Of a stretch of DNA of 64,000 nt, positions 1 through 64,000 are shown in pieces (the first letter of the stretch is position 1; every line of letters starts with the position of its first letter). The translations under genes were made by a program, and so were the position numbers. Where the stretch lies: positions 3,224,001 through 3,288,000 of the forward strand of contig NZ_CP139421.1 in NCBI RefSeq assembly GCF_034119865.1, written 5' to 3'. Source of the stretch: Algoriphagus sp. NG3 (GTDB lineage: Bacteria; Bacteroidota; Bacteroidia; Cytophagales; Cyclobacteriaceae). Below the pieces are notes generated by a model that was not told the origin of the DNA, did no database searches, and was given only the letters and a program-made list of their open reading frames with translations.

Positions 1-906
1 ATCATTAATTGCTCCAATGAATTTTGGGGAAGTATGGGCTACTGCCGCACTTTTGTTTGGTTCCTGAAAAGTGGAAGACACTTGTTTGTTTATATTCAGA
101 TAATATTTCTTCCAGTCTTCTATAAAGGTTTTAAAATTCAGGCCGACAGTATTTGCAATACTGTTTTCTTCATTTCTATTGATGCGGGACAGGTTGAGCA
201 CACTGGACACATACCTTCTTCCATATCTTTCTGCAATGTAATTCCAGACAGATTGCCCTACTAGGGCAGCTTCTCTTTCTTTCAACTTGAAGATTTTGGG
301 AGTTTCATCTTCTTGGAAATAGTGTCGCACATAGTCATCCATTTCCCTACTCCATCCTTTGGCTAAGTACAAGGCTATCCCATCCACATACCATTCAGGG
401 AAGCTGTTCGTAAGGTTGGACTGAAACGCATCTGATACGGAAGACCCATACAGCATTTCCTCAATTATGACCTTCGCAGTGCCATAGATCAAATCTTCTT
501 TGAATAAATCTACTTCCCCTTTATAGGAAATTTCTGCCAGAAGCCTATTGAAGTTGGTCTGTCCTTGTTCATTGTACTCTTCTTTGTTCAGGTTTACGTT
601 GCTCTGCAGCAGTTCTTCGGGAGAATTATAGATGTAGATTTTAGGCTTGGTATAAGCCACATAGCCAATCATCTGGGTAAGTCGGTTAAACTCCTCTTCC
701 AAAAAATCGATGGCCATCTTTGCGTTAGCTCCGCCTCGGTCATAATAATAAACCTCAAAATTATTTGAGGAATAGAAATACCATTCAAATTGCTTGTGTT
801 GAATTCTGTTTTTCCCAAAACGCTCTTGATCAAACTGAGCGAGGGCGAAAAATGAATTTAACCATAACCCAGTAACAACTAAAATTCGGAAAAGATGATA
901 TCGCAT
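1..906 (-). CDS. Exported protein, N-terminal part of a large peptidase-MA-like/beta-propeller protein (truncated by window edge)
   Basis: An open frame of 302 codons reads from an ATG at 906 off the left edge, so the C-terminus is missing. The N-terminus is a signal peptide (MRYHLF..., hydrophobic core, cut after FALA) and mature QFDQERFGKNR. Known relatives in Cytophagales are about 1000-residue exported proteins, often named TolB-like, with an N-terminal peptidase-MA-like domain followed by a WD40-type propeller. The segment ending EWYVDGIALYLAKG fits the gluzincin-like N-domain, but the HExxH position reads EEMLYG, so activity is doubtful. The gene starts 21 bp after the oxidoreductase and is probably cotranscribed with it. 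Family name is from memory of homologues; the truncation limits certainty. Confidence 0.6.
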   Translation of the reverse strand, partial: MRYHLFRILVVTGLWLNSFFALAQFDQERFGKNRIQHKQFEWYFYSSNNFEVYYYDRGGANAKMAIDFLEEEFNRLTQMIGYVAYTKPKIYIYNSPEELLQSNVNLNKEEYNEQGQTNFNRLLAEISYKGEVDLFKEDLIYGTAKVIIEEMLYGSSVSDAFQSNLTNSFPEWYVDGIALYLAKGWSREMDDYVRHYFQEDETPKIFKLKEREAALVGQSVWNYIAERYGRRYVSSVLNLSRINRNEENSIANTVGLNFKTFIEDWKKYYLNINKQVSSTFQEPNKSAAVAHTSPKFIGAIND

Positions 907-927
907 TCGATTTTCTGAAAGATGTCT

Positions 928-1974
928 TTAAATATAATTAAAATACCGAGCTATGTCCACTTCCTTGTCAATAGCCTTTTCATTTAAAAGGTGCCCTAGC
1001 ATCTGTCCACTAAAATAAGGAATTAGTGAGACACCTTTAGCCCCAAAACCATTGAATATGTAAACGCCTTCTTCGGTAGGATGTTTCCCTATAAATGGCT
1101 TTCTATCTCTTGTCGCTGGTCTTATACCCGTTTTATGGTTAATAATTTCATCAACCGGTAACTGAACCAAATCCGTAAGCCTTGCTAAAATCTCTTTTTT
1201 AGCCTCTTCTGTAGGCCCCATATCCAAATCATGTTTGGTATACGTAGAACCTACTCTATGCACTGACTCTTTTAAATGTATTCTGAATACTCCCCTATTC
1301 ACAACGTAATCTGGCGTAAATCCCTGCCTCACTTCCAATATTTCCCCCTTCACCGGAGCAAAAGGCAAAAAACCGAAAAACCTGGAATCCATAGCCCCTA
1401 ATCCATTACAATAGATAACTGACTTGGCCTTCAAGTGTTTGTAGTACCAGTGCTCTGATTCCCGGTAAAGCAAATGCTCATCATATCGCTCCAAAATCAA
1501 TTCTTCATAAAAATACGATATCATCGCATCAAGTAGATTATTGATATGTAGCCATCCTGAGTTGCGTAACATAACACCCCCATAAGGATCCTTGAGAAAC
1601 TCAGACTGGCTTTCACTATATATTCTCTCCAAATACGCTTCAAATCCAGGATCAGCACTATGTCCCATCCATTCGTTTAATTCCTCTATAGTGAGAAATG
1701 GGCGATAGATTGCCTTTTCAGTAAGAAACTTACTATCAGTAAGCCTCTCCAATTCCCTGTAAAACGGTTTAATTTCTGGAAAAAGCAAATCTGCCTTCCA
1801 GGTTTTGACCATCTTCCTACCAGTCACTGGATTGAAAAGTCCTGCAGCTACTCTACTTGAGTTATTCGCTTCTGGCTGATCAATAATCCTAATACTTTTA
1901 CCCGCCTGCTTCAGACGATAAGCTATCGCAGTTCCGGCGAGACCTCGACCAATTAGCAAAAAATCGATTTCCAT
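928..1974 (-). CDS. FAD-dependent oxidoreductase, DAO (glycine/D-amino acid oxidase) family
   Basis: A 348-residue soluble flavoprotein. The N-terminus has the Rossmann FAD-binding beta-alpha-beta (FLLIGRGLAGTAIAYRL) followed by an acidic turn (RIIDQPE), and the C-terminus has the second DAO signature (TGIRPATRDRKPFIG ... FNGFGAKGVSLIPYFS) that contacts the flavin. Length matches the short DAO family, similar to the C-terminal oxidase part of MnmC but without the methyltransferase. The substrate cannot be told from sequence. It is divergent from the MBL-hydrolase/porU operon (56 bp to the hydrolase ATG) and is the first gene of a two-gene unit with the truncated exported protein. Confidence 0.85.
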   Translation of the reverse strand: MEIDFLLIGRGLAGTAIAYRLKQAGKSIRIIDQPEANNSSRVAAGLFNPVTGRKMVKTWKADLLFPEIKPFYRELERLTDSKFLTEKAIYRPFLTIEELNEWMGHSADPGFEAYLERIYSESQSEFLKDPYGGVMLRNSGWLHINNLLDAMISYFYEELILERYDEHLLYRESEHWYYKHLKAKSVIYCNGLGAMDSRFFGFLPFAPVKGEILEVRQGFTPDYVVNRGVFRIHLKESVHRVGSTYTKHDLDMGPTEEAKKEILARLTDLVQLPVDEIINHKTGIRPATRDRKPFIGKHPTEEGVYIFNGFGAKGVSLIPYFSGQMLGHLLNEKAIDKEVDIARYFNYI

Positions 1975-2030
1975 AGCCCAAAATAAAGGTTTAATTCTTT
2001 ATTTTGTCACATTACACCATTACATTTCAC

Positions 2031-2684
2031 ATGCTATACATTAAGTCTTTTACATTCAACCCATTTCAGGAAAACACCTACGTGCTTTATGATGAAAAAG
2101 GCGAAGCTGCACTGATAGATCCCGGATGTTTTGATCTGGCTGAACGCAAGGAGCTATTGGATTTTGTCAGTGATAAGAAAATCCGGATTACCCAACTGCT
2201 CAACACCCATTGCCACATAGACCATGTACTAGGAAACGCCTGGGCAAAAAAAACATTTGGAGTACCACTTCTGATTCATAAAGAGGAAGAGGCTGTGCTG
2301 AGAGCAGTGGAAGTATATGCGCCCAATTACGGATTCTCCGGATATGAAACGAGCGAAGCAGAAGGCTTTCTGACAGAAGGGCAAGAAATTAAGATAGGAG
2401 ACGAGGTGCTGAAAATCATATTTGTACCAGGGCATGCCCCAGGCCATGTGGTTTTTTACCATAAAGAATCCCAGCAATGCATAGCTGGAGACACATTATT
2501 CCGAGGCAGCATTGGACGCACAGACTTACCGGGAGGCAATCATGATTTACTTCTTAGCAAGATCAAATCGGAGCTTTTTACGTTACCAGAAGAGACCGTA
2601 TTATACCCCGGGCATGGCCCAGAAACAACCGTAGCTTTTGAGAAACTCCATAACCCATTTGTGGGTAAAAACGCAAGACTTTGA
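2031..2684 (+). CDS. MBL-fold metallohydrolase, glyoxalase II-like
   Basis: A 217-residue metallo-beta-lactamase-fold hydrolase. The metal motif HCHIDH is at residues 60-65; further ligands are in VPGHAPGH, AGDTLFRGSIGR and LYPGHGPET, giving the dinuclear site of the GloB/YcbL group, which hydrolyse thioesters such as S-lactoylglutathione. The frame also has a TTG nine codons upstream (2004), but the ATG at 2031 gives the usual family N-terminus (MLYIKSFTFNPFQENTYVL) and is preferred. Its stop overlaps the pssA start. It is the first gene of the five-gene porU/porV operon; the link to secretion is positional only. Confidence 0.88.
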   Translation: MLYIKSFTFNPFQENTYVLYDEKGEAALIDPGCFDLAERKELLDFVSDKKIRITQLLNTHCHIDHVLGNAWAKKTFGVPLLIHKEEEAVLRAVEVYAPNYGFSGYETSEAEGFLTEGQEIKIGDEVLKIIFVPGHAPGHVVFYHKESQQCIAGDTLFRGSIGRTDLPGGNHDLLLSKIKSELFTLPEETVLYPGHGPETTVAFEKLHNPFVGKNARL

Positions 2685-3373
2685 AAATCAAATCCCATAT
2701 CCCAAATACCATCACACTACTCAACTTACTTTCCGGGGTGATTGGTATCATATGGGTCATCAATGGAAATATCCTGTCAGGAGCTTACTTTATTATTTTG
2801 GCAGCCATTTTCGACTTTTTCGATGGGTTCGCAGCTAGGATACTGAAGGTACAAAGTGAGATAGGCAAACAGCTGGACTCTTTGGCAGATCTGATTTCGT
2901 TTGGAGTACTTCCAGGGATGATTCTTTTTCAAATGGCCAAGGCGAACAATGGAGCAGAATGGCTTCCCTACCTCACCCTGATAGTCCCCCTCCTATCTGC
3001 CGTGCGACTGGCAAAGTTCAATCTAGACACCCGCCAAAGTGATAGATTCATTGGCTTACCCACTCCGGCAAACGCACTATTTATCAGTACCTTGCCTTAT
3101 TTCGCCATTAAATGGTCGTCCACAGGGGAATGGCTAACTTCTACTATATTTCTAATAGGAATAGCATGGATTTTCTCAATTTTATTAGTGGTCGAGTTAC
3201 CACTCATCGCATTGAAATTCAAATCTTATTCACTTGCAGCGAACAAGTTTAGATATGTTCTTTTGGCAATTGGCCTTGCCCTTCTATTAACTTACGGACT
3301 GGCGGGAATCCCACTTGTGATAATTGCGTATGTTGGTTTATCAGTAATTGAAAACAGAATCATTACAGAATGA
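2681..3373 (+). CDS. pssA: CDP-diacylglycerol--serine O-phosphatidyltransferase
   Basis: A 230-residue integral membrane enzyme that joins CDP-diacylglycerol and serine to give phosphatidylserine, the precursor of phosphatidylethanolamine. The CDP-alcohol phosphotransferase signature D-G-x2-A-R-x8-G-x3-D-x3-D is complete (FDGFAAR ... EIGKQLDSLAD). The N-terminus KSHIPNTITLLNLLSG is typical of the short PssA class found in Bacteroidota, with about six hydrophobic segments. The start is TTG at 2681, overlapping the TGA of the preceding gene; no ATG is available before the conserved IPN motif. Its TGA overlaps the porU ATG, so the genes are translationally coupled. Confidence 0.92.
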   Translation: MKIKSHIPNTITLLNLLSGVIGIIWVINGNILSGAYFIILAAIFDFFDGFAARILKVQSEIGKQLDSLADLISFGVLPGMILFQMAKANNGAEWLPYLTLIVPLLSAVRLAKFNLDTRQSDRFIGLPTPANALFISTLPYFAIKWSSTGEWLTSTIFLIGIAWIFSILLVVELPLIALKFKSYSLAANKFRYVLLAIGLALLLTYGLAGIPLVIIAYVGLSVIENRIITE

Positions 3374-6300
3374 GGTCCTCGGCCACAATTTTGTTATTTT
3401 TACTCTTCAATCTTATCCTGATTGCCTCCGCATCTGGCCAAAATTCACTCTTCAAGTTTAAAGTCCCCAATGAAGGAGTCCATAAAATAAGCCTCAAACA
3501 GGCGCAAGACCTTGGAGCTGCCTCACTGAGTGAATTGGCTGTATATGGAAACCCGGGTATGCTGGCTCAAATGCTAGACAGTACCAATCTGGAATTGCAG
3601 GAAATTCCAGGGCTTGAGAAAAACGATTTTTTATATTTTTACCTCCCTCCATCCGATTCATATTATTACTCTGGAAATCAATTAAAATTCACCCCTAACC
3701 AATTCACTGATTCGCTGAGTTTTTTAATAGGTACCAAACCAAATCCAAAACGGGTGCAAACTGTAACTGCGCAGCCAGGACCTGAATCCCCCGCAATACT
3801 ATATGAATGGAAATGGCTCAAAGAAGAAGAGAACAATATTTTGAATTCGGGTCGGACATGGTATTCTAGAGCAGTAGCTCCAGGAGTGACCAGAGGCTAC
3901 GCTTTTCCACTATCTACCAATACAAATGCAGCATGGAAAGTAGTCGCTGCGGTTATGGGCAGATCCGTTTCCGAATCTATTATTAACCTGGCTGTAGATG
4001 ACCTTGCGATTTCTGAAAGTCTAATCCAAAGTGTCCCTGCTAATACCTATGGAATTAAAGGCTTTGAAAGCTATGTAGAGAAAGAATTTTCACCTGCATC
4101 CCAAAAAATTGACAGGCTAAGAATTAATTTTCAGTCTGCAGATGCAAATGCCAGAGGATATTTTCAGTTTATAGGAATAGGAACACCCCATCGTAGCACC
4201 TCCTTGAATAAAGGTGTATTTACAATAGCTCAAGCTGTACCACTCTCTCTCTCCACCTTGCCTGGATTATCCATCTGGGAAGTCAATGATGTGTTCAAGC
4301 CAATAGCACTTGATTTGACTTTTGGCTCTAACACAAACGGGCAAAAATTCATTGTCTTCAATGAGGCAGAAACCATAGAAATACCTGAATTTGAAACCGT
4401 AGATCTATCCTTAAGAACAACATCTTCTTGGCCAGAGTTATTGATAATCGCTCCTGAATCACTAAAATCATCAGCTGAAAGACTCAGCACTCATAAATTT
4501 GGGATGGGTATCTATACGGAGGTCGCTTACTTAAATGACATCTACGATGCTTTTGGGTATGGTAATCCTGATTTGACAGCTATCCGGAATTTCCTGGCTT
4601 GGCACTACCACAGAGGAGGCAACCTGAAAAATGTCTTGATCTTGGGAAAAGGAACTTATGACTATAAAGGCAAATTAGGTGGTCGGCCAAACCTCATCCC
4701 TGTTTACACCAGCAGAAATAGTTTAAACCCATTAACGACTTTCAGCTCGGACGATTATTTTTCTTTGCTCGACTATGGACAAGGTGAATGGGAAGAAAAC
4801 CGTGAGGGCGTTGAATTGTTACAAATCGGAGTGGGCAGATTACCTGTGATTACTCCTGAAGAAGCTCGAATTGTGGTGGATAAAATCATCAAGTACGAAA
4901 TAAATCCTGCCCCTGGTGACTGGAAAAAAACGGTGACTTTTTTTGCTGATGACGGAGACAACAACATTCATGTTAGGGATTCTGAGTCCCTCTCATCCTT
5001 TTTAACCAATAACTATAAAGAGTATAAACAAGAGAAGCTGTACCTGGATAGGTTCATGCAGCAGAGAACTGGAGATAGGCAGTCTTCCCCACAAGCCAAA
5101 ACCGCCTTGGAGGAGACTCTTGAACGTGGCACCTTATTGCTTAACTACGTAGGACATGGCAACGAGACCACACTCACAGCTGAAGAAGTTTTCCTTTCTT
5201 CAGATATAGCCAACTGGGCAGACCAGGATCATTTAGCACTCTGGTTTACAGCCACCTGCGAATTTGGCAGGCACGATAGCCCGCTGATCCGGTCTGCCGC
5301 CGAGGAACTTTTGACAGCTCCTAACAAAGGAGCTATAGGACTTCTAACCACTGGCAGGCCGGTTTTTAGCAGTGTTAATTTTTCGCTGAATGAAGCTTTT
5401 ATTATGGAAGTGTTCAAACCGGAAAATGGGCAGTACCAAGACCTGGGCAGTATTTTCAGAAACACCAAAAACCAAAGCCAAAACGGGGCACTCAACCGAA
5501 ATTTCAGTCTGCTGGCGGATCCCAGTATGAGGCTTGCTTCTACAAAATTCAACATCAATATCACCTCCCTCCAAGATCCAGGGAGCCAGAGGTCATTGGA
5601 TACACTATCAGCTCTACAGGAGGTGATATACGAAGCAGAGGTGATTAACCCAACTTCAGGCAGAGTCGCTACGGGTTTCAATGGAACGTACACCATAGAA
5701 TTGCGTGACAAGGCATCCATGAGTAAAACTTTGGGAGATGAAAGTAGTGCCATCGAGTTTTTAGAGGAAAAAATCATCCTTTTCAAAGGTACAGGCAAGA
5801 TAATATCCGGCATGATCAAGGGCAAAATGATCATTCCGAAAAATATAAATCTCGATTTTGGTGAAGGACGAATACGGATTATTGGTGAAAATCAAGAAAA
5901 TGGACTGGAAGCTCACGGGATGAAGGTATCTACCCTAGGCGGCACTTCCGGCAATGTTCCTGACGATACAAAAGGCCCGGATATTTCTGCGGAGTTTGGA
6001 GGAAAAGCCACTGCTCCTTTTAAGTTTCCTGCAACCACTGTAAGAATGGATGTGTCTTTCTCTGATTCCAGCGGGATAAACATCTCGGGAATTCTGCCCG
6101 CAGAAAACTTAACTGTACAGGTAAACGGGAATGACCCCATAGTCATAAATGATTTTTTTAAATCAGAAAACAATACATTTACAATCGGAAAAGTGATGTT
6201 TGAACTAAAACAATTAAAAGAAGGTAGGAATTTGGTAACTATCAAGGCTTGGGATATATTAGGAAACGGAAGTGAGTACAGCCAAGAAATATGGGTAGAA

Positions 6301-6621
6301 GGAAGCCGTCGCCTTCAAATATTAAATCATAAGACGTACCCCAATCCTACACAAATTGTAAGTCATTTTGAGTTAGAACACAATAAGGCTGGGGAAAATC
6401 TGAAACTGACGCTTGCCGTTTACCAAACAGACGGAAAGATACTATTTTCGGAAAGCAGGCGTTTAGTGAAAGCTAATGCCCGTATTGGGGATTTGTCATG
6501 GTTTTTTTTGCAAAATCAAACCAAATATCCAGCAAAAGGAACTTATATTTACAAAATAACGCTTCAGTCAGAGCTTGATAATTCTACTGATACGGTGAGC
6601 GGACTAATCGTGATTCAATGA
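3370..6621 (+). CDS. porU: Type IX secretion system sortase PorU
   Basis: A 1083-residue exported peptidase of the gingipain (C25) family. In the T9SS, PorU works on the outer surface with PorV, cutting the C-terminal signal of cargo and attaching it to anionic lipopolysaccharide. A signal peptide (hydrophobic residues 5-20, ending ASASGQ) is followed by beta-rich N-domains, then the C25 domain. The catalytic pair is visible: His596 in LNYVGHGNET and Cys630 in FTATCEFGRHDSP. The C-terminus keeps a sorting-like domain beginning HKTYPNPTQIVS, as PorU homologues do. Length matches the family. ATGA overlaps join it to pssA upstream and porV downstream. Confidence 0.94.
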   Translation: MRSSATILLFLLFNLILIASASGQNSLFKFKVPNEGVHKISLKQAQDLGAASLSELAVYGNPGMLAQMLDSTNLELQEIPGLEKNDFLYFYLPPSDSYYYSGNQLKFTPNQFTDSLSFLIGTKPNPKRVQTVTAQPGPESPAILYEWKWLKEEENNILNSGRTWYSRAVAPGVTRGYAFPLSTNTNAAWKVVAAVMGRSVSESIINLAVDDLAISESLIQSVPANTYGIKGFESYVEKEFSPASQKIDRLRINFQSADANARGYFQFIGIGTPHRSTSLNKGVFTIAQAVPLSLSTLPGLSIWEVNDVFKPIALDLTFGSNTNGQKFIVFNEAETIEIPEFETVDLSLRTTSSWPELLIIAPESLKSSAERLSTHKFGMGIYTEVAYLNDIYDAFGYGNPDLTAIRNFLAWHYHRGGNLKNVLILGKGTYDYKGKLGGRPNLIPVYTSRNSLNPLTTFSSDDYFSLLDYGQGEWEENREGVELLQIGVGRLPVITPEEARIVVDKIIKYEINPAPGDWKKTVTFFADDGDNNIHVRDSESLSSFLTNNYKEYKQEKLYLDRFMQQRTGDRQSSPQAKTALEETLERGTLLLNYVGHGNETTLTAEEVFLSSDIANWADQDHLALWFTATCEFGRHDSPLIRSAAEELLTAPNKGAIGLLTTGRPVFSSVNFSLNEAFIMEVFKPENGQYQDLGSIFRNTKNQSQNGALNRNFSLLADPSMRLASTKFNINITSLQDPGSQRSLDTLSALQEVIYEAEVINPTSGRVATGFNGTYTIELRDKASMSKTLGDESSAIEFLEEKIILFKGTGKIISGMIKGKMIIPKNINLDFGEGRIRIIGENQENGLEAHGMKVSTLGGTSGNVPDDTKGPDISAEFGGKATAPFKFPATTVRMDVSFSDSSGINISGILPAENLTVQVNGNDPIVINDFFKSENNTFTIGKVMFELKQLKEGRNLVTIKAWDILGNGSEYSQEIWVEGSRRLQILNHKTYPNPTQIVSHFELEHNKAGENLKLTLAVYQTDGKILFSESRRLVKANARIGDLSWFFLQNQTKYPAKGTYIYKITLQSELDNSTDTVSGLIVIQ

Positions 6622-7838
6622 AAAAAATAGCCACTATAAATAGGAAAAACATACTCATTGCAGTTTTTACCCTGGCTACTTTAACTGTACAAGCTCAGAA
6701 CAGCATAATTGTATCCGGTCAGGATCCTGACCGCAGAGTGATCACTACTGCCGTACCCTTTTTGAATTTTGCCCCAGACTCACGGCACTCTGGCATGGGA
6801 GATGTAGGAGTAGCCCTTTCTCCAGACGCCAATTCAGCTCATTGGAATGCTGGACAGCTTGCCTTTGTAGATGATCAGATGGGGTTTTCACTATCCTATT
6901 CACCTTGGCTTGGAAAGCTTGTCAATGACATGTCTTTGAGTTACCTAACCGGATTTTTTAGGATTGATGAAGTTTCTGCCTTTGGATTTGACTTGAGGTA
7001 TTTCAATATGGGGGATATTCAGCTTACAGATGGAAGAGGAAATCCATTGGGTGAATTCAACCCACGGGATATTGCTATCGGCGGAACCTATTCCAGAAAA
7101 CTTTCAACATATCTTGGACTGGGGATCTCCGCAAGGTTTATCTATTCCAATCTTTCAGGAAATATCTCCTCCGTAGGAGGCAGTGAAGCAAAGCCTGGTA
7201 TCAGTGTAGGAACCGATGTGGGGCTTTTCTATTCAAAACCTGTATTTGCCGGAGCAAAAGACGCAAACTTCTCCTGGGGAGTTAGTATTTCCAACATTGG
7301 GCCCAAAATAACCTATAATTCCGCAGATGATCTGGATTACATCCCGACCAATTTAAAAGTAGGCACAGCCTACTCTATTGATTTGGATCCTGTAAACACC
7401 CTTACGTTTGCACTGGATCTCAACAAGCTATTGGTACCAACGCCACCAATTTATAAAACGAATGAAGATGGCACCTTGGAGACTGACGAGAATGGCAACC
7501 TTATTATTGAGCCTGGTAACGGAAAAGACCCAAACCGCCCATTAATATCCGGCATGTTCGGCTCCTTTGCTGATGCTCCGGGCGGATTTTCGGAGGAAAT
7601 GCAAGAGATAATGGTTTCGTTCGGCGTAGAATATACCTACAATGATATATTAGCTCTTCGCACCGGCTATTTTTATGAAAACAAAAACAAAGGAGGCAGA
7701 AAGTATTTCACCATGGGAGTTGGGTTTAACCATAAGCGGCTCGGATTTGACTTTTCTTATTTGGTTCCACAAAAACAAAACCACCCATTGGCAGAAACTC
7801 TGAGATTCACACTGATGTATAATATCCCCAACGAATAA
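6618..7838 (+). CDS. porV: Type IX secretion system outer-membrane protein PorV (LptO)
   Basis: A 406-residue outer-membrane beta-barrel of the PorV/FadL-like family, the shuttle that carries cargo from the SprA translocon to PorU. A signal peptide ends at VQAQN, and the mature N-terminus has the family segment ITTAVPFLNFAPDSRHSGMG, followed by DVGVALSPDANSAHWN. Alternating amphipathic strands run through to the C-terminal FTLMYNIPNE. An Asp/Asn-rich loop (TNEDGTLETDENGN) could bind calcium. It is coupled to porU by ATGA overlap, the standard porU-porV order in Bacteroidota, and its TAA overlaps the ATG of the M16 protein. Confidence 0.93.
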   Translation: MKKIATINRKNILIAVFTLATLTVQAQNSIIVSGQDPDRRVITTAVPFLNFAPDSRHSGMGDVGVALSPDANSAHWNAGQLAFVDDQMGFSLSYSPWLGKLVNDMSLSYLTGFFRIDEVSAFGFDLRYFNMGDIQLTDGRGNPLGEFNPRDIAIGGTYSRKLSTYLGLGISARFIYSNLSGNISSVGGSEAKPGISVGTDVGLFYSKPVFAGAKDANFSWGVSISNIGPKITYNSADDLDYIPTNLKVGTAYSIDLDPVNTLTFALDLNKLLVPTPPIYKTNEDGTLETDENGNLIIEPGNGKDPNRPLISGMFGSFADAPGGFSEEMQEIMVSFGVEYTYNDILALRTGYFYENKNKGGRKYFTMGVGFNHKRLGFDFSYLVPQKQNHPLAETLRFTLMYNIPNE

Positions 7839-9109
7839 TGATTTTAGATAGGTCAAAAGCTCCAGAATTTAAAATTCCTGAAGATTTTGAACTTTTACCT
7901 CCTCTGGAACACACCCTTTCCAATGGATCTAAGTTCTTCTATATACCCACACCTGGCTTGAATACAGTCAAAATTGAGGTGATGGGAAAAGGCAGGCGCG
8001 CATCTCTTCCCTTAGCCCAGACGTTGGTTCCCATGTTTACTTTGCAAATGATACATGAGGGTACCAAGCAGAAAACTGCCGGTGAACTGGCGGAATTCTT
8101 TGATTTCTATGCTTCCGAAGTTTATTCAAACCCCTCCTTTTCCCGCGAAGGTCTAGGGCTTCTTTCCACAAAAAAGCATATTTTCACTGTCTTGGATGTG
8201 TTTATATCCATGTTTAGCGAAGCTACATTTCCCTCAGAAATGCTGGAAAAAAGAAAATCGCTGATGAAATTAAGCATCCAGGTAGAAAATGAGAAAACCG
8301 CCTCCAGAGCAAACCAGGTTTTCAAAAAATGTCTATTTGGTGCCACTCACCCCTATGGGGTTATAGTCGAAGAAGCGCATGTGGAAGCTGTAAGCAGAGA
8401 ACACTTGATTTTTTATTATAACAATCTGCTATGGCAGGATTTGGAAATTTTTATGATGGGGGATTTTGACCCCCAGGAACTTGACAAGCTGCTCAGTATA
8501 TTTAGCCAGCTTCCTAATCGGAAAGTTTCGGACACGGTGCTCTTACCTAGCACAGATACGCTTCTGGCGGTATCAGAACCCAAGAAAAAAGCTGTACAAA
8601 GCAGCATAAGAATTGGGCACTGGTCTATTTCTAAAAAACACCAGGATTTTATTGGTCTCACTGTCTTCAACACCCTTTTAGGGGGGTATTTTGGTTCCAG
8701 ATTAATCAAAAATATACGGGAAGACAAAGGCCATACCTATGGGATTTTTTCTGCATTATCAGATGTAGATGATGCCAATTATTGGGTAATAGCAGCAGAT
8801 GTGCAAAAAGCATATTATCCTGAGGTAATCAAGGAAATTTACCATGAAATCAGACTATTGACTGAGGAGGAAGTTAGCTCTGATGAATTGGAAGTTTTAA
8901 GAAACTATTTGATAGGCAAAATGCTGATGCAATTCAGTACGCCTTTTGATCTGATAGACGGTTTTCAAGCCGTGCACCAATCGGGGTTGACATTAGACTA
9001 TTACTCCCAAAAACTGGCTTATTTAAAGACATTCTCTGCCGAGGACATTCTGACTACAGGACGGAAATACTTTTCCAACCCTCCTTTTATAGAAGTAGTA
9101 GTAGGGTGA
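7838..9109 (+). CDS. M16-family peptidase-like protein without the zinc motif
   Basis: A 423-residue cytoplasmic protein (no signal peptide) with the two-lobe M16 (insulinase/processing peptidase) fold. The C-terminal half carries the family segment LLGGYFGSRLIKNIREDKGHTYG. Where active M16 enzymes have HxxEH, this protein reads MIHEGTKQKTAGEL, so zinc binding looks lost. It therefore resembles the non-catalytic partner subunits of M16 heterodimers, yet no catalytic partner is in the window. The ATG overlaps the porV stop, so it belongs to the same operon; a role in T9SS or envelope quality control would be inference from position only. Confidence 0.8.
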   Translation: MILDRSKAPEFKIPEDFELLPPLEHTLSNGSKFFYIPTPGLNTVKIEVMGKGRRASLPLAQTLVPMFTLQMIHEGTKQKTAGELAEFFDFYASEVYSNPSFSREGLGLLSTKKHIFTVLDVFISMFSEATFPSEMLEKRKSLMKLSIQVENEKTASRANQVFKKCLFGATHPYGVIVEEAHVEAVSREHLIFYYNNLLWQDLEIFMMGDFDPQELDKLLSIFSQLPNRKVSDTVLLPSTDTLLAVSEPKKKAVQSSIRIGHWSISKKHQDFIGLTVFNTLLGGYFGSRLIKNIREDKGHTYGIFSALSDVDDANYWVIAADVQKAYYPEVIKEIYHEIRLLTEEEVSSDELEVLRNYLIGKMLMQFSTPFDLIDGFQAVHQSGLTLDYYSQKLAYLKTFSAEDILTTGRKYFSNPPFIEVVVG

Positions 9110-10060
9110 TCAGATTAATCTGGCATACAACCAGGAGATATCTACCTTCAGAAGAAGCCAACATTTATAGAAAAAAAACTCAAATCCATTCATTTTCAAT
9201 TTCTTGCCCAGCTCGACAAATCCTTTTGCAACCTCAAAATTAGCTGACCAAACCGCATGCTTGAGCTCATATAGAATGCGCTCTTTCAAAGCCTGATTTT
9301 CCCTTTCGGAAGTATTCATGCTTGCGATTTTCCCACAGACTTTCAGCGTACTTGGCAACATTCTAGATTTATGGATCTGATACTGCCCGGCAGAAAGGGA
9401 ATCGCTGTGCTTTCTCTTCAAGACTCCTATATGTCCAGAAAAAACCACTGGATTGTTTCTTGCTAGGCGCAGCTGTATATCAAAATCTTCATAGGAAAGA
9501 GTGGCGTCATATCCCCCGTTTGCTTTGAGGATAGCCGTCCTGAACACTACAGAAGGCGCACTTATAAAATTCCTCCTTATGAGGGTCTCATAGAGTTCTC
9601 CATTCAGAATTATCTTCTCTATTTCCTTGTATTGCCCAGGCTGGTAAAAGGAAGACGAGTCACCCGATTCCTCCAAAATAGTAGCATCAGAAAATAAAAA
9701 CGATGCATCAGGCTCTTCCTGTAATTTTTTGACTGACAAGAGAACGTGATGTGGGTAAAGAAAATCATCACCTGACAAATCCACCACATATTCGGTCTCG
9801 ACTTGAGCCAACACATCATTGAAAAGCTGGCAATAAGGTTCAGGTTTGCTTTTATAAATAGCCGAAACAGGTAGCTTTTCAGCATTATTTTCTACCCAAT
9901 TTCTGATAATTTGTGCAGACTGATCACTACTGCCGTTGTCCACGACTATCAGTCTCCTATTTTCATATTCTTGGAACAAGACACTTACCAATGCTTTTTC
10001 AATCCACTTTTCGTGGTTAAAAGCAATACAGATTACAGTCACATCTCCGGTATTATACAT
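9110..10060 (-). CDS. Glycosyltransferase family 2
   Basis: A 316-residue GT-A glycosyltransferase. The nucleotide-sugar site is visible: VTVICIAFNHEKWIEKAL, then LIVVDNGSSDQSA and the metal-binding Asp pair in VDLSGDDFLYP. There is no clear membrane segment apart from a hydrophobic C-terminus (CWLLLKVDISWLYARL). The donor and acceptor are unknown. It is the last gene of a minus-strand unit with a WxcM-like cupin and a FemAB-like protein, which suggests transfer of an unusual sugar. Its TGA directly abuts the stop of the convergent M16 gene with no intergenic base, and a 12-bp palindrome (CAGATTAATCTG) lies across this end. Confidence 0.87.
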   Translation of the reverse strand: MYNTGDVTVICIAFNHEKWIEKALVSVLFQEYENRRLIVVDNGSSDQSAQIIRNWVENNAEKLPVSAIYKSKPEPYCQLFNDVLAQVETEYVVDLSGDDFLYPHHVLLSVKKLQEEPDASFLFSDATILEESGDSSSFYQPGQYKEIEKIILNGELYETLIRRNFISAPSVVFRTAILKANGGYDATLSYEDFDIQLRLARNNPVVFSGHIGVLKRKHSDSLSAGQYQIHKSRMLPSTLKVCGKIASMNTSERENQALKERILYELKHAVWSANFEVAKGFVELGKKLKMNGFEFFFYKCWLLLKVDISWLYARLI

Positions 10061-10061
10061 C

Positions 10062-11018
10062 TCAGATGTTCTTTATCCACGTGACTTTGTTGGAGATGTC
10101 ATTTGAGAAGCGAGACTTAAAAAACATCAGGCTATGATTTGTTGTGGCAACCAGATCTGAGGAACCCAAATCTATGAAGTTTACTTTCTGTTCCACAGCT
10201 ACCTTAAACAACTCATTAAGTAAAAGTTCACCTCCATTTCTCACATTTCCCTGAGGATCGAGAGCTGACAAATAATAGTATATAGAATCACTCGTAAGTT
10301 TGACTCCAAGGGAATGTCCGATGTCCACTCCATTACTGGATAGAGATGCAAGAAAATATCGATCCGGATACTCCGAAACCTGCCGGACTAGCCTACCCTC
10401 ATCTATAGTGATTTCATAGCTCCTTCTCATGTTCCATTTCCTGATGCTCTTTAAAAACTTAAAATTGGATATATTGGAATGGCTGACCTTCAACCCCACC
10501 TCCTTACCTTTGGACTGAAGCCGGGCAGTCTCTTTCTGCATCTGTTTCTTGATCTTCTTTTTACCTATGAAGAAATGATGACTCACTAATTTTTTCTGGA
10601 CAAAACCATTTTTGAACAATAAATAATTTATCAAATCACTCTGACTTTCATATGGTTTAGGGGCTTGGGTGATAGCAACTGACCGTATGCCTCTATGATT
10701 CAGCTCTTCTAAAAACGCTGAAATAAACGCTTCCAATGAAGACGAACTTAAGGTCTCCATTATCCAAAACCCTCCAAACGGAGATTCCGGTAAGGAAACG
10801 GCTTCACCGGATTCAGAAATCGCAAGAGATATGACAGCCTTGCATTTTTGGTTTTTTTCCCAGACAAAATCCAGCTGATCCTGACACGCATCGCTGAGAA
10901 AATTACTCAAAAAATAATCCCTAGTCGCCTTATGGGCAGAAATCACCCGAAGATTATGGGGTTCATTTATAACTTTCTTGAAGTTTTTCAAAATAATCAA
11001 AGTCTCTGATGTAGTCAT
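10062..11018 (-). CDS. FemAB/GNAT-like acyltransferase
   Basis: A 318-residue protein that looks like the peptidoglycan-bridge/FemAB-type GNAT group: a KKKIKKQMQKETARLQSKG basic stretch in the middle, a C-terminal GNAT-like core (YYYLSALDPQGNVRNGGELL) and the closing LGSSD...FFKSRF segment. Such proteins move an acyl or aminoacyl group to an amine, often on a sugar or peptide. The ATG at 11018 creates a 56-bp overlap with the upstream gene; no ATG fits nearer to the ATGA stop, so a TTG/GTG start inside the overlap is possible. The context suggests N-acylation of an amino sugar made with the neighbouring ketoisomerase; this is inference. Confidence 0.68.
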   Translation of the reverse strand: MTTSETLIILKNFKKVINEPHNLRVISAHKATRDYFLSNFLSDACQDQLDFVWEKNQKCKAVISLAISESGEAVSLPESPFGGFWIMETLSSSSLEAFISAFLEELNHRGIRSVAITQAPKPYESQSDLINYLLFKNGFVQKKLVSHHFFIGKKKIKKQMQKETARLQSKGKEVGLKVSHSNISNFKFLKSIRKWNMRRSYEITIDEGRLVRQVSEYPDRYFLASLSSNGVDIGHSLGVKLTSDSIYYYLSALDPQGNVRNGGELLLNELFKVAVEQKVNFIDLGSSDLVATTNHSLMFFKSRFSNDISNKVTWIKNI

Positions 11019-11391
11019 CTTCTGAAAATACCCTATCTGACATTCCTAGCAACACTGCGTTTGGGGAGAACCTAGCTACCAGCCAGTTTAAAGGAGGAAT
11101 AAACAGTGCTTGTTCCGGAGAAGATAGATTAAAGTTAAAAACCTGATCCTGAACAGAATGAACCTCCAACTGAAGTGATCCTGCAAGAGCCACCAAAACC
11201 TGAGACTCCTGCCTATGCGCATGATTGCCCCGTGTTTCCCCTTCCTTCACTTGCGAAATCCAAAAACATCGCTGAATTCCATTGGGAAAAAGATCCAGAT
11301 TCTCCCAAAAATGAATGTTACCTGATGCATTACTAATACCTGGAAGGGTGAAAACAAAAGGGGATTGTGCTACAAGAGATCCAGACATCAT
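10963..11391 (-). CDS. WxcM/FdtA-like cupin, probable nucleotide-sugar 3,4-ketoisomerase
   Basis: A 142-residue single-domain cupin. The metal/sugar site signature EGETRGNHAHRQESQVLVAL matches the FdtA/QdtA/WxcM C-terminal group, which isomerise dTDP-4-keto-6-deoxyglucose to the 3-keto sugar on the way to dTDP-3-amino-3,6-dideoxyhexoses, and the end (YIRDFDYFEKL) matches the family's usual C-terminus. The aminotransferase that normally follows (FdtB-like) is absent here. It is the first gene of the minus-strand trio, 100 bp from the divergent yigZ. Isomerase activity is inferred from family; some relatives bind other sugar nucleotides. Confidence 0.8.
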   Translation of the reverse strand: MMSGSLVAQSPFVFTLPGISNASGNIHFWENLDLFPNGIQRCFWISQVKEGETRGNHAHRQESQVLVALAGSLQLEVHSVQDQVFNFNLSSPEQALFIPPLNWLVARFSPNAVLLGMSDRVFSEDDYIRDFDYFEKLQESYK

Positions 11392-11459
11392 CAGATTTTT
11401 ATTCTAGTTAAAATTAAGATATTTCAAATGGATATTCTGTTACCCATTTGTTATTTTTC

Positions 11460-11467
11460 TAATTTCG
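11460..11467 (+). promoter_or_regulatory. Candidate promoter -7 element for yigZ
   Basis: TAATTTCG matches the Bacteroidota -7 consensus TAnnTTTG at seven of eight bases, 24 bp before the yigZ ATG. A good TTG at the -33 position is not seen (CTGT is nearest), so this is a weak call based on position and one element. Confidence 0.3.
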
Positions 11468-11491
11468 TCCTTCATCAATGTCAACCAGAAT

Positions 11492-12118
11492 ATGTCAGAC
11501 TTCGGCAACGGGTCAACATTCGAAGATACTTATTTTACTATTTCCCATACCAGTGAGGGGCTCTTCAAGGATAGAAGCAGCAAATTCTATTATTTTGCAT
11601 TCCCGGTAAGCAACGAGGAAGAAATCAAAGGACACTTAACCGAACTCAGAAAAAAGCACTTTGATGCAAGACATCATTGCTATGCATGGATGCTAGGCAA
11701 AGACGGGGCTCATTATAGAGCCAATGATGATGGGGAACCCAACCATTCCGCCGGAGATCCGATTTTGGGACAGATACGCTCAAGTAATCTGACAGACATC
11801 CTTATAGTTGTAGTCCGTTATTTTGGAGGAACCAAGCTAGGCATCAGTGGCTTGATACAAGCATATAAGACTTCAGCTGCTTTGGCCATAGAAGAAAATG
11901 AAATCATAGAGAAATATGTAACTTCTTCAGTTCAGCTTGTTTTCCCTTATGCTGCGATGAATGAGGTCATGAAATTAATAAAAACCCACAACCTAAAGAT
12001 TCTGGCCCAGGAAATGGCTATGGACTGCCGAATGCACATAGAATTCAGAAGAGGTATTGAACAGTTGGTCATTCAATCCCTTACTGAAATGGAGGGATTG
12101 GAATTCACGGTTATCTAA
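11492..12118 (+). CDS. yigZ: YigZ/IMPACT family protein (UPF0029)
   Basis: A 208-residue soluble protein with the N-terminal UPF0029 fold. The signatures DARHHCYAWMLG, NDDGEPNHSAGDPILGQI and VVVRYFGGTKLGISGL are all present, followed by the small ferredoxin-like C-terminal domain. E. coli YigZ and eukaryotic IMPACT share this domain and have been linked to translation control, but the bacterial activity is not settled. The ATG at 11492 gives a start close to the usual length (about 205). It is monocistronic, divergent from the sugar cassette and convergent with the 3'-5' exonuclease gene. Confidence 0.9.
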   Translation: MSDFGNGSTFEDTYFTISHTSEGLFKDRSSKFYYFAFPVSNEEEIKGHLTELRKKHFDARHHCYAWMLGKDGAHYRANDDGEPNHSAGDPILGQIRSSNLTDILIVVVRYFGGTKLGISGLIQAYKTSAALAIEENEIIEKYVTSSVQLVFPYAAMNEVMKLIKTHNLKILAQEMAMDCRMHIEFRRGIEQLVIQSLTEMEGLEFTVI

Positions 12119-12184
12119 CTCGGGCTTCCTGAAATACTATAGATTTCTCCGCCCGCAATCCATCATTGCTCTATCCAGAAACTG

Positions 12185-12784
12185 CTATTCAAACAATTCA
12201 TCAAGGTAGCCCTCACTCTTTAATTTTTTGAAAATTTCCAGACAGCCCCAAGCGTCAGTGGCAGCATAGCGTTGCTGCTTTATGGTGAGTGTTTCAGCTT
12301 CCCAGTTCGAGACTTGTTCAGATTTCGAAATCCGTATCCCTAGCACCATAGCACATAGATTTCGGACACCGATGTTAACAAAACCTACACGCTTCAATTC
12401 GTCGTTCAGGTCAAAAAAAGAATTGGGGTAAAAAGAATCCGTAAGTTTTGCCAGTGCTTTGATATCATCATGAACCGCTGCACCTACTTTCACAATAGTC
12501 TCTTTTTCCAAAACATTTCGGATAGGATCAGGAAAACCAATCGCATTGAGCCGAAAAAGAAAAGCCTGTGTAGAGGTAGAAAGCTGCAGTAAAGAAACCT
12601 TGTTTATTACTCCTTTCTGAAAAGCAGGCTTGGTCTCTGTGTCAAAACCGATAAAGCGTTGTTGGGCAAGAAATTCTGCCACTTCCTCCACCTCCTCCGC
12701 TTTATCTATTAAAAACATCTCTCCCTCAAACTGTCCCAAAGGAAGGGCGTTTACTTCATCTTTTGTAATCTTAAATGGAATCAT
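12185..12784 (-). CDS. DEDDy 3'-5' exonuclease (RNase D-like)
   Basis: A 199-residue stand-alone exonuclease domain. The ExoI motif is FIGFDTETKP, ExoII contains VGAAVHDDIKAL, and ExoIII is QQRYAATDAWGCLEIF (Tyr form, DEDDy). No HRDC domain is present, so this is the short Bacteroidota 3'-5' exonuclease rather than full RNase D; it may act on RNA or DNA ends. ATGA overlap with the NhaC gene upstream shows translational coupling, and it closes the DAO-nhaC-exonuclease operon. Confidence 0.88.
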   Translation of the reverse strand: MIPFKITKDEVNALPLGQFEGEMFLIDKAEEVEEVAEFLAQQRFIGFDTETKPAFQKGVINKVSLLQLSTSTQAFLFRLNAIGFPDPIRNVLEKETIVKVGAAVHDDIKALAKLTDSFYPNSFFDLNDELKRVGFVNIGVRNLCAMVLGIRISKSEQVSNWEAETLTIKQQRYAATDAWGCLEIFKKLKSEGYLDELFE

Positions 12785-14244
12785 GCCAAATTTTCTTCTT
12801 CTACTTCATCGTAATAAGTGATCCCAATTTTGAAATATCCATATAAAATGGTCATAAAGGGACTAATAATATTGAAAAAACAATAGGGCGCATATACTAA
12901 TGTGGCAACGCCTAAAACAGAAGCTTGTGTAGCTCCACAAGTATTCCAAGGTACCAGCACTGAAGTCACAGTACCCGAATCTTCCAAGGTTCTACTCAGG
13001 TTTTCGGGAGCCAAGCCCCTTTTCTTATAAACATCTGCATACATTCTGCCAGGCACCAAAATGGCCAGGTATTGGTCAGATGTAGTGATGTTGAAGAAAA
13101 CACAAGTAGCCACTGTGGACGCAATGAGCGATCCTATGCTATGTACTTTCCTTATAATGGCTTGAGCGAGTACTTCCAGCATCCGGCTTTCTTCCATAAT
13201 GCCTCCAAACACCATAGCGGCAATAATGAGCCATATCGTATTCATCATCCCTCCCATACCACTGGTCACCAGCAGTTCATTGACCACATCATTGGTGGTG
13301 TTGACACTTATTTCCCCATACAGAGACATCATCACTGCCTTAAAACTCTGATAGGCATACGAGGCATCCTGATCTGCAACCAAACGAATGATTTCGGGCT
13401 GGAAAATCACGGCAAATAGCCCTCCCAATATCGCACCCGTAAGAAGTGCAGGTATGGCAGGTACTTTTCGGACTATCATCACTATTACGAGTGCAGGTAC
13501 GATAAACAGCCAACCGGTCACATTGAATTTTTGCATGATCACATCCGAGATTCCCTGCACGTCATTTAGCGTGCCATTGACATCATAGTTCAATCCTATC
13601 ACCACAAAAATGATAAGTGTAATACTAATGGATGGAACAGTCGTTCTGGCCATATAGCGGATATGGGTAAACAAATCCGTGCCGGCCATAGCCGGCGCCA
13701 AATTAGTGGTATCAGACAGAGGAGACATCTTATCTCCAAAATAAGCTCCTGAAATAATCGATCCTGCGATAATACCTTCTTCGAAGCCAAGTGCCTTACC
13801 TATACCCAATAAGGCAACGCCAACAGTAGCCACTGTGGTCCAGCTACTACCTGTCGCAACGGAAACGATAGCACTCACAATACAAGCTGCCACTAAAAAT
13901 ATGGTGGGATTCAAAATCTGCAGACCATAATATATCATAGCGGGCACGATCCCGCTGAGCAGCCAAGTACCTGCAAGAGCACCGATCAGAAACAAAATCA
14001 AAATACTTGACATGGCCGCGCTGATGCTTTTAAGTATTCCCTCCTGTAGCGTTTCCCATGTATATCCTAAGCGGAATATTGCTATCAATGCGGCTACCAT
14101 TGATGAAAGAATGAGTACAATCTGGTTGGACCCAGACAGTCCGTCTGTTCCAAAAACCTGGATATTCAGCACTAATAAGACTATCAAAAAAATCAATGGT
14201 ATCAGTGCATCAGTGACTTTTGGCGTACGGGTAAAACCTTGCAT
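12781..14244 (-). CDS. nhaC: Na+/H+ antiporter NhaC family
   Basis: A 487-residue inner-membrane antiporter with about eleven to twelve hydrophobic helices. The core signature ATGSSWTTVATVGVALLGIG, followed by IISGAYFGDKMSPLSDTTNL, is typical of NhaC (ion transporter superfamily), and a symmetry-related copy appears near the C-terminus (RTLEDSGTVTSVLVPWNTCG). It exchanges protons for Na+ or, in relatives, couples malate/lactate exchange; the exact substrate is not visible. It overlaps the exonuclease gene by four bases and lies 48 bp after the DAO oxidoreductase gene. Confidence 0.9.
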   Translation of the reverse strand: MQGFTRTPKVTDALIPLIFLIVLLVLNIQVFGTDGLSGSNQIVLILSSMVAALIAIFRLGYTWETLQEGILKSISAAMSSILILFLIGALAGTWLLSGIVPAMIYYGLQILNPTIFLVAACIVSAIVSVATGSSWTTVATVGVALLGIGKALGFEEGIIAGSIISGAYFGDKMSPLSDTTNLAPAMAGTDLFTHIRYMARTTVPSISITLIIFVVIGLNYDVNGTLNDVQGISDVIMQKFNVTGWLFIVPALVIVMIVRKVPAIPALLTGAILGGLFAVIFQPEIIRLVADQDASYAYQSFKAVMMSLYGEISVNTTNDVVNELLVTSGMGGMMNTIWLIIAAMVFGGIMEESRMLEVLAQAIIRKVHSIGSLIASTVATCVFFNITTSDQYLAILVPGRMYADVYKKRGLAPENLSRTLEDSGTVTSVLVPWNTCGATQASVLGVATLVYAPYCFFNIISPFMTILYGYFKIGITYYDEVEEENLA

Positions 14245-14292
14245 TAATTGGGGTTTGGTGATTTAAAATCTGAATCTAACAAAAAAAATTTA

Positions 14293-15420
14293 TTACATCT
14301 CGGACAATAACCCAGAAAGCTCCCTCCCAACCTGCCATCCTATTGCCACTCCCATTCCCCCGAGCCTTACCCCCACAGCAGTTTTACCTTCCAGATGTCG
14401 AATTATAGGTGATTTTATTTTGCCAAACGCCATAATCCCAGTCCATTCTGTCTCCCACACTACTTTTTCTCCAGGAAAAATCACCTCGTTCGCAAGCTTC
14501 TCTAAATACAATTTTATTTTAGGATTGAGCGCAAATTCAGTAGTCTCCTCGTTTTTAAAATCTTTATTTCTAGCACCTCCAAGTAGAAGTCTTTCTTCTA
14601 CCTGTCGGAAATAAACATATCCTTCATCCATATGGAATGTTCCTCGCCAAGGAATAGAAAACCCCAATGGTTCAGATAATAATATTAATCCCCTGCCTGG
14701 CTGAATAGCTGTATCAGGCAAAAGCTTATTGGTAAAGGCATTGGTACAAATAGCAATTTTATCTGATTTAAATTCCAGAATCTCCTTACCTCCTCCACCC
14801 TCTCCCGCAACCATTCCTTCCTTATGCATAATTTCCGTCACAGTGACACCAGTGAGTATCCTTATTTGGAATTCTTGGGCTAGTTTCCAAAGTGCAGAGA
14901 GGTATTTACCAGGATCCAGCTCCCCTTCAAATTCATTCTTCACTATCCATTTTATCTGAGAAGAAAATCCCATTGCACCAGGATTTCCTAGAAGAGAAAA
15001 GACATCATCGTTGAACAAGGGACGGAGAAGTTCATTGACATACTTCATTTCATCTAGTGCCACCTGTTGGGAATTTTCCAAAAGCTCGTACCCATAAGAC
15101 GGTGAATAGCCAAGAATTGAATCTCCAAACTGCGTACGTATTGAATTTAAACCCTTATACCTCCTTTCTACCAAAGCAAGGACCTCATCCTCGGTCATAG
15201 AATTAAGATCACTCAATATCTCTGTCAAGCTACCGAAGCAGGCAAAACCGGCATTTTTAGTACTTGCTCCTGAAGGGAAAACACCTCTTTCTAAGACAAG
15301 AACATTGGCTAAGGGGTTCTTTTTCTTGTAATGTATTGCAGTAGAAAGACCTACGAAGCCTGACCCCACGACAATTAAACCATAATCGAAAAAGTGTTTT
15401 TTCTCCCAGTAACTGAACAT
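14293..15420 (-). CDS. FAD-dependent oxidoreductase, DAO family
   Basis: A 375-residue flavoprotein with GSGFVGLSTAIHYKKK as FAD-binding motif, preceded by a short N-terminal extension (MFSYWEKKHFFDYGL), and the DAO insert ERGVFPSGASTKNAGFACFG that places a cysteine next to the flavin. The C-terminus (TAVGVRLGGMGVAIGWQVGRELS) is the second FAD contact. The ASTKNAGF segment resembles the puuB/gamma-glutamylputrescine oxidase and sarcosine-oxidase branch. It is the first gene of the unit with nhaC and the exonuclease, divergent from the Mpo1-like gene. It is not a close paralogue of the DAO protein at 928-1974. Confidence 0.87.
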   Translation of the reverse strand: MFSYWEKKHFFDYGLIVVGSGFVGLSTAIHYKKKNPLANVLVLERGVFPSGASTKNAGFACFGSLTEILSDLNSMTEDEVLALVERRYKGLNSIRTQFGDSILGYSPSYGYELLENSQQVALDEMKYVNELLRPLFNDDVFSLLGNPGAMGFSSQIKWIVKNEFEGELDPGKYLSALWKLAQEFQIRILTGVTVTEIMHKEGMVAGEGGGGKEILEFKSDKIAICTNAFTNKLLPDTAIQPGRGLILLSEPLGFSIPWRGTFHMDEGYVYFRQVEERLLLGGARNKDFKNEETTEFALNPKIKLYLEKLANEVIFPGEKVVWETEWTGIMAFGKIKSPIIRHLEGKTAVGVRLGGMGVAIGWQVGRELSGLLSEM

Positions 15421-15495
15421 TTCTGATTTTAGAAAAAAGAATTAAAATAGATTTAGTATTTTAAATAAATCTAAGCGTTATAATCCCAAAATACT

Positions 15496-15975
15496 ATGAG
15501 AAAAATTGATACGTTATTCCAAGAATACGGGCTGAGTCATCAAAACATGACAAATAAGCTCATACACTGGTTCTGTGTTCCTGCTATTTTCTTCAGTATT
15601 GTCGGGTTGATATTCAGTATTTCACCCGGCCCGCTTCCGGAATTAATGCCGTTTCTGGGTAATTTTGCCAATTGGGCCACTATAGTTTTAGCCTTGGTCT
15701 TGATTTATTACCTTATGCTGTCCATTCCGCTCACGCTAGGAATGTTTCTTTTCTCAGCGCTCTGTTTATCAGTGGCTAATTTTATTGATCTGATGTTACC
15801 TGGAAAGCTTTGGATGATAAGCTTGGGATTGTTCATTATCTCGTGGGTTTTACAGTTTTACGGTCACAAGATTGAAGGTAAGAAGCCCACTTTCTTACGG
15901 GATCTCCAGTTTCTTCTCATAGGGCCTGCGTGGCTTATGCACTTTATATATAAAAAATGGGGGTTTGCCTATTAA
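15496..15975 (+). CDS. Mpo1-like (DUF962) membrane protein
   Basis: A 159-residue protein of the Mpo1/YGL010w family, with four to five hydrophobic helices. Conserved histidines appear in the order YGLSHQNMTNKLIHWFCVP and FYGHKIEGKKP, the pattern Mpo1 uses to hold iron. Yeast Mpo1 is a dioxygenase for alpha-oxidation of 2-hydroxy fatty acids; a lipid role here is extrapolated. It is monocistronic, with its ATG 75 bp from the divergent DAO gene. The intergenic stretch holds an AT-rich palindromic core (15449-15472). Confidence 0.85.
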   Translation: MRKIDTLFQEYGLSHQNMTNKLIHWFCVPAIFFSIVGLIFSISPGPLPELMPFLGNFANWATIVLALVLIYYLMLSIPLTLGMFLFSALCLSVANFIDLMLPGKLWMISLGLFIISWVLQFYGHKIEGKKPTFLRDLQFLLIGPAWLMHFIYKKWGFAY

Positions 15976-16031
15976 AAGAATCACTTACCACACAGTCCTC
16001 ACTTTATATGCGCAGTAAACCCGCATTGATT

Positions 16032-18320
16032 TTAACGCTGTGTAGTTTCATTTACAGGTAACTGATCTTTGGCAAACAACTCTTCGAGCCGCTTTAGCGA
16101 GCCTTGGTTTTTCAACGTATAAATGCTTTCAAGAATTGACTTTTTCTCCCTGGCTGTCAGCCGCCAATTCAACGATGCTCTCTGCATGGTCTCCTGACTT
16201 TCCGTCAATTCACCCACCTGCACCTTCTCAGGGGCATATTCAAACTCAATTCTTTCTAGAGCAAAGGGCATGGATTCAGACATATAATTAAATAAAACTT
16301 CGTTTTGTATGGTTTGTACATTATCCCAATTTGCATATATGTTTTTCAGTGGGGTAAATACTTTTTCAAATATCCGGGGAGGAAAACTAGGTGCTATCTC
16401 CGTGGATTTTTCAGAATCCCTAATAGTAATCAGCACTACCCCATCGGTATTTTCATATATCCACGATTGAAAAACGTACATAAAACGTAGTGCATCCTGA
16501 ATCCCGAAATTGTCCGAAAGTCCGGTATCCATGGTCTCCATCACAGGATCTGAGGGCAGTTCTATATTGGGAGTGACGAAAGGAAAAGTGGCACTCATTC
16601 TCAAAGCAGACAGGAATCTCAGATTTCTAGAATCATGTTCTTCGAAAAATCTAAGAAAATCTATTGTTTGCTTCTTCTCGTTTATGCCCAGCTTCCCCTC
16701 CATAGAAGTACCAAAAAAAGACATAGAATGTGGAGAAATCACCAGTTTCCTTCCATCATTGGTAATCAATGTAGTAACTGGCAACAGCGGGATACGACCT
16801 GAAAACTCAGGTGCTTTATAAGCAGAAATCGGCTTGTCCAAAACACCTTCTGTATTCTGGTTGAGCTGGTTTTCAAAGGCGAATCCTCTATCCTTAAGAT
16901 ATTTTTTACCATTGTAATGGAAATTTTGATTCCTGATCAGTAAATCATTCACTAACAATGTGAAAATGATCGGATTAAGATTATCGGAAGATATTTGATC
17001 AAGATACTTTTTATCCAAAGGGTTCACAGTAGTATCCTCTAAGGATCTCAAATATACCTCCCTGAAGAAAGCTTCACCCAAAACACCTCCAGATGCACCG
17101 GTAAACAACTCAGTGTGCTTGATCACTTCCCCTGCTTCTATTGCATAAATACTTTGCAAGATCCTCACTGTCCATAGTGCAGCCCGTTGCCCACCTCCGC
17201 TTGCGGCTATCATCACAAGCTTAGGTTTACTTCCTTCCGGAAATTTCGCTTTCCAGTTATCGAGAATTTTCAGCACGTTATCTATGTCTTTGGCTACCAG
17301 CTCGGGCGTCAACAGTGAATCCATACGAGCTAGGCTATAGTGGACTGGGGGTTTGGAATAATCGAGACCATAGGCCTCATGGGGACGATTCAGAAAACTG
17401 AAATTGCTGAAATAATTTAAAAGAATAAGGAAAGAAAATACAGCAAAGGTAGACCATCTTCTTAGCCAAAAACTCGCAGCACCTACCAGCATGATCAAAA
17501 TTGCCAACAAGAGGGTAGAACTCATCGCCGCCGGCAGTTGCAGGTAGGGATTTTCTTTAAAAAGTCCTAAGAACAATACGAATAAGATCAAGAAAAGCTG
17601 GATAATAAACAGATTGAGATGGTTCTGGTCAAAAACCCTCAAGAGCATTGTTCCCTCAAACCTGGAAATATCAGGCCTTACTTTTTTAGGTTTAAGTGAT
17701 GTATCCAGATAATACAATACCTTATATTTCTGTGTTTTTAAATCTTTATACTGACTAAGTACATTGGCTCGGGTCAGTTTCACCTTGCGCAATCGCTTAT
17801 CTACACTACCTGCAAATAGAATAAACAAATCCTTATTCGTAAATGCCGAGTAGCCGAAAATCACTGAAAAAGCAATTACACTGCCTGCAAAAAAACCTAT
17901 CAGATAAGTCACCACTATCCAGTCATTAGGCAGGTCATTTTCTAGCTGAAAAGCCACAAATTTGACTATATAAGCAATATAGAAAATTGCGGGTATGATC
18001 CCATTATTGATACAATAATGGATAAAAGGCCTATTCTCCACAGCCAGAAAAGGAAAAAGCCTCCCGTCCATAATGTAAGTGGACATATGAAACGCCATGG
18101 TCAATATGGCTAATCCAACTCCCATCAGAAAAAAACTGATCCATGAGACCTGGTGAAGATACTCCGGGTCCAGAAACAAGAATGGTATACCGAGTGTAAC
18201 CCCAAAATATTCTAGAATCACACCCATCAGAAGCATCCAGACAAGGATTAGTCCAAGATTTTTTCTCAGATGTAATAAAAACAACTGTATAGGAAAGCTG
18301 TACCAGATTTTGTCCCGCAT
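16032..18320 (-). CDS. Patatin-like phospholipase with N-terminal membrane domain
   Basis: A 762-residue protein. The first 320 residues hold roughly seven to eight transmembrane helices (MLLMGVILEYFGVTLGIPF, LFIIQLFLILFVLFLGLF and others). The cytosolic C-terminal half is a patatin domain: oxyanion region MIAASGGGQRAALW, nucleophile Ser410 in TGASGG (G-x-S-x-G), and the dyad Asp598 in MDTGLSDNFG, where the common DGG is DTG. Patatins are serine-aspartate lipid acyl hydrolases. The membrane fusion suggests action on membrane lipids. It is convergent with the Mpo1-like gene and divergent from DUF4494. Confidence 0.85.
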   Translation of the reverse strand: MRDKIWYSFPIQLFLLHLRKNLGLILVWMLLMGVILEYFGVTLGIPFLFLDPEYLHQVSWISFFLMGVGLAILTMAFHMSTYIMDGRLFPFLAVENRPFIHYCINNGIIPAIFYIAYIVKFVAFQLENDLPNDWIVVTYLIGFFAGSVIAFSVIFGYSAFTNKDLFILFAGSVDKRLRKVKLTRANVLSQYKDLKTQKYKVLYYLDTSLKPKKVRPDISRFEGTMLLRVFDQNHLNLFIIQLFLILFVLFLGLFKENPYLQLPAAMSSTLLLAILIMLVGAASFWLRRWSTFAVFSFLILLNYFSNFSFLNRPHEAYGLDYSKPPVHYSLARMDSLLTPELVAKDIDNVLKILDNWKAKFPEGSKPKLVMIAASGGGQRAALWTVRILQSIYAIEAGEVIKHTELFTGASGGVLGEAFFREVYLRSLEDTTVNPLDKKYLDQISSDNLNPIIFTLLVNDLLIRNQNFHYNGKKYLKDRGFAFENQLNQNTEGVLDKPISAYKAPEFSGRIPLLPVTTLITNDGRKLVISPHSMSFFGTSMEGKLGINEKKQTIDFLRFFEEHDSRNLRFLSALRMSATFPFVTPNIELPSDPVMETMDTGLSDNFGIQDALRFMYVFQSWIYENTDGVVLITIRDSEKSTEIAPSFPPRIFEKVFTPLKNIYANWDNVQTIQNEVLFNYMSESMPFALERIEFEYAPEKVQVGELTESQETMQRASLNWRLTAREKKSILESIYTLKNQGSLKRLEELFAKDQLPVNETTQR

Positions 18321-18478
18321 GCACTTGGTTTTCGGATAATTTACTTATTTTCTTTATCCTACCCCAGACTTTTATTTTTTCCAAAAGACTATTTAGGCTC
18401 CTGAAATAATTCCTACTGAAAGTCAGATACTTAATCCCTTTAAAGATTTAAGTGCAATTTCTATTTCTAAGGGCAGCC

Positions 18479-18508
18479 TTGTCCTTCACAGGATATATTT
18501 TACCTTCG
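18479..18508 (+). promoter_or_regulatory. Candidate Bacteroidota promoter of the DUF4494 gene
   Basis: TTG at 18479-18481, a 19-bp spacer, and TACCTTCG at 18501-18508 fit the TTG-N19-TAnnTTTG pattern with one mismatch. The predicted transcript start would fall around 18513-18516, about 15 bases before the ATG at 18529. Confidence 0.5.
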
Positions 18509-18528
18509 AGGCTCAAACAGAAAGAATT

Positions 18529-19047
18529 ATGAGAACTTGGTTTTTGTGCAAAGTCAAATACGCTAAAGAAAACGAGCAGGGCTTACTGAAAAATATTTCT
18601 GAGCAATATCTAGTGGATGCTGTATCTTTTACTGAAGCAGAAGCCATTCTATATGATAGGCTTGCTTCCCAGATACGTGGGGATTTTCAGGTTACTGGCA
18701 TCAGTAAGAGCAATATTGTGGATGTTTTCTTTTATGAGGATGCCGATATATGGCATAAATGTAAAATCTCCTACATGGTCGCAGACGGAGAAAGTGGCAA
18801 AGAAAAGAAAGTAACCCAATATATGATTGTCACCGCGGGTGATGTCAAAGAAGCTTATGATAGAATCCAGGAAAGCTTAGGAAACATGTTGGTTAGTTTC
18901 CGGGTTCCTGATATCGTAGAAAGCCCTATCGTGGAGGTATTCCCATTTGAGAAAGACGAAGTAGCAGAACAGCTTCCGGAAGGAAATTTCAGGCCTGTAT
19001 CTGAAGTTAGTCAACCTGTATCTGAAGCTAGTCAAGACGAAGAATAG
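18529..19047 (+). CDS. DUF4494 domain-containing protein
   Basis: A 172-residue soluble protein recognised as DUF4494, a Bacteroidota-specific family of unknown function. The core (residues 1-125) starts TWFLCKVKYAKENEQG and contains VDAVSFTEAEAI and CKISYMVADGES, followed by an Asp/Glu-rich tail with a short direct repeat (PVSEVSQPVSEASQ). No catalytic motif is visible. It has its own promoter and is followed by a strong hairpin terminator, so it is a single-gene unit. Confidence 0.85.
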   Translation: MRTWFLCKVKYAKENEQGLLKNISEQYLVDAVSFTEAEAILYDRLASQIRGDFQVTGISKSNIVDVFFYEDADIWHKCKISYMVADGESGKEKKVTQYMIVTAGDVKEAYDRIQESLGNMLVSFRVPDIVESPIVEVFPFEKDEVAEQLPEGNFRPVSEVSQPVSEASQDEE

Positions 19048-19071
19048 TCTTCAATTTCCATCGAAGACAAT

Positions 19072-19103
19072 ACAAGAAAGGCCGAGATTTCGGCCTTTCT
19101 TGT
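19072..19103. terminator. Bidirectional hairpin terminator
   Basis: Perfect 14-bp arms (ACAAGAAAGGCCGA and its complement) separated by a four-base loop (GATT), lying between the convergent DUF4494 and DUF6515 genes. A-rich and T-rich sides serve both strands. Confidence 0.85.
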
Positions 19104-19120
19104 TCCTAAAAACGTGAATA

Positions 19121-20110
19121 TCAATCACCTTCTTCCACTTGTGCTATTTCGTAGGCATTTTCCCCATCTACTTGCACTGGCAGGTAATAGGTATCTCCGT
19201 ACTTTACATAAGTTTGATCCCCTACTTTCACTTCTTCTGCTCCTTCAGGTAGCTTATCCACAATAGCTCCGGCCGGAGGAGGCACTACGGTATATTCACC
19301 GTTTTCCATTTGATAATAGGTCCCGCCATAATAATAATTATTGACAGTAGGACTCACTTCTACAGTCTGGGCATCACTTGGTATTACTTCCACCGTAGCA
19401 CCCTGAGGAGCTTCCACCACTACATAGCCTCCATCAGACTCTTCATAAAACACCCCTTGGTCATAGTGGTATTGCTGGTTTTCCACTGAAACTATAATGG
19501 CAGTGGTAGCCAGGGTAGCTATGAAGAAACCCCAAGGATGCCACATAGGCCCCCAGTAGAATGGAGTATAGGGATGATAATAGTAAGGTCTAAAGCAAGA
19601 AAATCTATATCCACCCCATACATATGGAGGTCTCGGATATGGACGATATGGAGGTCTGTAACCTACATTTCGATTATTTCTTACGTTGATATTGTTTCTA
19701 TTATTGATATTGACATTTACATTCTTGCTGTTGTCAATATTTACCCTGTTACCTACATTCGTTCTGTTTCCGGAGTTATTCCCGATTTTATTATCCTTCA
19801 CACTTATAACCCTACTGTTATTAGCCGTCTTTTTAGTGACTCTGGAAGATCCTCCATTGAGTGTGGGTCTGGAACTTGAATTAGAGGCTTTGCTGACTGC
19901 AGGACGGCTACTAGGATGTCTAGTCTGGGCAGGCCGGGAAGCTGTCCTGTTAGCCATATGAGAGGGGGATTGTCGGGTTGTGGTAGGCCTGGCTCCTCCA
20001 TGCCCTGCCGCTGCTCCTCTCATTCTTTGAGCTTCGGCCATTTCTGGTAAAAAAAGCATCGCCAGTAGCCCTAGCGACAATGTTAACAGTTGTTTCTTAT
20101 AAGCTTTCAT
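19121..20110 (-). CDS. Exported DUF6515-family protein with Asn/Arg-rich linker
   Basis: A 329-residue exported protein. A signal peptide (LLTLSLGLLAMLFLPEMAEA) precedes a Ser/Thr/Arg-rich region and a low-complexity Asn/Arg/Val stretch (NVNINNRNNINVRNNRNVG), then a Pro/Tyr-rich segment with one hydrophobic helix (FFIATLATTAIIVSV). The C-terminus has two related beta units, each with the pattern YYY...G-x-YY...VVxxPxGAxVxxxPxxA, as in DUF6515. The function is unknown; surface or periplasmic location is likely. Transcribed in the same direction as the DUF2092 gene 137 bp upstream and possibly read with it. Confidence 0.75.
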   Translation of the reverse strand: MKAYKKQLLTLSLGLLAMLFLPEMAEAQRMRGAAAGHGGARPTTTRQSPSHMANRTASRPAQTRHPSSRPAVSKASNSSSRPTLNGGSSRVTKKTANNSRVISVKDNKIGNNSGNRTNVGNRVNIDNSKNVNVNINNRNNINVRNNRNVGYRPPYRPYPRPPYVWGGYRFSCFRPYYYHPYTPFYWGPMWHPWGFFIATLATTAIIVSVENQQYHYDQGVFYEESDGGYVVVEAPQGATVEVIPSDAQTVEVSPTVNNYYYGGTYYQMENGEYTVVPPPAGAIVDKLPEGAEEVKVGDQTYVKYGDTYYLPVQVDGENAYEIAQVEEGD

Positions 20111-20247
20111 TTTTTTATGATTTTATCAGTGGTCATATCTGTATAGATTTTATTTGGGAAAAATTCGGTGATCCCTATCGCCTGTCTGCTATATGTGACA
20201 TGCCGGCCTCCTTTAGACAGGATAGAGCCCATGTAACTATTAAATCA

Positions 20248-20985
20248 TTAGTCCTTATCTTTAGATATCCATGTAATCTGCCTTGCTCCAGGAGGTGGCA
20301 AAAATTCAAACATTGATACAGGATAAGCACTGTTTAGCTCCCACCCCGAAAAATCAGTTTCATGTTGCCTAGATTGGATACCATCCAGATACGTGATTAA
20401 AGACTTCATAGGCAAGTAGTACCCATCATCTGAAATCCAAAATTGAATGGTGACATTCTCATTAGCAGCACCAATATGAAACACTCGCTCTCCATTAAGG
20501 TGAGTAACTCCCAAAAACTCAATGTAATCCATCTCTTCTACGAAGTCCCTAGAAAATGTAGGATAAAATATGTCCGCAGTGGTAAGCTCCACTCCCAGAT
20601 CCTGATACAACCAATCTATAGTTTCTATAAGATTGTCCGGAGCATCTGCCACGGTGTAGATATTATTCTCAAAAGAATAATAAATAACCTGAGATCCATT
20701 ATAGGTATACAAATCTTCCTTCTTCTCCCCGGAAACCCGCACAGAGAATTTATCCGGACCTACAAATCTAACTTTGCTAGAACTGAATTCTTTGATAAAA
20801 AAATTATCAGTATATGCCACATCCTTAGCCACCTTAGAGGTAAATCCCACAGCGCTTAAATCACCGAAAACAGCCCCCATCTTATCCAAGATCATCAATG
20901 CCGTGGTGTCAATTTTCGTTTCTTGTGCCTGCGAAAAATGACTCGCAACGCCCAGCAATCCTACTAACCAAATTTTTTTGATCAT
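20248..20985 (-). CDS. DUF2092 exported protein
   Basis: A 246-residue periplasmic protein. The ATG at 20985 places a clean signal peptide (MIKKIWLVGLLGVASHFSQAQ) at the N-terminus; the frame extends 14 codons further upstream, which I regard as leader. The body (ALMILDKMGAVFGDLSAVGF ... VRVSGEKKEDLYTYNGSQV ... ISDDGYYLPMKSLITYL) is the DUF2092 fold, a LolA/LolB-like half barrel that may hold lipid. No enzyme motif is visible. It lies upstream of the DUF6515 gene on the same strand. Confidence 0.8.
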   Translation of the reverse strand: MIKKIWLVGLLGVASHFSQAQETKIDTTALMILDKMGAVFGDLSAVGFTSKVAKDVAYTDNFFIKEFSSSKVRFVGPDKFSVRVSGEKKEDLYTYNGSQVIYYSFENNIYTVADAPDNLIETIDWLYQDLGVELTTADIFYPTFSRDFVEEMDYIEFLGVTHLNGERVFHIGAANENVTIQFWISDDGYYLPMKSLITYLDGIQSRQHETDFSGWELNSAYPVSMFEFLPPPGARQITWISKDKD

Positions 20986-21220
20986 AAATCCTAAAGTTTG
21001 ATTGAAAACAATAACTAAATATAACAAAAAGGATATACAATTGGGATCTACAAGGAAATTTACCTCATAGGATTTTAAATAAAGACTTAATGCTTTAGGC
21101 TTCTTGGGATGGAAAAAAAATTAAAAACTTATACACCGAATACTTAGACAATTAAGTAGTCACACCCACCTCTTAATAGAAAAAAGTAATTCCAATAATA
21201 ATTTATATTTTTTAAATAAA

Positions 21221-21247
21221 TTTTATTGTATTTTAAATACAATAAAA
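21221..21247. promoter_or_regulatory. Perfect 13-bp-arm AT palindrome upstream of the PAS gene
   Basis: TTTTATTGTATTT and its exact complement flank a single central T. It ends 23 bp before the PAS-gene ATG, so it sits in the promoter region and looks like an operator. The 15-base core TGTATTTTAAATACA recurs exactly at 37861-37875 in front of the polysaccharide operon. Confidence 0.55.
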
Positions 21248-21270
21248 AGAAGTTTGATTAGCTTTGAGCC

Positions 21271-22332
21271 ATGGATAATTATGATGCTATTCAGGCCTTA
21301 AGTCATCTTGGAGTTGTATCCGAATATTTCCTTCAGGTGACATTGGATAAATCTGGACGTGTCATCTCATCTGATTCTGGCCTAGGACCTATTCCCACTT
21401 TCTATGATCACAAAGAAAAGCCTAAATATTTTACCGACTGCTTTGCAGCAGCTAACTGGGGAAAGTACGAAAGCCAGAGAATGAAGGCCTGGAAGAACTC
21501 CCATCAATCCTTTACTGTCGATCTTCAAAAAATAGCCCATCCGCAAGGAGAATTAATGGATACCAGATGGGAGTTTTTTTTTATAACAGAAGACTTTGGT
21601 ACATGTATGGGAATAGGCCACCCCGTCACACAGCCCCTGCCCTACAATCTGGGACTAGGAGATTTTTTTGACAGTACTTCCAAAGAGGGAAAGGAAATTA
21701 TCGACAGCATACTAGAAAACAAGCTCCTTGGTTTCTGGGAATTTGACCTAACTAAAAAAGGAGATACAATAAGCCAGGGCTTAGGACAAATGCTCGGCTA
21801 CACCCATGATGAGCTTGCTGCTGCAACACCAATTTCCTGGCAGAAACATATACATGTAGATGATTTCCCTTTCCTATTGCAAGACCTGAGAAGCCACTTT
21901 AAGACTACAGGAAACATCCCTTTCAAAAAAGAGTTCAGGATAAATCAAAAGAACAACCAAACGATCTGGGCTTTGGGATTCGGCAAAACGATAGAATGGT
22001 CAGCCACAGGACATCCTACTAAAGTACTTGGATGTATCCTGGATATATCGGACCGAAAAAAGCAAGAAATATGGCTAAAAGAACATCATTACTTTTTGAA
22101 AGAACTTGCCTTTGAGCAGTCCCATACACTAAGAGCCCGAGTGGCCAATATTCTGGGTATTCTAGAAATCATGGATAGTGAACCTCAAAACGATGAATCC
22201 AAGCGGCTGTTGAAGTTGATCAAGAATGAAACTATGTTATTGGACCAATCTCTCAAGAAAAGCATCAGAGAATCTGTTCAGAAAAACAAATCACTGGAAA
22301 GCAATCTAGTAGGTGAGGAAGAAACTGAATAA
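21271..22332 (+). CDS. PAS-domain protein with orphan histidine-kinase dimerisation helix
   Basis: A 353-residue cytosolic sensor-like protein. The first 145 residues form a divergent PAS-like region, followed by a clear PAS/PAC domain (about 145-270; LGFWEFDLTKKGDT ... HVDDFPFLLQDLRSHF ... ILDISDRKKQE). After it comes one helix with an H-box-like segment, His285 in FEQSHTLRARVANILGIL, and a second helix, but no HATPase domain. Such proteins are common in Cytophagales and may act by dimerisation rather than phosphorylation. The gene stands alone with an AT palindrome in its promoter region. Confidence 0.8.
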   Translation: MDNYDAIQALSHLGVVSEYFLQVTLDKSGRVISSDSGLGPIPTFYDHKEKPKYFTDCFAAANWGKYESQRMKAWKNSHQSFTVDLQKIAHPQGELMDTRWEFFFITEDFGTCMGIGHPVTQPLPYNLGLGDFFDSTSKEGKEIIDSILENKLLGFWEFDLTKKGDTISQGLGQMLGYTHDELAAATPISWQKHIHVDDFPFLLQDLRSHFKTTGNIPFKKEFRINQKNNQTIWALGFGKTIEWSATGHPTKVLGCILDISDRKKQEIWLKEHHYFLKELAFEQSHTLRARVANILGILEIMDSEPQNDESKRLLKLIKNETMLLDQSLKKSIRESVQKNKSLESNLVGEEETE

Positions 22333-22389
22333 CGCTAATGCTCAAACATCCTGTCTAAAGCCTCCTCATTTTCCACCTAGCCTTCAGGT

Positions 22390-22411
22390 AGCCCCAAATC
22401 ACTTTGGGGCT
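22390..22411 (+). terminator. Hairpin terminator after the PAS gene
   Basis: AGCCCCAAA and TTTGGGGCT form a perfect 9-bp stem with a TCAC loop; a T run follows at 22417-22423. It touches the stop codon of the convergent SDR gene. Confidence 0.7.
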
Positions 22412-23283
22412 CATGCTTTTTTTCCTCTGGAGGCCTCCATCATATCCCACATAGCTTCAGGGATCTGATCCAGGTTATTGAACTCACCTGCTCCTTTTAG
22501 CCACTCTCCACCATCTATGGTCATCACTTCCCCATTGACAAAGGATGAATAATCCGACACAAGATAAGCAGCTAGGTTAGCAAGCTCCTGGTGTTCTCCT
22601 ACTCTTCCAACTGGTATTTTTTTAGCCGGATCAAATTTTTTGACCATATCCCCGGGCAACAACCTACTCCAGGCTCCTTCGGTCGGGAACGGCCCCGGTG
22701 CTATAGCATTGGAGCGGATACCGTATTTAGCCCATTCCACAGCCAAGGAACGGGTCAATGCCAGAACTCCCGCTTTGGCAGCAGCGGAGGGCACCACATA
22801 ACCTGATCCTGTCCACGCATAAGTAGTTACAATATTCAGGAATATCCCAGCCTGTTTTTGTGCAATCCAGTGCTTACCTGCAGTAAGGGTGACCTGAGAG
22901 GCCCCCTTCAGGACAATATCCAGAATGGTGTTAAAAGCATTTGTAGAAAGACGTTCAGTAGGACTTATGAAATTTCCGGCGGCATTGTTTAATACGACAT
23001 GGATTTGTCCCAGCTGCCCTATTGCAGCCTTCCACATAGCTTCCACCTCATCGATCTCCCTTACATCACACGCCAAGGGAATTACATTTCCCCCATTTTC
23101 ATCCATCATTTTCTTGGCTGTTTCTTCCAGCACATCCAGCTTGCGGGAAGTAATCACCAGGTTGGCTCCCAACTGCAAGAAATAAGCCCCCATTGATCTC
23201 CCAAGTCCTGTCCCACCTCCGGTTACCAATATATTTTTCCCTTTGAGTGCTCCAGGCTTAAGCATTCCTTCTGCTAAAATCAT
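22411..23283 (-). CDS. SDR oxidoreductase, 2,4-dienoyl-CoA reductase-like
   Basis: A 290-residue classical-fold SDR. The cofactor motif is TGGGTGLG at residues 21-28, and NNAAGNFISPTERLS follows. The catalytic pair follows the mitochondrial DECR pattern rather than YxxxK: Tyr155 in TTYAWTGSGY and Lys170 in VPSAAAK, spaced by 15. DECR reduces 2,4-dienoyl-CoA with NADPH in unsaturated fatty-acid oxidation, and this spacing makes that assignment better than generic SDR. The C-terminus (VNGEVMTIDGGEWLKGAGEF) also matches. An internal ATG at 23265 is an alternative start. Divergent from the lipoprotein gene at 23380. Confidence 0.87.
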   Translation of the reverse strand: MILAEGMLKPGALKGKNILVTGGGTGLGRSMGAYFLQLGANLVITSRKLDVLEETAKKMMDENGGNVIPLACDVREIDEVEAMWKAAIGQLGQIHVVLNNAAGNFISPTERLSTNAFNTILDIVLKGASQVTLTAGKHWIAQKQAGIFLNIVTTYAWTGSGYVVPSAAAKAGVLALTRSLAVEWAKYGIRSNAIAPGPFPTEGAWSRLLPGDMVKKFDPAKKIPVGRVGEHQELANLAAYLVSDYSSFVNGEVMTIDGGEWLKGAGEFNNLDQIPEAMWDMMEASRGKKA

Positions 23284-23379
23284 AAATTTGTGGTTTATCG
23301 TAGATCTCTAAGATAGGGATTTCGGCTTGGTAATTGAAGTAAGAAAAGGCATCCAACTTTAATTTTTAACAGTCACCCC

Positions 23380-24246
23380 ATGAGAAAATTAATTCTTTCA
23401 ATTATTTGTCTGATAACGCTCCTCGTTAGCTGCAAAGAAGACGAAGACAAAGTAATCCACACAGATCTCCCTGCTGAAGCGGATCAGTTGTTTGGCATAT
23501 CGCAGAATTGGAACGAGAGCCTGTATTTTGCGATGTTGCAATGGGAGGACTATATCCAAATGGACTCATTGGGATTGCCTGGGTGCCCTGATATCATATT
23601 GGACAGTATTACAAAAGAAGTCACCTTGGATTTTGTCTCCAGCACGGAATGCATCCAATCGGGTCAGTACACCCGAAGCGGAAAGTTGATTATCAAATAC
23701 GATACAAGTAAGCTGTATTCTGATAAAAAATGGTCTGTGGAATATGCAGATTATAAGTTTGACAATAAATCCCTGGACGGTATACGATATTATTCGAATA
23801 CAGATTCTGTACACGTTTCTGAAGAATTCACAGACCTGATTGAAAGGACTGAAAATGGTTTAAGCACAGAATTTTCAGGAAAATACCATCATACAATATC
23901 AACAGTCATCGATTCATTAGCTGCTGATTCACTTTATTCAGACAGTCTAACATATCGTCCTAAATTAACAAGTTTCTCTTCTATCGGTAGAATTTCTGGA
24001 GTAAATGCCGTAGGACGGGATATCGAAATCACTATGGACACCCCTATTATCCATTTGGTAGAATGTTATGAGCAAAATGAAATTCTTCCGTCCATAGCAA
24101 AAGAAAGCTGGATAGTATCGAGGGGAGGGACTTCATGGGTCACTTACTCTGTGCAATATGAACAACTAACAGAGGCATGTCAGGTCACAGCGATCGCCAC
24201 TTTGCCGGACGGAAAACAATTATTATTAAATCCTGCTGAGGAATAA
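23380..24246 (+). CDS. Hypothetical lipoprotein
   Basis: A 288-residue lipoprotein with signal peptide and lipobox (LITLLVSC, Cys18) followed by KEDEDK, an acidic +2 region that in Bacteroidota often goes with surface export. The rest is beta-rich with many short acidic turns (ADSLYSDSLTYRP) and cysteines at GLPGCPD, STECIQSG and EACQVTA that may pair. I recognise no domain. It is a single-gene unit with a terminator shared with the convergent ahcY gene. Confidence 0.7.
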   Translation: MRKLILSIICLITLLVSCKEDEDKVIHTDLPAEADQLFGISQNWNESLYFAMLQWEDYIQMDSLGLPGCPDIILDSITKEVTLDFVSSTECIQSGQYTRSGKLIIKYDTSKLYSDKKWSVEYADYKFDNKSLDGIRYYSNTDSVHVSEEFTDLIERTENGLSTEFSGKYHHTISTVIDSLAADSLYSDSLTYRPKLTSFSSIGRISGVNAVGRDIEITMDTPIIHLVECYEQNEILPSIAKESWIVSRGGTSWVTYSVQYEQLTEACQVTAIATLPDGKQLLLNPAEE

Positions 24247-24312
24247 ACAGGAAAGCTCAGTTAAATTTCCTTGCCTGCCTACAATGGTCTTTGGAAGACA
24301 ACCTATAAAAAA

Positions 24313-24335
24313 AGCCCCGGTGGATCACCAGGGCT
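24313..24335. terminator. Bidirectional hairpin terminator
   Basis: AGCCCCGGTG pairs with the complementary strand segment CACCAGGGCT around a short loop, with one mismatch in a ten-base stem; A run upstream and T run downstream. It lies between the convergent lipoprotein and ahcY genes. Confidence 0.7.
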
Positions 24336-24352
24336 TTCTTGATATTTAATTA

Positions 24353-25672
24353 TTAGTATCTGTAATAGTCAGGTTTGAATGGGCCTTCTACAGTTACTCC
24401 AATGTATTCAGCTTGATCCTGGGACAACACTTCCAGTTCCACACCCAGTTTGGCTAAGTGCAAAGCCGCAACTTTCTCGTCCAGGTGCTTAGGCAATACA
24501 TACACGCCAGGTTGGTACTGGTCAGTATTGTTCCAGAGCTCGAGTTGTGCCAAAGTTTGGTTAGTAAATGAGTTGGACATCACGAAAGACGGGTGTCCAG
24601 TGGCACAGCCCAAGTTCACCAATCGGCCCTCTGCCAATACGATGATCTCATTTCCATCTATATTATAGAGATCCACTTGAGGTTTGATCTCAACTTTAGT
24701 ATTACCATAAGTTCCGTTTAGCCAAGCCATGTCTATTTCATTGTCGAAGTGACCGATGTTACAGACGATAGTCTTGTCTCTCATGGATCTGAAGTGCTCC
24801 TCCGTGATGATATTTTTATTGCCGGTAGCTGTTACTACAATATCAGCTTCCTTCACCGCATCAGTCATTTTCTTCACAGCAAAGCCGTCCATAGCGGCCT
24901 GAAGCGCACAGATTGGATCGATTTCAGTGACTATAACCCTAGCCCCAGCTCCTCTCAATGAGGCAGCCGAACCTTTGCCCACATCACCGTATCCTCCTAC
25001 TACAGCCACTTTACCGGCCATCATTACGTCAGTGGCTCTTCTGATAGCATCTACCAATGATTCCTTACAGCCGTATTTATTATCGAATTTTGACTTCGTC
25101 ACCGAATCATTCACATTGATAGCAGGCATAGGAAGTGTGCCATTTTTCATTCTTTCATAAAGTCTGTGAACCCCCGTTGTAGTCTCTTCCGACAGACCTT
25201 TGATCCCGGCAACCAATTCCGGATATTGATCCAAAACCATATTAGTTAGGTCACCACCATCATCTAGGATCATATTCAAAGGCTTCCTATCTTCCCCAAA
25301 AAACAAGGTCTGCTCGATACACCAGTCAAAATCTTTCTCATTCAATCCCTTCCAGGCATAAACTGATATACCGGCTGCGGCTATAGCAGCCGCAGCATGA
25401 TCCTGGGTAGAAAAAATATTACAAGATGACCAAGTAACCTCTGCACCCAAAGCGACCAAGGTTTCGATCAAAACGGCCGTCTGTATAGTCATGTGAAGGC
25501 ACCCTGCGATTCTTGCACCTTTAAGTGGCTGAGAAGATCCGTACTCTTCTCTTAAAGCCATCAAACCAGGCATTTCCGATTCAGCCAGTTTGATTTCTTT
25601 TCTACCCCACTCTGCCAAGGATATATCTTTAACCTTGTATTGAATAAATTTTTCAGATTTAGTTTCTGACAT
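24353..25672 (-). CDS. ahcY: Adenosylhomocysteinase
   Basis: A 439-residue NAD-dependent enzyme splitting S-adenosylhomocysteine into adenosine and homocysteine in the methyl cycle. Recognised by [28 protein letters not shown], the NAD motif [20 protein letters not shown] and the C-terminal [11 protein letters not shown]. The frame runs 27 codons further upstream (to 25753), but a perfect promoter element (TACCTTTG on the minus strand, 25714-25721) lies inside that extension, so the ATG at 25672 ([14 protein letters not shown]) is the start. Length matches the family. Neighbouring birA is 82 bp upstream on the same strand. Confidence 0.97.
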
Positions 25673-25713
25673 AATATTGATAGTTAACGTATTAATTTCA
25701 CTAAAAACTTGCG

Positions 25714-25721
25714 CAAAGGTA
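25714..25721 (-). promoter_or_regulatory. Promoter -7 element of ahcY
   Basis: Read on the minus strand the sequence is TACCTTTG, an exact match to the Bacteroidota TAnnTTTG element, 41 bp from the ahcY ATG. The -33 region is only TTTA. It fixes the ahcY start downstream of the long-frame start. Confidence 0.55.
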
Positions 25722-25754
25722 CCGTTTAAAGTTTGGAATTTAAAATTGGCCATA

Positions 25755-26513
25755 TTACAGAAATGTCACCTCTTTCATCCCGAAGGCGACATTTTCCCCA
25801 TTTGTCAATTTCATTTCAAGCTTTCCTTCCGTAGTAATTCCAACAATTTTTCCCGAAAATTGTTCTCCTTCGGCTAAATAAGAAGCCCAGTCATCTCTTC
25901 TATACAAGTAATGGATATATTCGGATTTAATTTCATCAAATTTCCCTTTTTTTAGCTGTATATAGCCCAGTTCCATCTGTTTGACCAACAATCGAAACAA
26001 TTCCTTCAGGTCAAACCGACTTCCGGTAATCGAATGAAGGGATGCGGCATGACTTGTTCCAAAATGAAGTTGGTTTATATTGATACCTACGCCCACAATG
26101 GAATATTCCCATTCTTTTCCAGAAAAAGTGTTTTCAATCAATATTCCACCTATTTTCCCATATCCTGGAACAATGAGATCATTGGGCCATTTGACTTCCA
26201 AATGCGGTAGATAATCCCCAAGAAGCTTCCTAATACTGTTAGAAACAGCCATGTTGAGGTAAAATTGCTCTGAAATGTCCACAAAACCTGGACTCAGCAC
26301 CAAAGAAAAAGTGAGGTTTTGTCCCGGCTCCGACTCCCACACATTTCCCCGTTGTCCCCTCCCTTTAGTCTGCTGGTTACAGATGACGACACTCCCTTCT
26401 TTAGCTTTCCCTAGCCTGACCAGATGCAAGGCATTGTCATTAGTGGAATGACACTCTGGCAGAAAATGTACATCTTTCCCTAAAAAAATCGTATTGGCAA
26501 GAATTTTATACAT
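25755..26513 (-). CDS. birA: Biotin--[acetyl-CoA-carboxylase] ligase (class I, no HTH)
   Basis: A 252-residue enzyme that activates biotin to biotinyl-AMP and attaches it to the carrier lysine of acetyl-CoA carboxylase. Motifs are [26 protein letters not shown] (adenylate loop), VKWPNDL and [12 protein letters not shown], with the small C-terminal SH3-like domain ([20 protein letters not shown]). There is no N-terminal DNA-binding domain, so it is not a BirA repressor. The ATG at 26513 gives [12 protein letters not shown], the common family start; an ATG five codons earlier (26528) is possible. Divergent from rsfS. Confidence 0.93.
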
Positions 26514-26567
26514 AAATTTTAAATTCACTGAAAATGGATATTTTTATCCATCGCATTACAAAATTAA

Positions 26568-26924
26568 ATGAATAATATGACAGCAGAAGAGCTGAGCAAA
26601 GTAATCATTAAAGGAATGGAGGAAAAAAAAGCTTCTGACATTGTCTTGATGGATTTACGACATATAAAAAACACAGTCACGGATTTTTTTGTTATTTGCT
26701 CAGGAAATTCGGATTCTCAACTTGATGCCATCGCAGATTCAATAGAAGAGGAAGTGATTAAAACAGGGGAAGGAAACCCATGGAAAAGCGAAGGAAAAAG
26801 TGGCAGACAGTGGATTTTAGTAGATTATGTGAACGTTGTAGCACATATTTTCCTTAAAGATAAAAGAGCATTTTATGGATTGGAAGACCTTTGGGGAGAC
26901 GCTAAAGTCACCAGGGTTGGATAA
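26568..26924 (+). CDS. rsfS: Ribosome silencing factor RsfS
   Basis: A 118-residue protein of the RsfS/Iojap family, which binds ribosomal protein uL14 and blocks subunit joining during starvation. Family segments: KASDIVLMDLRHIKNTVTDF, FVICSGNSDSQLDAIADSI, GRQWILVDYVNVVAHIFLKD and RAFYGLEDLWGDAK. Full length. It lies directly upstream of ftsH (64 bp), an arrangement common in Bacteroidota, and is divergent from birA. Confidence 0.95.
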   Translation: MNNMTAEELSKVIIKGMEEKKASDIVLMDLRHIKNTVTDFFVICSGNSDSQLDAIADSIEEEVIKTGEGNPWKSEGKSGRQWILVDYVNVVAHIFLKDKRAFYGLEDLWGDAKVTRVG

Positions 26925-26926
26925 AT

Positions 26927-26949
26927 GAGTCAAACTTTCGGCTTGACTC
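26927..26949 (+). terminator. Weak stem-loop between rsfS and ftsH
   Basis: GAGTCAA and TTGACTC form a 7-bp stem with a 9-base loop. No T run follows, so it may be an RNA-stability or attenuator hairpin instead of a terminator. Confidence 0.3.
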
Positions 26950-26988
26950 TCCGTTAACGATAAGTTTATGAAATTACCTTAATAAGAA

Positions 26989-29067
26989 ATGAGCGATACT
27001 CCGAATAAAAACAAAAAATTTGTACCCAAGACACCTCAAAAGCCAAATTTCCCTAAATTCCAACTTTGGCTGATCATCGCTGCTGTAGCCGTTCTGCTTG
27101 GACTCACTTGGGTTCAAAATCGAAATGCCGTAGTTGATATTACCCAAAAGAGATTTGAAGACATGTATCTGGCTGGGGACGTGTCTAAAGTGACCATGGT
27201 AAAAAACATGGAGCGAGTGGATGTCACCTTGAAATCTACGGCTCTGTCCACCGAAAAGTATAAAACAGAGCTTGAATCTAATTCCACTTTTTTCAATCCT
27301 CAAGGCCCTCATTACTCCTTTCAGGTAGCTTCTGTAGATAAATTCGCCAATGATTTTGATACATTAAAAGAGCAAGTCCCACAGGAAGACAGGATAGAGT
27401 TATCTGTGGCCACTGAAGAAAATTGGAGTAGTTATTTTGGCAGTTTTGGTTTCTTGATTCTTCTTTTTGTGCTCTTCTGGTTTATGATGAGACGTATGGC
27501 TGGCCCTTCAGGCCCAGGTGGGCAGATATTCAACGTAGGAAAATCCAAAGCACAGCTATTCGATGCAGAAAACAAAGTAAAAATCACCTTTGACAATGTG
27601 GCAGGACTTGATGAAGCAAAAGAAGAAGTTCAGGAGATAGTTGAATTCCTGAAAAACCCAGGAAAATTCACCAAACTTGGTGGTAAAATCCCTAAGGGAG
27701 CTTTGCTGGTAGGCCCTCCAGGTACAGGTAAAACCTTGCTTGCAAAAGCTGTAGCTGGTGAAGCCGGCGTGCCATTCTTCACACTGTCAGGATCTGATTT
27801 TGTGGAAATGTTTGTCGGTGTAGGTGCTGCACGTGTCAGGGATTTGTTTAAGCAAGCCAAGGAAAAAGCTCCTTGCATCATCTTTATAGATGAGATCGAT
27901 GCCATAGGCCGATCAAGAGGCAAAGGACAGATGCCAGGCTCCAATGACGAAAGAGAAAACACGCTCAACTCTTTATTGGTGGAAATGGACGGATTTGGAA
28001 CTGACACTGGTGTAATCGTAGTAGCAGCTACCAACAGACCGGATGTCCTGGACAGTGCATTGCTCAGACCGGGACGTTTTGACAGGCAGATATCCATAGA
28101 CAAGCCGGATATCAATGGGCGTGAAGCAATTTTCAAAGTTCACCTTAAGCCGATCAAAACAGCAGATGATGTAGATCCAAAAAAATGTGCTGCCCAGACG
28201 CCCGGCTTTGCCGGAGCAGAGATCGCAAATGTTTGTAATGAAGCTGCCTTAATTGCTGCCAGACGTAATAAAACAGCCGTAGATATGCAGGATTTCCAGG
28301 ATGCGGTAGATCGGGTGATTGGTGGACTGGAAAAGAAAAACAAGATCATCTCTCCTGAAGAAAAGAAAATCGTTGCCTTCCATGAAGCAGGCCATGCGGT
28401 GGCGGGCTGGTTCTTGGAGCATGCAGATCCACTAGTCAAAGTAAGTATAGTACCGCGGGGAGTGGCTGCTTTGGGCTATGCCCAATACCTTCCAAAAGAG
28501 CAGTTCCTTTATCAAACCGAACAGCTAATGGACGAGATGTGTATGACCTTAGGAGGCCGGGCTGCTGAGGAGATTATTTTCAAGAAAATATCCACAGGTG
28601 CCCTGAGTGACCTGGAGCGGGTGACGAAAATGGCCTATTCCATTGTCTCTATATATGGAATGAACGATAAAATAGGAAATGTCTCCTTCTACGACTCCAA
28701 AGGAGATGGTTACAAAATGACCAAACCTTACTCGGAAACTACAGCCGAAGTCATTGATGAGGAAGTTAGAAAGCTGATACAATCAGCATATGACCGCACC
28801 AAAGAGTTGCTGACGCACCGGATCAAAGAGTTGGAAATTTTGGCGAAAGAGCTTTTAGAGAAGGAAATTCTCTTCCAGGCTGATCTGGAACGTCTGATAG
28901 GCAAAAGACCTTTTGACAAGGAAACCACCTATCAAGCTTTCACCAATAAGAAAGAGGTGACCAAGGATCCTGACTTACCTTCTAAAGCCAGTGAAGAGGG
29001 CTCTGATTCTGCAGGCCCTTTAAAAGACCCCATACCGGAGCCAAATTCAGATAATCGAATCTTATAA
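26989..29067 (+). CDS. ftsH: ATP-dependent zinc metalloprotease FtsH
   Basis: A 692-residue membrane-anchored AAA+ protease that degrades unneeded membrane and regulatory proteins. Two transmembrane helices (about residues 25-42 and 145-165) bracket a periplasmic domain. Walker A GPPGTGKT starts at residue 242, Walker B is IIFIDEID, the second region of homology is [18 protein letters not shown], and the zinc site HEAGH starts at residue 465. A Ser/Pro/Asp-rich C-terminal tail follows residue 650. A strong terminator ends the transcript. Confidence 0.97.
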
Positions 29068-29071
29068 CAGT

Positions 29072-29099
29072 AGCCCCGATTTGCTCGGGGCTTTTTTTA
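29072..29099 (+). terminator. Intrinsic terminator after ftsH
   Basis: AGCCCCGA and TCGGGGCT form an 8-bp GC-rich stem with a 5-base loop, followed directly by seven to eight T residues. Confidence 0.9.
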
Positions 29100-29128
29100 T
29101 TTTCTCTTTACACGGTTTATCTTTAATC

Positions 29129-29905
29129 ATGCTATCGACCCCATTGGATTTTCCGCTGCATGGAAAAAAGCTGTACTTCGCATCTGACTTTCACCTGGGA
29201 GCACCGAATGAATCCGAGAGTAAAATCCGGGAACAACGGATCATCCGCTGGCTGGATTATATTGCAGAAGATGCAGCAGCCATCTTTCTTGTAGGGGATA
29301 TTTTTGATTTTTGGTTTGAATATGGGCAGGTTATCCCCAAGGGCTTTATTCCATTTATCTCCAAAATCAACCAATTGAGAGACCGTGGGATCCCTATCAT
29401 CTTTTTTACCGGAAACCATGATTTATGGATGGGGGATTATTTTACCAATGAACTGGGAATCCCGGTTTATACCCACCCCATCGAATTAAAGGTTGAGGGA
29501 AAATCTATCCTTGTAGGCCACGGTGATGGCTTGGGGCCGGGAGACAGTTCTTATAAATTTCTGAAAAAGGTATTTACCAACCCCCTAGCCCAGTGGTTAT
29601 TCCGCTGGTTTCACCCTGATCTGGGGATCAAGCTCGCCAAGAGCTGGTCTGGTCATAGCCGTATTACCAACATGGAGAAAGAAGAAAATCATTTTCTAGG
29701 TGAGGGTGAATGGCTTTGGACCTATTGCAAGGAAATTGAAGAAAAGAAGCATCACGATTTCTATATTTTTGGGCACAGACATCTTCCGCTTGAGCTCAAT
29801 GTAGGGTCTGGTTCTACCTATTTTAACTTGGGAGAATGGGTCACCCAAAACACCTACCTATCATTTGACGTAAAGGAAGCCAAACTCCTTACCTTCGAAG
29901 AATGA
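29129..29905 (+). CDS. lpxH: UDP-2,3-diacylglucosamine diphosphatase (LpxH type)
   Basis: A 258-residue calcineurin-like phosphoesterase that hydrolyses UDP-2,3-diacylglucosamine to lipid X in lipid A synthesis, at the inner face of the membrane. Metal motifs: ASDFHLGAP, VGDIFDFWFEYG, FTGNHDLWMGDY, LVGHGDGLGPGDSSYKF and FGHRHLP. An upstream TTG at 29081 in frame lies inside the ftsH terminator, so the ATG at 29129 is taken. Overlaps the following exported-protein gene by four bases (ATGA). Confidence 0.93.
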   Translation: MLSTPLDFPLHGKKLYFASDFHLGAPNESESKIREQRIIRWLDYIAEDAAAIFLVGDIFDFWFEYGQVIPKGFIPFISKINQLRDRGIPIIFFTGNHDLWMGDYFTNELGIPVYTHPIELKVEGKSILVGHGDGLGPGDSSYKFLKKVFTNPLAQWLFRWFHPDLGIKLAKSWSGHSRITNMEKEENHFLGEGEWLWTYCKEIEEKKHHDFYIFGHRHLPLELNVGSGSTYFNLGEWVTQNTYLSFDVKEAKLLTFEE

Positions 29906-30732
29906 AATCCTTGGGAATATTTTTAGTGCTTATTTACTCCTTCTCCACTAATGCACAAAACCAGGAAATACTAGGTGTCCCTATCGCAAAAATCAGGATT
30001 AATGACCTGGATTTGATTTCTTTTGACAACAGGGATCAGCTATTTGCCAGTAACACATCAGGAGATATTCACCTATTTAGCAAGGAGGGGAAGCATCAGA
30101 ACCTCTTCTCTCCAGCTAGGCAGGGGAGACTGGACCAGCTTGAAGCTGCACGTACAGTCAGCATTTTTAGTTTTTCATCAGATCTGCAGGAATATAGGGT
30201 ACTGGATAGGTTTCTCAATCCCTTGGCTGAAAATGGCTTTTCCTTCTCAGAAGTAACTTTGGCCAAAGCTGCTACGCTGGGCAATAACAATGTGGTGTGG
30301 GTCTGGGATGAATCAGATATGACACTGAAATCACTGGATTACCTAAGAAATGTTCTCATCCAGTCGCAGCCTTTGAATTTGATTACAGGCTCTGAAACAC
30401 TTGAAGTGACAGAGATAAGGGAATTAAAAAACCGTCTCTTTATGAATGTCCCTGCTTCCGGAGTTTTCATCTTTGACAACCAGGGAAACCTAATGGGTAA
30501 AATAGAGGTAAAGGGAATCAAAAAATTGTGCTATTACAAAGAACACCTCCTATGGCTAGACGGAACCGGCCTAAAGGCAATTTCACTATCCTCCAACGAA
30601 ATCTTGGTGATTTTTGAATTAGACACGGAAACATCAGATTATCTACAAATCGGTCAGGAAAGACTCGCTCTGGTGTCTGGAGAACAAGTGACCCTCTATC
30701 CTATTCCCAGAATATTAAGATCATTTGAATGA
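29902..30732 (+). CDS. Exported hypothetical protein, probable beta-propeller
   Basis: A 276-residue protein with a signal peptide (MKSLGIFLVLIYSFSTNAQN). The mature part is built of repeating beta units of about 40-45 residues (LISFDNRDQLFASNTSGDIHLF, VSIFSFSSDLQEYRVLD, NNVVWVWDESDMTLKSL, GVFIFDNQGNLMGKI), as in small beta-propellers. No catalytic residues are evident. Coupled to lpxH by a four-base overlap, a pairing that suggests an envelope role, but the function is unknown. Confidence 0.72.
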   Translation: MKSLGIFLVLIYSFSTNAQNQEILGVPIAKIRINDLDLISFDNRDQLFASNTSGDIHLFSKEGKHQNLFSPARQGRLDQLEAARTVSIFSFSSDLQEYRVLDRFLNPLAENGFSFSEVTLAKAATLGNNNVVWVWDESDMTLKSLDYLRNVLIQSQPLNLITGSETLEVTEIRELKNRLFMNVPASGVFIFDNQGNLMGKIEVKGIKKLCYYKEHLLWLDGTGLKAISLSSNEILVIFELDTETSDYLQIGQERLALVSGEQVTLYPIPRILRSFE

Positions 30733-30856
30733 AGTGAAAATCGTATGAAGCACCTTCCCCTTCTTCAGGGGATTAAGCAAAACGGGAACAAACCCGAAAT
30801 CAAAAAAAGGCCATTCCATTTCTGAAACAGCCTTGATAAACATAACATTTTTCTGA

Positions 30857-31282
30857 TTAATTGACTTTAACCAGTTCTATATCAAAGATCAAATCTTTAC
30901 CGGCCAACTGATGGTTAGCATCCAATGTGATTTTCTTCTCATCCAGATCAGTCACGATCACTGGCATAGGCTGACCATTGCCGCCTTGCAAGGTCAGTTG
31001 CATCCCTATCTCAGGCTTGATATCAGCAGGAACCTGCTCGATGGGCACATCGATTATCATATCGTCCCTGCGCTCACCATAGGCCTCTGCGGCAGGGATC
31101 GTAACTGTCACCTTTTCGCCTAGCTCCATTCCATCCACTGCCGTATCAAATCCTTTGATCATATTTCCATCGCCTAAGGTAAATCCTAGCGGCTCACGAT
31201 TTGCTGAGGTATCAAATACGCTTCCATCTTCTAATTTACCGGTATAATGCACTTGAACTGCATCTCCTTTTTTAGCTTGCAT
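30857..31282 (-). CDS. FKBP-type peptidyl-prolyl cis-trans isomerase, SlyD-like
   Basis: A 141-residue cytosolic FKBP. The active-site region is VQVHYTGKLEDGSVFDTS ... FTLGDGNMIKGFDTAVDGM, and the inserted chaperone flap (AEAYGERRDDMIIDVPIEQV) is the SlyD-type IF domain. The metal-binding His-rich tail of E. coli SlyD is absent. Catalyses proline isomerisation and assists folding. Single-gene unit with a clear promoter element upstream. Confidence 0.92.
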   Translation of the reverse strand: MQAKKGDAVQVHYTGKLEDGSVFDTSANREPLGFTLGDGNMIKGFDTAVDGMELGEKVTVTIPAAEAYGERRDDMIIDVPIEQVPADIKPEIGMQLTLQGGNGQPMPVIVTDLDEKKITLDANHQLAGKDLIFDIELVKVN

Positions 31283-31305
31283 AGTCTTTTGTTTTAGTTA
31301 AACAA

Positions 31306-31313
31306 CAAAGGTA
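31306..31313 (-). promoter_or_regulatory. Promoter -7 element of the FKBP gene
   Basis: On the minus strand this reads TACCTTTG, an exact TAnnTTTG match, 23 bp before the ATG at 31282. The upstream element is not a clean TTG. Confidence 0.5.
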
Positions 31314-31424
31314 CAAAAATCTCTTAGGGATGAAAATCAAGGTTTTCTGTCCGATTTCGATATAAAACCGTACATTTTTGGACACTCTTAGTGCTAAAAC
31401 GTCCTAAATAGCCTAATATTAGGG

Positions 31425-31440
31425 TTGGCATCATTTTGCA
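31425..31440 (+). promoter_or_regulatory. Sigma-54-like -24/-12 sequence with short spacing
   Basis: TTGGCA-N5-TTGCA lies just upstream of the NtrC-type regulator. The GG to GC distance is 11 bases rather than the standard 12, so it may be non-functional. If used, transcription would begin near 31451, before the ATG at 31465 but after the one at 31447. Confidence 0.3.
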
Positions 31441-31464
31441 CCTAAAATGATCAAACAAATTACC

Positions 31465-32847
31465 ATGGAAAACCAAGAATTAGGCAAGATCCTTATTATT
31501 GATGATAATGAAGATTTACTCTTTGCCGCCAAAATGCTTTTGAAAAAGCATGCAAAAGAAGTAATGATCGAAAAGGATCCTCGAAGGATTCCTTTTTTAA
31601 TCAATAACAATAATTATGATGTAATACTTCTCGATATGAATTTCCGTGAGGACACCACCTCCGGTAAAGAAGGATTTCACTGGTTGAAGCAAATCAAAGA
31701 AATAGACCCAAAAGCTGTAGTGATCTTGATCACTGCCTTTGGGGATGTGGAGATGGCAGTTCAGGCGCTGAAAGAAGGGGCTACGGACTTTATACTGAAA
31801 CCCTGGCAAAACGAGAAACTGATCGCTACGCTGTCTGCTGCTATCCGGCTGAAGGAAAGTTATAATGAAGTCGATAAGCTGCAAAAGAAGCAAAAGCAGA
31901 TGCAATCCGACATGAAAAAACCCTATACAGACATCATAGGGCAGAGTGCTTCCATGAAAAACATTTTTTCCATCATTGACAAAGTAGCCCAGACAGATGC
32001 CAATGTGTTGATCTTAGGAGAAAACGGTACTGGTAAGGAACTAATAGCCAGAGCTATACATGACAGATCTCTCCGTAAGGATGAGATTTTTGTAGGGGTA
32101 GATATGGGGGCGATTACAGAGACCCTGTTTGAATCAGAATTGTTTGGACATAAAAAAGGTGCTTTTACTGACGCAAAAGATGATCGTGCAGGCCGGTTTG
32201 AAATTGCAGACAAAGGCTCCCTGTTTTTGGATGAAATCGGTAATCTTTCCCTACCACTGCAGTCTAAGCTATTGACTGTTTTGCAACGAAGAGAAGTGAC
32301 CAGAATCGGTACCAATAAAGCCATTCCTGTGGATATCCGACTGATCTGCGCCACTAATATGCCTCTACATGAAAGCATTGCGGATAATACATTCCGTCAG
32401 GATTTATTGTACAGGATCAATACCGTAGAGATATTTCTACCTCCCTTACGCGAAAGACAGGACGATATCCCGGTATTGGCCAATCATTTCTTAAAAAACT
32501 ATAGCCAGAAATACCGTAAAAACTTCACTGGCTTCACCACCGCCGGAATGGATTTACTACAGCACTATGCCTGGCCAGGAAATATCCGGGAACTCCAGCA
32601 TGCCATCGAGCGGGCAATAATCATGGCTGAAGGGGATGTACTGGATTCCAGAGACTTCTTCTTCCTATCCGCAAAACCTGCTTCCGACAAAGCACCTACC
32701 TCTGTTACGCTAAACCTAGATGACATGGAGAAGACTACCATTCAACGGGCTATAGACAAAAACGGTGGAAATATCTCAAAAGCAGCAAAAGAGCTAGGTT
32801 TGACGAGAGCTAGCTTGTATAGGAGGCTGGAAAAATATGGATTATAA
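31465..32847 (+). CDS. Sigma-54-dependent response regulator, NtrC family
   Basis: A 460-residue response regulator: receiver domain (phosphoacceptor Asp57 in DVILLDMNF), AAA+ sigma-54 interaction domain (Walker A LGENGTGKE; Walker B GSLFLDEIGN) and C-terminal Fis-type helix-turn-helix (NISKAAKELGLTRASLYRRL). The sigma-54 contact loop reads GAFTDA (residues 232-237) instead of GAFTGA. An in-frame ATG at 31447 would add six residues; 31465 fits the usual short N-terminus. The kinase gene follows with an 11-bp overlap, so the two form one signalling pair. Targets are not visible, but the EPS locus is next door. Confidence 0.92.
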   Translation: MENQELGKILIIDDNEDLLFAAKMLLKKHAKEVMIEKDPRRIPFLINNNNYDVILLDMNFREDTTSGKEGFHWLKQIKEIDPKAVVILITAFGDVEMAVQALKEGATDFILKPWQNEKLIATLSAAIRLKESYNEVDKLQKKQKQMQSDMKKPYTDIIGQSASMKNIFSIIDKVAQTDANVLILGENGTGKELIARAIHDRSLRKDEIFVGVDMGAITETLFESELFGHKKGAFTDAKDDRAGRFEIADKGSLFLDEIGNLSLPLQSKLLTVLQRREVTRIGTNKAIPVDIRLICATNMPLHESIADNTFRQDLLYRINTVEIFLPPLRERQDDIPVLANHFLKNYSQKYRKNFTGFTTAGMDLLQHYAWPGNIRELQHAIERAIIMAEGDVLDSRDFFFLSAKPASDKAPTSVTLNLDDMEKTTIQRAIDKNGGNISKAAKELGLTRASLYRRLEKYGL

Positions 32848-34180
32848 AGTCGGCTTATTAGGGAGAATCGCTTTTTTGGCAGCTTCTCTCTTTCTTCTTG
32901 CTTATGCTATCATAGATAGTTGGGGAGTCTTTATGACCTCCCTTTTACTCGTTTTGGTGGTATTCCAGATCATCTATTTGTTGAGGTATTCCGAAGGTTC
33001 ATTTAAGAAAGTGCGGATATTTCTGGACAATATCAAACAGGACAAATACTCTCAGCTCTATCCTGTCAAATTTGACGGGACAGAGACTGATGATCTTCAC
33101 ATAGAATTCAATGCTATTCTAGCCAAATTAAAAGAAGATCAGGCGGAGAAAGAAGCTAATTATCAATATTTCAGATCGGTATTTAAACACCTTAGCATAG
33201 GACTGATCACTTTCGGTGAAAATGGAGGAATACAAATCGTAAATACCGCCGCAAAGCGGATTCTCGATGTGGACCAACTTCAAAATATCGCTGAAATAGA
33301 ATATATAAATAAAGAACTTCATCTGGCGATCAACAACTTAAGGACAGGTGGGAGTGAATTGATCAAGATTGCACACCCAGACGGGATCATGCAGATTTCA
33401 GTTTATGTGATCGAATTGCTGATGCGCGGAGAAAAATTCAAATTGGTTTCCCTTCAGAATATCCAGTCCGAGCTGGAAGAGAAAGAAATGGAAGCCTGGC
33501 AAAACCTCGTGAAAATCCTGACACACGAAATCATGAATTCCATCGCTCCCATCTCATCTTTGGCAGGAACTATTCAAGGTGAGATCGAAGGCAAAATAGA
33601 AAATGTAGAACAAATCAGCCCTGCTGACATGGAAGATTATCTCATGGGGATCAGCACCATTGAAAAGCGTAGTCAGGGTTTGATCAGTTTTGTGTCGGAT
33701 TTTAGAAGTCTGGCGCATATACCTGCACCAAAATTCAGCAGTATCGCTATCGCAAAGCTTTTTCACCAGTTAGAAGTTCTCCTGCAACATCAACTTGAAA
33801 GTTTTCAAATTGAACTAATCAAAGAAATCAATCCAAAAGAACTTATTTTATTCGGAGACCAAACCCAGATTGAGCAGGTTCTGATCAACCTTACCCAAAA
33901 TGCCATCCAGGCAGTCGAGGACTCAGATATAAAACGGATTATACTCCGGGCATTTATAGATGAGGCAGGAAAGATAATACTGGAAATAGCTGATACGGGG
34001 AAAGGTATCGAAGAGGAAGCCCTTTCGAAGATTTTCATCCCATTCTTTACCACCAAGTCAAAGGGATCCGGGATCGGATTGAGCCTATCGAAGCAGATCA
34101 TGCGTCGCCATAAAGGCAATATTCAGGTAAGATCTGTGCTTGGTGAAGGCACTACGTTCAAGTTGATATTTAACGGGTAG
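32837..34180 (+). CDS. Membrane sensor histidine kinase (NtrY-like) paired with the NtrC-type regulator
   Basis: A 447-residue kinase. Two N-terminal transmembrane helices (about residues 8-28 and 30-50) are followed by a HAMP-like linker, a PAS domain (VFKHLSIGLITFGENGGIQI), and the dimerisation domain with His230 in LTHEIMNSIAPISSLAG. ATPase boxes: LINLTQNAIQAV (N), DTGKGIEEE (G1), FIPFFTTKSKGSGIGLSLS (F/G2). It lacks a sizeable periplasmic sensor, so it probably senses a cytosolic or membrane signal. Translationally coupled to the regulator; convergent with the sugar transferase gene 24 bp away, with no visible terminator. Confidence 0.92.
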   Translation: MDYKVGLLGRIAFLAASLFLLAYAIIDSWGVFMTSLLLVLVVFQIIYLLRYSEGSFKKVRIFLDNIKQDKYSQLYPVKFDGTETDDLHIEFNAILAKLKEDQAEKEANYQYFRSVFKHLSIGLITFGENGGIQIVNTAAKRILDVDQLQNIAEIEYINKELHLAINNLRTGGSELIKIAHPDGIMQISVYVIELLMRGEKFKLVSLQNIQSELEEKEMEAWQNLVKILTHEIMNSIAPISSLAGTIQGEIEGKIENVEQISPADMEDYLMGISTIEKRSQGLISFVSDFRSLAHIPAPKFSSIAIAKLFHQLEVLLQHQLESFQIELIKEINPKELILFGDQTQIEQVLINLTQNAIQAVEDSDIKRIILRAFIDEAGKIILEIADTGKGIEEEALSKIFIPFFTTKSKGSGIGLSLSKQIMRRHKGNIQVRSVLGEGTTFKLIFNG

Positions 34181-34204
34181 TTTATGTGAGCCTTTTACCT
34201 TGAA

Positions 34205-34891
34205 TTAATATGCGTTCTTGTTCCTAAAAAACAAACTGTAAAAAGTCAAGATTATTATTTTTAAATCAAGTAAAAAACTCCAGTTCTTAATATAGAATAG
34301 GTCATATCTCAAACGGGCATTCATATCGAATGTATCCCGAATTTCGCCTCGATAGCCCTTTGCTTGTGCAAGACCTGTAATCCCCGGCTTCACCATATGT
34401 CTGAACATAAAATTCTCAATTTTTTCAGCAAATTCTTTATTCATAGGAATTGCATGAGGCCTAGGTCCGACTATCGCCATTTCTCCTGCCATTACATTCA
34501 GTAGCTGAGGTAATTCATCTAAACTGCTTTTTCTAAGAAAAGCCCCGACTTTTGTAACCCTAGTATCGCCTTTAGTGGCTTGCTTGAAATCACTTTCAGG
34601 TTCAAATTTCATACTTCTGAACTTCAGACAGTAGAAGGGTACATTGTTTTGACCATGCCTAAGTTGTTTGTAAAACACAGGGCCATTTGACTCCAACCTT
34701 ATTAGCAAAGCGATTATTGGAAATAACCAGCTTGCAACTAGGATAAGGAAAATACTTACAAGCAAAATTTCAAGAATCCTTCTTGCGATTGTCTGTGAAC
34801 TATCCAATAGATTGATTGAATAGCTGTTGACAAAAAAATCAGGACTTATCGAAAAGTTTTGAATTCTATTGAGTTTTGAAATTGTAGCCAT
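34205..34891 (-). CDS. Initiating sugar transferase (PglC/WbaP-core type)
   Basis: A 228-residue monotopic phosphoglycosyl transferase that puts the first sugar phosphate on undecaprenyl phosphate. Only the catalytic core is present: a hydrophobic hairpin (LEILLVSIFLILVASWLFPI), the segment VFYKQLRHGQNNVPFYCLKF, the active-site region KSSLDELPQLLNVMAGEM, and VGPRPHA, ending LRYDLFYIKNWSFLLDLKII. The four-helix and CoA-binding-like domains of full WbaP are missing, as in the short class. It likely starts synthesis of the polysaccharide encoded by the plus-strand genes that follow, though it is transcribed away from them. Confidence 0.9.
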   Translation of the reverse strand: MATISKLNRIQNFSISPDFFVNSYSINLLDSSQTIARRILEILLVSIFLILVASWLFPIIALLIRLESNGPVFYKQLRHGQNNVPFYCLKFRSMKFEPESDFKQATKGDTRVTKVGAFLRKSSLDELPQLLNVMAGEMAIVGPRPHAIPMNKEFAEKIENFMFRHMVKPGITGLAQAKGYRGEIRDTFDMNARLRYDLFYIKNWSFLLDLKIIILTFYSLFFRNKNAY

Positions 34892-35314
34892 AGCAAGAGC
34901 GATTTTTTTTATGAAAAATTACCTTCAGCGACTTGTGAAAATTTTATCGTCATTTTTCGGTATAAAGCTAGGCAATAAATAACTGAAACACCAAATGAAA
35001 CACATTTTTTTTTATTTGAAATACATTTTTTATTAAAAAATAAATCCGAATCAACCACAAATTATTGAAAACGTGATCATTACAATCGATAAGAGAATCA
35101 CATATGTCAGAACGACATTCAATGAGGCTGAAAAATTATTCCAAAAGAGGGGAAATAGGATACCGTTTTACTATTAAAAAAAAGAGGAAATATTTTTTTT
35201 ACATACATTTTCTTGCTTTTTAAATATTAATTAAAGTAATTTGATCGAAAATAAGCAGGTTTAGGCTTGCAATAAACAGTAGGCTTTAAAACACTATAAG
35301 ATATACTTGAAAAA
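34892..35314. other. AT-rich divergent intergenic region
   Basis: 423 bp without a gene between the sugar transferase and the Gfo/Idh gene. Long A and T runs; a candidate promoter for the rightward gene near 35240-35269. A half-copy (AAATACAT, 35020-35027) of the palindrome core seen at 37861 is present. Nothing else is recognised. Confidence 0.5.
35240..35269 (+). promoter_or_regulatory. Candidate promoter of the Gfo/Idh gene
   Basis: TTTG at 35240-35243, 18-bp spacer, TAGGCTTG at 35262-35269 (one mismatch to TAnnTTTG). Expected start about 35275, giving a leader near 40 bases. Confidence 0.4.
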
Positions 35315-36331
35315 ATGGTAAAAATCGCTTTGATCGGGGCAGGAAAAATGGGGTTATCCCATCTTTCAATTTTAGGAGCTCATCCTAATGTAAAAATCGT
35401 GGGAGTCTGTGATACCTCAAAAATGGTTGTGCAGGTTCTTGAAAGATACAGTGGCTATAAATGTTTCTCTGACTATATAAAGATGGTCGAGGAAACTCAA
35501 CCTGACGCCGTATTTGTTTCGGTACCTACCAAGTACCATTACCCTATGGTGAAGGAACTTTTACAGAGAGGGATCAATGTATTTACTGAAAAGCCCTTTT
35601 GTCTGAATCCTGAAGAAAGTATTGAACTGGCTCAGCTTGCCAAGAAAGCAGGTGTCATAAATCAGGTAGGCTACCATAATAAATTTGTAGGGACTTTCCG
35701 GGAGGTCAAAAGACTCGTAAAAGCGGGAGCTATTGGAGAAATCACCCATTTTCAAGGTGAAGCTTACGGGCCTGTGGTAGTGAAGAAAAAGAGTGAAACA
35801 TGGAGATCCGACCCTACAGAAGGAGGAGGATGTCTTATGGATTATGCTTCTCATGTAATTGACCTGATTAACGACATCATCTCACCAATTGAATCTTGCA
35901 AGGGATCCATCCTTAAATCTATTTATTCTAAAAATGTAGATGATTCTGTATATGCTTTGGTTGGTATTGAATCTGGAGTATCAGGCGTCATTTCGGTAAA
36001 CTGGAGTGATGAAACCTACCGTAAAATGTCAACTTCCATCACGATTATCGGTACTGAAGGGAAAATTGAATCTGATGCGAATGAACTGAAAGTATATTTT
36101 AAAGGTGACAAATTCCCAAAAGGCTATTCAAAAGGATGGAATGTAAAGTATGTGACAGATCTTACAGATGAGGTGGCCTTCTATCTCAGGGGAGAAGAAT
36201 ATTCAGCCCAAATAGATTACTTCATAAAATCTGTGAAAGGAGAAAACAGTCATGACATCAACACATTTGATAGTGCCTGGAGAACAGATAAATCAATTTC
36301 ATTAATCAAGAAACAATCAAGCTACGCATAA
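35315..36331 (+). CDS. Gfo/Idh/MocA family oxidoreductase
   Basis: A 338-residue NAD(P)-dependent oxidoreductase. The Rossmann motif is ALIGAGKMGLSHLSIL and the catalytic EKP motif is in NVFTEKPFCLNPEE; the C-terminal beta-sheet domain begins GEITHFQGEAYGP. Members oxidise or epimerise sugars or sugar nucleotides. It is one base upstream of the TIM-barrel gene, so the two form a unit; placed in a polysaccharide locus, it probably modifies a precursor sugar. The exact substrate is unknown. Confidence 0.9.
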   Translation: MVKIALIGAGKMGLSHLSILGAHPNVKIVGVCDTSKMVVQVLERYSGYKCFSDYIKMVEETQPDAVFVSVPTKYHYPMVKELLQRGINVFTEKPFCLNPEESIELAQLAKKAGVINQVGYHNKFVGTFREVKRLVKAGAIGEITHFQGEAYGPVVVKKKSETWRSDPTEGGGCLMDYASHVIDLINDIISPIESCKGSILKSIYSKNVDDSVYALVGIESGVSGVISVNWSDETYRKMSTSITIIGTEGKIESDANELKVYFKGDKFPKGYSKGWNVKYVTDLTDEVAFYLRGEEYSAQIDYFIKSVKGENSHDINTFDSAWRTDKSISLIKKQSSYA

Positions 36332-36332
36332 T

Positions 36333-37265
36333 ATGGAACGAATAATTTTTGGAGACAACCAGTTTTTTGCTGTTAATCATATCTCAGACGAAAAATCCCG
36401 TGCCCAGTCAATTAAATTCAAAGATGATTCCGCTATCATCAAAACGCTGGATATTGCCATAGCCTCAGGCATAAACACCTTCATGTGCACTACCCATGAC
36501 AGGATTGCCAATATCTGCGAAATTATCAGACAAGATCCTGAAAAATACCAGGATTTTAAGGTCTACCCCTGCATGCCCTATGCACACAAATATGCCAATG
36601 CAGTAACTGAACTGGGCATATCAGGAACATTGAAACAATATGTGCCAGGCAACTTTGTAAGCTCTTTGTTTAAAGGCGGAATGGCCTATGTATCCAAGGA
36701 TTTCATCTCAATTATGGAATTAATGATTGATGCAGAAATGAAGATGTTTAAAGGGATCAATACGCCGGTTATTTTTCTTCAAAATGTAATTACAGATCTT
36801 CTATTGGGACTTGGAATGAATGAATTTCTAATCGGGTTCGCAAACTATGTAAGACAAAAATACAATGCAGAGCCTGGCTTTATTACAATGAATCTACCGA
36901 AGCTTTTGGATGTGCTGGAAAAAGGGGGGATTACTAACCCTATTATTTGCACTTCCATAAACAAAGTGAATTTTAGAATGTCAGGAGGAAAGGAAATATA
37001 CGAAAAAACCCTAAGGGAAGGAAGATGCAGGGTCATCGCAATGCAGGTTCTTGGCGGTGGGGCAATTCCGGCAAGTGAGGCATTGGAATATGTAAGTAAC
37101 TTACCCAATATCGAATCTATACTGTTTGGTGCGTCATCCAAACAAAATATCGAAAATACAGTGGAAACTATAAAATTCCACGATCAACGAAAAAAAGAGA
37201 GATCTATCAGCCATTATAACATATCTGATGAACAACTTACTACATCAGTGAGTGCAGTAAATTAA
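36333..37265 (+). CDS. Divergent aldo/keto-reductase-like TIM-barrel protein
   Basis: A 310-residue soluble protein. The pattern IIKTLDIAIASGINTFMCT near the N-terminus and IESILFGASSKQNIENTVE near the C-terminus look like the start and end of an aldo/keto-reductase barrel, but the normal catalytic Tyr/Lys/His signature (DTAxxYG) is not present: the matching place reads CTTHDRIANI. A histidine-rich start (NQFFAVNH) and HDR could form another active site. The tail (KERSISHYNISDEQL) is not typical. Function unknown; its tight pairing with the Gfo/Idh gene suggests successive steps on one sugar. Confidence 0.6.
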   Translation: MERIIFGDNQFFAVNHISDEKSRAQSIKFKDDSAIIKTLDIAIASGINTFMCTTHDRIANICEIIRQDPEKYQDFKVYPCMPYAHKYANAVTELGISGTLKQYVPGNFVSSLFKGGMAYVSKDFISIMELMIDAEMKMFKGINTPVIFLQNVITDLLLGLGMNEFLIGFANYVRQKYNAEPGFITMNLPKLLDVLEKGGITNPIICTSINKVNFRMSGGKEIYEKTLREGRCRVIAMQVLGGGAIPASEALEYVSNLPNIESILFGASSKQNIENTVETIKFHDQRKKERSISHYNISDEQLTTSVSAVN

Positions 37266-37275
37266 AATTCTCAAG

Positions 37276-37326
37276 GCCGTCTGTTATTGCTAGCAATTCT
37301 AGTCAAAGCAGACGGCAGTTAGTTTT
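37276..37326 (+). terminator. Stem-loop after the TIM-barrel gene
   Basis: GCCGTCTG and CAGACGGC make an 8-bp stem around a 35-base loop that itself contains the palindrome ATTGCTAGCAAT. It starts 11 bp after the stop codon. A weak T run follows (AGTTAGTTTTAAG). Confidence 0.45.
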
Positions 37327-37850
37327 AAGCATAGAGAATGAGGATTTTTTATGCTGTAGACCAAGGACGCCAAGAATCCCAGCATTGTATTCCCGACAGT
37401 ACCTCTACAAGCAAGTTCTTTGCTTTTGAAACCTACCTACCCTCCATGGTAGGGAACATATCGATTTTGTTCAAGACCCGCTAGCCGATATAATCAAAAT
37501 TTTACACCATAGCCTGATTAATGAGAACATGTGCCGATCAGGCATTGTCTAAGCCATTGATTTTGCAGAATCATCCAAGAAAAATCCATGGAGTTCACCT
37601 TCGGCACGCGCACTTATTCAATTTTTGCCGCATGCGAAAAGGCCTCCTTACTTTAAAAAACTGGTCAAACAGTAAATCCAGAAACAACCTATTTGAAAAA
37701 GATGCACCCAGAGCTTCTTAATGGTTTGACCCGATACCACTTCCTCTTCCCGATGAAAATTCCTGCAAAATCTGACTTGTCAGTCGTCTGCATTCAAAGC
37801 AAGTGAATTGATATCTCAAATTTAAAATTCGTAAAAATATAATTTTCAAA

Positions 37851-37883
37851 TTTGTAAAAATGTATTTTAAATACATATATTTG
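37851..37883 (+). promoter_or_regulatory. EPS operon promoter with palindromic operator
   Basis: TTTG at 37851-37854 and a perfect TATATTTG at 37876-37883, spaced by 21 bp, match the Bacteroidota promoter. The spacer is almost filled by an inverted repeat (ATGTATTT-T-AAATACAT, 37860-37876), whose core equals the one before the PAS gene. A protein bound here would block polymerase. The leader to the ATG at 38084 would be nearly 200 bases. Confidence 0.6.
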
Positions 37884-38083
37884 CAATATAAATCAGAGTG
37901 TTGCTTTCTGAACGAATAGTTCTCGCAGATGTGCAATTAGTTCTTACGGAACAAAAAATTTCACATTCATGAGTATTTTGATTGTTGTATATAAATCCAT
38001 TAAGCGCAAAACCGTGTGACTGAAAGGGCGAAGCTATGGAATCAGGAAAAATTCAATCTCAAAAAAAATTCAGACCATATTTT

Positions 38084-38857
38084 ATGAAAAATCTATTAAT
38101 CATAATATTTATCTCAGCACTGGGCTTCTCCTGTTCAAAAAGAAACTTGGTATATTTCAGTGACATAGATTTGAATTCAACTTATAAAGTACCTACGGCC
38201 ACTTCTGCTGAGCCACGGATCCAAGAAGATGATCTTTTGAGTATTACGGTAACAAGTTTGAATGCAGAATCAAATATGTTGTTTAATGCTGGTGTTTTGA
38301 CACCTTCAGGAGAAACCGGCAATACCGTTATCTCCAATCCAATCAATGAAAATTATTTAGTGGACAAAAATGGCTACATCAATTATCCTGTAATCGGTCA
38401 AATAAACTTAGATGGGTTGACCAAATTAGAAGCAATTGAAAAAATGACTGGACTTCTGAAGGAATATGTTCAGGATCCAATCATAAATATCAGGTTTATG
38501 AATTTCAAGGTTTCGGTGATAGGCGAGGTTCAGAAGCCATCCACGTTTATCATTCCAACAGAAAAAGTAACTATTTTAGAAGCCTTGGGTTTAGCTGGAG
38601 ATATGACCGCTTACGGTCGTAGGGAAAATGTACTGATCATTCGTGAAAAAAATGGTGAAAGGAGTGCTACCAGGATAAACCTAAATGATAAAGACGTTCT
38701 GGAATCACCCTACTATTATTTACAACAAAATGATGTAGTTTATGTGGAACCTTATAAGACCAAAGCAATCCAATCAGATACAAATCCAAGAACCATTGCA
38801 TTTCTTTCAAGTTTATTAAGTTTAGCTACTTTAATTATAATACAAATTAATTGGTAA
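38084..38857 (+). CDS. Outer-membrane polysaccharide export lipoprotein (Wza-like)
   Basis: A 257-residue lipoprotein of the polysaccharide export family. The signal peptide MKNLLIIIFISALGFSC ends in the lipobox cysteine, which is why the ATG at 38084 is preferred over one at 38036. The export domain starts RIQEDDLLSITVTSLNAES; an SLBB domain follows (FKVSVIGEVQKPSTFIIP ... ALGLAGDMTAYGRRENV), and a C-terminal hydrophobic helix (FLSSLLSLATLIIIQI) may form the outer-membrane pore. First gene of the long EPS operon, 34 bp before the kinase. Confidence 0.92.
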   Translation: MKNLLIIIFISALGFSCSKRNLVYFSDIDLNSTYKVPTATSAEPRIQEDDLLSITVTSLNAESNMLFNAGVLTPSGETGNTVISNPINENYLVDKNGYINYPVIGQINLDGLTKLEAIEKMTGLLKEYVQDPIINIRFMNFKVSVIGEVQKPSTFIIPTEKVTILEALGLAGDMTAYGRRENVLIIREKNGERSATRINLNDKDVLESPYYYLQQNDVVYVEPYKTKAIQSDTNPRTIAFLSSLLSLATLIIIQINW

Positions 38858-38891
38858 CCCTTATACAGTTCAATAATCTAAAACAAGCAAA

Positions 38892-41273
38892 ATGAAATTA
38901 TCTGATTTATTAAATGAACTTGAGGAGGAAGAAAGCAATTCTAACACCGAGGAGCCAGTAAATTATAAAATGCTTCTTTATAAATACCTGAGCAAATGGT
39001 ATTGGTTTGCAACTGGGGTTTTTATTTGTTTAAGCCTAGCCTTTGCTTATGCTTATTTTTCAACACCTTATTATTTGGTTACCAGCAAGTTGCTATTGAA
39101 AGATGAAAAAAAAGGAGCTGATTTTTCTTCCAATGCGGTAGTTTCTGAAATGTTGGGTTTTGGATCCAGCACATCTGTTGAAAACGAGGCCGAGATTATA
39201 AAGTCCGAAAATTTAATGATAAAGGTTTTTGAAGAACTAAATATTAACAATACATATTCTATCCCAAACGGAAATTTTAGATGGAAAGAAATTTATGGCT
39301 ACCAAGTTCCCATCCAGGTGGTCATTCATAAAATAAATGACTATATTGAAGTAGATGACAACTCTATAATTATACATATCAAGAATCAAGATGAATTTGT
39401 ACTGGAAACTCCGGAGGGCACAAAAAACACATATGCTTTTGGTCAAAAGCTTGCTAATTTCTATGGTGAATTTTCAATCATCAAAAACCCTCTCTTGGCA
39501 AGCGAATCTGATTCAACCAATGTGCCGCTTGTTTTAGATTATGAGCCTATTAAAATTGACTTTTTTTACCCTAGTGCTCTTGGAAAATATTATGCAAAAA
39601 ATTTAACTGTCGATATTGTCAATAAACTGGCAAGTGTTGTCACCCTATATATGGTTGATACCCATCCCCAAAAAGGTAAAGAGGTATTGCAGAAATTAAT
39701 TGAGGTCTATAATAGAGAGGCTGAAAACGAAAAAAATGAAATTGCCATAAACACCATTGCCTTTATTGATGAGCAACTAGTAGGTCTTACAGATGAATTA
39801 GAAGCTATTGAACAGGAAGCCGAACAATATAAACTAAGGAACTCCATCACTAATGTGGGAGCAGAAGCAGAGCTGTATCTGAACAGCACTACAGTGAACA
39901 GGCAACAGCTCAGTGAATTTTCAATTCAAATTGATGTGCTAGAATCCATTGAAGCTTACCTGAGAAACCAGGGAACGGATTATGAAATGGTGCCAAGTAC
40001 ACTTAGTATCCAAGACCCTACACTTTCCGGATTGATCGCCAACTTCAACCAGCTACAAAGGGAAAGGGAGAGAATGCTGAGGACTACACAGCCCAACAAT
40101 CCCATTGTCCAGAATATCAATCAACAATTGACCAGTCTCCGGGCAAGTATTCTGGAAAACCTAAGAAACATTAAAAATGGACTGGTGATTTCAAGGGACA
40201 ATTTGCAGGCAACTTCCAATCAATTCCAAAGCCGGGCATCCCAGGTGCCTACCATGGAAAGGGAATTATTGGACATTAATCGGAAACAAGGCATTAAGCA
40301 AGAGCATTATATCTATTTGATTCAAAAAAGAGAAGAGGCGGTTTTGACCTTGGCGGCAACGACTGCCAGCAATTCAAAAGTTATTGACCCCCCTACTCCA
40401 TCTGACTTGCCTGTCTCACCCAAGAAAAAATTGATCTATGCATTCGGTTTAATCATGGGACTGGCATTCCCTTTTGGATTTATATTTATAAAAGATCTCT
40501 TGCAGGATAAAATCCAGGTCAAATCAGATGTGGAAAGAATCACTTCAACCAAAATTCTAGGTGAGATATCCAGAAATAAAAATGACAAAGGTGTCATTGC
40601 TATTTCCAAAAGCAAAAGAACGCTGATTGCCGAACAATTTAGATTTGTCCGCAGCAACCTGGCTTTCAGTACCTATACAAAACCTAATAAGGTGATCATG
40701 GTGACATCAGGGGTGAGCGGTGAGGGCAAGACTTTTTTCAGCATCAATTTAGGGATTAGTTTGGCTTTGGTTGACAAAAAGGTAATCATATTGGAATTTG
40801 ATCTAAGAAAACCGGCGATGCTTTCTGCTTTGGGCATGAAAGCCTCAATTGGGCTCACCGATTATTTAGGATCAGATGAATATGAGTTGGATGATCTCAT
40901 TCAGCCAGTTCCATTAACTGAAAACTTATCCGCGATTGGTTGCGGTAACATACCTGAAAATCCCGCTGAATTGATGATGGGAGGAAAATTAATTCAATTG
41001 ATCGATGAATTATCCAACAGATTCGATTATGTACTCATCGACACGGCTCCCATTGGATTGGTCTCTGATTCTTTTATTCTATCAGAACTTGCTGATGTCA
41101 CCATATTTATGGTCCGCTATAATTATTCAACAAAGGCCCAAGTCAAAACTATTGAGGATATCCGAAAAAACAAGAAATTCAAATTCCCTTTAATTGTCTT
41201 AAATGATGCCAACCTAGAAGTTACCTATGGGTATGGTCCTACTTATGGGAAAAATTATTATCAAGAACAATAA
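38892..41273 (+). CDS. Polysaccharide copolymerase / tyrosine autokinase (Wzc-like)
   Basis: A 793-residue inner-membrane protein. A Wzz domain with two transmembrane helices (about residues 36-57 and 515-535) holds a large periplasmic coiled-coil region; a GNVR-type segment precedes helix two. The cytosolic BY-kinase has Walker A VTSGVSGEGKTFFSIN, Walker A' ILEFDLRKP and Walker B DYVLIDTAPIG. The C-terminal tail has a Tyr cluster (YGYGPTYGKNYYQEQ), the usual autophosphorylation site. With the Wza-like lipoprotein it makes the export channel and controls chain length. Confidence 0.93.
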   Translation: MKLSDLLNELEEEESNSNTEEPVNYKMLLYKYLSKWYWFATGVFICLSLAFAYAYFSTPYYLVTSKLLLKDEKKGADFSSNAVVSEMLGFGSSTSVENEAEIIKSENLMIKVFEELNINNTYSIPNGNFRWKEIYGYQVPIQVVIHKINDYIEVDDNSIIIHIKNQDEFVLETPEGTKNTYAFGQKLANFYGEFSIIKNPLLASESDSTNVPLVLDYEPIKIDFFYPSALGKYYAKNLTVDIVNKLASVVTLYMVDTHPQKGKEVLQKLIEVYNREAENEKNEIAINTIAFIDEQLVGLTDELEAIEQEAEQYKLRNSITNVGAEAELYLNSTTVNRQQLSEFSIQIDVLESIEAYLRNQGTDYEMVPSTLSIQDPTLSGLIANFNQLQRERERMLRTTQPNNPIVQNINQQLTSLRASILENLRNIKNGLVISRDNLQATSNQFQSRASQVPTMERELLDINRKQGIKQEHYIYLIQKREEAVLTLAATTASNSKVIDPPTPSDLPVSPKKKLIYAFGLIMGLAFPFGFIFIKDLLQDKIQVKSDVERITSTKILGEISRNKNDKGVIAISKSKRTLIAEQFRFVRSNLAFSTYTKPNKVIMVTSGVSGEGKTFFSINLGISLALVDKKVIILEFDLRKPAMLSALGMKASIGLTDYLGSDEYELDDLIQPVPLTENLSAIGCGNIPENPAELMMGGKLIQLIDELSNRFDYVLIDTAPIGLVSDSFILSELADVTIFMVRYNYSTKAQVKTIEDIRKNKKFKFPLIVLNDANLEVTYGYGPTYGKNYYQEQ

Positions 41274-41306
41274 CTTTTACTATCGTAATCAAGCCAACTA
41301 ATATTT

Positions 41307-41786
41307 ATGGAGAACAAGAAAAGAGTTTTGCTTGTCTGTTCAGATGGAGGGCATCTCGCACAAATGTTGGAACTCAAAGAATTGTTTGAAAAGTACGATT
41401 ACCTTTTAGTTACTGAAAGAGCACCTTCAACGATTCCTCTTGCTAAAACCTATAATCTTAAGTTTGTCCGTCCTAGACCAGAAGGAAAGAATAGGAAACT
41501 GGGTTTTTATATTTCCTTGATTCAAAACTCGTTTTCATCACTTAAAATTTTACTGACACACAGGCCAAAAGTGATTTTGACAACGGGGAGTCATACAGCT
41601 GTCCCCTTTTGCATACTCGCGAAAATATTAGGAATGAAGGTAGTTTGGATTCTTTCCTATGCCAGAATCAACTCAAAAGCCTCATCTGCCAATTTAATAT
41701 ATCCTATTGCAAACCGTTTTTTGGTTCAATGGCCCAATATGACAGACCACTATAAAAAAGGTATTTATGTCGGCTCTATATATTAA
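41307..41786 (+). CDS. PssD/Alg14-like glycosyltransferase membrane subunit
   Basis: A 159-residue protein of the Alg14/PssD group: RVLLVCSDGGHLAQMLEL is the N-terminal signature, followed by VILTTGSHTAVPFCILAK and VVWILSYARINSKASSANL. These subunits anchor the sugar-nucleotide-binding partner at the membrane; they have no complete active site alone. The partner gene follows at 41850. The pair adds the second sugar to the lipid-linked intermediate in related systems. Confidence 0.88.
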   Translation: MENKKRVLLVCSDGGHLAQMLELKELFEKYDYLLVTERAPSTIPLAKTYNLKFVRPRPEGKNRKLGFYISLIQNSFSSLKILLTHRPKVILTTGSHTAVPFCILAKILGMKVVWILSYARINSKASSANLIYPIANRFLVQWPNMTDHYKKGIYVGSIY

Positions 41787-41849
41787 GCACTCCTATTGAT
41801 CTTTTGATTTTTGGGAAAAATCGCTGCATCCACCCCTAAATTGTCCTAT

Positions 41850-42329
41850 ATGATATTTGTGCTTCTCGGTACATTTCCACTAACCTTCCCCAGACCACTC
41901 GTTGAAATTGAAAAGCTAATTCAAACTGGGGTCATTACAGATGAAGTTATAGTCCAAAGTGGTCATACACCTTTTCAAAGTGACCATATGAAGATCATTC
42001 CCTTTATGCCCCTGGATGAGTTACTATCTCTATATCAAAGAGCTGACCTCATCATCACGCAAGCAGGGACTGGATCAATTATTAAAGGCTTGAAGCTTAA
42101 TAAAAAAATGATTGCCATAGCCAGACTAGCAAAATTGGGAGAACATGTGGATGACCACCAATCCGAACTTATAAAGGAATTTTCTGAATGCAATTTTCTT
42201 CTACCTTGGTCTGAACAAGACCAGTTGGCAGATATTTTAGAAAAAATTGCTGATTTTAAACCTCAGGTTTACAAATCAGAAAATAAAGCCATTGTAAATT
42301 ATTTAATAGATTATATCGATAATGTTTAA
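41850..42329 (+). CDS. PssE/Alg13-like glycosyltransferase catalytic subunit
   Basis: A 159-residue protein with the GT28 C-terminal fold. The ATG at 41850 gives MIFVLLGTFPLTFPRPL, matching PssE; the frame extends 13 codons upstream but overlaps nothing needed. The UDP-sugar site is LIITQAGTGSIIKGLKLNKK, ending ARLAKLGEHVDDHQSELI. It acts with the Alg14-like protein encoded 63 bp upstream. Confidence 0.87.
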   Translation: MIFVLLGTFPLTFPRPLVEIEKLIQTGVITDEVIVQSGHTPFQSDHMKIIPFMPLDELLSLYQRADLIITQAGTGSIIKGLKLNKKMIAIARLAKLGEHVDDHQSELIKEFSECNFLLPWSEQDQLADILEKIADFKPQVYKSENKAIVNYLIDYIDNV

Positions 42330-42341
42330 GAAATAAATTTT

Positions 42342-43124
42342 ATGAAAGCAGTAATCCTAGCAGGTGGTTTTGGCACCAGAATCAGTGAAGAAAGTGGTGT
42401 AAGACCTAAACCCATGGTCGAAATAGGCGGAAAACCCATTCTTTGGCACATTATGAAAATCTATTCCTCTCATGGAATCAACGATTTTGTAATATGTTGT
42501 GGATACAAAGGGCATATGATAAAGGAATATTTTTCAAATTATTTTCTGCACATGTCAGATGTGACATTTGATCTTCAAAACAACCAAATGGAAGTACATC
42601 ACAGAAAATCCGAACCTTGGAAAGTGACTTTAATCGACACCGGTGAAAATGTCATGACAGGAGGGCGGATCAAAAGGGTAGCAGATTATATAAAAGATGA
42701 GACCTTTTGCCTTACTTACGGTGATGGAGTGAGTGATATTGACATCAGAAAAACCATTGATTTCCATAGAGATCAAAATGCTATAGTAACGCTGACCGCA
42801 GTACAGCAACCCGGAAGATTTGGAGCCTTTACACTTGATTCTGAAGACACTAAGATCTCTAATTTCCGGGAAAAGCCTAAGGGAGACGGGACAAACAACG
42901 CCTGGATCAACGGCGGATTTTTCGTAGTTGACCCAAAAGCGCTGGATTTCATTACTGATGATCAGACTGTATGGGAAAAAGAGCCCTTAGAAGAATTGGC
43001 CAAAACAGATAAACTGGCTGCTTTTAGACATAATGGATTTTGGCAGCCAATGGATACACTACGGGATAAAAACCTACTCGAAGAATTTTGGAATAACGGA
43101 TCCGCCCCTTGGAAAACTTGGTAA
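42342..43124 (+). CDS. rfbF: Glucose-1-phosphate cytidylyltransferase
   Basis: A 260-residue nucleotidyltransferase making CDP-glucose from CTP and glucose 1-phosphate, the first step to CDP-6-deoxy- and 3,6-dideoxyhexoses. Signature [16 protein letters not shown] then [34 protein letters not shown] binds metal; [16 protein letters not shown] is typical of RfbF and separates it from dTDP-forming RmlA. Followed 17 bp later by rfbG. Confidence 0.95.
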
Positions 43125-43141
43125 GTTAACTATTTAATAAC

Positions 43142-44272
43142 ATGTCAGACACAAATTCATTAGCAGTATTTTCAGGTAAGAAAATTTTAATAACAGGCCA
43201 CACCGGTTTCAAGGGCTCATGGCTATCTCTTTGGCTTAAACAGAAGGGGGCTAAATTATTCGGTATCTCAAAAGATATACCAACCCAGCCTTCCTTATTC
43301 GAGTCCCTTGGCCTCGAAAAGGAAATGGAGCATATTTTACTTGATATCAGAGATTTAACCTCTTTGAAATCTGAAATAAGAAGAATAGAACCTGATTTTA
43401 TTTTCCATATGGCCGCTCAGCCTATTGTTTCTTTATCGTATCAGGATCCCCTAGAGACGTTCACAACAAATGCCATAGGTACGGCCAATGTCCTGGAAGC
43501 TGTACGTGATCTTCAGAATAAATGTGTGGTCATATGTATTACTTCGGATAAATGTTACGAAAATGTGGAATGGGTCTGGGGATATAAGGAAACAGATATG
43601 CTAGGCGGAAAAGATATATACAGCGGGTCAAAAGCAGCTGCTGAAATTATCATCCATTCGTACTACCATTCTTTTATCAAGAAAATGCCAAATATTAAAT
43701 TGGCTTCTGTCAGAGCCGGCAACGTCATTGGAGGAGGGGATTGGGCTGCCGATAGGATTGTTCCGGATTGTATGCGATCCTGGAGTAAGCAGGAAAAAGT
43801 AGAAATCCGGAATCCAGGTGCCACCAGACCTTGGCAACATGTACTGGAGCCTTTAAGCGGATACCTCGCTGTTGCTGCCGAGCTTTGGGATGGTGGTGAG
43901 TTTAATGGGGAGAGCTATAATTTCGGCCCGCCTTCTGAAAATAATATTACCGTAATGGAACTACTCCAAAAACTTGGGGAAAGTTGGGGACTTAAAAATT
44001 CTCAGGACATCTACACGCAAACAGGAGAACTCAAATTTTCTGAAGCAGGTCTGCTCAAATTAAATTGTGACAAGGCGCTATATGATTTCAAATGGCAACC
44101 CACTCTTACTATAGATGAGCTGATCCGCTTTACCGGAGACTGGTATTATATGTATTACCATAACCAGGGAGATGTTATTGAGTTTACTAAAAATCAGATT
44201 TTTTCTTATGAGCAAAAAGCATCCGATAAGAAAATAAGATGGGCAAAACAAACACAATTTTCACTCCTTTAG
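43142..44272 (+). CDS. rfbG: CDP-glucose 4,6-dehydratase
   Basis: A 376-residue extended SDR that converts CDP-glucose to CDP-4-keto-6-deoxyglucose. NAD motif ITGHTGFKGSWLSLWL, family segments AAQPIVSLSYQDPLETF, ITSDKCYENVEWVWGYKE, the catalytic YSGSK and GAGNV-like RAGNVIGGGDWAADRIVPD, ARPWQHVLEPL-like TRPWQHVLEPLSGYL. Product feeds the cupin epimerase-like enzymes downstream. Confidence 0.95.
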   Translation: MSDTNSLAVFSGKKILITGHTGFKGSWLSLWLKQKGAKLFGISKDIPTQPSLFESLGLEKEMEHILLDIRDLTSLKSEIRRIEPDFIFHMAAQPIVSLSYQDPLETFTTNAIGTANVLEAVRDLQNKCVVICITSDKCYENVEWVWGYKETDMLGGKDIYSGSKAAAEIIIHSYYHSFIKKMPNIKLASVRAGNVIGGGDWAADRIVPDCMRSWSKQEKVEIRNPGATRPWQHVLEPLSGYLAVAAELWDGGEFNGESYNFGPPSENNITVMELLQKLGESWGLKNSQDIYTQTGELKFSEAGLLKLNCDKALYDFKWQPTLTIDELIRFTGDWYYMYYHNQGDVIEFTKNQIFSYEQKASDKKIRWAKQTQFSLL

Positions 44273-44282
44273 ACAAAGCATT

Positions 44283-44822
44283 ATGCTATTTAATGAGACT
44301 AGCATCAAAGACATGTATGTAATTGATCTGGAAAAGAAATATGATGAAAGAGGGTATTTTGCCAGAACTTTTTGCACCCACGAATTTGAGGCTCATAGCA
44401 TAAAGTTCTCCCCTATCCAGTCCAACATGTCCTTTAGCAAATTAAAAGGAACACTCAGAGGTTTGCATTACCAGGTACCAACAGAAGAAGCTAAATTAGT
44501 CAGATGCCCCCAAGGGAAAATTTTCGATGTTGTCATTGATATGAGAACTGAGTCAGAATCCTACTTGAAAATATCATGCAATGAACTAGCGAGCACAACA
44601 AGTCGGTTACTGTACGTTCCTCCCGGGTGTGCCCATGGTTTTCTAACGTTGGAAAACAATACTGAAGTCAATTATTTGGTCAATGCACTCTTCAATCCTG
44701 CACAGGAAAGAGGAATCCGGTACAATGATCCGGCTTTTACTATTCCATGGCCTATAGAGATAACCACAATTTCAGAAAAGGACAAATCACTTCCTGACTA
44801 TGACGCACAAAAGAGAATCTGA
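44283..44822 (+). CDS. RmlC-like sugar 3,5-epimerase family protein (copy 1)
   Basis: A 179-residue cupin of the dTDP-4-dehydrorhamnose 3,5-epimerase family. The catalytic His62 is in LRGLHYQVP, and the PGCAHGF core and ERGIRYNDPAF segment are present. The Tyr pair used in RmlC catalysis is changed: the aligned place reads Leu136-Phe137 (NALFNP). That makes a normal C3/C5 double epimerisation less certain; a C3-only or isomerase role is possible. Given rfbF and rfbG, the substrate is probably a CDP-4-keto-6-deoxyhexose. Confidence 0.85.
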   Translation: MLFNETSIKDMYVIDLEKKYDERGYFARTFCTHEFEAHSIKFSPIQSNMSFSKLKGTLRGLHYQVPTEEAKLVRCPQGKIFDVVIDMRTESESYLKISCNELASTTSRLLYVPPGCAHGFLTLENNTEVNYLVNALFNPAQERGIRYNDPAFTIPWPIEITTISEKDKSLPDYDAQKRI

Positions 44823-44831
44823 TAGATTGGT

Positions 44832-45386
44832 ATGAATTTAACACAAACTAAGATCCCAGGATGCTTTGAAATCCAGCATAAGGTGCGAAAAGACGACCGG
44901 GGTAAGTTGGTCAAAACCTTTCATGAAAAAACTTTCCAGGAATTGGGACTTCATAAAGACTTTCCTGAAGTTTATTATTCCGTCTCAAAAAAGAACGTGA
45001 TCAGGGGGTTGCACTTCCAAGTGCCGTCCCAGCATCATATCAAAGTCGTTCTTTGCTTGGAAGGGAGCATATTGGATGCCGTAGTAGATCTTCGGGTAGG
45101 TTCTCCGACATACGGGGAGCATATCATCGTTGAACTAAGCCCGGAAAAGGCCAACATGCTCTACGTCCCAGAGGGGTGTGCCCATGGATTTTATTCATTG
45201 TCGGAAAAATCAATCTTTTTAAATCAAACTTCCACCATGTACAGCGCAAAACACGATATGGGAATCAGATGGGACAGCTGCGGTATCGACTGGCCGACCA
45301 AAGACCCGATCGTTTCTAAAAAGGACAAAAACCTTATAGAATTCAGTTCATTTAACTCACCTTTTAGCTATCAGGAAACACTATGA
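44832..45386 (+). CDS. RmlC-like sugar 3,5-epimerase family protein (copy 2)
   Basis: A 184-residue cupin, distant from copy 1. His61 lies in IRGLHFQVPSQHH and His118 in PEGCAHGFYSL; the position equal to the RmlC tyrosine is Tyr137 (STMYSAKHD), so the acid residue is kept here though its neighbour is Met. The closing sequence MGIRWDSCGIDWP is usual. It probably epimerises a CDP-4-keto-6-deoxyhexose. Overlaps the SAF-domain dehydrogenase gene by four bases. Confidence 0.87.
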   Translation: MNLTQTKIPGCFEIQHKVRKDDRGKLVKTFHEKTFQELGLHKDFPEVYYSVSKKNVIRGLHFQVPSQHHIKVVLCLEGSILDAVVDLRVGSPTYGEHIIVELSPEKANMLYVPEGCAHGFYSLSEKSIFLNQTSTMYSAKHDMGIRWDSCGIDWPTKDPIVSKKDKNLIEFSSFNSPFSYQETL

Positions 45387-46693
45387 TAATCGTTGACACA
45401 TCACTCAAAAAGAGGGAAAAAGAAGGGAAAATTCTCAAAATCGGGATGATAGGTTCTGGTGAGATGGCCAAGGGTATGATAAACCAAATTATGCATTACA
45501 CCCCCGGCATGACTGTCTCAGCGACTTTTAATCGGACGCCAGAAAAGGTTGTAGAGGTGTATAAGGAATTAAAAATTGATAATTACCTTCTTAGCGACAA
45601 CTTAGAAGAAGCCAATCTTGCAATTTCCAAAGGAAAATCTGTAATCACCGGTGATATAGATCTTTTTTTAAGTTTGGGGGATGTAGAGGTTGTTGTGGAA
45701 TCCACAGGAGCAATTGCCTTTGGAGCAGACACCATTCTCAAAGCCTTTGAAAAGGGAAAGCACGTTTTATCTTTTAATGCCGAATTGGACTCTACGTTGG
45801 GTCCAATTTTATATAGCAAAGCAAAACAAGCTGGCGTGAAATACGCACTGGGGGATGGAGATCAGCCCGGGGTGACTATGAACCTCTACAGATATGTAAA
45901 GGGAATGGGATTTGAGCCCCTTGTCTGTGGAAATATCAAAGGGATGTTGGATTATTACCGTACTCCTGCCACCCAAAAAGCATTTGCGGATTCTTGGGGA
46001 ATGCTGCCTGAGATGGCAACGAATTTTGCAGATGGTACTAAAGTGGCATTTGAACAATCCTGTATCGCAAATGCAACGGGAATGCGGGTATCAAAAAGAG
46101 GTATGTTTGGATATGAATCTACTGACCATGTGGATAATCTGACCCATTTATACGACGTGGATCAATTGAGAGAAATGGGCGGAATAGTGGAATATATTGT
46201 AGGAGCAAAACCAGGGCCTGGAGTATTTGTCTATGCAGCTGCAAAAGATCCATATTCTGTCAAGTATCTGAAATATGGAAAATTGGGAGAAGGACCATTG
46301 TACAGTTTTTATCAACCGTATCACCTCCTGTTTTTCGATATTGCAAGTTCTATTTCAAGGTTAATTGATTTTGACGATCCTGTGATCGTGCCCTTAGGCC
46401 CATCGCTTGTAGATGTGGTAGCTACTGCCAAAACAGATCTTTTTCCGGGTGACAGTCTAGATGGAATCGGTGGATTCAAATCATACGGACTCTGTGAAAA
46501 CCATCCTGTTGTCCTTAAGGAAAATCTATTAACCATGGGATTGTCAGAAGGATGCAAAATAAAGAAAGCTGTTGCAAAGGATTCAGTCATTACATATGGT
46601 GATGTGGAAATACCTGAAGGGAGATTGATAGATAAATTGATGTTGGAACAGAACAATCTAAATACTTCTTATTCACAAATCCCAAATTCATGA
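45383..46693 (+). CDS. NAD(P)-dependent dehydrogenase with C-terminal SAF domain (COG4091-like)
   Basis: A 436-residue protein resembling predicted homoserine dehydrogenases with a SAF domain. The Rossmann motif is KIGMIGSGEMAKGMINQI; the middle resembles homoserine dehydrogenase (VVVESTGAIAFGADTILKAF, LGDGDQPGVTMNLYRYV); the last 60 residues (LKENLLTMGLSEGCKIKKAV ... EIPEGRLIDKL) are the SAF-like fold. No ACT or threonine-pathway genes are near. In this operon it stands where a 4-ketoreductase would be expected, so it may reduce the CDP-keto sugar or make a branched carbon unit; that is inference. Linked to both neighbours by ATGA overlaps. Confidence 0.75.
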   Translation: MIIVDTSLKKREKEGKILKIGMIGSGEMAKGMINQIMHYTPGMTVSATFNRTPEKVVEVYKELKIDNYLLSDNLEEANLAISKGKSVITGDIDLFLSLGDVEVVVESTGAIAFGADTILKAFEKGKHVLSFNAELDSTLGPILYSKAKQAGVKYALGDGDQPGVTMNLYRYVKGMGFEPLVCGNIKGMLDYYRTPATQKAFADSWGMLPEMATNFADGTKVAFEQSCIANATGMRVSKRGMFGYESTDHVDNLTHLYDVDQLREMGGIVEYIVGAKPGPGVFVYAAAKDPYSVKYLKYGKLGEGPLYSFYQPYHLLFFDIASSISRLIDFDDPVIVPLGPSLVDVVATAKTDLFPGDSLDGIGGFKSYGLCENHPVVLKENLLTMGLSEGCKIKKAVAKDSVITYGDVEIPEGRLIDKLMLEQNNLNTSYSQIPNS

Positions 46694-47643
46694 AATTCAC
46701 AATAGGATTGCCAATTATAAAAACTGAGTATTTACAAGCTACATTAGACGGAATACAAAATCAGACTTTTACTGATTATGAAGTTGTAATTAAAAACAAT
46801 GCCAGTACTCCTGAAAAAAAAGCTGAGATTAAAAAAGTGTGTTCCGAATGGATCGGAAAGGAAAATGTTAAGTATTTTGAAAGCAACGAACAGCTAAGCA
46901 TGACAGCAAATTTCAATTCAATATTGGAACATGCTAAAGGGGACTATTTCACTATTATGAGTGACGATGATATCATGGAACCGGAATATCTACAGGAATT
47001 TGCTCTGCTTAGTTCGAAGTATCCGGATGTAAAAGTATTTCATTGCAGAGTCAAAAGAATAGATGGCAATGGCTCTTTACTTGATTTTTCAGAGAATTGC
47101 CCTGAATGGGAGTCACAAATTGATTTTATCTATCAAAGGATGAAGAGTAAAAGAACGCTTTATCTATCGGATTTCTTAGTTGACACTCAAGCCTTAAAAG
47201 AAATAGGTGGCTTTCCAATAGAAAGCTTTGGCTGGGGATGTGATGAAATAACTTGGTGTCGATTGGCTTACAATGGTATAGGCTTTACTCCAAAAGTACT
47301 CTTGAAATACAGAAGGTTTCTCGGTAATTTTAGTATGTCAAAGGAAAATCTATTGAAACGCTTTAAAGATGTAGAGCTAATAGATGAAATAATAAATAAT
47401 ATAATCACGAACAATACAGCAAAAAAAGATTGTCTATATCCACAAAGCTATTTGCAGAACTTGAATGCACATAAAACCCAAAAGCAGAAAGACTTTGTTT
47501 TGGAACATTTCGCTAAATCCAGCAACTATATAGGAATTTTACTCTTTTTTGCACAAAATAAAAAAGAACTTACCTATAAAGGACTGTTTAAAGCGATAAT
47601 ATTAAAAACTTTCTTCAAAAATAAATTTTATAATGCAGTATAA
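46690..47643 (+). CDS. Glycosyltransferase family 2
   Basis: A 317-residue GT-A transferase: FTIGLPIIKTEYLQATLDGI, then YEVVIKNNAST, and the metal motif TIMSDDDIMEPEYL. A WGCDEITWCRLAYNG segment is the acceptor-side Glu/Asp. Starts within the stop of the SAF-domain gene, so it may transfer the CDP-derived sugar. From this gene onward the operon is more AT-rich. A gene-free 188 bp follows, AT-rich and without a recognised element. Confidence 0.88.
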   Translation: MKFTIGLPIIKTEYLQATLDGIQNQTFTDYEVVIKNNASTPEKKAEIKKVCSEWIGKENVKYFESNEQLSMTANFNSILEHAKGDYFTIMSDDDIMEPEYLQEFALLSSKYPDVKVFHCRVKRIDGNGSLLDFSENCPEWESQIDFIYQRMKSKRTLYLSDFLVDTQALKEIGGFPIESFGWGCDEITWCRLAYNGIGFTPKVLLKYRRFLGNFSMSKENLLKRFKDVELIDEIINNIITNNTAKKDCLYPQSYLQNLNAHKTQKQKDFVLEHFAKSSNYIGILLFFAQNKKELTYKGLFKAIILKTFFKNKFYNAV

Positions 47644-47831
47644 TTTGAAGATTCAATACTTTTAACACATCTATAAATAAACGATAGTATTTAAGATCAA
47701 TTTCCTACCGAAACTGTAAAAGTAAAATATAAATTTTCTTAAAATATCAAGTACTCTATATAAGAGATCAGATAATCGAACGAATAAAACTACTGTACTA
47801 ATTGTTCAAATAATAATATTTAAACTAAAAA

Positions 47832-49247
47832 GTGATTTTTAAAAAACTTACTCAAAATAAAGTAGTAAAAAACTTCTCTTATTTAACATTAGGCAGCATA
47901 GTATCTCAGTTACTTATGCTATTTACAATTATCAAGATAACAAACGTTCTTTCAACTGATGATTATGGAGTTTATTCATTTATTATAGCTCAAGGTATGC
48001 TGCTCATTACAATTAGTGAGCTTGGAAGTAAACCTATAATCATCAGAACAATTGCCAGGGAACCGACTCAGAGTAAAGATATTGTGATTAATGGATCAAA
48101 ACTAAGACTGATTACAATAATCGTAATAGTACTGATATATTTAATTTACAATCATTTCTTAGGGAGCCTGTCATTAGGTCAGCTTTGGCTATTAGGAACA
48201 TACACATTAGTAAATTCGATATTCTATTTGATTGAAGACATATTTTTAGGGCATCAGAAAATGTACTATCCTTCACTTATAAAATCAGGGATAAATTTAT
48301 TATATTTTCTGGTTGTCATGCTACTGCCAATTTCGTTATTTTCAATAGACAACCTTCTGCTATCCTATGTTTTTGTAAGCACCATTCAAACAATTTTATA
48401 CTATTATCTATTGAAAAAAGAAAAACTTCTAATAGGTAAAAGGAGCAACTTCATTTATTCCTCCAAAAACTTAATAATTAAGAGCTGGCCATATTTAGCG
48501 TTAATGCTTCTCTCGCTGCCTATGTTACATATGGCAAATAATTTACTAGATATAAATTCTTCTAAAGAAGAAGTTGGTTATTTCAATCTAGCTAAGAAAT
48601 TAATGGGGCCAGTTCAACTGATAATAACATTTTCTTTGACTGCTATTTTTCCTAACATTTCAGCAATGTTCATTAAAGATACGGAGAAATTTAAAATGCT
48701 AATTTCCAAAGGAATACACATTTTTATAGGTTTAACTGCCCTATTCTGCTTTTCTTTTACGCTTTTTTCTCACGATATAGTTTTACTTGTTTTCTCAGAC
48801 AAATATCTTCCGGCAATAAAAGTAGTTCAATTACAAGTATGGTTTTTATTTTTAAACGGTATAAATCATTTTATTGTAATCATATTTGGAGCTGCAAATC
48901 GTGAAAAACAAATTTACAAACTTGCCTTAGTCAATCTTATAATTTCAGCTCCATTTCTCTATTATGGAAGCTTATATGGAGCTTTAGGCATATCATATGG
49001 CTTTATTGCTTCATTTGCAATATTCGAGTTCTATATCTGGTACCAGTTTAAAAGGAAAATAAACCTATCGATATCACATGAAAAAATCACGTGGCTGATA
49101 AGTATATTCCTGTTTTCAATTTCGTATTTTATGAGTAACACTCCACTATATCAAAAAGCAATATTAGTTATTGTTTTTGGTGGATTATATTCCCGATTTT
49201 TATTTAAAAGTTTTAATTCATTAACAACATATAAGGTTGAAAAATAA
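47832..49247 (+). CDS. Oligosaccharide flippase Wzx-type
   Basis: A 471-residue membrane protein of the polysaccharide transport (MOP) superfamily with twelve or more hydrophobic helices; N-terminal KNFSYLTLGSIVSQLLMLF and STDDYGVYSFIIAQGMLL are typical. It flips lipid-linked repeat units across the inner membrane. The start is GTG at 47832; no earlier start is in frame. It overlaps the polymerase gene by eleven bases. Confidence 0.9.
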   Translation: MIFKKLTQNKVVKNFSYLTLGSIVSQLLMLFTIIKITNVLSTDDYGVYSFIIAQGMLLITISELGSKPIIIRTIAREPTQSKDIVINGSKLRLITIIVIVLIYLIYNHFLGSLSLGQLWLLGTYTLVNSIFYLIEDIFLGHQKMYYPSLIKSGINLLYFLVVMLLPISLFSIDNLLLSYVFVSTIQTILYYYLLKKEKLLIGKRSNFIYSSKNLIIKSWPYLALMLLSLPMLHMANNLLDINSSKEEVGYFNLAKKLMGPVQLIITFSLTAIFPNISAMFIKDTEKFKMLISKGIHIFIGLTALFCFSFTLFSHDIVLLVFSDKYLPAIKVVQLQVWFLFLNGINHFIVIIFGAANREKQIYKLALVNLIISAPFLYYGSLYGALGISYGFIASFAIFEFYIWYQFKRKINLSISHEKITWLISIFLFSISYFMSNTPLYQKAILVIVFGGLYSRFLFKSFNSLTTYKVEK

Positions 49248-50529
49248 GTATTTACTGTATGCTTTTCTGCTCACCCTTACAGCAGTAAGTTTAAATTACT
49301 ATTTTGCTACATTCCTACCCGATTTTTTTAAGACATTCCGAATAGGATTTCTGACAATTGTAGTAACAATTGGCTTAGGACTATCATTTAGACAAGGTAA
49401 GGGTTTTGTACTGCCAGTAAAACTCTTAATTTTAGCTATGGTATTGTCCATATTTGTCTCATACCTCACTTGGGGGCAGGAGATTCCGTTGGGTGTACTT
49501 ATCACAATCCCTTTTCTACTCTGGCCGACTTTCTTTATACTTTTGAAAATCAAGGTTCCAATCGAAACAATAGAAAAGGTAGTCCTCATCTTTGGGTTCG
49601 CCTATATAATCGGTTATCTATACCAATTCCTACACCCAACCAACGTACTATTTAACTTAGGCATGGTGGATGACGAATATAAGGAATCAAGGGGAATTAT
49701 TAGAATTATCTTTCCAGGTGTTGGTGTGTTATGGTTGATTACTGCTATGGCAACCACCAAACTTACAAGCAGCAGCAATTATAAACCACTTTGGATTGTA
49801 CTTATGATCCTAGGATTAGTACTTCCTATAATGCAAGCGACCAGATCATATATAGTTCCTACAGTTTTGATATACATATATCATTTTTCAAAATACGTGT
49901 CGTGGACAAAAAAAATCATTATAATCACTGTTTTACTAGTCGCAAGCATGTTCATAGGCAATCTTGAGATACCCGTCTTTGAGGGGCTTTTAGAACAGCA
50001 AGAGAAAACAGTAGATGATGGTAAGAAAGATATCCGATATATAGCTGCAACTTATTTTGCAACCGAATTCTCCCCTAGCCCAATTAACCAGATATTAGGG
50101 AATGGAATGGGCCATGAAAGGAGCAACTATGGACAATTTATAAAACACTTAGGCCAAAAAGGCTTATTCATTCCTGACATTGGGATAATTGGAATATATG
50201 CCTATTTTGGAGTGATCCCTATTATTGCATGGATTATGATTGGTTATAAAATTTATTCATACAGGATTCCTGACAAATACATGTATGTCAAATATTATTT
50301 CTTTTACATCTATTTTGGCGCATTAGTGGGAAGTACATTTTATCACGTACATTATCTAATCACCTCAATTTTCGCTTTATATATATTTCAAACCATTCTT
50401 GAGGATAAGAAAAGTAAAATTATAAATAAAATTAAATCACTAAACAAGAAAGATCGTCAAATTCTTAAAGAAATTCTAGCTTACAGATCAACTAAGACTC
50501 AAAAAAAGTCAGTACCTGAAGTGCCTTAA
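49237..50529 (+). CDS. O-antigen polymerase-like membrane protein (Wzy-type)
   Basis: A 430-residue multi-spanning protein (ten or more helices) starting at TTG 49237 inside the end of the flippase gene. A large periplasmic loop (EYKESRGIIRIIFPGVGVLW) and a second loop (NGMGHERSNYGQFIKHLGQK) lie at the places where Wzy/WaaL proteins have their arginine-rich active loops. Sequence is too variable for a firm subfamily, but position between Wzx and transferases supports Wzy. Confidence 0.78.
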   Translation: MKNKYLLYAFLLTLTAVSLNYYFATFLPDFFKTFRIGFLTIVVTIGLGLSFRQGKGFVLPVKLLILAMVLSIFVSYLTWGQEIPLGVLITIPFLLWPTFFILLKIKVPIETIEKVVLIFGFAYIIGYLYQFLHPTNVLFNLGMVDDEYKESRGIIRIIFPGVGVLWLITAMATTKLTSSSNYKPLWIVLMILGLVLPIMQATRSYIVPTVLIYIYHFSKYVSWTKKIIIITVLLVASMFIGNLEIPVFEGLLEQQEKTVDDGKKDIRYIAATYFATEFSPSPINQILGNGMGHERSNYGQFIKHLGQKGLFIPDIGIIGIYAYFGVIPIIAWIMIGYKIYSYRIPDKYMYVKYYFFYIYFGALVGSTFYHVHYLITSIFALYIFQTILEDKKSKIINKIKSLNKKDRQILKEILAYRSTKTQKKSVPEVP

Positions 50530-50612
50530 GAAAATGAAACTGAACTGATTATCTACTTAATTTAGGAATCAAGAAGTCAAATAATCAACCTTACAAATCG
50601 AATGCTTTTAAA

Positions 50613-51512
50613 ATGCTTATATCTTGCTGTGTAAATACATATAAACGACCAATTCTATTAAAAAAACTTTTACTAAGTTTAGAGAAACAAAAGCTTGAAA
50701 AAGATTGGAAACTTGAAATAATAATCGTTGATAATGATGAACTAGAACAAGGTAAATTAGTCGTTGAAGAATTCAGAAAATGTTCCAACCTAAATATTCA
50801 CTATTATACACAACCTATTAAAAATATAAGTGTAACCAGAAATAAGGGAGTGAAGTTTGCAAAAGGAGAAATCATAATGTTCATTGATGATGATGGATTT
50901 GCTGCTGAGGATTGGATTTTTGAAATGATGAAGTGTATGGAAAACTACGAAGCAGATGCGGTATTTGGAACGGTTTTGCCATATTATGAGGAGGGAGTAC
51001 CTGAATTATATATAAAAGGTAAATTTTTTGATAGACTCATTCAGAATACCGGAGAACCAGCCACTTATAAGCGAACGACTAACTGTTTAATAAAAAGTGT
51101 GGTTTTGAAACAAATAAATGGACCATTTGATCCAAAAGATGGTTTGACTGGCGGAGAAGATTCAAACCTCTTTGAAAAACTACGAGTTCTAGGTGCTAAA
51201 CTTGTGTTCTGTAAGGAAGGCATAGTGCATGATCACGTCCCGATAAATAGAGCGAACTTAAAATGGCTTATACAAAGGAAATTCAGAGAAGGTCTTGGAT
51301 TTACTGCAATAAAGCTAAAGCATGCTAACAGGACGTTTTTAACTGGGTTTTATTATTTCCTTAGAGCAATAATATTTTTATTTATAAGTTTTGTATTGTT
51401 TTTAGTCTGTTTCCCATTCAAAATTCAACGAACGAAATGGTTATTAAATTGTATTAGCAATATTGGACATTTATCCGCATTTGCAAAAATTGAATACAGA
51501 GAGTATGAATAA
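50613..51512 (+). CDS. Glycosyltransferase family 2
   Basis: A 299-residue GT-A enzyme. SCCVNTYKRPILLKKLLLSL, IIIVDNDELEQGKL and EIIMFIDDDGFAAEDW (DxD) are present, with LTGGEDSNLFEKL as the later acidic motif. A C-terminal hydrophobic helix (AIIFLFISFVLFLVCFPF) ties it to the membrane. It overlaps the next transferase gene by eight bases. Confidence 0.88.
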   Translation: MLISCCVNTYKRPILLKKLLLSLEKQKLEKDWKLEIIIVDNDELEQGKLVVEEFRKCSNLNIHYYTQPIKNISVTRNKGVKFAKGEIIMFIDDDGFAAEDWIFEMMKCMENYEADAVFGTVLPYYEEGVPELYIKGKFFDRLIQNTGEPATYKRTTNCLIKSVVLKQINGPFDPKDGLTGGEDSNLFEKLRVLGAKLVFCKEGIVHDHVPINRANLKWLIQRKFREGLGFTAIKLKHANRTFLTGFYYFLRAIIFLFISFVLFLVCFPFKIQRTKWLLNCISNIGHLSAFAKIEYREYE

Positions 51513-52662
51513 GAATAGAGACAAATCAATAGTGCACATAAGTTTTGACTTTCCAGATAGCATAAATAATAACAAAACAAAAGCTATTTCGAATTTAATA
51601 AATGCTCAAAAAGAATTTAAAAACATTGTGTTTTCGCTAAACAGAACAGCAAACCCATTTGCTGACTTTAATTACAAAAAAGAACATTATGGCTATTCTT
51701 TAAATATTTATGGACTCCCGTATGGAATAGGTTTAAGAATATGGATGTACTTTGCATTTAAAAAAATTCATAAACTAATTTCAAGAGAGAAGATAAACGT
51801 AGATCTTATCCATGGGCATAAACTATCTTTTGAAGGATTAATATCTAGAAATCTGTCTCAAGAATTATCAGTACCATATATCATATCCGTAAGAGGCTAT
51901 ACTGATTTTACAGCAATAAAATTTTCACCATTTAACAGAAAACTTTTTCTAAAAATATTACAAAAATCCAGTAAGGTAATTTACTTAACACCTTGGTCTA
52001 AAGATAAAGTTCAACAAATATTTAGTGAGAAAGTAAGTGGTAAAAAAAGCCTAATATTACCAAATATCATTATATTAAATGACATCACTATTAACACCCA
52101 AGAGAGGTTTCCAGATAAATTCGTGACTGTCTTTAATCTAGATTCGTATAAAGCAAAAAACATAAAAAGAACTATATTAGCCATGAATATTGTTCACAAG
52201 AAATATCCTCAATTAAAGCTCGATATTATAGGAGGGGGAAAGTCTGCCAAAAAAATACAATCATATATTGACACCTGTACATTCCCATCAAACTTTGCTT
52301 TATTGGGGCCTATGGAACATAAAAAAGTATTAACCCAATATTGCAAATATTTAGGCTTTTTATTACCTAGCTTTCCAGAAACTTTTGGCTTAGTCTTTAT
52401 TGAAGCGCTGTATTCAGGAATCCCCATTCTATACTCAAGAAAATCCGGAGTTGATGGATATTTCGATGATTACCAAATAGGTAAAAAGGTTAAATACGAT
52501 TCTGTTGAGGATATTGCAAGTGCAATTATTAAGATTTATACTGAAAATTCTACTTATCGAAAATCTATTCAAGAATTAAAGGAAAATAATGGATTTCAAA
52601 AATTTTCACAAAATCATATAACAACCGAATATTCATACCTATTACAGAAACTCCTAAATTAG
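51505..52662 (+). CDS. Glycosyltransferase family 4
   Basis: A 385-residue GT-B enzyme. The frame runs further upstream but the ATG at 51505 (MNKNRDKSIVHISFDFPD) is the natural start. The C-terminal donor site is complete: LDIIGGGKSAKKI, FALLGPMEHKKVL and the E-x7-E type motif PSFPETFGLVFIEALYSGIP. Probably a retaining transferase building the repeat unit. Confidence 0.9.
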   Translation: MNKNRDKSIVHISFDFPDSINNNKTKAISNLINAQKEFKNIVFSLNRTANPFADFNYKKEHYGYSLNIYGLPYGIGLRIWMYFAFKKIHKLISREKINVDLIHGHKLSFEGLISRNLSQELSVPYIISVRGYTDFTAIKFSPFNRKLFLKILQKSSKVIYLTPWSKDKVQQIFSEKVSGKKSLILPNIIILNDITINTQERFPDKFVTVFNLDSYKAKNIKRTILAMNIVHKKYPQLKLDIIGGGKSAKKIQSYIDTCTFPSNFALLGPMEHKKVLTQYCKYLGFLLPSFPETFGLVFIEALYSGIPILYSRKSGVDGYFDDYQIGKKVKYDSVEDIASAIIKIYTENSTYRKSIQELKENNGFQKFSQNHITTEYSYLLQKLLN

Positions 52663-52729
52663 GGATAGGTGATAGATAAAATGCAAGTTCTATTTTAAAA
52701 GTGGGAGATAATTCTTAAAATTATATTTA

Positions 52730-53515
52730 ATGAAAGATAAACTAAAAAAGATCCTATTATTTTATCAAATTTATAAAAAATTGACAAGACCATCATTGAA
52801 ATTAAATGAGAATGGGGGAGTTGTCATCACATTTGACGACAAGTCAATTTCTGACTGGAACTCAACTCATGAAGTATTATTGAAATATAATTGGAAGGCA
52901 ACATTTTGTGTTTCTGAAATTGATACTTTGAGTTCCGAAGAAATAGAAAAACTGAAAGATTTCCAGGAATATGGTCATGAAATTTCTGGTCATGGATATA
53001 ACCATGTAGATGCCGTAAAATATGTAAAAAAACATGGCATTGATTCCTATCTTGATTCAGAAGTACTTCCAATGATTGAATCAATGAAACAAAAATCCTT
53101 AACAGTTAAATCATTCGCTTATCCATATGGTAAGCACAGCAAAAAAATTGATGCTTCACTACTGAAATATTTCAACATAGTTCGAGCCACTAGTTATGGC
53201 AGGATCCCTCCTTCTTTGCACACATGTTATTTTAATTATTCGTCCATGGTGCAAGGGATTGGGATCGATAGCATCTATAAACACATGGACGAAAAATACT
53301 TAATGAAATTGCTATCCTATGCTAAGGAAAAGAAAAAAATATTAATATTATATGGTCACAGAACTTCAAAGGACAATTTAAATGGCTACAATGTGAATCC
53401 TTCAGTATTAGAGACTATTTCAAAATATATCATTGATCATAATATGAAATTTTATACTTTATCTGATTTACATAATCTGAGAGTCAATCACTTAAAGCAG
53501 CGGGAAAACGCTTGA
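52730..53515 (+). CDS. Polysaccharide deacetylase family protein (CE4-like)
   Basis: A 261-residue NodB-like domain. Metal residues are Asp37 (ITFDDKS), His88 and His92 (HGYNH); motif 3 is FAYPYGKHSKK and a late LILYGHR places the last His. No signal peptide is visible, only a basic N-terminus (MKDKLKKILLFYQIYKK). CE4 enzymes remove N- or O-acetyl groups from polysaccharides. It ends the EPS run, 67 bp after the GT4 gene. No clear terminator follows; it is convergent with the PL14-like gene. Confidence 0.85.
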   Translation: MKDKLKKILLFYQIYKKLTRPSLKLNENGGVVITFDDKSISDWNSTHEVLLKYNWKATFCVSEIDTLSSEEIEKLKDFQEYGHEISGHGYNHVDAVKYVKKHGIDSYLDSEVLPMIESMKQKSLTVKSFAYPYGKHSKKIDASLLKYFNIVRATSYGRIPPSLHTCYFNYSSMVQGIGIDSIYKHMDEKYLMKLLSYAKEKKKILILYGHRTSKDNLNGYNVNPSVLETISKYIIDHNMKFYTLSDLHNLRVNHLKQRENA

Positions 53516-53616
53516 GGGTATATATTTTTTCGAATGCACTACTCATCAATATCGCCCCCCATTTAATCAAGTGCATATAGGATTAACTCTACAAACTGGT
53601 ATTGGAATAATTACAT

Positions 53617-54666
53617 TTATTGTTGGATTTGCAAAGGGTTATACAATTTATCAGAAATGATATGCAAATTTTGACCGTAAGGGACTGATGGGTTTCTTGC
53701 AAGATAGGATTCACTATATTTCCAAATATAAATATCATCTATAAACATGAACTGATCCTTTGCGGAGGCAAACCGAACATCTGCTCCACCCATAAAAGTA
53801 GAAATTGCTATTTCTTCTAGATGCTGAGGACTTCTTTCAGTCCTCAGCTCAATTTTATTCGAAGTGGCCACTAATTTACCGTCAAGCCATACCTGCATAA
53901 TACCATTTTCTTTCCCAACATCATTACATACAATCCTTAGAGTGACCTCATGCCAAATACCTGAAACTAATTGACCAAAAGATCCAATTCCCATATCATC
54001 TCCATATTTATACTTCATGTTATGATGATATACATAAAGGCATAGTTTACCATTTTCTAACCATAACATTCTCGTGCTTGCCCCTTTGTTTCCAATATTT
54101 GGCCCATCTCCCCCACTAGCAACAGTTTGAACCGGGCCTAACGAAAACCCCGGCAATTTGCCCACAAGTCCCCAATCAAATTCTTTTTGGAATTTGATAC
54201 GGTAAGTCATATAAATCTCTTCAATGTCACTTACGTATGGAGATATACGAACCCACTGATTTAATCCTCCTCCCCTTCCCCATGTCCCTTGAGGATAATA
54301 GTTTCCCAATACTTTCTTATCGTCCACGGACATGATCTTCGAAGTATTGGGTTGATACAATTCTCTATTTGACTTCCAGTCTTTTCTAAATTGACTATTG
54401 GTGTAATCACCGACTTGATGATCCTCAAAATCTATCATTTTGAATATTACAAAATCATCATGCATCCAATCTGGTTCTAGATCTGACCATTCACTAGTAT
54501 TACTTTCAGATACTGTTTTATGAGAACCACTGATCTGACTCATACTTCTATTAACTTTCACGAGGATAAAATTTGCTTGATTAATTTGGAAAATAAAAGA
54601 CACTAAAGTAACCAGCAAAACCAGAGTGGGATTTGATGTTAAAACAACTATATTAATAATTTTCAT
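53617..54666 (-). CDS. Exported PL14-like polysaccharide lyase domain protein
   Basis: A 349-residue protein with an N-terminal hydrophobic segment (TLVLLVTLVSFIFQI) acting as signal or anchor. Residues from about 75 to 325 form a jelly-roll-like lyase domain: YMTYRIKFQKEFDWG, GKLPGFSLGP, LCLYVYHHNMKYKYGDD, NGIMQVWLDGKLVA and TFMGGADVRFASAKDQF. Similar folds are in PL14 alginate/glucuronan lyases. The same domain occurs at the N-terminal part of the protein at the right edge, with the HHxM-KYGD and TFMGGAD motifs shared. It lies 207 bp after the GT2-GH fusion on the same strand. Confidence 0.68.
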   Translation of the reverse strand: MKIINIVVLTSNPTLVLLVTLVSFIFQINQANFILVKVNRSMSQISGSHKTVSESNTSEWSDLEPDWMHDDFVIFKMIDFEDHQVGDYTNSQFRKDWKSNRELYQPNTSKIMSVDDKKVLGNYYPQGTWGRGGGLNQWVRISPYVSDIEEIYMTYRIKFQKEFDWGLVGKLPGFSLGPVQTVASGGDGPNIGNKGASTRMLWLENGKLCLYVYHHNMKYKYGDDMGIGSFGQLVSGIWHEVTLRIVCNDVGKENGIMQVWLDGKLVATSNKIELRTERSPQHLEEIAISTFMGGADVRFASAKDQFMFIDDIYIWKYSESYLARNPSVPYGQNLHIISDKLYNPLQIQQ

Positions 54667-54873
54667 AACAAATTGACTATTGGAACAAAAGTAATTCTAA
54701 AAATCTCTAATGAATGATATTGCTTAAACTGTTCGAGTCAATTCCATTCTGTTTAATCCTCAAACTTGAACTCCTGCAGATATGCTTTTGTCATTAAATT
54801 CCAATGAAATATAATTTTTGACACTGGTTATACAAACCACATGAATTACTTTTTTAGCTAAAGGACAGCTAGG
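54667..54873. other. Intergenic spacer in the fusion/PL14 unit
   Basis: 207 bp between two minus-strand genes. No strong hairpin, no ORF and no good promoter element was seen. Confidence 0.4.
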
Positions 54874-57800
54874 TCACTGGAAAATCAATGGACGGGAAGC
54901 TGTCACAACATTTCCCAACGTATCAGTAGCATAAACATACACACGGGAATTTGACTTCCCGGAAGGCATAATAATTTCCACAAACTTATTATCATCCATT
55001 GTACTTGATATAGCTGTACTTTTATTCCAGGAACCTTCATCAAATACCTCCCACTCATATTTAAGCTTACCCTCATATCCATTAACCGTGGCAGCAGAAA
55101 GCCAAATTTTTTCTCCAGATGCAAGTGGATACCAATGGCCAACTATTGCTATTTCAGGAAATTTTTCCTGATATGTAAGATTGTCTCCCAACCAAGCTCT
55201 CTGCAGGTAATAATAGGTGGGCTTTAATCTGCCTTTATAATCAGTAATTCCAAACCAGGTTGCGGTGCCTTCATATCTATCGCGCCAACTAAAGGCAAAC
55301 CCTCCCAAATTATACCCTTTATTAAACTCTATATAGTCCTTCCACTGGACATCATACCACTTCGCCTTGGATAAACTGGATAGCTCTATCAGAAGATTAT
55401 CATCCTTATAATCTCCAAATTCCTGGCTCCAATAGCCTTTAGGGCCAAATTCTGTGACAACATAAGGTCTTAAAGTATCAAATTTTGTGATTTCTTCTTT
55501 CAGCCCCTGAATGCTTTCTTTATAATAAGAATTGACTCCGATTACATCAAGCGAAGGAGCATAGGTCGCCATCTCGTGAAGTGTGCTTGCCATTTGATAA
55601 TATTCATGCTCTTCAGTAGAAAAAACCGGTCTGCTTGGATCTAATTGATGAATCTTTTGAGCCAGTCTTTCGAGAAAATTCAAATAAGCCCTCCGTGTAA
55701 GGGTCAAATAGGGTTTTTCAAAATTCTTTTTTAATAATCCCCACGTTTCATTCCCAATATTCCAGGCAACAATACTTTTTTCATTTTTATATTTGCGCAC
55801 ATAATTCAAGACTTTTTTCTCATAGGCTTTTACCGCATCCTCATCTCCATAATAATCAATAGCGGGATCAAACCAAAAACCATACATCACCTTTAAATCA
55901 TTTTCTTCTGCTATCTTCAGAATGTTTCGGTCATAAATACTGGGCTCATATCTGCGAATGGTATTGGCCCCCATTTCTTTGATTTGTTTAAAATCATGTT
56001 CCAGCTGCTTTCTTGAAAGGGGTAAAAAACCCTCTCTCCACTCATCCCCGGCACTGTAACAGATTCCCTTCATATAAAATTGCTTACCATCCACTTCCAA
56101 TGAAAAATTCCCAAAGCCCCCCCTAACCAATCTATTCTGGTGGTCTTTAGTCTCTTTTTGTGCTTGTTGAAAAATAGCTAAACGCGGAGTGTCAAAGTTG
56201 GAAAGTACATCCGAAATGGAAGAATACTCGTAAGTCCAATCCATTTCTTGGCTATTCTCTTTCTCAAAATGAGATGAATCAGGATTTTGATAATAAAGAA
56301 CCGCAGACAGTATTTCAGGATGTTTATCTTGTATCTCTTTCAGTACATTTTTATTCCAGCTTATTGCATCTCCACCATAGGAGGTTGAACCCAGTTCTGA
56401 AATCATGATAGGAAGATCGATTCCCAATTCTTGGATCCTTTTTTGTAAGGGTTGATATAATTCCTCAAAACTTTTCCAGCGTCCATCTGGCCCAACAGTA
56501 CCATAATTAAAGCAAGAAATTCCGATCCAGTCCACATACCTGCTTTCTGGATAGGCCTTGCCACTGGGGAAATAGGTTTCTATGGCAGAAGGTTCCCAAG
56601 GGTTCCAAACCCAGGTAACGTTTTGAACACCCAGAATTTCAAATCGATCATGGATATACCTCCAAGCAGCAACAAAATCTTCAGGCAAATTTCCTCCTGT
56701 TGTTGACCAAGGATGTTTTGGGTTATCCATTTCATGTGCAAAACGCAGGAAAACCGGAAATCCCAAGGATCGAATCGAAACAGCCATTTGATCAATATAA
56801 TCATCAAAATATCCCTCGCTAATATGGCGGAACACTCTTTTGTTTTGGCTTAAATCTGGATGATCTTTGTACTCATCAAACAAATTCGTCCTTGGCTCCC
56901 AGGTAATCATAGGGATTGCCCCATGCTCAATTATACTTTGCCAAAGAGCTGTGGGAAGAGGGTCTGAGCTCCATAGAAGTGATGAAGAAATGACGGACCA
57001 AGAATGATCAACTTCCTTTTCAGCTACGAAAATGCTCTCTAGACCAGATTCTTTACGTGTTGTAGGTAACTGAATCCCTGTATAAAATCCTCCAATATTT
57101 ATTTTGTTCAACGTTTTCTCCATTTCTCCTGAATTTGAATCCGATGGAAGCTGGATCAGAAAAAAAGAAGAAACGATTAAACATATAATAATTATAGGAG
57201 CCGTTATCTTACTGAAATGATGATATGAAATATCCAATTTTGCAATTGGTTTTTTTGCCCTCCCTTCTTTCCATAAATTTCTGAAGGCAAATACCCAACG
57301 GGATTGGCCAATGGCAAATGCAAGAAAAAAGATAATTCCATTGGATATAGCAAAGGCTGCCATCATAAAGCTATAAGGTTGCCAGTCTTGATTTAACCCA
57401 TATACAGCTGCGGCAATACTAAGTGCGGCAACTACCAGATTGGGAAGTCCCAACAGAAATTCATTTTTTGAAGTATGTTCCTTAGGAGTGGGAATATAAG
57501 GCACTTTGATGTTCAACAAAGTATAAATAAAACCAAGAATATAAATCCACCAGCTTCCAACCCTGAGAAGCCCCCCAAATACGTGAAGTCCCTGTTCATG
57601 GGAATCATGGAGCCACCTTTGAGCGTAAAGCCTAACCAAAAGATGACAAATCATAAATGGGACAAAATAATAATAGAAAATAAGAGGATCCAGCAACCAT
57701 GGATACTCCCCCGACAATAAAGAAATTATAGGAACAGTTATGTCAATTAAAGCAATTAGACCAAACAAATAATATACTGGCATCAAGCCATAATGGATTT

Positions 57801-58746
57801 TCTGCTTCCATGTAAATTTCCTAAAGAGTTTTGGAAAAAGGTTAAACCAAAGATCAAAAGTTCCCCGGCTCCACTTCAATTGCTGACTATAGTAGGCAGA
57901 AAGACTAGTTGGCACCAAACCTCTCGACAAAATTTTTGGCACATAAACTGATTTCCAGCCATTTGCGTGAAGTAGCATCGAAGTATGCATGTCCTCGGTT
58001 AATCCGGGGGCATGCCCCCCAATGGAATCCAACGCTTCTCTGCGAAAAGTACAATTTGCCCCTATTGCTTGTGCGGTTCCAAATTTCCCCATAGACTGCA
58101 TGAAGGGGCCATAAAAATTATAGGTTTGCTCGGCAGCTGCCCTGGCTACAAAAGTTTCCACCTGATTTTTGTAAGCTTGCACTACTTGTACATATCCGAC
58201 TTTTGGATCTTCAAAAAACGAAAGAACATGATCTAAAAAATCCGGAAATGGCGCATGGTCTGGATCAAGTATGACACAGATTTCCCCTTTTGCCTGAGTC
58301 AATGCATTGTTGATATTTCCAGCCTTTGCATTTTCATGTGTATCTCTGGTTACATGAATTACTCCCAAATTCTTGCAAAGTTGTCGCAAAATAGGATCAT
58401 TGCCTTCATCACAAAGGTAATTTTGATGAGGGTATTTTACGGCAACCATAGCCCTTAAGGTCTCTTCAATCATTTCATAGGGCTCCCCGGGACAAGCTGT
58501 TGTCAACATATCCACGCTTAGGTTAATTTTTGAAATTGCTTTAGTAGGTTCTGATGCTGGGATTCCAGCATAATGATACCACTCAAAAAGAATCTTTATG
58601 ATCTTAAACATCAATGCCGTTGTCAACAAAATATAAAGCGTCAGGTGACCAATCCCAACCTCCTTAATAAATCCATACAAAAACACCAAAAGTGACAAAA
58701 GTGCCACAACGATGATAAAACGTATAAAATTTCTTGATTTAAGCAT
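54874..58746 (-). CDS. Three-module protein: GT2 synthase + GH26-like + GH2/GH5-like glycosidase
   Basis: A 1290-residue membrane protein. Residues 1-60 hold two helices; 75-310 a BcsA-like GT2 with Asp113 (CDEGND), D161-P-D163, TED at 250-252 and the variant QQLKW (287-291, Lys for Arg). Five or six helices run to about 530, the last probably exporting what follows. Residues 545-850 resemble GH26: acid Glu672 (RFAHEMD), nucleophile Glu784 (ISELGST). Residues 870-1180 are a second TIM barrel with Glu1000 (IGNETWG) and Glu1099 (VTEFGPKG), then an Ig-like end. No PilZ domain was seen. It looks like a processive beta-glycan synthase carrying its own trimming enzymes; the polymer is unknown. Confidence 0.85.
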   Translation of the reverse strand: MLKSRNFIRFIIVVALLSLLVFLYGFIKEVGIGHLTLYILLTTALMFKIIKILFEWYHYAGIPASEPTKAISKINLSVDMLTTACPGEPYEMIEETLRAMVAVKYPHQNYLCDEGNDPILRQLCKNLGVIHVTRDTHENAKAGNINNALTQAKGEICVILDPDHAPFPDFLDHVLSFFEDPKVGYVQVVQAYKNQVETFVARAAAEQTYNFYGPFMQSMGKFGTAQAIGANCTFRREALDSIGGHAPGLTEDMHTSMLLHANGWKSVYVPKILSRGLVPTSLSAYYSQQLKWSRGTFDLWFNLFPKLFRKFTWKQKIHYGLMPVYYLFGLIALIDITVPIISLLSGEYPWLLDPLIFYYYFVPFMICHLLVRLYAQRWLHDSHEQGLHVFGGLLRVGSWWIYILGFIYTLLNIKVPYIPTPKEHTSKNEFLLGLPNLVVAALSIAAAVYGLNQDWQPYSFMMAAFAISNGIIFFLAFAIGQSRWVFAFRNLWKEGRAKKPIAKLDISYHHFSKITAPIIIICLIVSSFFLIQLPSDSNSGEMEKTLNKINIGGFYTGIQLPTTRKESGLESIFVAEKEVDHSWSVISSSLLWSSDPLPTALWQSIIEHGAIPMITWEPRTNLFDEYKDHPDLSQNKRVFRHISEGYFDDYIDQMAVSIRSLGFPVFLRFAHEMDNPKHPWSTTGGNLPEDFVAAWRYIHDRFEILGVQNVTWVWNPWEPSAIETYFPSGKAYPESRYVDWIGISCFNYGTVGPDGRWKSFEELYQPLQKRIQELGIDLPIMISELGSTSYGGDAISWNKNVLKEIQDKHPEILSAVLYYQNPDSSHFEKENSQEMDWTYEYSSISDVLSNFDTPRLAIFQQAQKETKDHQNRLVRGGFGNFSLEVDGKQFYMKGICYSAGDEWREGFLPLSRKQLEHDFKQIKEMGANTIRRYEPSIYDRNILKIAEENDLKVMYGFWFDPAIDYYGDEDAVKAYEKKVLNYVRKYKNEKSIVAWNIGNETWGLLKKNFEKPYLTLTRRAYLNFLERLAQKIHQLDPSRPVFSTEEHEYYQMASTLHEMATYAPSLDVIGVNSYYKESIQGLKEEITKFDTLRPYVVTEFGPKGYWSQEFGDYKDDNLLIELSSLSKAKWYDVQWKDYIEFNKGYNLGGFAFSWRDRYEGTATWFGITDYKGRLKPTYYYLQRAWLGDNLTYQEKFPEIAIVGHWYPLASGEKIWLSAATVNGYEGKLKYEWEVFDEGSWNKSTAISSTMDDNKFVEIIMPSGKSNSRVYVYATDTLGNVVTASRPLIFQ

Positions 58747-58969
58747 ATATTAAATTCGTAAAACCTGAAAGGGACTAATTTACTTAAACATTTTTTGGAT
58801 AATTTGCACTCTAGTAATCTAAAAATAATCGGGCGGCAAAAGAAAAATTTATTAGATTTTTTATAATTAACATTAGTTTATATGATTATCCGCTTTTCTA
58901 CCAGTAACAGAAGAAAGGTGTCATAATATTCGGACAACATTTGCGGTCACGGCTACTTCGGTCACCCGT

Positions 58970-58995
58970 CATCCCCGCCTGCCGTCGGGCAGGGG
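58970..58995. repeat. REP-like GC-rich palindrome
   Basis: CCTGCC-GTCG-GGCAGG (58978-58993) with an extended CCCC/GG stem, set in GTCATCCCCG. It stands out by base composition in AT-rich surroundings and looks like a dispersed repetitive extragenic palindrome; no other copy is in this window. Confidence 0.55.
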
Positions 58996-59164
58996 TCTTC
59001 CGTCCAGTAAAACAAGGGAAATATGGCTACTGGCATCATTGCGGATAATCACATAGTTTATTTAAAATTCTAATAAATAGCCTTTATTTTAAAACAGAAT
59101 AAGTCTTTGATTTACAAAAATTCAGCAAATTCAAAGATCGATTGCAAAAATAAATCAAAATATT

Positions 59165-59209
59165 ATCTTTTTTATCATATTTGTACTTTACAAATATGAT
59201 AAAAAAGAT
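59165..59209. repeat. Perfect 21-bp inverted repeat with 3-base loop
   Basis: Arms at 59165-59185 and 59189-59209 are exact complements around CTT; the inner part is TATCATATTTGTA. It ends five bases before the ATG at 59214 and includes two other candidate starts, so it could hide the translation start as RNA or act as an operator as DNA. Confidence 0.8.
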
Positions 59210-59213
59210 CATT

Positions 59214-60530
59214 ATGCTAAAAAAATATAGTGCTATCATCCTTGCTATTTATATTTTTTCAGGATGTCAAAATAAATCCAATCCAGACATCAGCCGAATA
59301 GTTGAAATAAAATACGAGGACGGAAGGGCGCAGCTTATAAGACACGGAAAACCTTATCATATTATTGGAGGAGCTGGGCATGAACATATGGAGAAATTAG
59401 CTCTTTATGGCGGAAACTCCATCCGAACATGGAATACCCAAAAAGCATCTGAAATATTAGATGATGCCCATTCTTTTGGGCTTACGGTAACTTTGGGATT
59501 AGAGGTAGGAAATGAATGGTGGGGTGATGACTTTAGCTATTGGAGCTTCAACAAAGTCGATCAAAAGATAGAGGGATTACGGAAGACTGTTAAAGAATTC
59601 AAAGACCATCCTGCCCTATTAATGTGGGGTATAGGAAATGAAGTTCATCTTTTTGGGGGAAACAGGTGGATTGTGTACCATACCATCAATAAAATAGCGA
59701 AAATGATTCATGAGGAAGATCCCAATCATCCTGTCATGACCGCTATTCCCGTAGGTTTTAAATATGATAGATACACTTTTTCTCATTTACTGATGCCTGA
59801 TGTAGATATTTTAGGTTTTAATGCCTTTGACAGACTTCCCTATATTTACAGTTTAATTTATGAACGCACAGGTTGGAAAAAAGCTTATATTTTATCCGAG
59901 TGGGGCGCATCTGGCCCTTGGGAATCCAATACAACTGAGTGGGGCGAACCCCCTACAGAATGGGGGGCTCCGAAAGAACTAAGCAGCACACAAAAAGCCA
60001 AAATAGTGTCACATTATTGGGATATAATCAAAAATGACGATCATTTATATTTAGGAGGATATGCCTTTTATTGGGGGCACAAAATAGAAAGAACTCATAC
60101 CTGGTTTAGTTTATTTTCAGAGGAAGGGCTGGAAACAGAAACCGTAAATGTATTACAAAATCAATGGTCAGAAAATAAACCGAATAACTGGGCTCCTCAA
60201 ATTGATAGTTTACAACTTATTGCTCCAATGCGGCGTGACAATTTTTATTTAGTAGCAGATTCTGTGTATACTGCAAATATTTTTGCAAATGACCTGGATC
60301 AGGATTCTTTGACTTTCCGTTGGGAGTTAAGACCGGAAGATGCTCCTTTTTTTGGTAGTGATAAGTTTAAAAATAATATGCGCCACCTTTTGTTATCTGA
60401 AAATTACCCCTCAACACAATTTCGGACACCTACTGAAGAAGGTCCTTACAGGCTTTTTGCTTTTGTCTATGATGGAAAGGGACATGTGGCCCACAAAAAT
60501 ATTCCTTTTTATGTTATATTGAGTAAATGA
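59214..60530 (+). CDS. Lipoprotein glycosidase, GH2/GH5-like TIM barrel
   Basis: A 438-residue lipoprotein. MLKKYSAIILAIYIFSGC gives a lipobox Cys18, so the ATG at 59214 is chosen over TTG 59181 and ATG 59196, which lie inside the inverted repeat. The barrel has a conserved start (GNSIRTWNTQKASEILDDAH), acid/base Glu143 (GIGNEVH) and nucleophile Glu229 (LSEWGASG). The last 100 residues are Ig-like (YTANIFANDLDQDSLTFRWE). It resembles the third module of the fusion across the divergent promoter, so it probably acts on the same polymer at the outer membrane. Confidence 0.82.
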   Translation: MLKKYSAIILAIYIFSGCQNKSNPDISRIVEIKYEDGRAQLIRHGKPYHIIGGAGHEHMEKLALYGGNSIRTWNTQKASEILDDAHSFGLTVTLGLEVGNEWWGDDFSYWSFNKVDQKIEGLRKTVKEFKDHPALLMWGIGNEVHLFGGNRWIVYHTINKIAKMIHEEDPNHPVMTAIPVGFKYDRYTFSHLLMPDVDILGFNAFDRLPYIYSLIYERTGWKKAYILSEWGASGPWESNTTEWGEPPTEWGAPKELSSTQKAKIVSHYWDIIKNDDHLYLGGYAFYWGHKIERTHTWFSLFSEEGLETETVNVLQNQWSENKPNNWAPQIDSLQLIAPMRRDNFYLVADSVYTANIFANDLDQDSLTFRWELRPEDAPFFGSDKFKNNMRHLLLSENYPSTQFRTPTEEGPYRLFAFVYDGKGHVAHKNIPFYVILSK

Positions 60531-60676
60531 AGAAATGACTGCATGATATGCTCAACAATTTACCCTAACCACACCACCTGCCACTAAAAAACTTATTCTT
60601 ACCCTTTCACTCTTTCTTGGCATGAGACTAAACCTCTCGATGAGCTATCTGATAAATCCATGCTTCTAAAGCATAA

Positions 60677-60716
60677 AAAACCCCTGGATCCTTATAAGAT
60701 TAACTCCAGGGGTTTT
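60677..60716. terminator. Bidirectional hairpin terminator
   Basis: AAAACCCCTGGA and TCCAGGGGTTTT form a perfect 12-bp stem with a 16-base loop between the convergent glycosidase and sorting-domain genes. Confidence 0.8.
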
Positions 60717-60762
60717 ATGTTTTAGCATTTGTTTCCTTTAAATCTGCTCTATATCAAGATCT

Positions 60763-63700
60763 TCACAGTTTAATAAACTTCTTACTTGAAAGATTATGCC
60801 CATTTCCTATCAAATGAAGTACATATACCCCGTTGTTTAAATCGGAAACATCCAGTATCGCTGTTGACTCCTTGGGACTGGCATTAAACGATTTTTGTGC
60901 TACCCCATTCATTGATACTATCCTGAATTCGAAGTCATATACTCCATCCAGATTGCTGAATATCACATTCAGATAATCGGTCGTAGGATTTGGCCCTATT
61001 ACATATTCCAAGAGTACATTCGGGATGTCTTTTGATTGATTACCAACTGCCTTTAACACCACCGGATCAGAGAAATAAGTTTTACCGTTTGAATCAGTGA
61101 TCCTCCCCACAAGCTGATGGTTTCCTTCAGGGATGTTTTTCCAGTCAAGCCGGGATGAATCTTGAGTAAGTTGACCCACTAGATCCTCCCCATTGAAGAG
61201 TTCAACTTTTTCGATTTTGGCATCATTGCTTTTTATTTCAAGCTCAATGGGAACCTCACTAAATGCTGCAAATTCAGATTTTTGACCCGGTAAAACTATA
61301 CTGATTTCAGGAGCGACAAAAGTTCTGAAGTGTTTAGTAAGGGTGATATCTTTTCCCGGCATGTCAAGTTCGTATAGAGCAAAGTTGCCTACCTGAACCT
61401 CATCTACACTCCAGTGATCAAATATGACTCCTTCTTCTTCTTCAACCAAGAATATCAGTTTTTCACCTGCTTCCGCTTTAGTAGAATCCGACAAAACAGT
61501 GATTTCACCCGATATTTCTTCAGTAGCGGTTGTCATTGTAATTCTATAGAATTCAATACCCTTAAAATCAGGGTAAGTGATTTTGGAGGTGATAAGTTTT
61601 GCGATTTCATCCTGGGAAAGCTGTCTGTTCCAGATTCCCACATTATCCAAGACACCTTCAAACCTCCTGCGGTTTGCCGCATTATTTTTTAATGAAGCTG
61701 TACCTATTGTCAATTCCTGGTTTGATTTGGCAATTGTTCCTGAAATCTTAGCAGATTTTTCAGGCACGGTACTATCAAAATACAAACTATACCCTTCACC
61801 TGATTTGTACGTAGCAATTACCCTCACCCATTTTCCAAAGGGAACGGTCTGGGTAGAAACCCAATCCTTGAGGCCAGAAGTATTTGTTCTGATCCTTATT
61901 TTATTATCCTTTGTGACCGACATTGAGTATGTCTGGTTCTGAGGCCAAGCAGCTGAAAATGTTTTACCCATAATGATACTGGCACTCTCCTGACCATCTC
62001 CCTGCCGGAAAATATCGGCCATCAAGGTAAACTCAGTGGTAAGGTTCAGACCATCGCTGTGTGGAACACTGGATATCGAGGAATTCCCGTCATACCTGTT
62101 CCCTTTTTCATTAAAACCATTGACATGGCTGATCAGGTTGTTGGTTCCATGGTTTTGGCCATGGGAATCCCTGAGAGCACCCGAAGAATTGGTGTTCATC
62201 TCGTAAAAGGCAACCAATCCTTGCAGTAATCCTGTTCCAGTTTCTGGCTTAGATGAAACATTTTCTTCCTTAACGACATTAATGGTAACAGGAGCCGACT
62301 CAACGAATGCTCCATTGTCGTAGAATGCTCTTGCTTTAATACTATATTGGCCAAGAGGGGCGTTCTTCCAGGTGTAATTGATAGTACCTGCATCCAACGT
62401 GGTAATCAGTTTCGTTCCATGGAAAAGCTCAACTTTTTCGATTTTACTGACATTGTTCTCTGACTCAATTTCAATTTGAATATCACTCAATGCATCAAAT
62501 TGGGAATTTTGAACTGGTGAAATTATCCGGATTTCTGAAGCCTCCTGTAGGTCTCCAAAATCAGGATAAGTGATTTTTGAGGTGATAAGTCTTGCGATTT
62601 CATCCTTTGAAAGCTGTCTGTTCCAGATCCCCACATTATCCAAGACACCCTCAAACCTTCTGCGGTTTGCCGCATTCTTTTTTAATGAAGCTGTACCTAT
62701 TGTCAATTCCTGGTTTGATTTGGCAATTGTTCCTGAAATCTTAGCAGATTTTTCAGGCACGGTACTATCAAAATACAAACTATACCCTTCACCTGATTTG
62801 TACGTAGCAATTACCCTCAACCATTTTCCAAAGGGAACTGTCTGGGTAGAAACCCAATCCTTGAGGCCAGAAGTATTTGTCCTGATTCTTATTTTATTAT
62901 CCTTTGTAACCGAGATTGAGTATGCCTGATTCTGAGGCCAAGCAGCTGAAAATGTTTTACCTATAATGATACTGGCACCCTCCTGGCCATCTCCCTGCCT
63001 GAAAATATCGGCCATCAAGGTAAACTCAGTGGTAAGGTTCAGACCATCGCTGTGTGGAACACTGGATATCGAGGAATTCCCGTCATACCTGTTCCCTTTT
63101 TCATTAAAACCATTGACATGGCTGATCAGTTTGTTGGTTCCATGGTTTTGGCCATGGGAATCCCTGAGAGCACCCGAAGAATTGGTGTTCATCTCGTAAA
63201 AGGCAACTAATCCTTGCAGTAATCCTGCTCCCACATCTATTTCGGGTTCCGTATTAACTATATCACCGACTTTGATATTTACTGCCGCTGAAACGGTTGA
63301 ACTTCCTTTACTATCAGTTGCTTTTGCAGTCAAAGAGATGTTTCCTGCTGGAAGATTTGTCCAGACGAAGCTGAACGGGGAAGTGGTTTCAGTTCCCAAC
63401 AAAGTGTTTCCATTGTAAAAATCGACTTTAGCAACCGAGTTACTGAAGTCAGAAGGATCAACTGTTATGGAGATGTTGTCACCCTGTTTAAACTGATCAT
63501 TAGCTTTCGGTGAAGTAATGTTTACCCTTGGGGCAATGTTAGGTTTTTCCTCTGGAGCACCTGAGATTGGAGTATATAATTTGTGCGAAGCAGGATGGAG
63601 TTGAAGTCCTCTAGAAACAGAAGTGTTTTCAGCCAGAAATTCATTGCTATACTGCCAATAATGTATGTCGTCCATCCACATGAACTGGTTTTTATCGGGA

Positions 63701-64000
63701 GCAAATCTTGCATCTGCTCCGCCCATAAATGTATGTAGGGCCAATCCTCTGATTGTTTGGGGACTTGCAGATGTCCTCATTTCAATATTCTGTACTGACG
63801 CAACCAAAACCCCATCCAACCAAACTTGCATGATCCCGTTAGATTTTCCTATTTGATTGGCAACCACACGGACCGTCAACTCCTGCCATTGCCCTTTTTT
63901 CAATTGTCCAAAAGAGCCGGCTCCCATACCATCCCCATACTTACCAGGCATTTTATGGTGGTAAACATATACACCAAGTTTACCATCTTTCTTTTGCACT
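60763..64000 (-). CDS. Secreted multidomain PL14-like / Ig / LamG protein with T9SS sorting domain (5' end beyond the window)
   Basis: At least 1079 codons; the N-terminus is off the right edge. In order: PL14-like lyase domain (64000 to about 63570; YVYHHKMPGKYGDG, TFMGGADARFAPDKNQF), Ig-like (about 63540-63270), LamG copy A (63231-62557), Ig-like, LamG copy B (62238-61564), a beta-repeat domain with EEEEG, Ig-like, and a type A sorting domain (YVIGPNPTTDYLNVIF ... VYVLHLIGNGHNLSSKKFIKL). The LamG modules probably bind glycan; the C-terminal domain is the signal handled by PorV/PorU, encoded in this same window. Likely secreted to the cell surface or medium to cut or bind an acidic polysaccharide. 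Confidence 0.85.
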   Translation of the reverse strand, partial: VQKKDGKLGVYVYHHKMPGKYGDGMGAGSFGQLKKGQWQELTVRVVANQIGKSNGIMQVWLDGVLVASVQNIEMRTSASPQTIRGLALHTFMGGADARFAPDKNQFMWMDDIHYWQYSNEFLAENTSVSRGLQLHPASHKLYTPISGAPEEKPNIAPRVNITSPKANDQFKQGDNISITVDPSDFSNSVAKVDFYNGNTLLGTETTSPFSFVWTNLPAGNISLTAKATDSKGSSTVSAAVNIKVGDIVNTEPEIDVGAGLLQGLVAFYEMNTNSSGALRDSHGQNHGTNKLISHVNGFNEKGNRYDGNSSISSVPHSDGLNLTTEFTLMADIFRQGDGQEGASIIIGKTFSAAWPQNQAYSISVTKDNKIRIRTNTSGLKDWVSTQTVPFGKWLRVIATYKSGEGYSLYFDSTVPEKSAKISGTIAKSNQELTIGTASLKKNAANRRRFEGVLDNVGIWNRQLSKDEIARLITSKITYPDFGDLQEASEIRIISPVQNSQFDALSDIQIEIESENNVSKIEKVELFHGTKLITTLDAGTINYTWKNAPLGQYSIKARAFYDNGAFVESAPVTINVVKEENVSSKPETGTGLLQGLVAFYEMNTNSSGALRDSHGQNHGTNNLISHVNGFNEKGNRYDGNSSISSVPHSDGLNLTTEFTLMADIFRQGDGQESASIIMGKTFSAAWPQNQTYSMSVTKDNKIRIRTNTSGLKDWVSTQTVPFGKWVRVIATYKSGEGYSLYFDSTVPEKSAKISGTIAKSNQELTIGTASLKNNAANRRRFEGVLDNVGIWNRQLSQDEIAKLITSKITYPDFKGIEFYRITMTTATEEISGEITVLSDSTKAEAGEKLIFLVEEEEGVIFDHWSVDEVQVGNFALYELDMPGKDITLTKHFRTFVAPEISIVLPGQKSEFAAFSEVPIELEIKSNDAKIEKVELFNGEDLVGQLTQDSSRLDWKNIPEGNHQLVGRITDSNGKTYFSDPVVLKAVGNQSKDIPNVLLEYVIGPNPTTDYLNVIFSNLDGVYDFEFRIVSMNGVAQKSFNASPKESTAILDVSDLNNGVYVLHLIGNGHNLSSKKFIKL
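61564..62229 (-). repeat. LamG-domain direct repeat, copy B
   Basis: 666 bp encoding 222 residues from LLQGLVAFYEMN to ITYPDF, nearly identical to copy A at 62557-63222; nine amino-acid differences were counted by eye. Confidence 0.9.
62557..63222 (-). repeat. LamG-domain direct repeat, copy A
   Basis: Same 666-bp unit as copy B, in the same gene and direction, separated from it by an Ig-like domain of about 325 bp. Confidence 0.9.

Follow-up and report, generated by a model that had tools for sequence, protein, structure and literature searches.

Although synthase-hydrolase pairs are common, the role of the hydrolase in synthesis is rarely settled. Covalent fusion of the two partners as such is already known. 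In the Pseudomonas GH17-GT2 proteins ('Orphan' and NdvB), a BcsA-like GT2 is linked to a barrel that acts on glucan and is proposed to lie in the periplasm, and the available part of that work proposes that they cut and cyclise beta-1,3-glucan (PMC10237404). Tunicate CesA is a synthase fused to a hydrolase-fold domain, and another gene encodes a stand-alone member of that hydrolase family (PMC7464555, available sections). In E. coli, the glucan synthase gene of OpgG-OpgH forms an operon with a partner gene of glycoside-hydrolase fold (PMC10514313, in part), while BgsA (PMC5567048) and RiGT2 (PMC10374906) are, from the portions of both accounts at hand, BcsA-like GT2s that make beta-1,3;1,4-glucan or take part in making it.

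Here we describe a locus from a 64,000-nucleotide stretch (the window) of Algoriphagus sp. NG3, in which one protein unites a GT2 with two barrels, the first of GH26 and the second GH158-like. The first-pass annotation of this DNA had contrasted it with known synthases as using separate hydrolases, a contrast that the Pseudomonas and tunicate precedents remove; the protein is a variant of an existing kind. What is new is a recurrent GH158 neighbour, overlooked by that annotation. The reading that we favour, and consider reasonably probable, is that of a beta-glucan synthase in the membrane that carries its own periplasmic processing modules and works with a separate GH158 lipoprotein.

Architecture of the fusion protein

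The fusion gene (54874..58746, minus strand) is an unbroken open reading frame of 1290 aa with the three modules in a single polypeptide. It carries every motif that the first-pass annotation had named (those of the GT2, E672/E784 and E1000/E1099), and a search for this module order in other genomes, which had been suggested there, returned the identical layout in 213 non-redundant proteins. They remain from 233 proteins of 1100 aa or more after removal of the window's duplicate and of sequences with 95% identity or more; the length filter dropped fusions shortened by contig ends, and locus proteins with X were meant to be excluded. Given the intact frame and these 213 proteins, an assembly join or a frameshift can be discarded. 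Homologue searches place the gene in many Bacteroidota. Promoter-like sites at the locus number six, against 3.0 ± 2.1 in shuffles, and were given no weight.

The cytosolic GT2 catalytic region (residues 60–310; 57817..58569, minus strand) shows the D, DxD, TED and Q-x-x-R/K-W motifs of BcsA-like processive GT2s (D79, D161xD163, E251D252 and QQLKW at 288–292) together with a transmembrane channel fold. D161, D163, E251, D252, Q289 and W292 are invariant in all 213 relatives and D79 is present in 212 (one gap); the lysine that replaces the arginine of QxxRW is likewise found in 213 of 213. The protein scores 165.4 bits with the NCBIfam cellulose synthase BcsA model (TIGR03030), far below the curated cut-off of 699.1. 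A Pfam scan (E 0.1) gave no PilZ match, and downstream of the channel, where BcsA would have its C-terminal PilZ, there are an extra helix and the two barrels. Since the sequence alignment to BcsA stops at query residue 352, a prediction of linkage from channel residues, following the available part of PMC6821405, was abandoned.

In the AlphaFold model (pLDDT 91, pTM 0.84) the GT2 region sits between the second and third of six transmembrane helices (residues 5–29, 35–60, 313–345, 354–378, 429–453 and 457–479; 57310..58734, minus strand), and this six-helix stretch superposes on BcsA. A seventh helix (residues 508–532; 57151..57225, minus strand), preceded by a loop with seven K/R versus two D/E, would bring what follows to the periplasm. 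Both barrels are thereby predicted to be periplasmic, in agreement with the earlier expectation that the last helix places them outside the inner membrane.

The first barrel (residues 553–850; 56197..57090, minus strand) belongs to GH26, as first annotated, both by the Pfam PF02156 cut-off and by its fold. Its closest solved relative is the lichenase CtLic26A (2bvd, 2bv9), with a profile E of 2.1e-44 where the next GH26 reaches 8.6e-12, although the family also includes mannanases and xylanases. E672 and E784 align with glutamates of CtLic26A and by homology would be acid/base and nucleophile. CtLic26A is a clostridial degradative enzyme and, unlike the barrel here, is not known to be fused to a synthase.

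The third module (residues 871–1290, a barrel plus C-terminal domain; 54877..56136, minus strand) had been called GH2/5. It is instead closest to the solved GH158 enzymes BuGH158 (6pal) and GH158(Pro) (9oro), beta-1,3-glucanases whose structure entries name, in their titles, soaks with laminaritetraose or a mixed-linkage oligosaccharide, and by this closeness we term it GH158-like. The GNE and TEFG glutamates are present (E1000 and E1099); those of BuGH158 are E137/E220, and GH158 is a retaining family of clan GH-A according to the available text of PMC7157763.

The neighbouring GH158 gene

Beside the fusion lies a stand-alone GH158 gene (59181..60530, plus strand), a predicted lipoprotein (lipobox ..IFSGC) with both catalytic glutamates (E154, E240). 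The listed start is TTG at 59181, with the ATG at 59196 possibly the true one. An inverted repeat with 20-bp A+T-rich arms (59165..59209) covers the gene start, where it was called as a terminator-like site of the minus strand. The similarity to GH158 is strong and nearly full length (E 5.4e-64 with 9oro over residues 41–444; 3.2e-43 with 6pal), these two being its nearest solved relatives as well; weak matches to GH2 enzymes were also obtained. PL14-like (lyase-like) genes flank the pair on both sides in Algoriphagus sp. NG3, and such genes would fit a uronic polymer, a point against a glucan product.

The partner adjoins the fusion in 75 of 80 loci (L004–L083, the best 80 of 313 confirmed matches; 74 by clustering plus L034 seen separately), and one of the five loci without it is on a 3.5-kb contig. 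Genome sampling, which partly overlaps that set (L084–L132; e.g., L086/L008, L087/L010, L127/L026), gave 41 of 49 loci, or 41 of 43 when six distant loci with GT2 and GH26 as split genes are set aside, the two same-subfamily exceptions being L106 and L127. This sampling took 14 of the 15 non-own genome places with E ≤ 1e-100 (excluding G030:C1:757803) and later 35 of 36 (the last, G026, was already included as L090); the phylum search gave at least 15 of 392, with two candidates scored per genome. The two genes are between -19 and 386 bp apart in 39 of 41 cases and near 2300 bp in two. The partner's catalytic glutamates are conserved in 75 of 76 (one gap) and 76 of 76 sequences, and in 41 of 42 each in the second locus set, where the exception is a gap in a fragment. 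Besides the partner, no gene family, clustered and counted unnamed, occurs in more than 11 of the 80 loci.

We find no support for the third module being a recently acquired copy of the partner: in a tree built from 75 sampled sequences, the live third modules (support 0.83), the diverged ones (1.0) and the partners (1.0) each group in a clade of their own. The GT2 and the separate GH158 appear to form the constant core; the tethered barrels seem accessory and can decay to domains without their catalytic pair.

Decay of the tethered barrels and rival readings

Among the 213 fusions, both active sites are intact in 112, GH26 alone in 51, the second barrel alone in 48 and neither in two (P0123 and P0135); a site counts as intact if both aligned columns hold Glu, and decayed regions may be misaligned. 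GH26 has therefore lost its pair in 50 and the third module in 53, with at least one barrel hit in 101. Shorter relatives go further, 55 of 68 having just a GH26 remnant (<80 bits). Given the loss of catalytic residues in either barrel, together with these remnants, trimming by the fused barrels is no family-wide necessity.

It is conceivable, though we think it unlikely, that the fused barrels serve chiefly as non-catalytic guides or structural BcsB stand-ins, binding and steering the emerging chain, with the separate GH158 alone cutting. The 101 fusions that keep a barrel despite a lost catalytic residue agree with this, as do the 17 sampled loci with a GH26 remnant and no third module (L098–L104, L110–L119), all of which have the partner, and the almost invariant active site of that partner; tunicate CesA similarly retains a GH6 domain whose catalytic aspartate is not conserved, as far as the consulted part of PMC7464555 goes. 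On the other hand, all four barrel glutamates are kept in the 112 and in the Algoriphagus sp. NG3 protein itself, and double loss is rarer than independence predicts (two seen, about 12 expected; Fisher p 2.5e-5, uncorrected for descent). On one FastTree GT2 tree with irreversible-loss parsimony, branches with a broken third module make up 26% of the length but carry none of the 21 inferred GH26 losses (p 0.002; it would be 0.05 with only 10 GH26 losses), although two of five third-module losses occur in a lineage whose GH26 is broken. As many as 44 of the 53 third-module losses come from one clade, whose third module is so diverged (GH2 and GH158 matches weak, best E 1.5e-6) that the 'loss' there may be a different domain. 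A strict rule by which one tethered barrel must be live is weakened by P0123, P0135 and those shorter relatives in which a GH26 remnant is all that is left.

Less probable still is a cellulose-type (beta-1,4) synthase with the glycosidases as BcsZ-like editors that clear misassembled chains, as the low score with the cellulose synthase model, the missing PilZ match, the lack of a further neighbour family in more than 11 of those 80 loci and the barrels' solved relatives (a lichenase and GH158 enzymes) all speak against it. That the partner and the barrels degrade external beta-glucan with the GT2 incidental is very improbable, since, even if the Bacteroides uniformis GH158 is part of a beta-1,3-glucan utilisation locus (available sections of PMC7157763) and PL14-like genes lie on both sides here, six GT2 motif residues stay invariant while barrels decay, the partner also accompanies barrel-less GT2 genes (at L105 and L107, not L106) and no third gene family exceeds 11 of the 80 loci.

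Proposed function and comparison with known systems

In the favoured reading of a beta-glucan synthase with its own processing modules, the GT2 would polymerise a glucan containing beta-1,3 bonds and drive it through its own channel. On its exit the chain would meet the two tethered barrels and the GH158 partner, whose cutting, transfer or branching would fix its length or architecture. We infer the polymer (beta-1,3- or mixed beta-1,3;1,4-glucan) from the nearest solved relatives of the barrels, which are glucan enzymes; the distance of the GT2 from the curated cellulose synthase model and its K for R in QxxRW count against it. Transglycosylation is mechanistically available because GH26, like GH158, is a retaining family of clan GH-A, and trimming or transglycosylation by the fused barrels is what we would infer for them. 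Against the favoured reading also stand the frequent lack of catalytic residues in the fused barrels, the mannanases and xylanases within GH26 and the loci that show no partner (five of the 80 and two of the 43), and GH158 could act in turnover instead of synthesis.

A broader and more tentative possibility, to which we give rather less than even weight, is that these Bacteroidota run a periplasmic beta-glucan system of their own, with a glucan that may be cyclic or branched. It would consist of the GT2, a near-obligate GH158 and up to two tethered barrels that cut and re-join the chain at the channel exit, and would do the work of OpgGH and Pseudomonas NdvB with hydrolases unrelated to theirs. 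The fusion may have started from a membrane-anchored GH26 gene beside the GT2: at the six distant loci the two are adjacent genes, and that GH26, which starts with a hydrophobic segment (judged by eye), is apparently membrane-anchored. Catalysis would later have moved between barrels, which is why nearly all three-module fusions would keep at least one live site. Since a third family occurs in at most 11 of 80 loci, there is no obvious candidate for a dedicated exporter, in line with a product that stays in the periplasm. If the product turned out to be periplasmic or a cyclic beta-glucan, it would belong to a class of envelope glucan for which the result lists of searches in open-licence PMC papers showed no description in Bacteroidota. 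Separate genes, one tethered barrel, two, and several decay states form a natural series around one conserved synthase and a nearly invariant GH158, so that cutting versus mere binding of the emerging chain can be asked directly.

The partner found here matches GH158 and, weakly, GH2, not the OpgG family (GH186), and we know of no barrels fused in OpgG-OpgH. The OpgG-OpgH product is a beta-1,2-glucan and its partner is of the OpgG family, unlike our GH158 (PMC10514313, in part). No fused hydrolase is described for BgsA or RiGT2 in the available sections (PMC5567048, PMC10374906), and RiGT2, unlike the fusion, has a PilZ domain (PMC10374906). BuGH158 belongs to a glucan utilisation locus and not, as our third module does, to a synthase (PMC7157763, in part). 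The tunicate domain is a GH6 without a conserved catalytic aspartate, whereas the GH26 and GH158-like barrels here keep their glutamates (PMC7464555, in part). The Pseudomonas GH17-GT2 proteins lack the c-di-GMP RxxxR motif, as the fusion lacks a PilZ match (available part of PMC10237404). Their Orphan family is recognised by a GH17 N-terminal to the GT2, which the fusion does not have. In Pseudomonas a single GH17 barrel precedes the GT2, whereas here, in a Bacteroidota host, the GT2 is followed via an extra helix by GH26 and GH158-like barrels, and a GH158 gene stands separately next to the fusion (PMC10237404, in the same part).

The fusion protein and its modules

The gene at 54874-58746 (minus strand) is a single open reading frame of 1290 codons, with an ATG start and no stop inside, in a genome assembled as a single contig. 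The single polypeptide that the first-pass annotation had proposed from the sequence, a GT2 synthase joined to two glycosidases, stands, and all the residues it named were found. By Pfam the fusion comprises a GT2 domain (residues 92-295, several models), a GH26 module that scores 33.8 bits where the cut-off is 20.2 (residues 647-766) and, at residues 883-1101, a barrel of the GH2 type. The nearest solved structures are BcsA for the GT2 module (6.4e-36), endoglucanase H, i.e., lichenase CtLic26A, for the GH26 module (7e-20) and two GH158 enzymes for the third module (8.5e-24 and 2.6e-22), for which the next-ranked structure (3.3e-10) is named GH2-like in one listing and titled GH157 in another. 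For a profile built from 19 GH26 modules CtLic26A was the best match (2.1e-44); the second-ranked GH26 reached 8.6e-12, and from 5e-10 onward the matches include xylanases and mannanases.

Distribution, GH158 partner and genomic surroundings

A total of 914 proteins match the fusion at E 1e-3 or better. Among the 120 matches listed, lengths range from 1144 to 1376 aa and GT2 models are present, the GH26 or GH2_C model being undetected in some; shorter relatives consist of GT2 alone or of GT2 plus a GH26 remnant. There were 313 genome hits, of which the best 80 are Bacteroidota by organism name, representing Cyclobacteriaceae, Pontibacter, Chitinophaga, Pedobacter, Flavobacteriaceae, Prolixibacteraceae, and MAGs. 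The fusion is patchily distributed: the full-length form was found in 11 of 98 genomes of the same taxonomic family, and of 392 genomes from across the Bacteroidota at least 15 have some related form (E 1e-100 or better), both counts including the genome studied here.

The gene adjacent to the fusion and divergent from it, its partner (59181-60530, plus strand), is a second GH158; it encodes 449 aa with a lipobox and matches GH158(Pro) at 5.4e-64. When neighbouring ORFs of 100 aa or more were clustered in 80 loci, each taken with flanks of at most 10 kb, the partner family appeared in 74, the next commonest in 11; the partner is also present in L034, which clustering had scored as missing, raising the count to 75/80. 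It was not seen within the locus sequence examined for L025, L026, L031, and L054, nor in L035, a contig of only 3.5 kb. Among genome-sampled loci, 41 of 49 carry it (those without are six of a distant split type, plus L106 and L127), as do all ten full-length fusions from other genomes of the same family. In Chitinophaga, Pedobacter, and flavobacterial loci, partner and fusion share a strand, the partner lying upstream and often overlapping the fusion by a few bases. Its two glutamates are conserved in 75/76 (one gap) and 76/76 partners, and each in 41/42 of a second set, the one missing case being a gap in a fragmentary sequence from L128. Of the 76 partners, 23 fit a strict lipobox pattern and another 9 fit a relaxed version; by eye, many of the remainder start with a hydrophobic segment.

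In L128 (G101:C1:8145000-8156500, one genome), the frames of both fusion and partner are broken, reflecting either inactivated genes or sequencing error. The partner-plus-fusion pair occurs twice in tandem in Chitinophaga japonensis (L058:4827-15071). An extra GH26-like gene of about 570 aa lies in or near some loci (9/80 by neighbour clustering), including L036, L037, L055, L057, L066, L070, L071, L073, and L078, as well as L094:2192-3925 and L120:1386-3083, each with two GH26-like regions. In the window, an inverted repeat at 59165-59209, with 20-bp A+T-rich arms, overlaps the partner's listed TTG start and is a possible regulatory site or hairpin.

Three lyase-like genes, all on the minus strand, flank synthase and partner: 53617-54666 (PL14 by Pfam), 60763-64572 (PL14 by Pfam, also bearing LamG domains and ending in a T9SS tail, extending beyond the window end) and 65381-69820, outside the window, whose likeness was judged by eye from its opening residues only. 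The end of an exopolysaccharide cluster (34205-53515, mostly plus strand, assigned by Pfam and partly by eye) faces the synthase gene. By Pfam it encodes an initiating sugar transferase, a Poly_export protein, a Wzz/kinase protein, sugar-nucleotide genes, and a deacetylase, while genes resembling glycosyltransferases and flippases were recognized only by eye. Between 46 and 54 kb the G+C of the cluster is 0.31-0.33.

At the six split loci (L096, L097, and L122-L125), a shorter GT2 gene adjoins a separate GH26 gene (378-397 aa), whose product shows, by eye, basic residues and then one N-terminal hydrophobic segment, resembling an anchor. The simplest history would derive from such an anchor the fusion's seventh transmembrane helix, between GT2 channel and barrels (residues 508-532). 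In two of these loci, a protein of 513-559 aa with an apparent signal peptide is encoded upstream of the split GT2 gene (L096:2338-4017, L122:5157-6698).

Conservation and decay of the active sites

A non-redundant set of 213 proteins, each at least 1100 aa long, shows no variation at the GT2 residues D161, D163, E251, D252, Q289, and W292; D79 is present in 212 (one gap). Of these proteins 112 retain both hydrolase pairs, 51 retain the GH26 pair alone, and 48 that of the third module alone. Two retain neither, versus about 12 expected under independent loss (Fisher p 2.5e-5, uncorrected for descent). On a GT2 tree, with loss irreversible, the GH26 pair would have been lost 21 times and the third-module pair 5 times. 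Lineages in which the third module is broken account for 26% of branch length, yet none of the 21 GH26 losses falls there (p 0.002); of the five third-module losses, two fall in a lineage whose GH26 is broken. We consider an avoidance of double barrel loss suggestive only, because third-module losses are dominated by one clade of 44, because the third module of that clade is strongly diverged, and because, in the 690-999 aa size class (many members named as Hymenobacter, a few being partial records), 55 of 68 proteins are left with no more than a GH26 remnant that scores below 80 bits. The sampled remnant-type loci (L098-L104 and L110-L119) all carry the partner.

Proposed function and comparison with known systems

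The fusion is best explained as a synthase of beta-glucan that undergoes processing in the periplasm: the solved structures closest to the barrels are those of enzymes for glucans containing beta-1,3 bonds, the barrels are predicted to lie where the channel opens for exit, and a GH158 gene accompanies the synthase despite changes in orientation and module number. A chain leaving the GT2 channel would meet the barrels and might undergo hydrolysis, transfer, branching, or cyclisation, among which the sequence does not discriminate.

Our searches of the open-licence PMC literature turned up no description of a fusion with its modules in this order, of the GH158 partner, or of barrels decayed to differing degrees. 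The covalent synthase-hydrolase link, the novelty of which the first-pass annotation had implied, does have precedents. The closest working one is that of the Pseudomonas GH17-GT2 proteins, in which a cytosolic GT2 is linked to a GH17 domain, periplasmic according to models, with measured transglucosylation activity (PMC10237404). For the pairing of genes there is the precedent of OpgG-OpgH, where one operon holds both the gene of a glucan synthase and that of a GH-fold partner (PMC10514313). In tunicate CesA the fused hydrolase domain lacks a catalytic residue that the independent gene mostly retains (PMC7464555), and part of the family described here likewise has decayed fused barrels.
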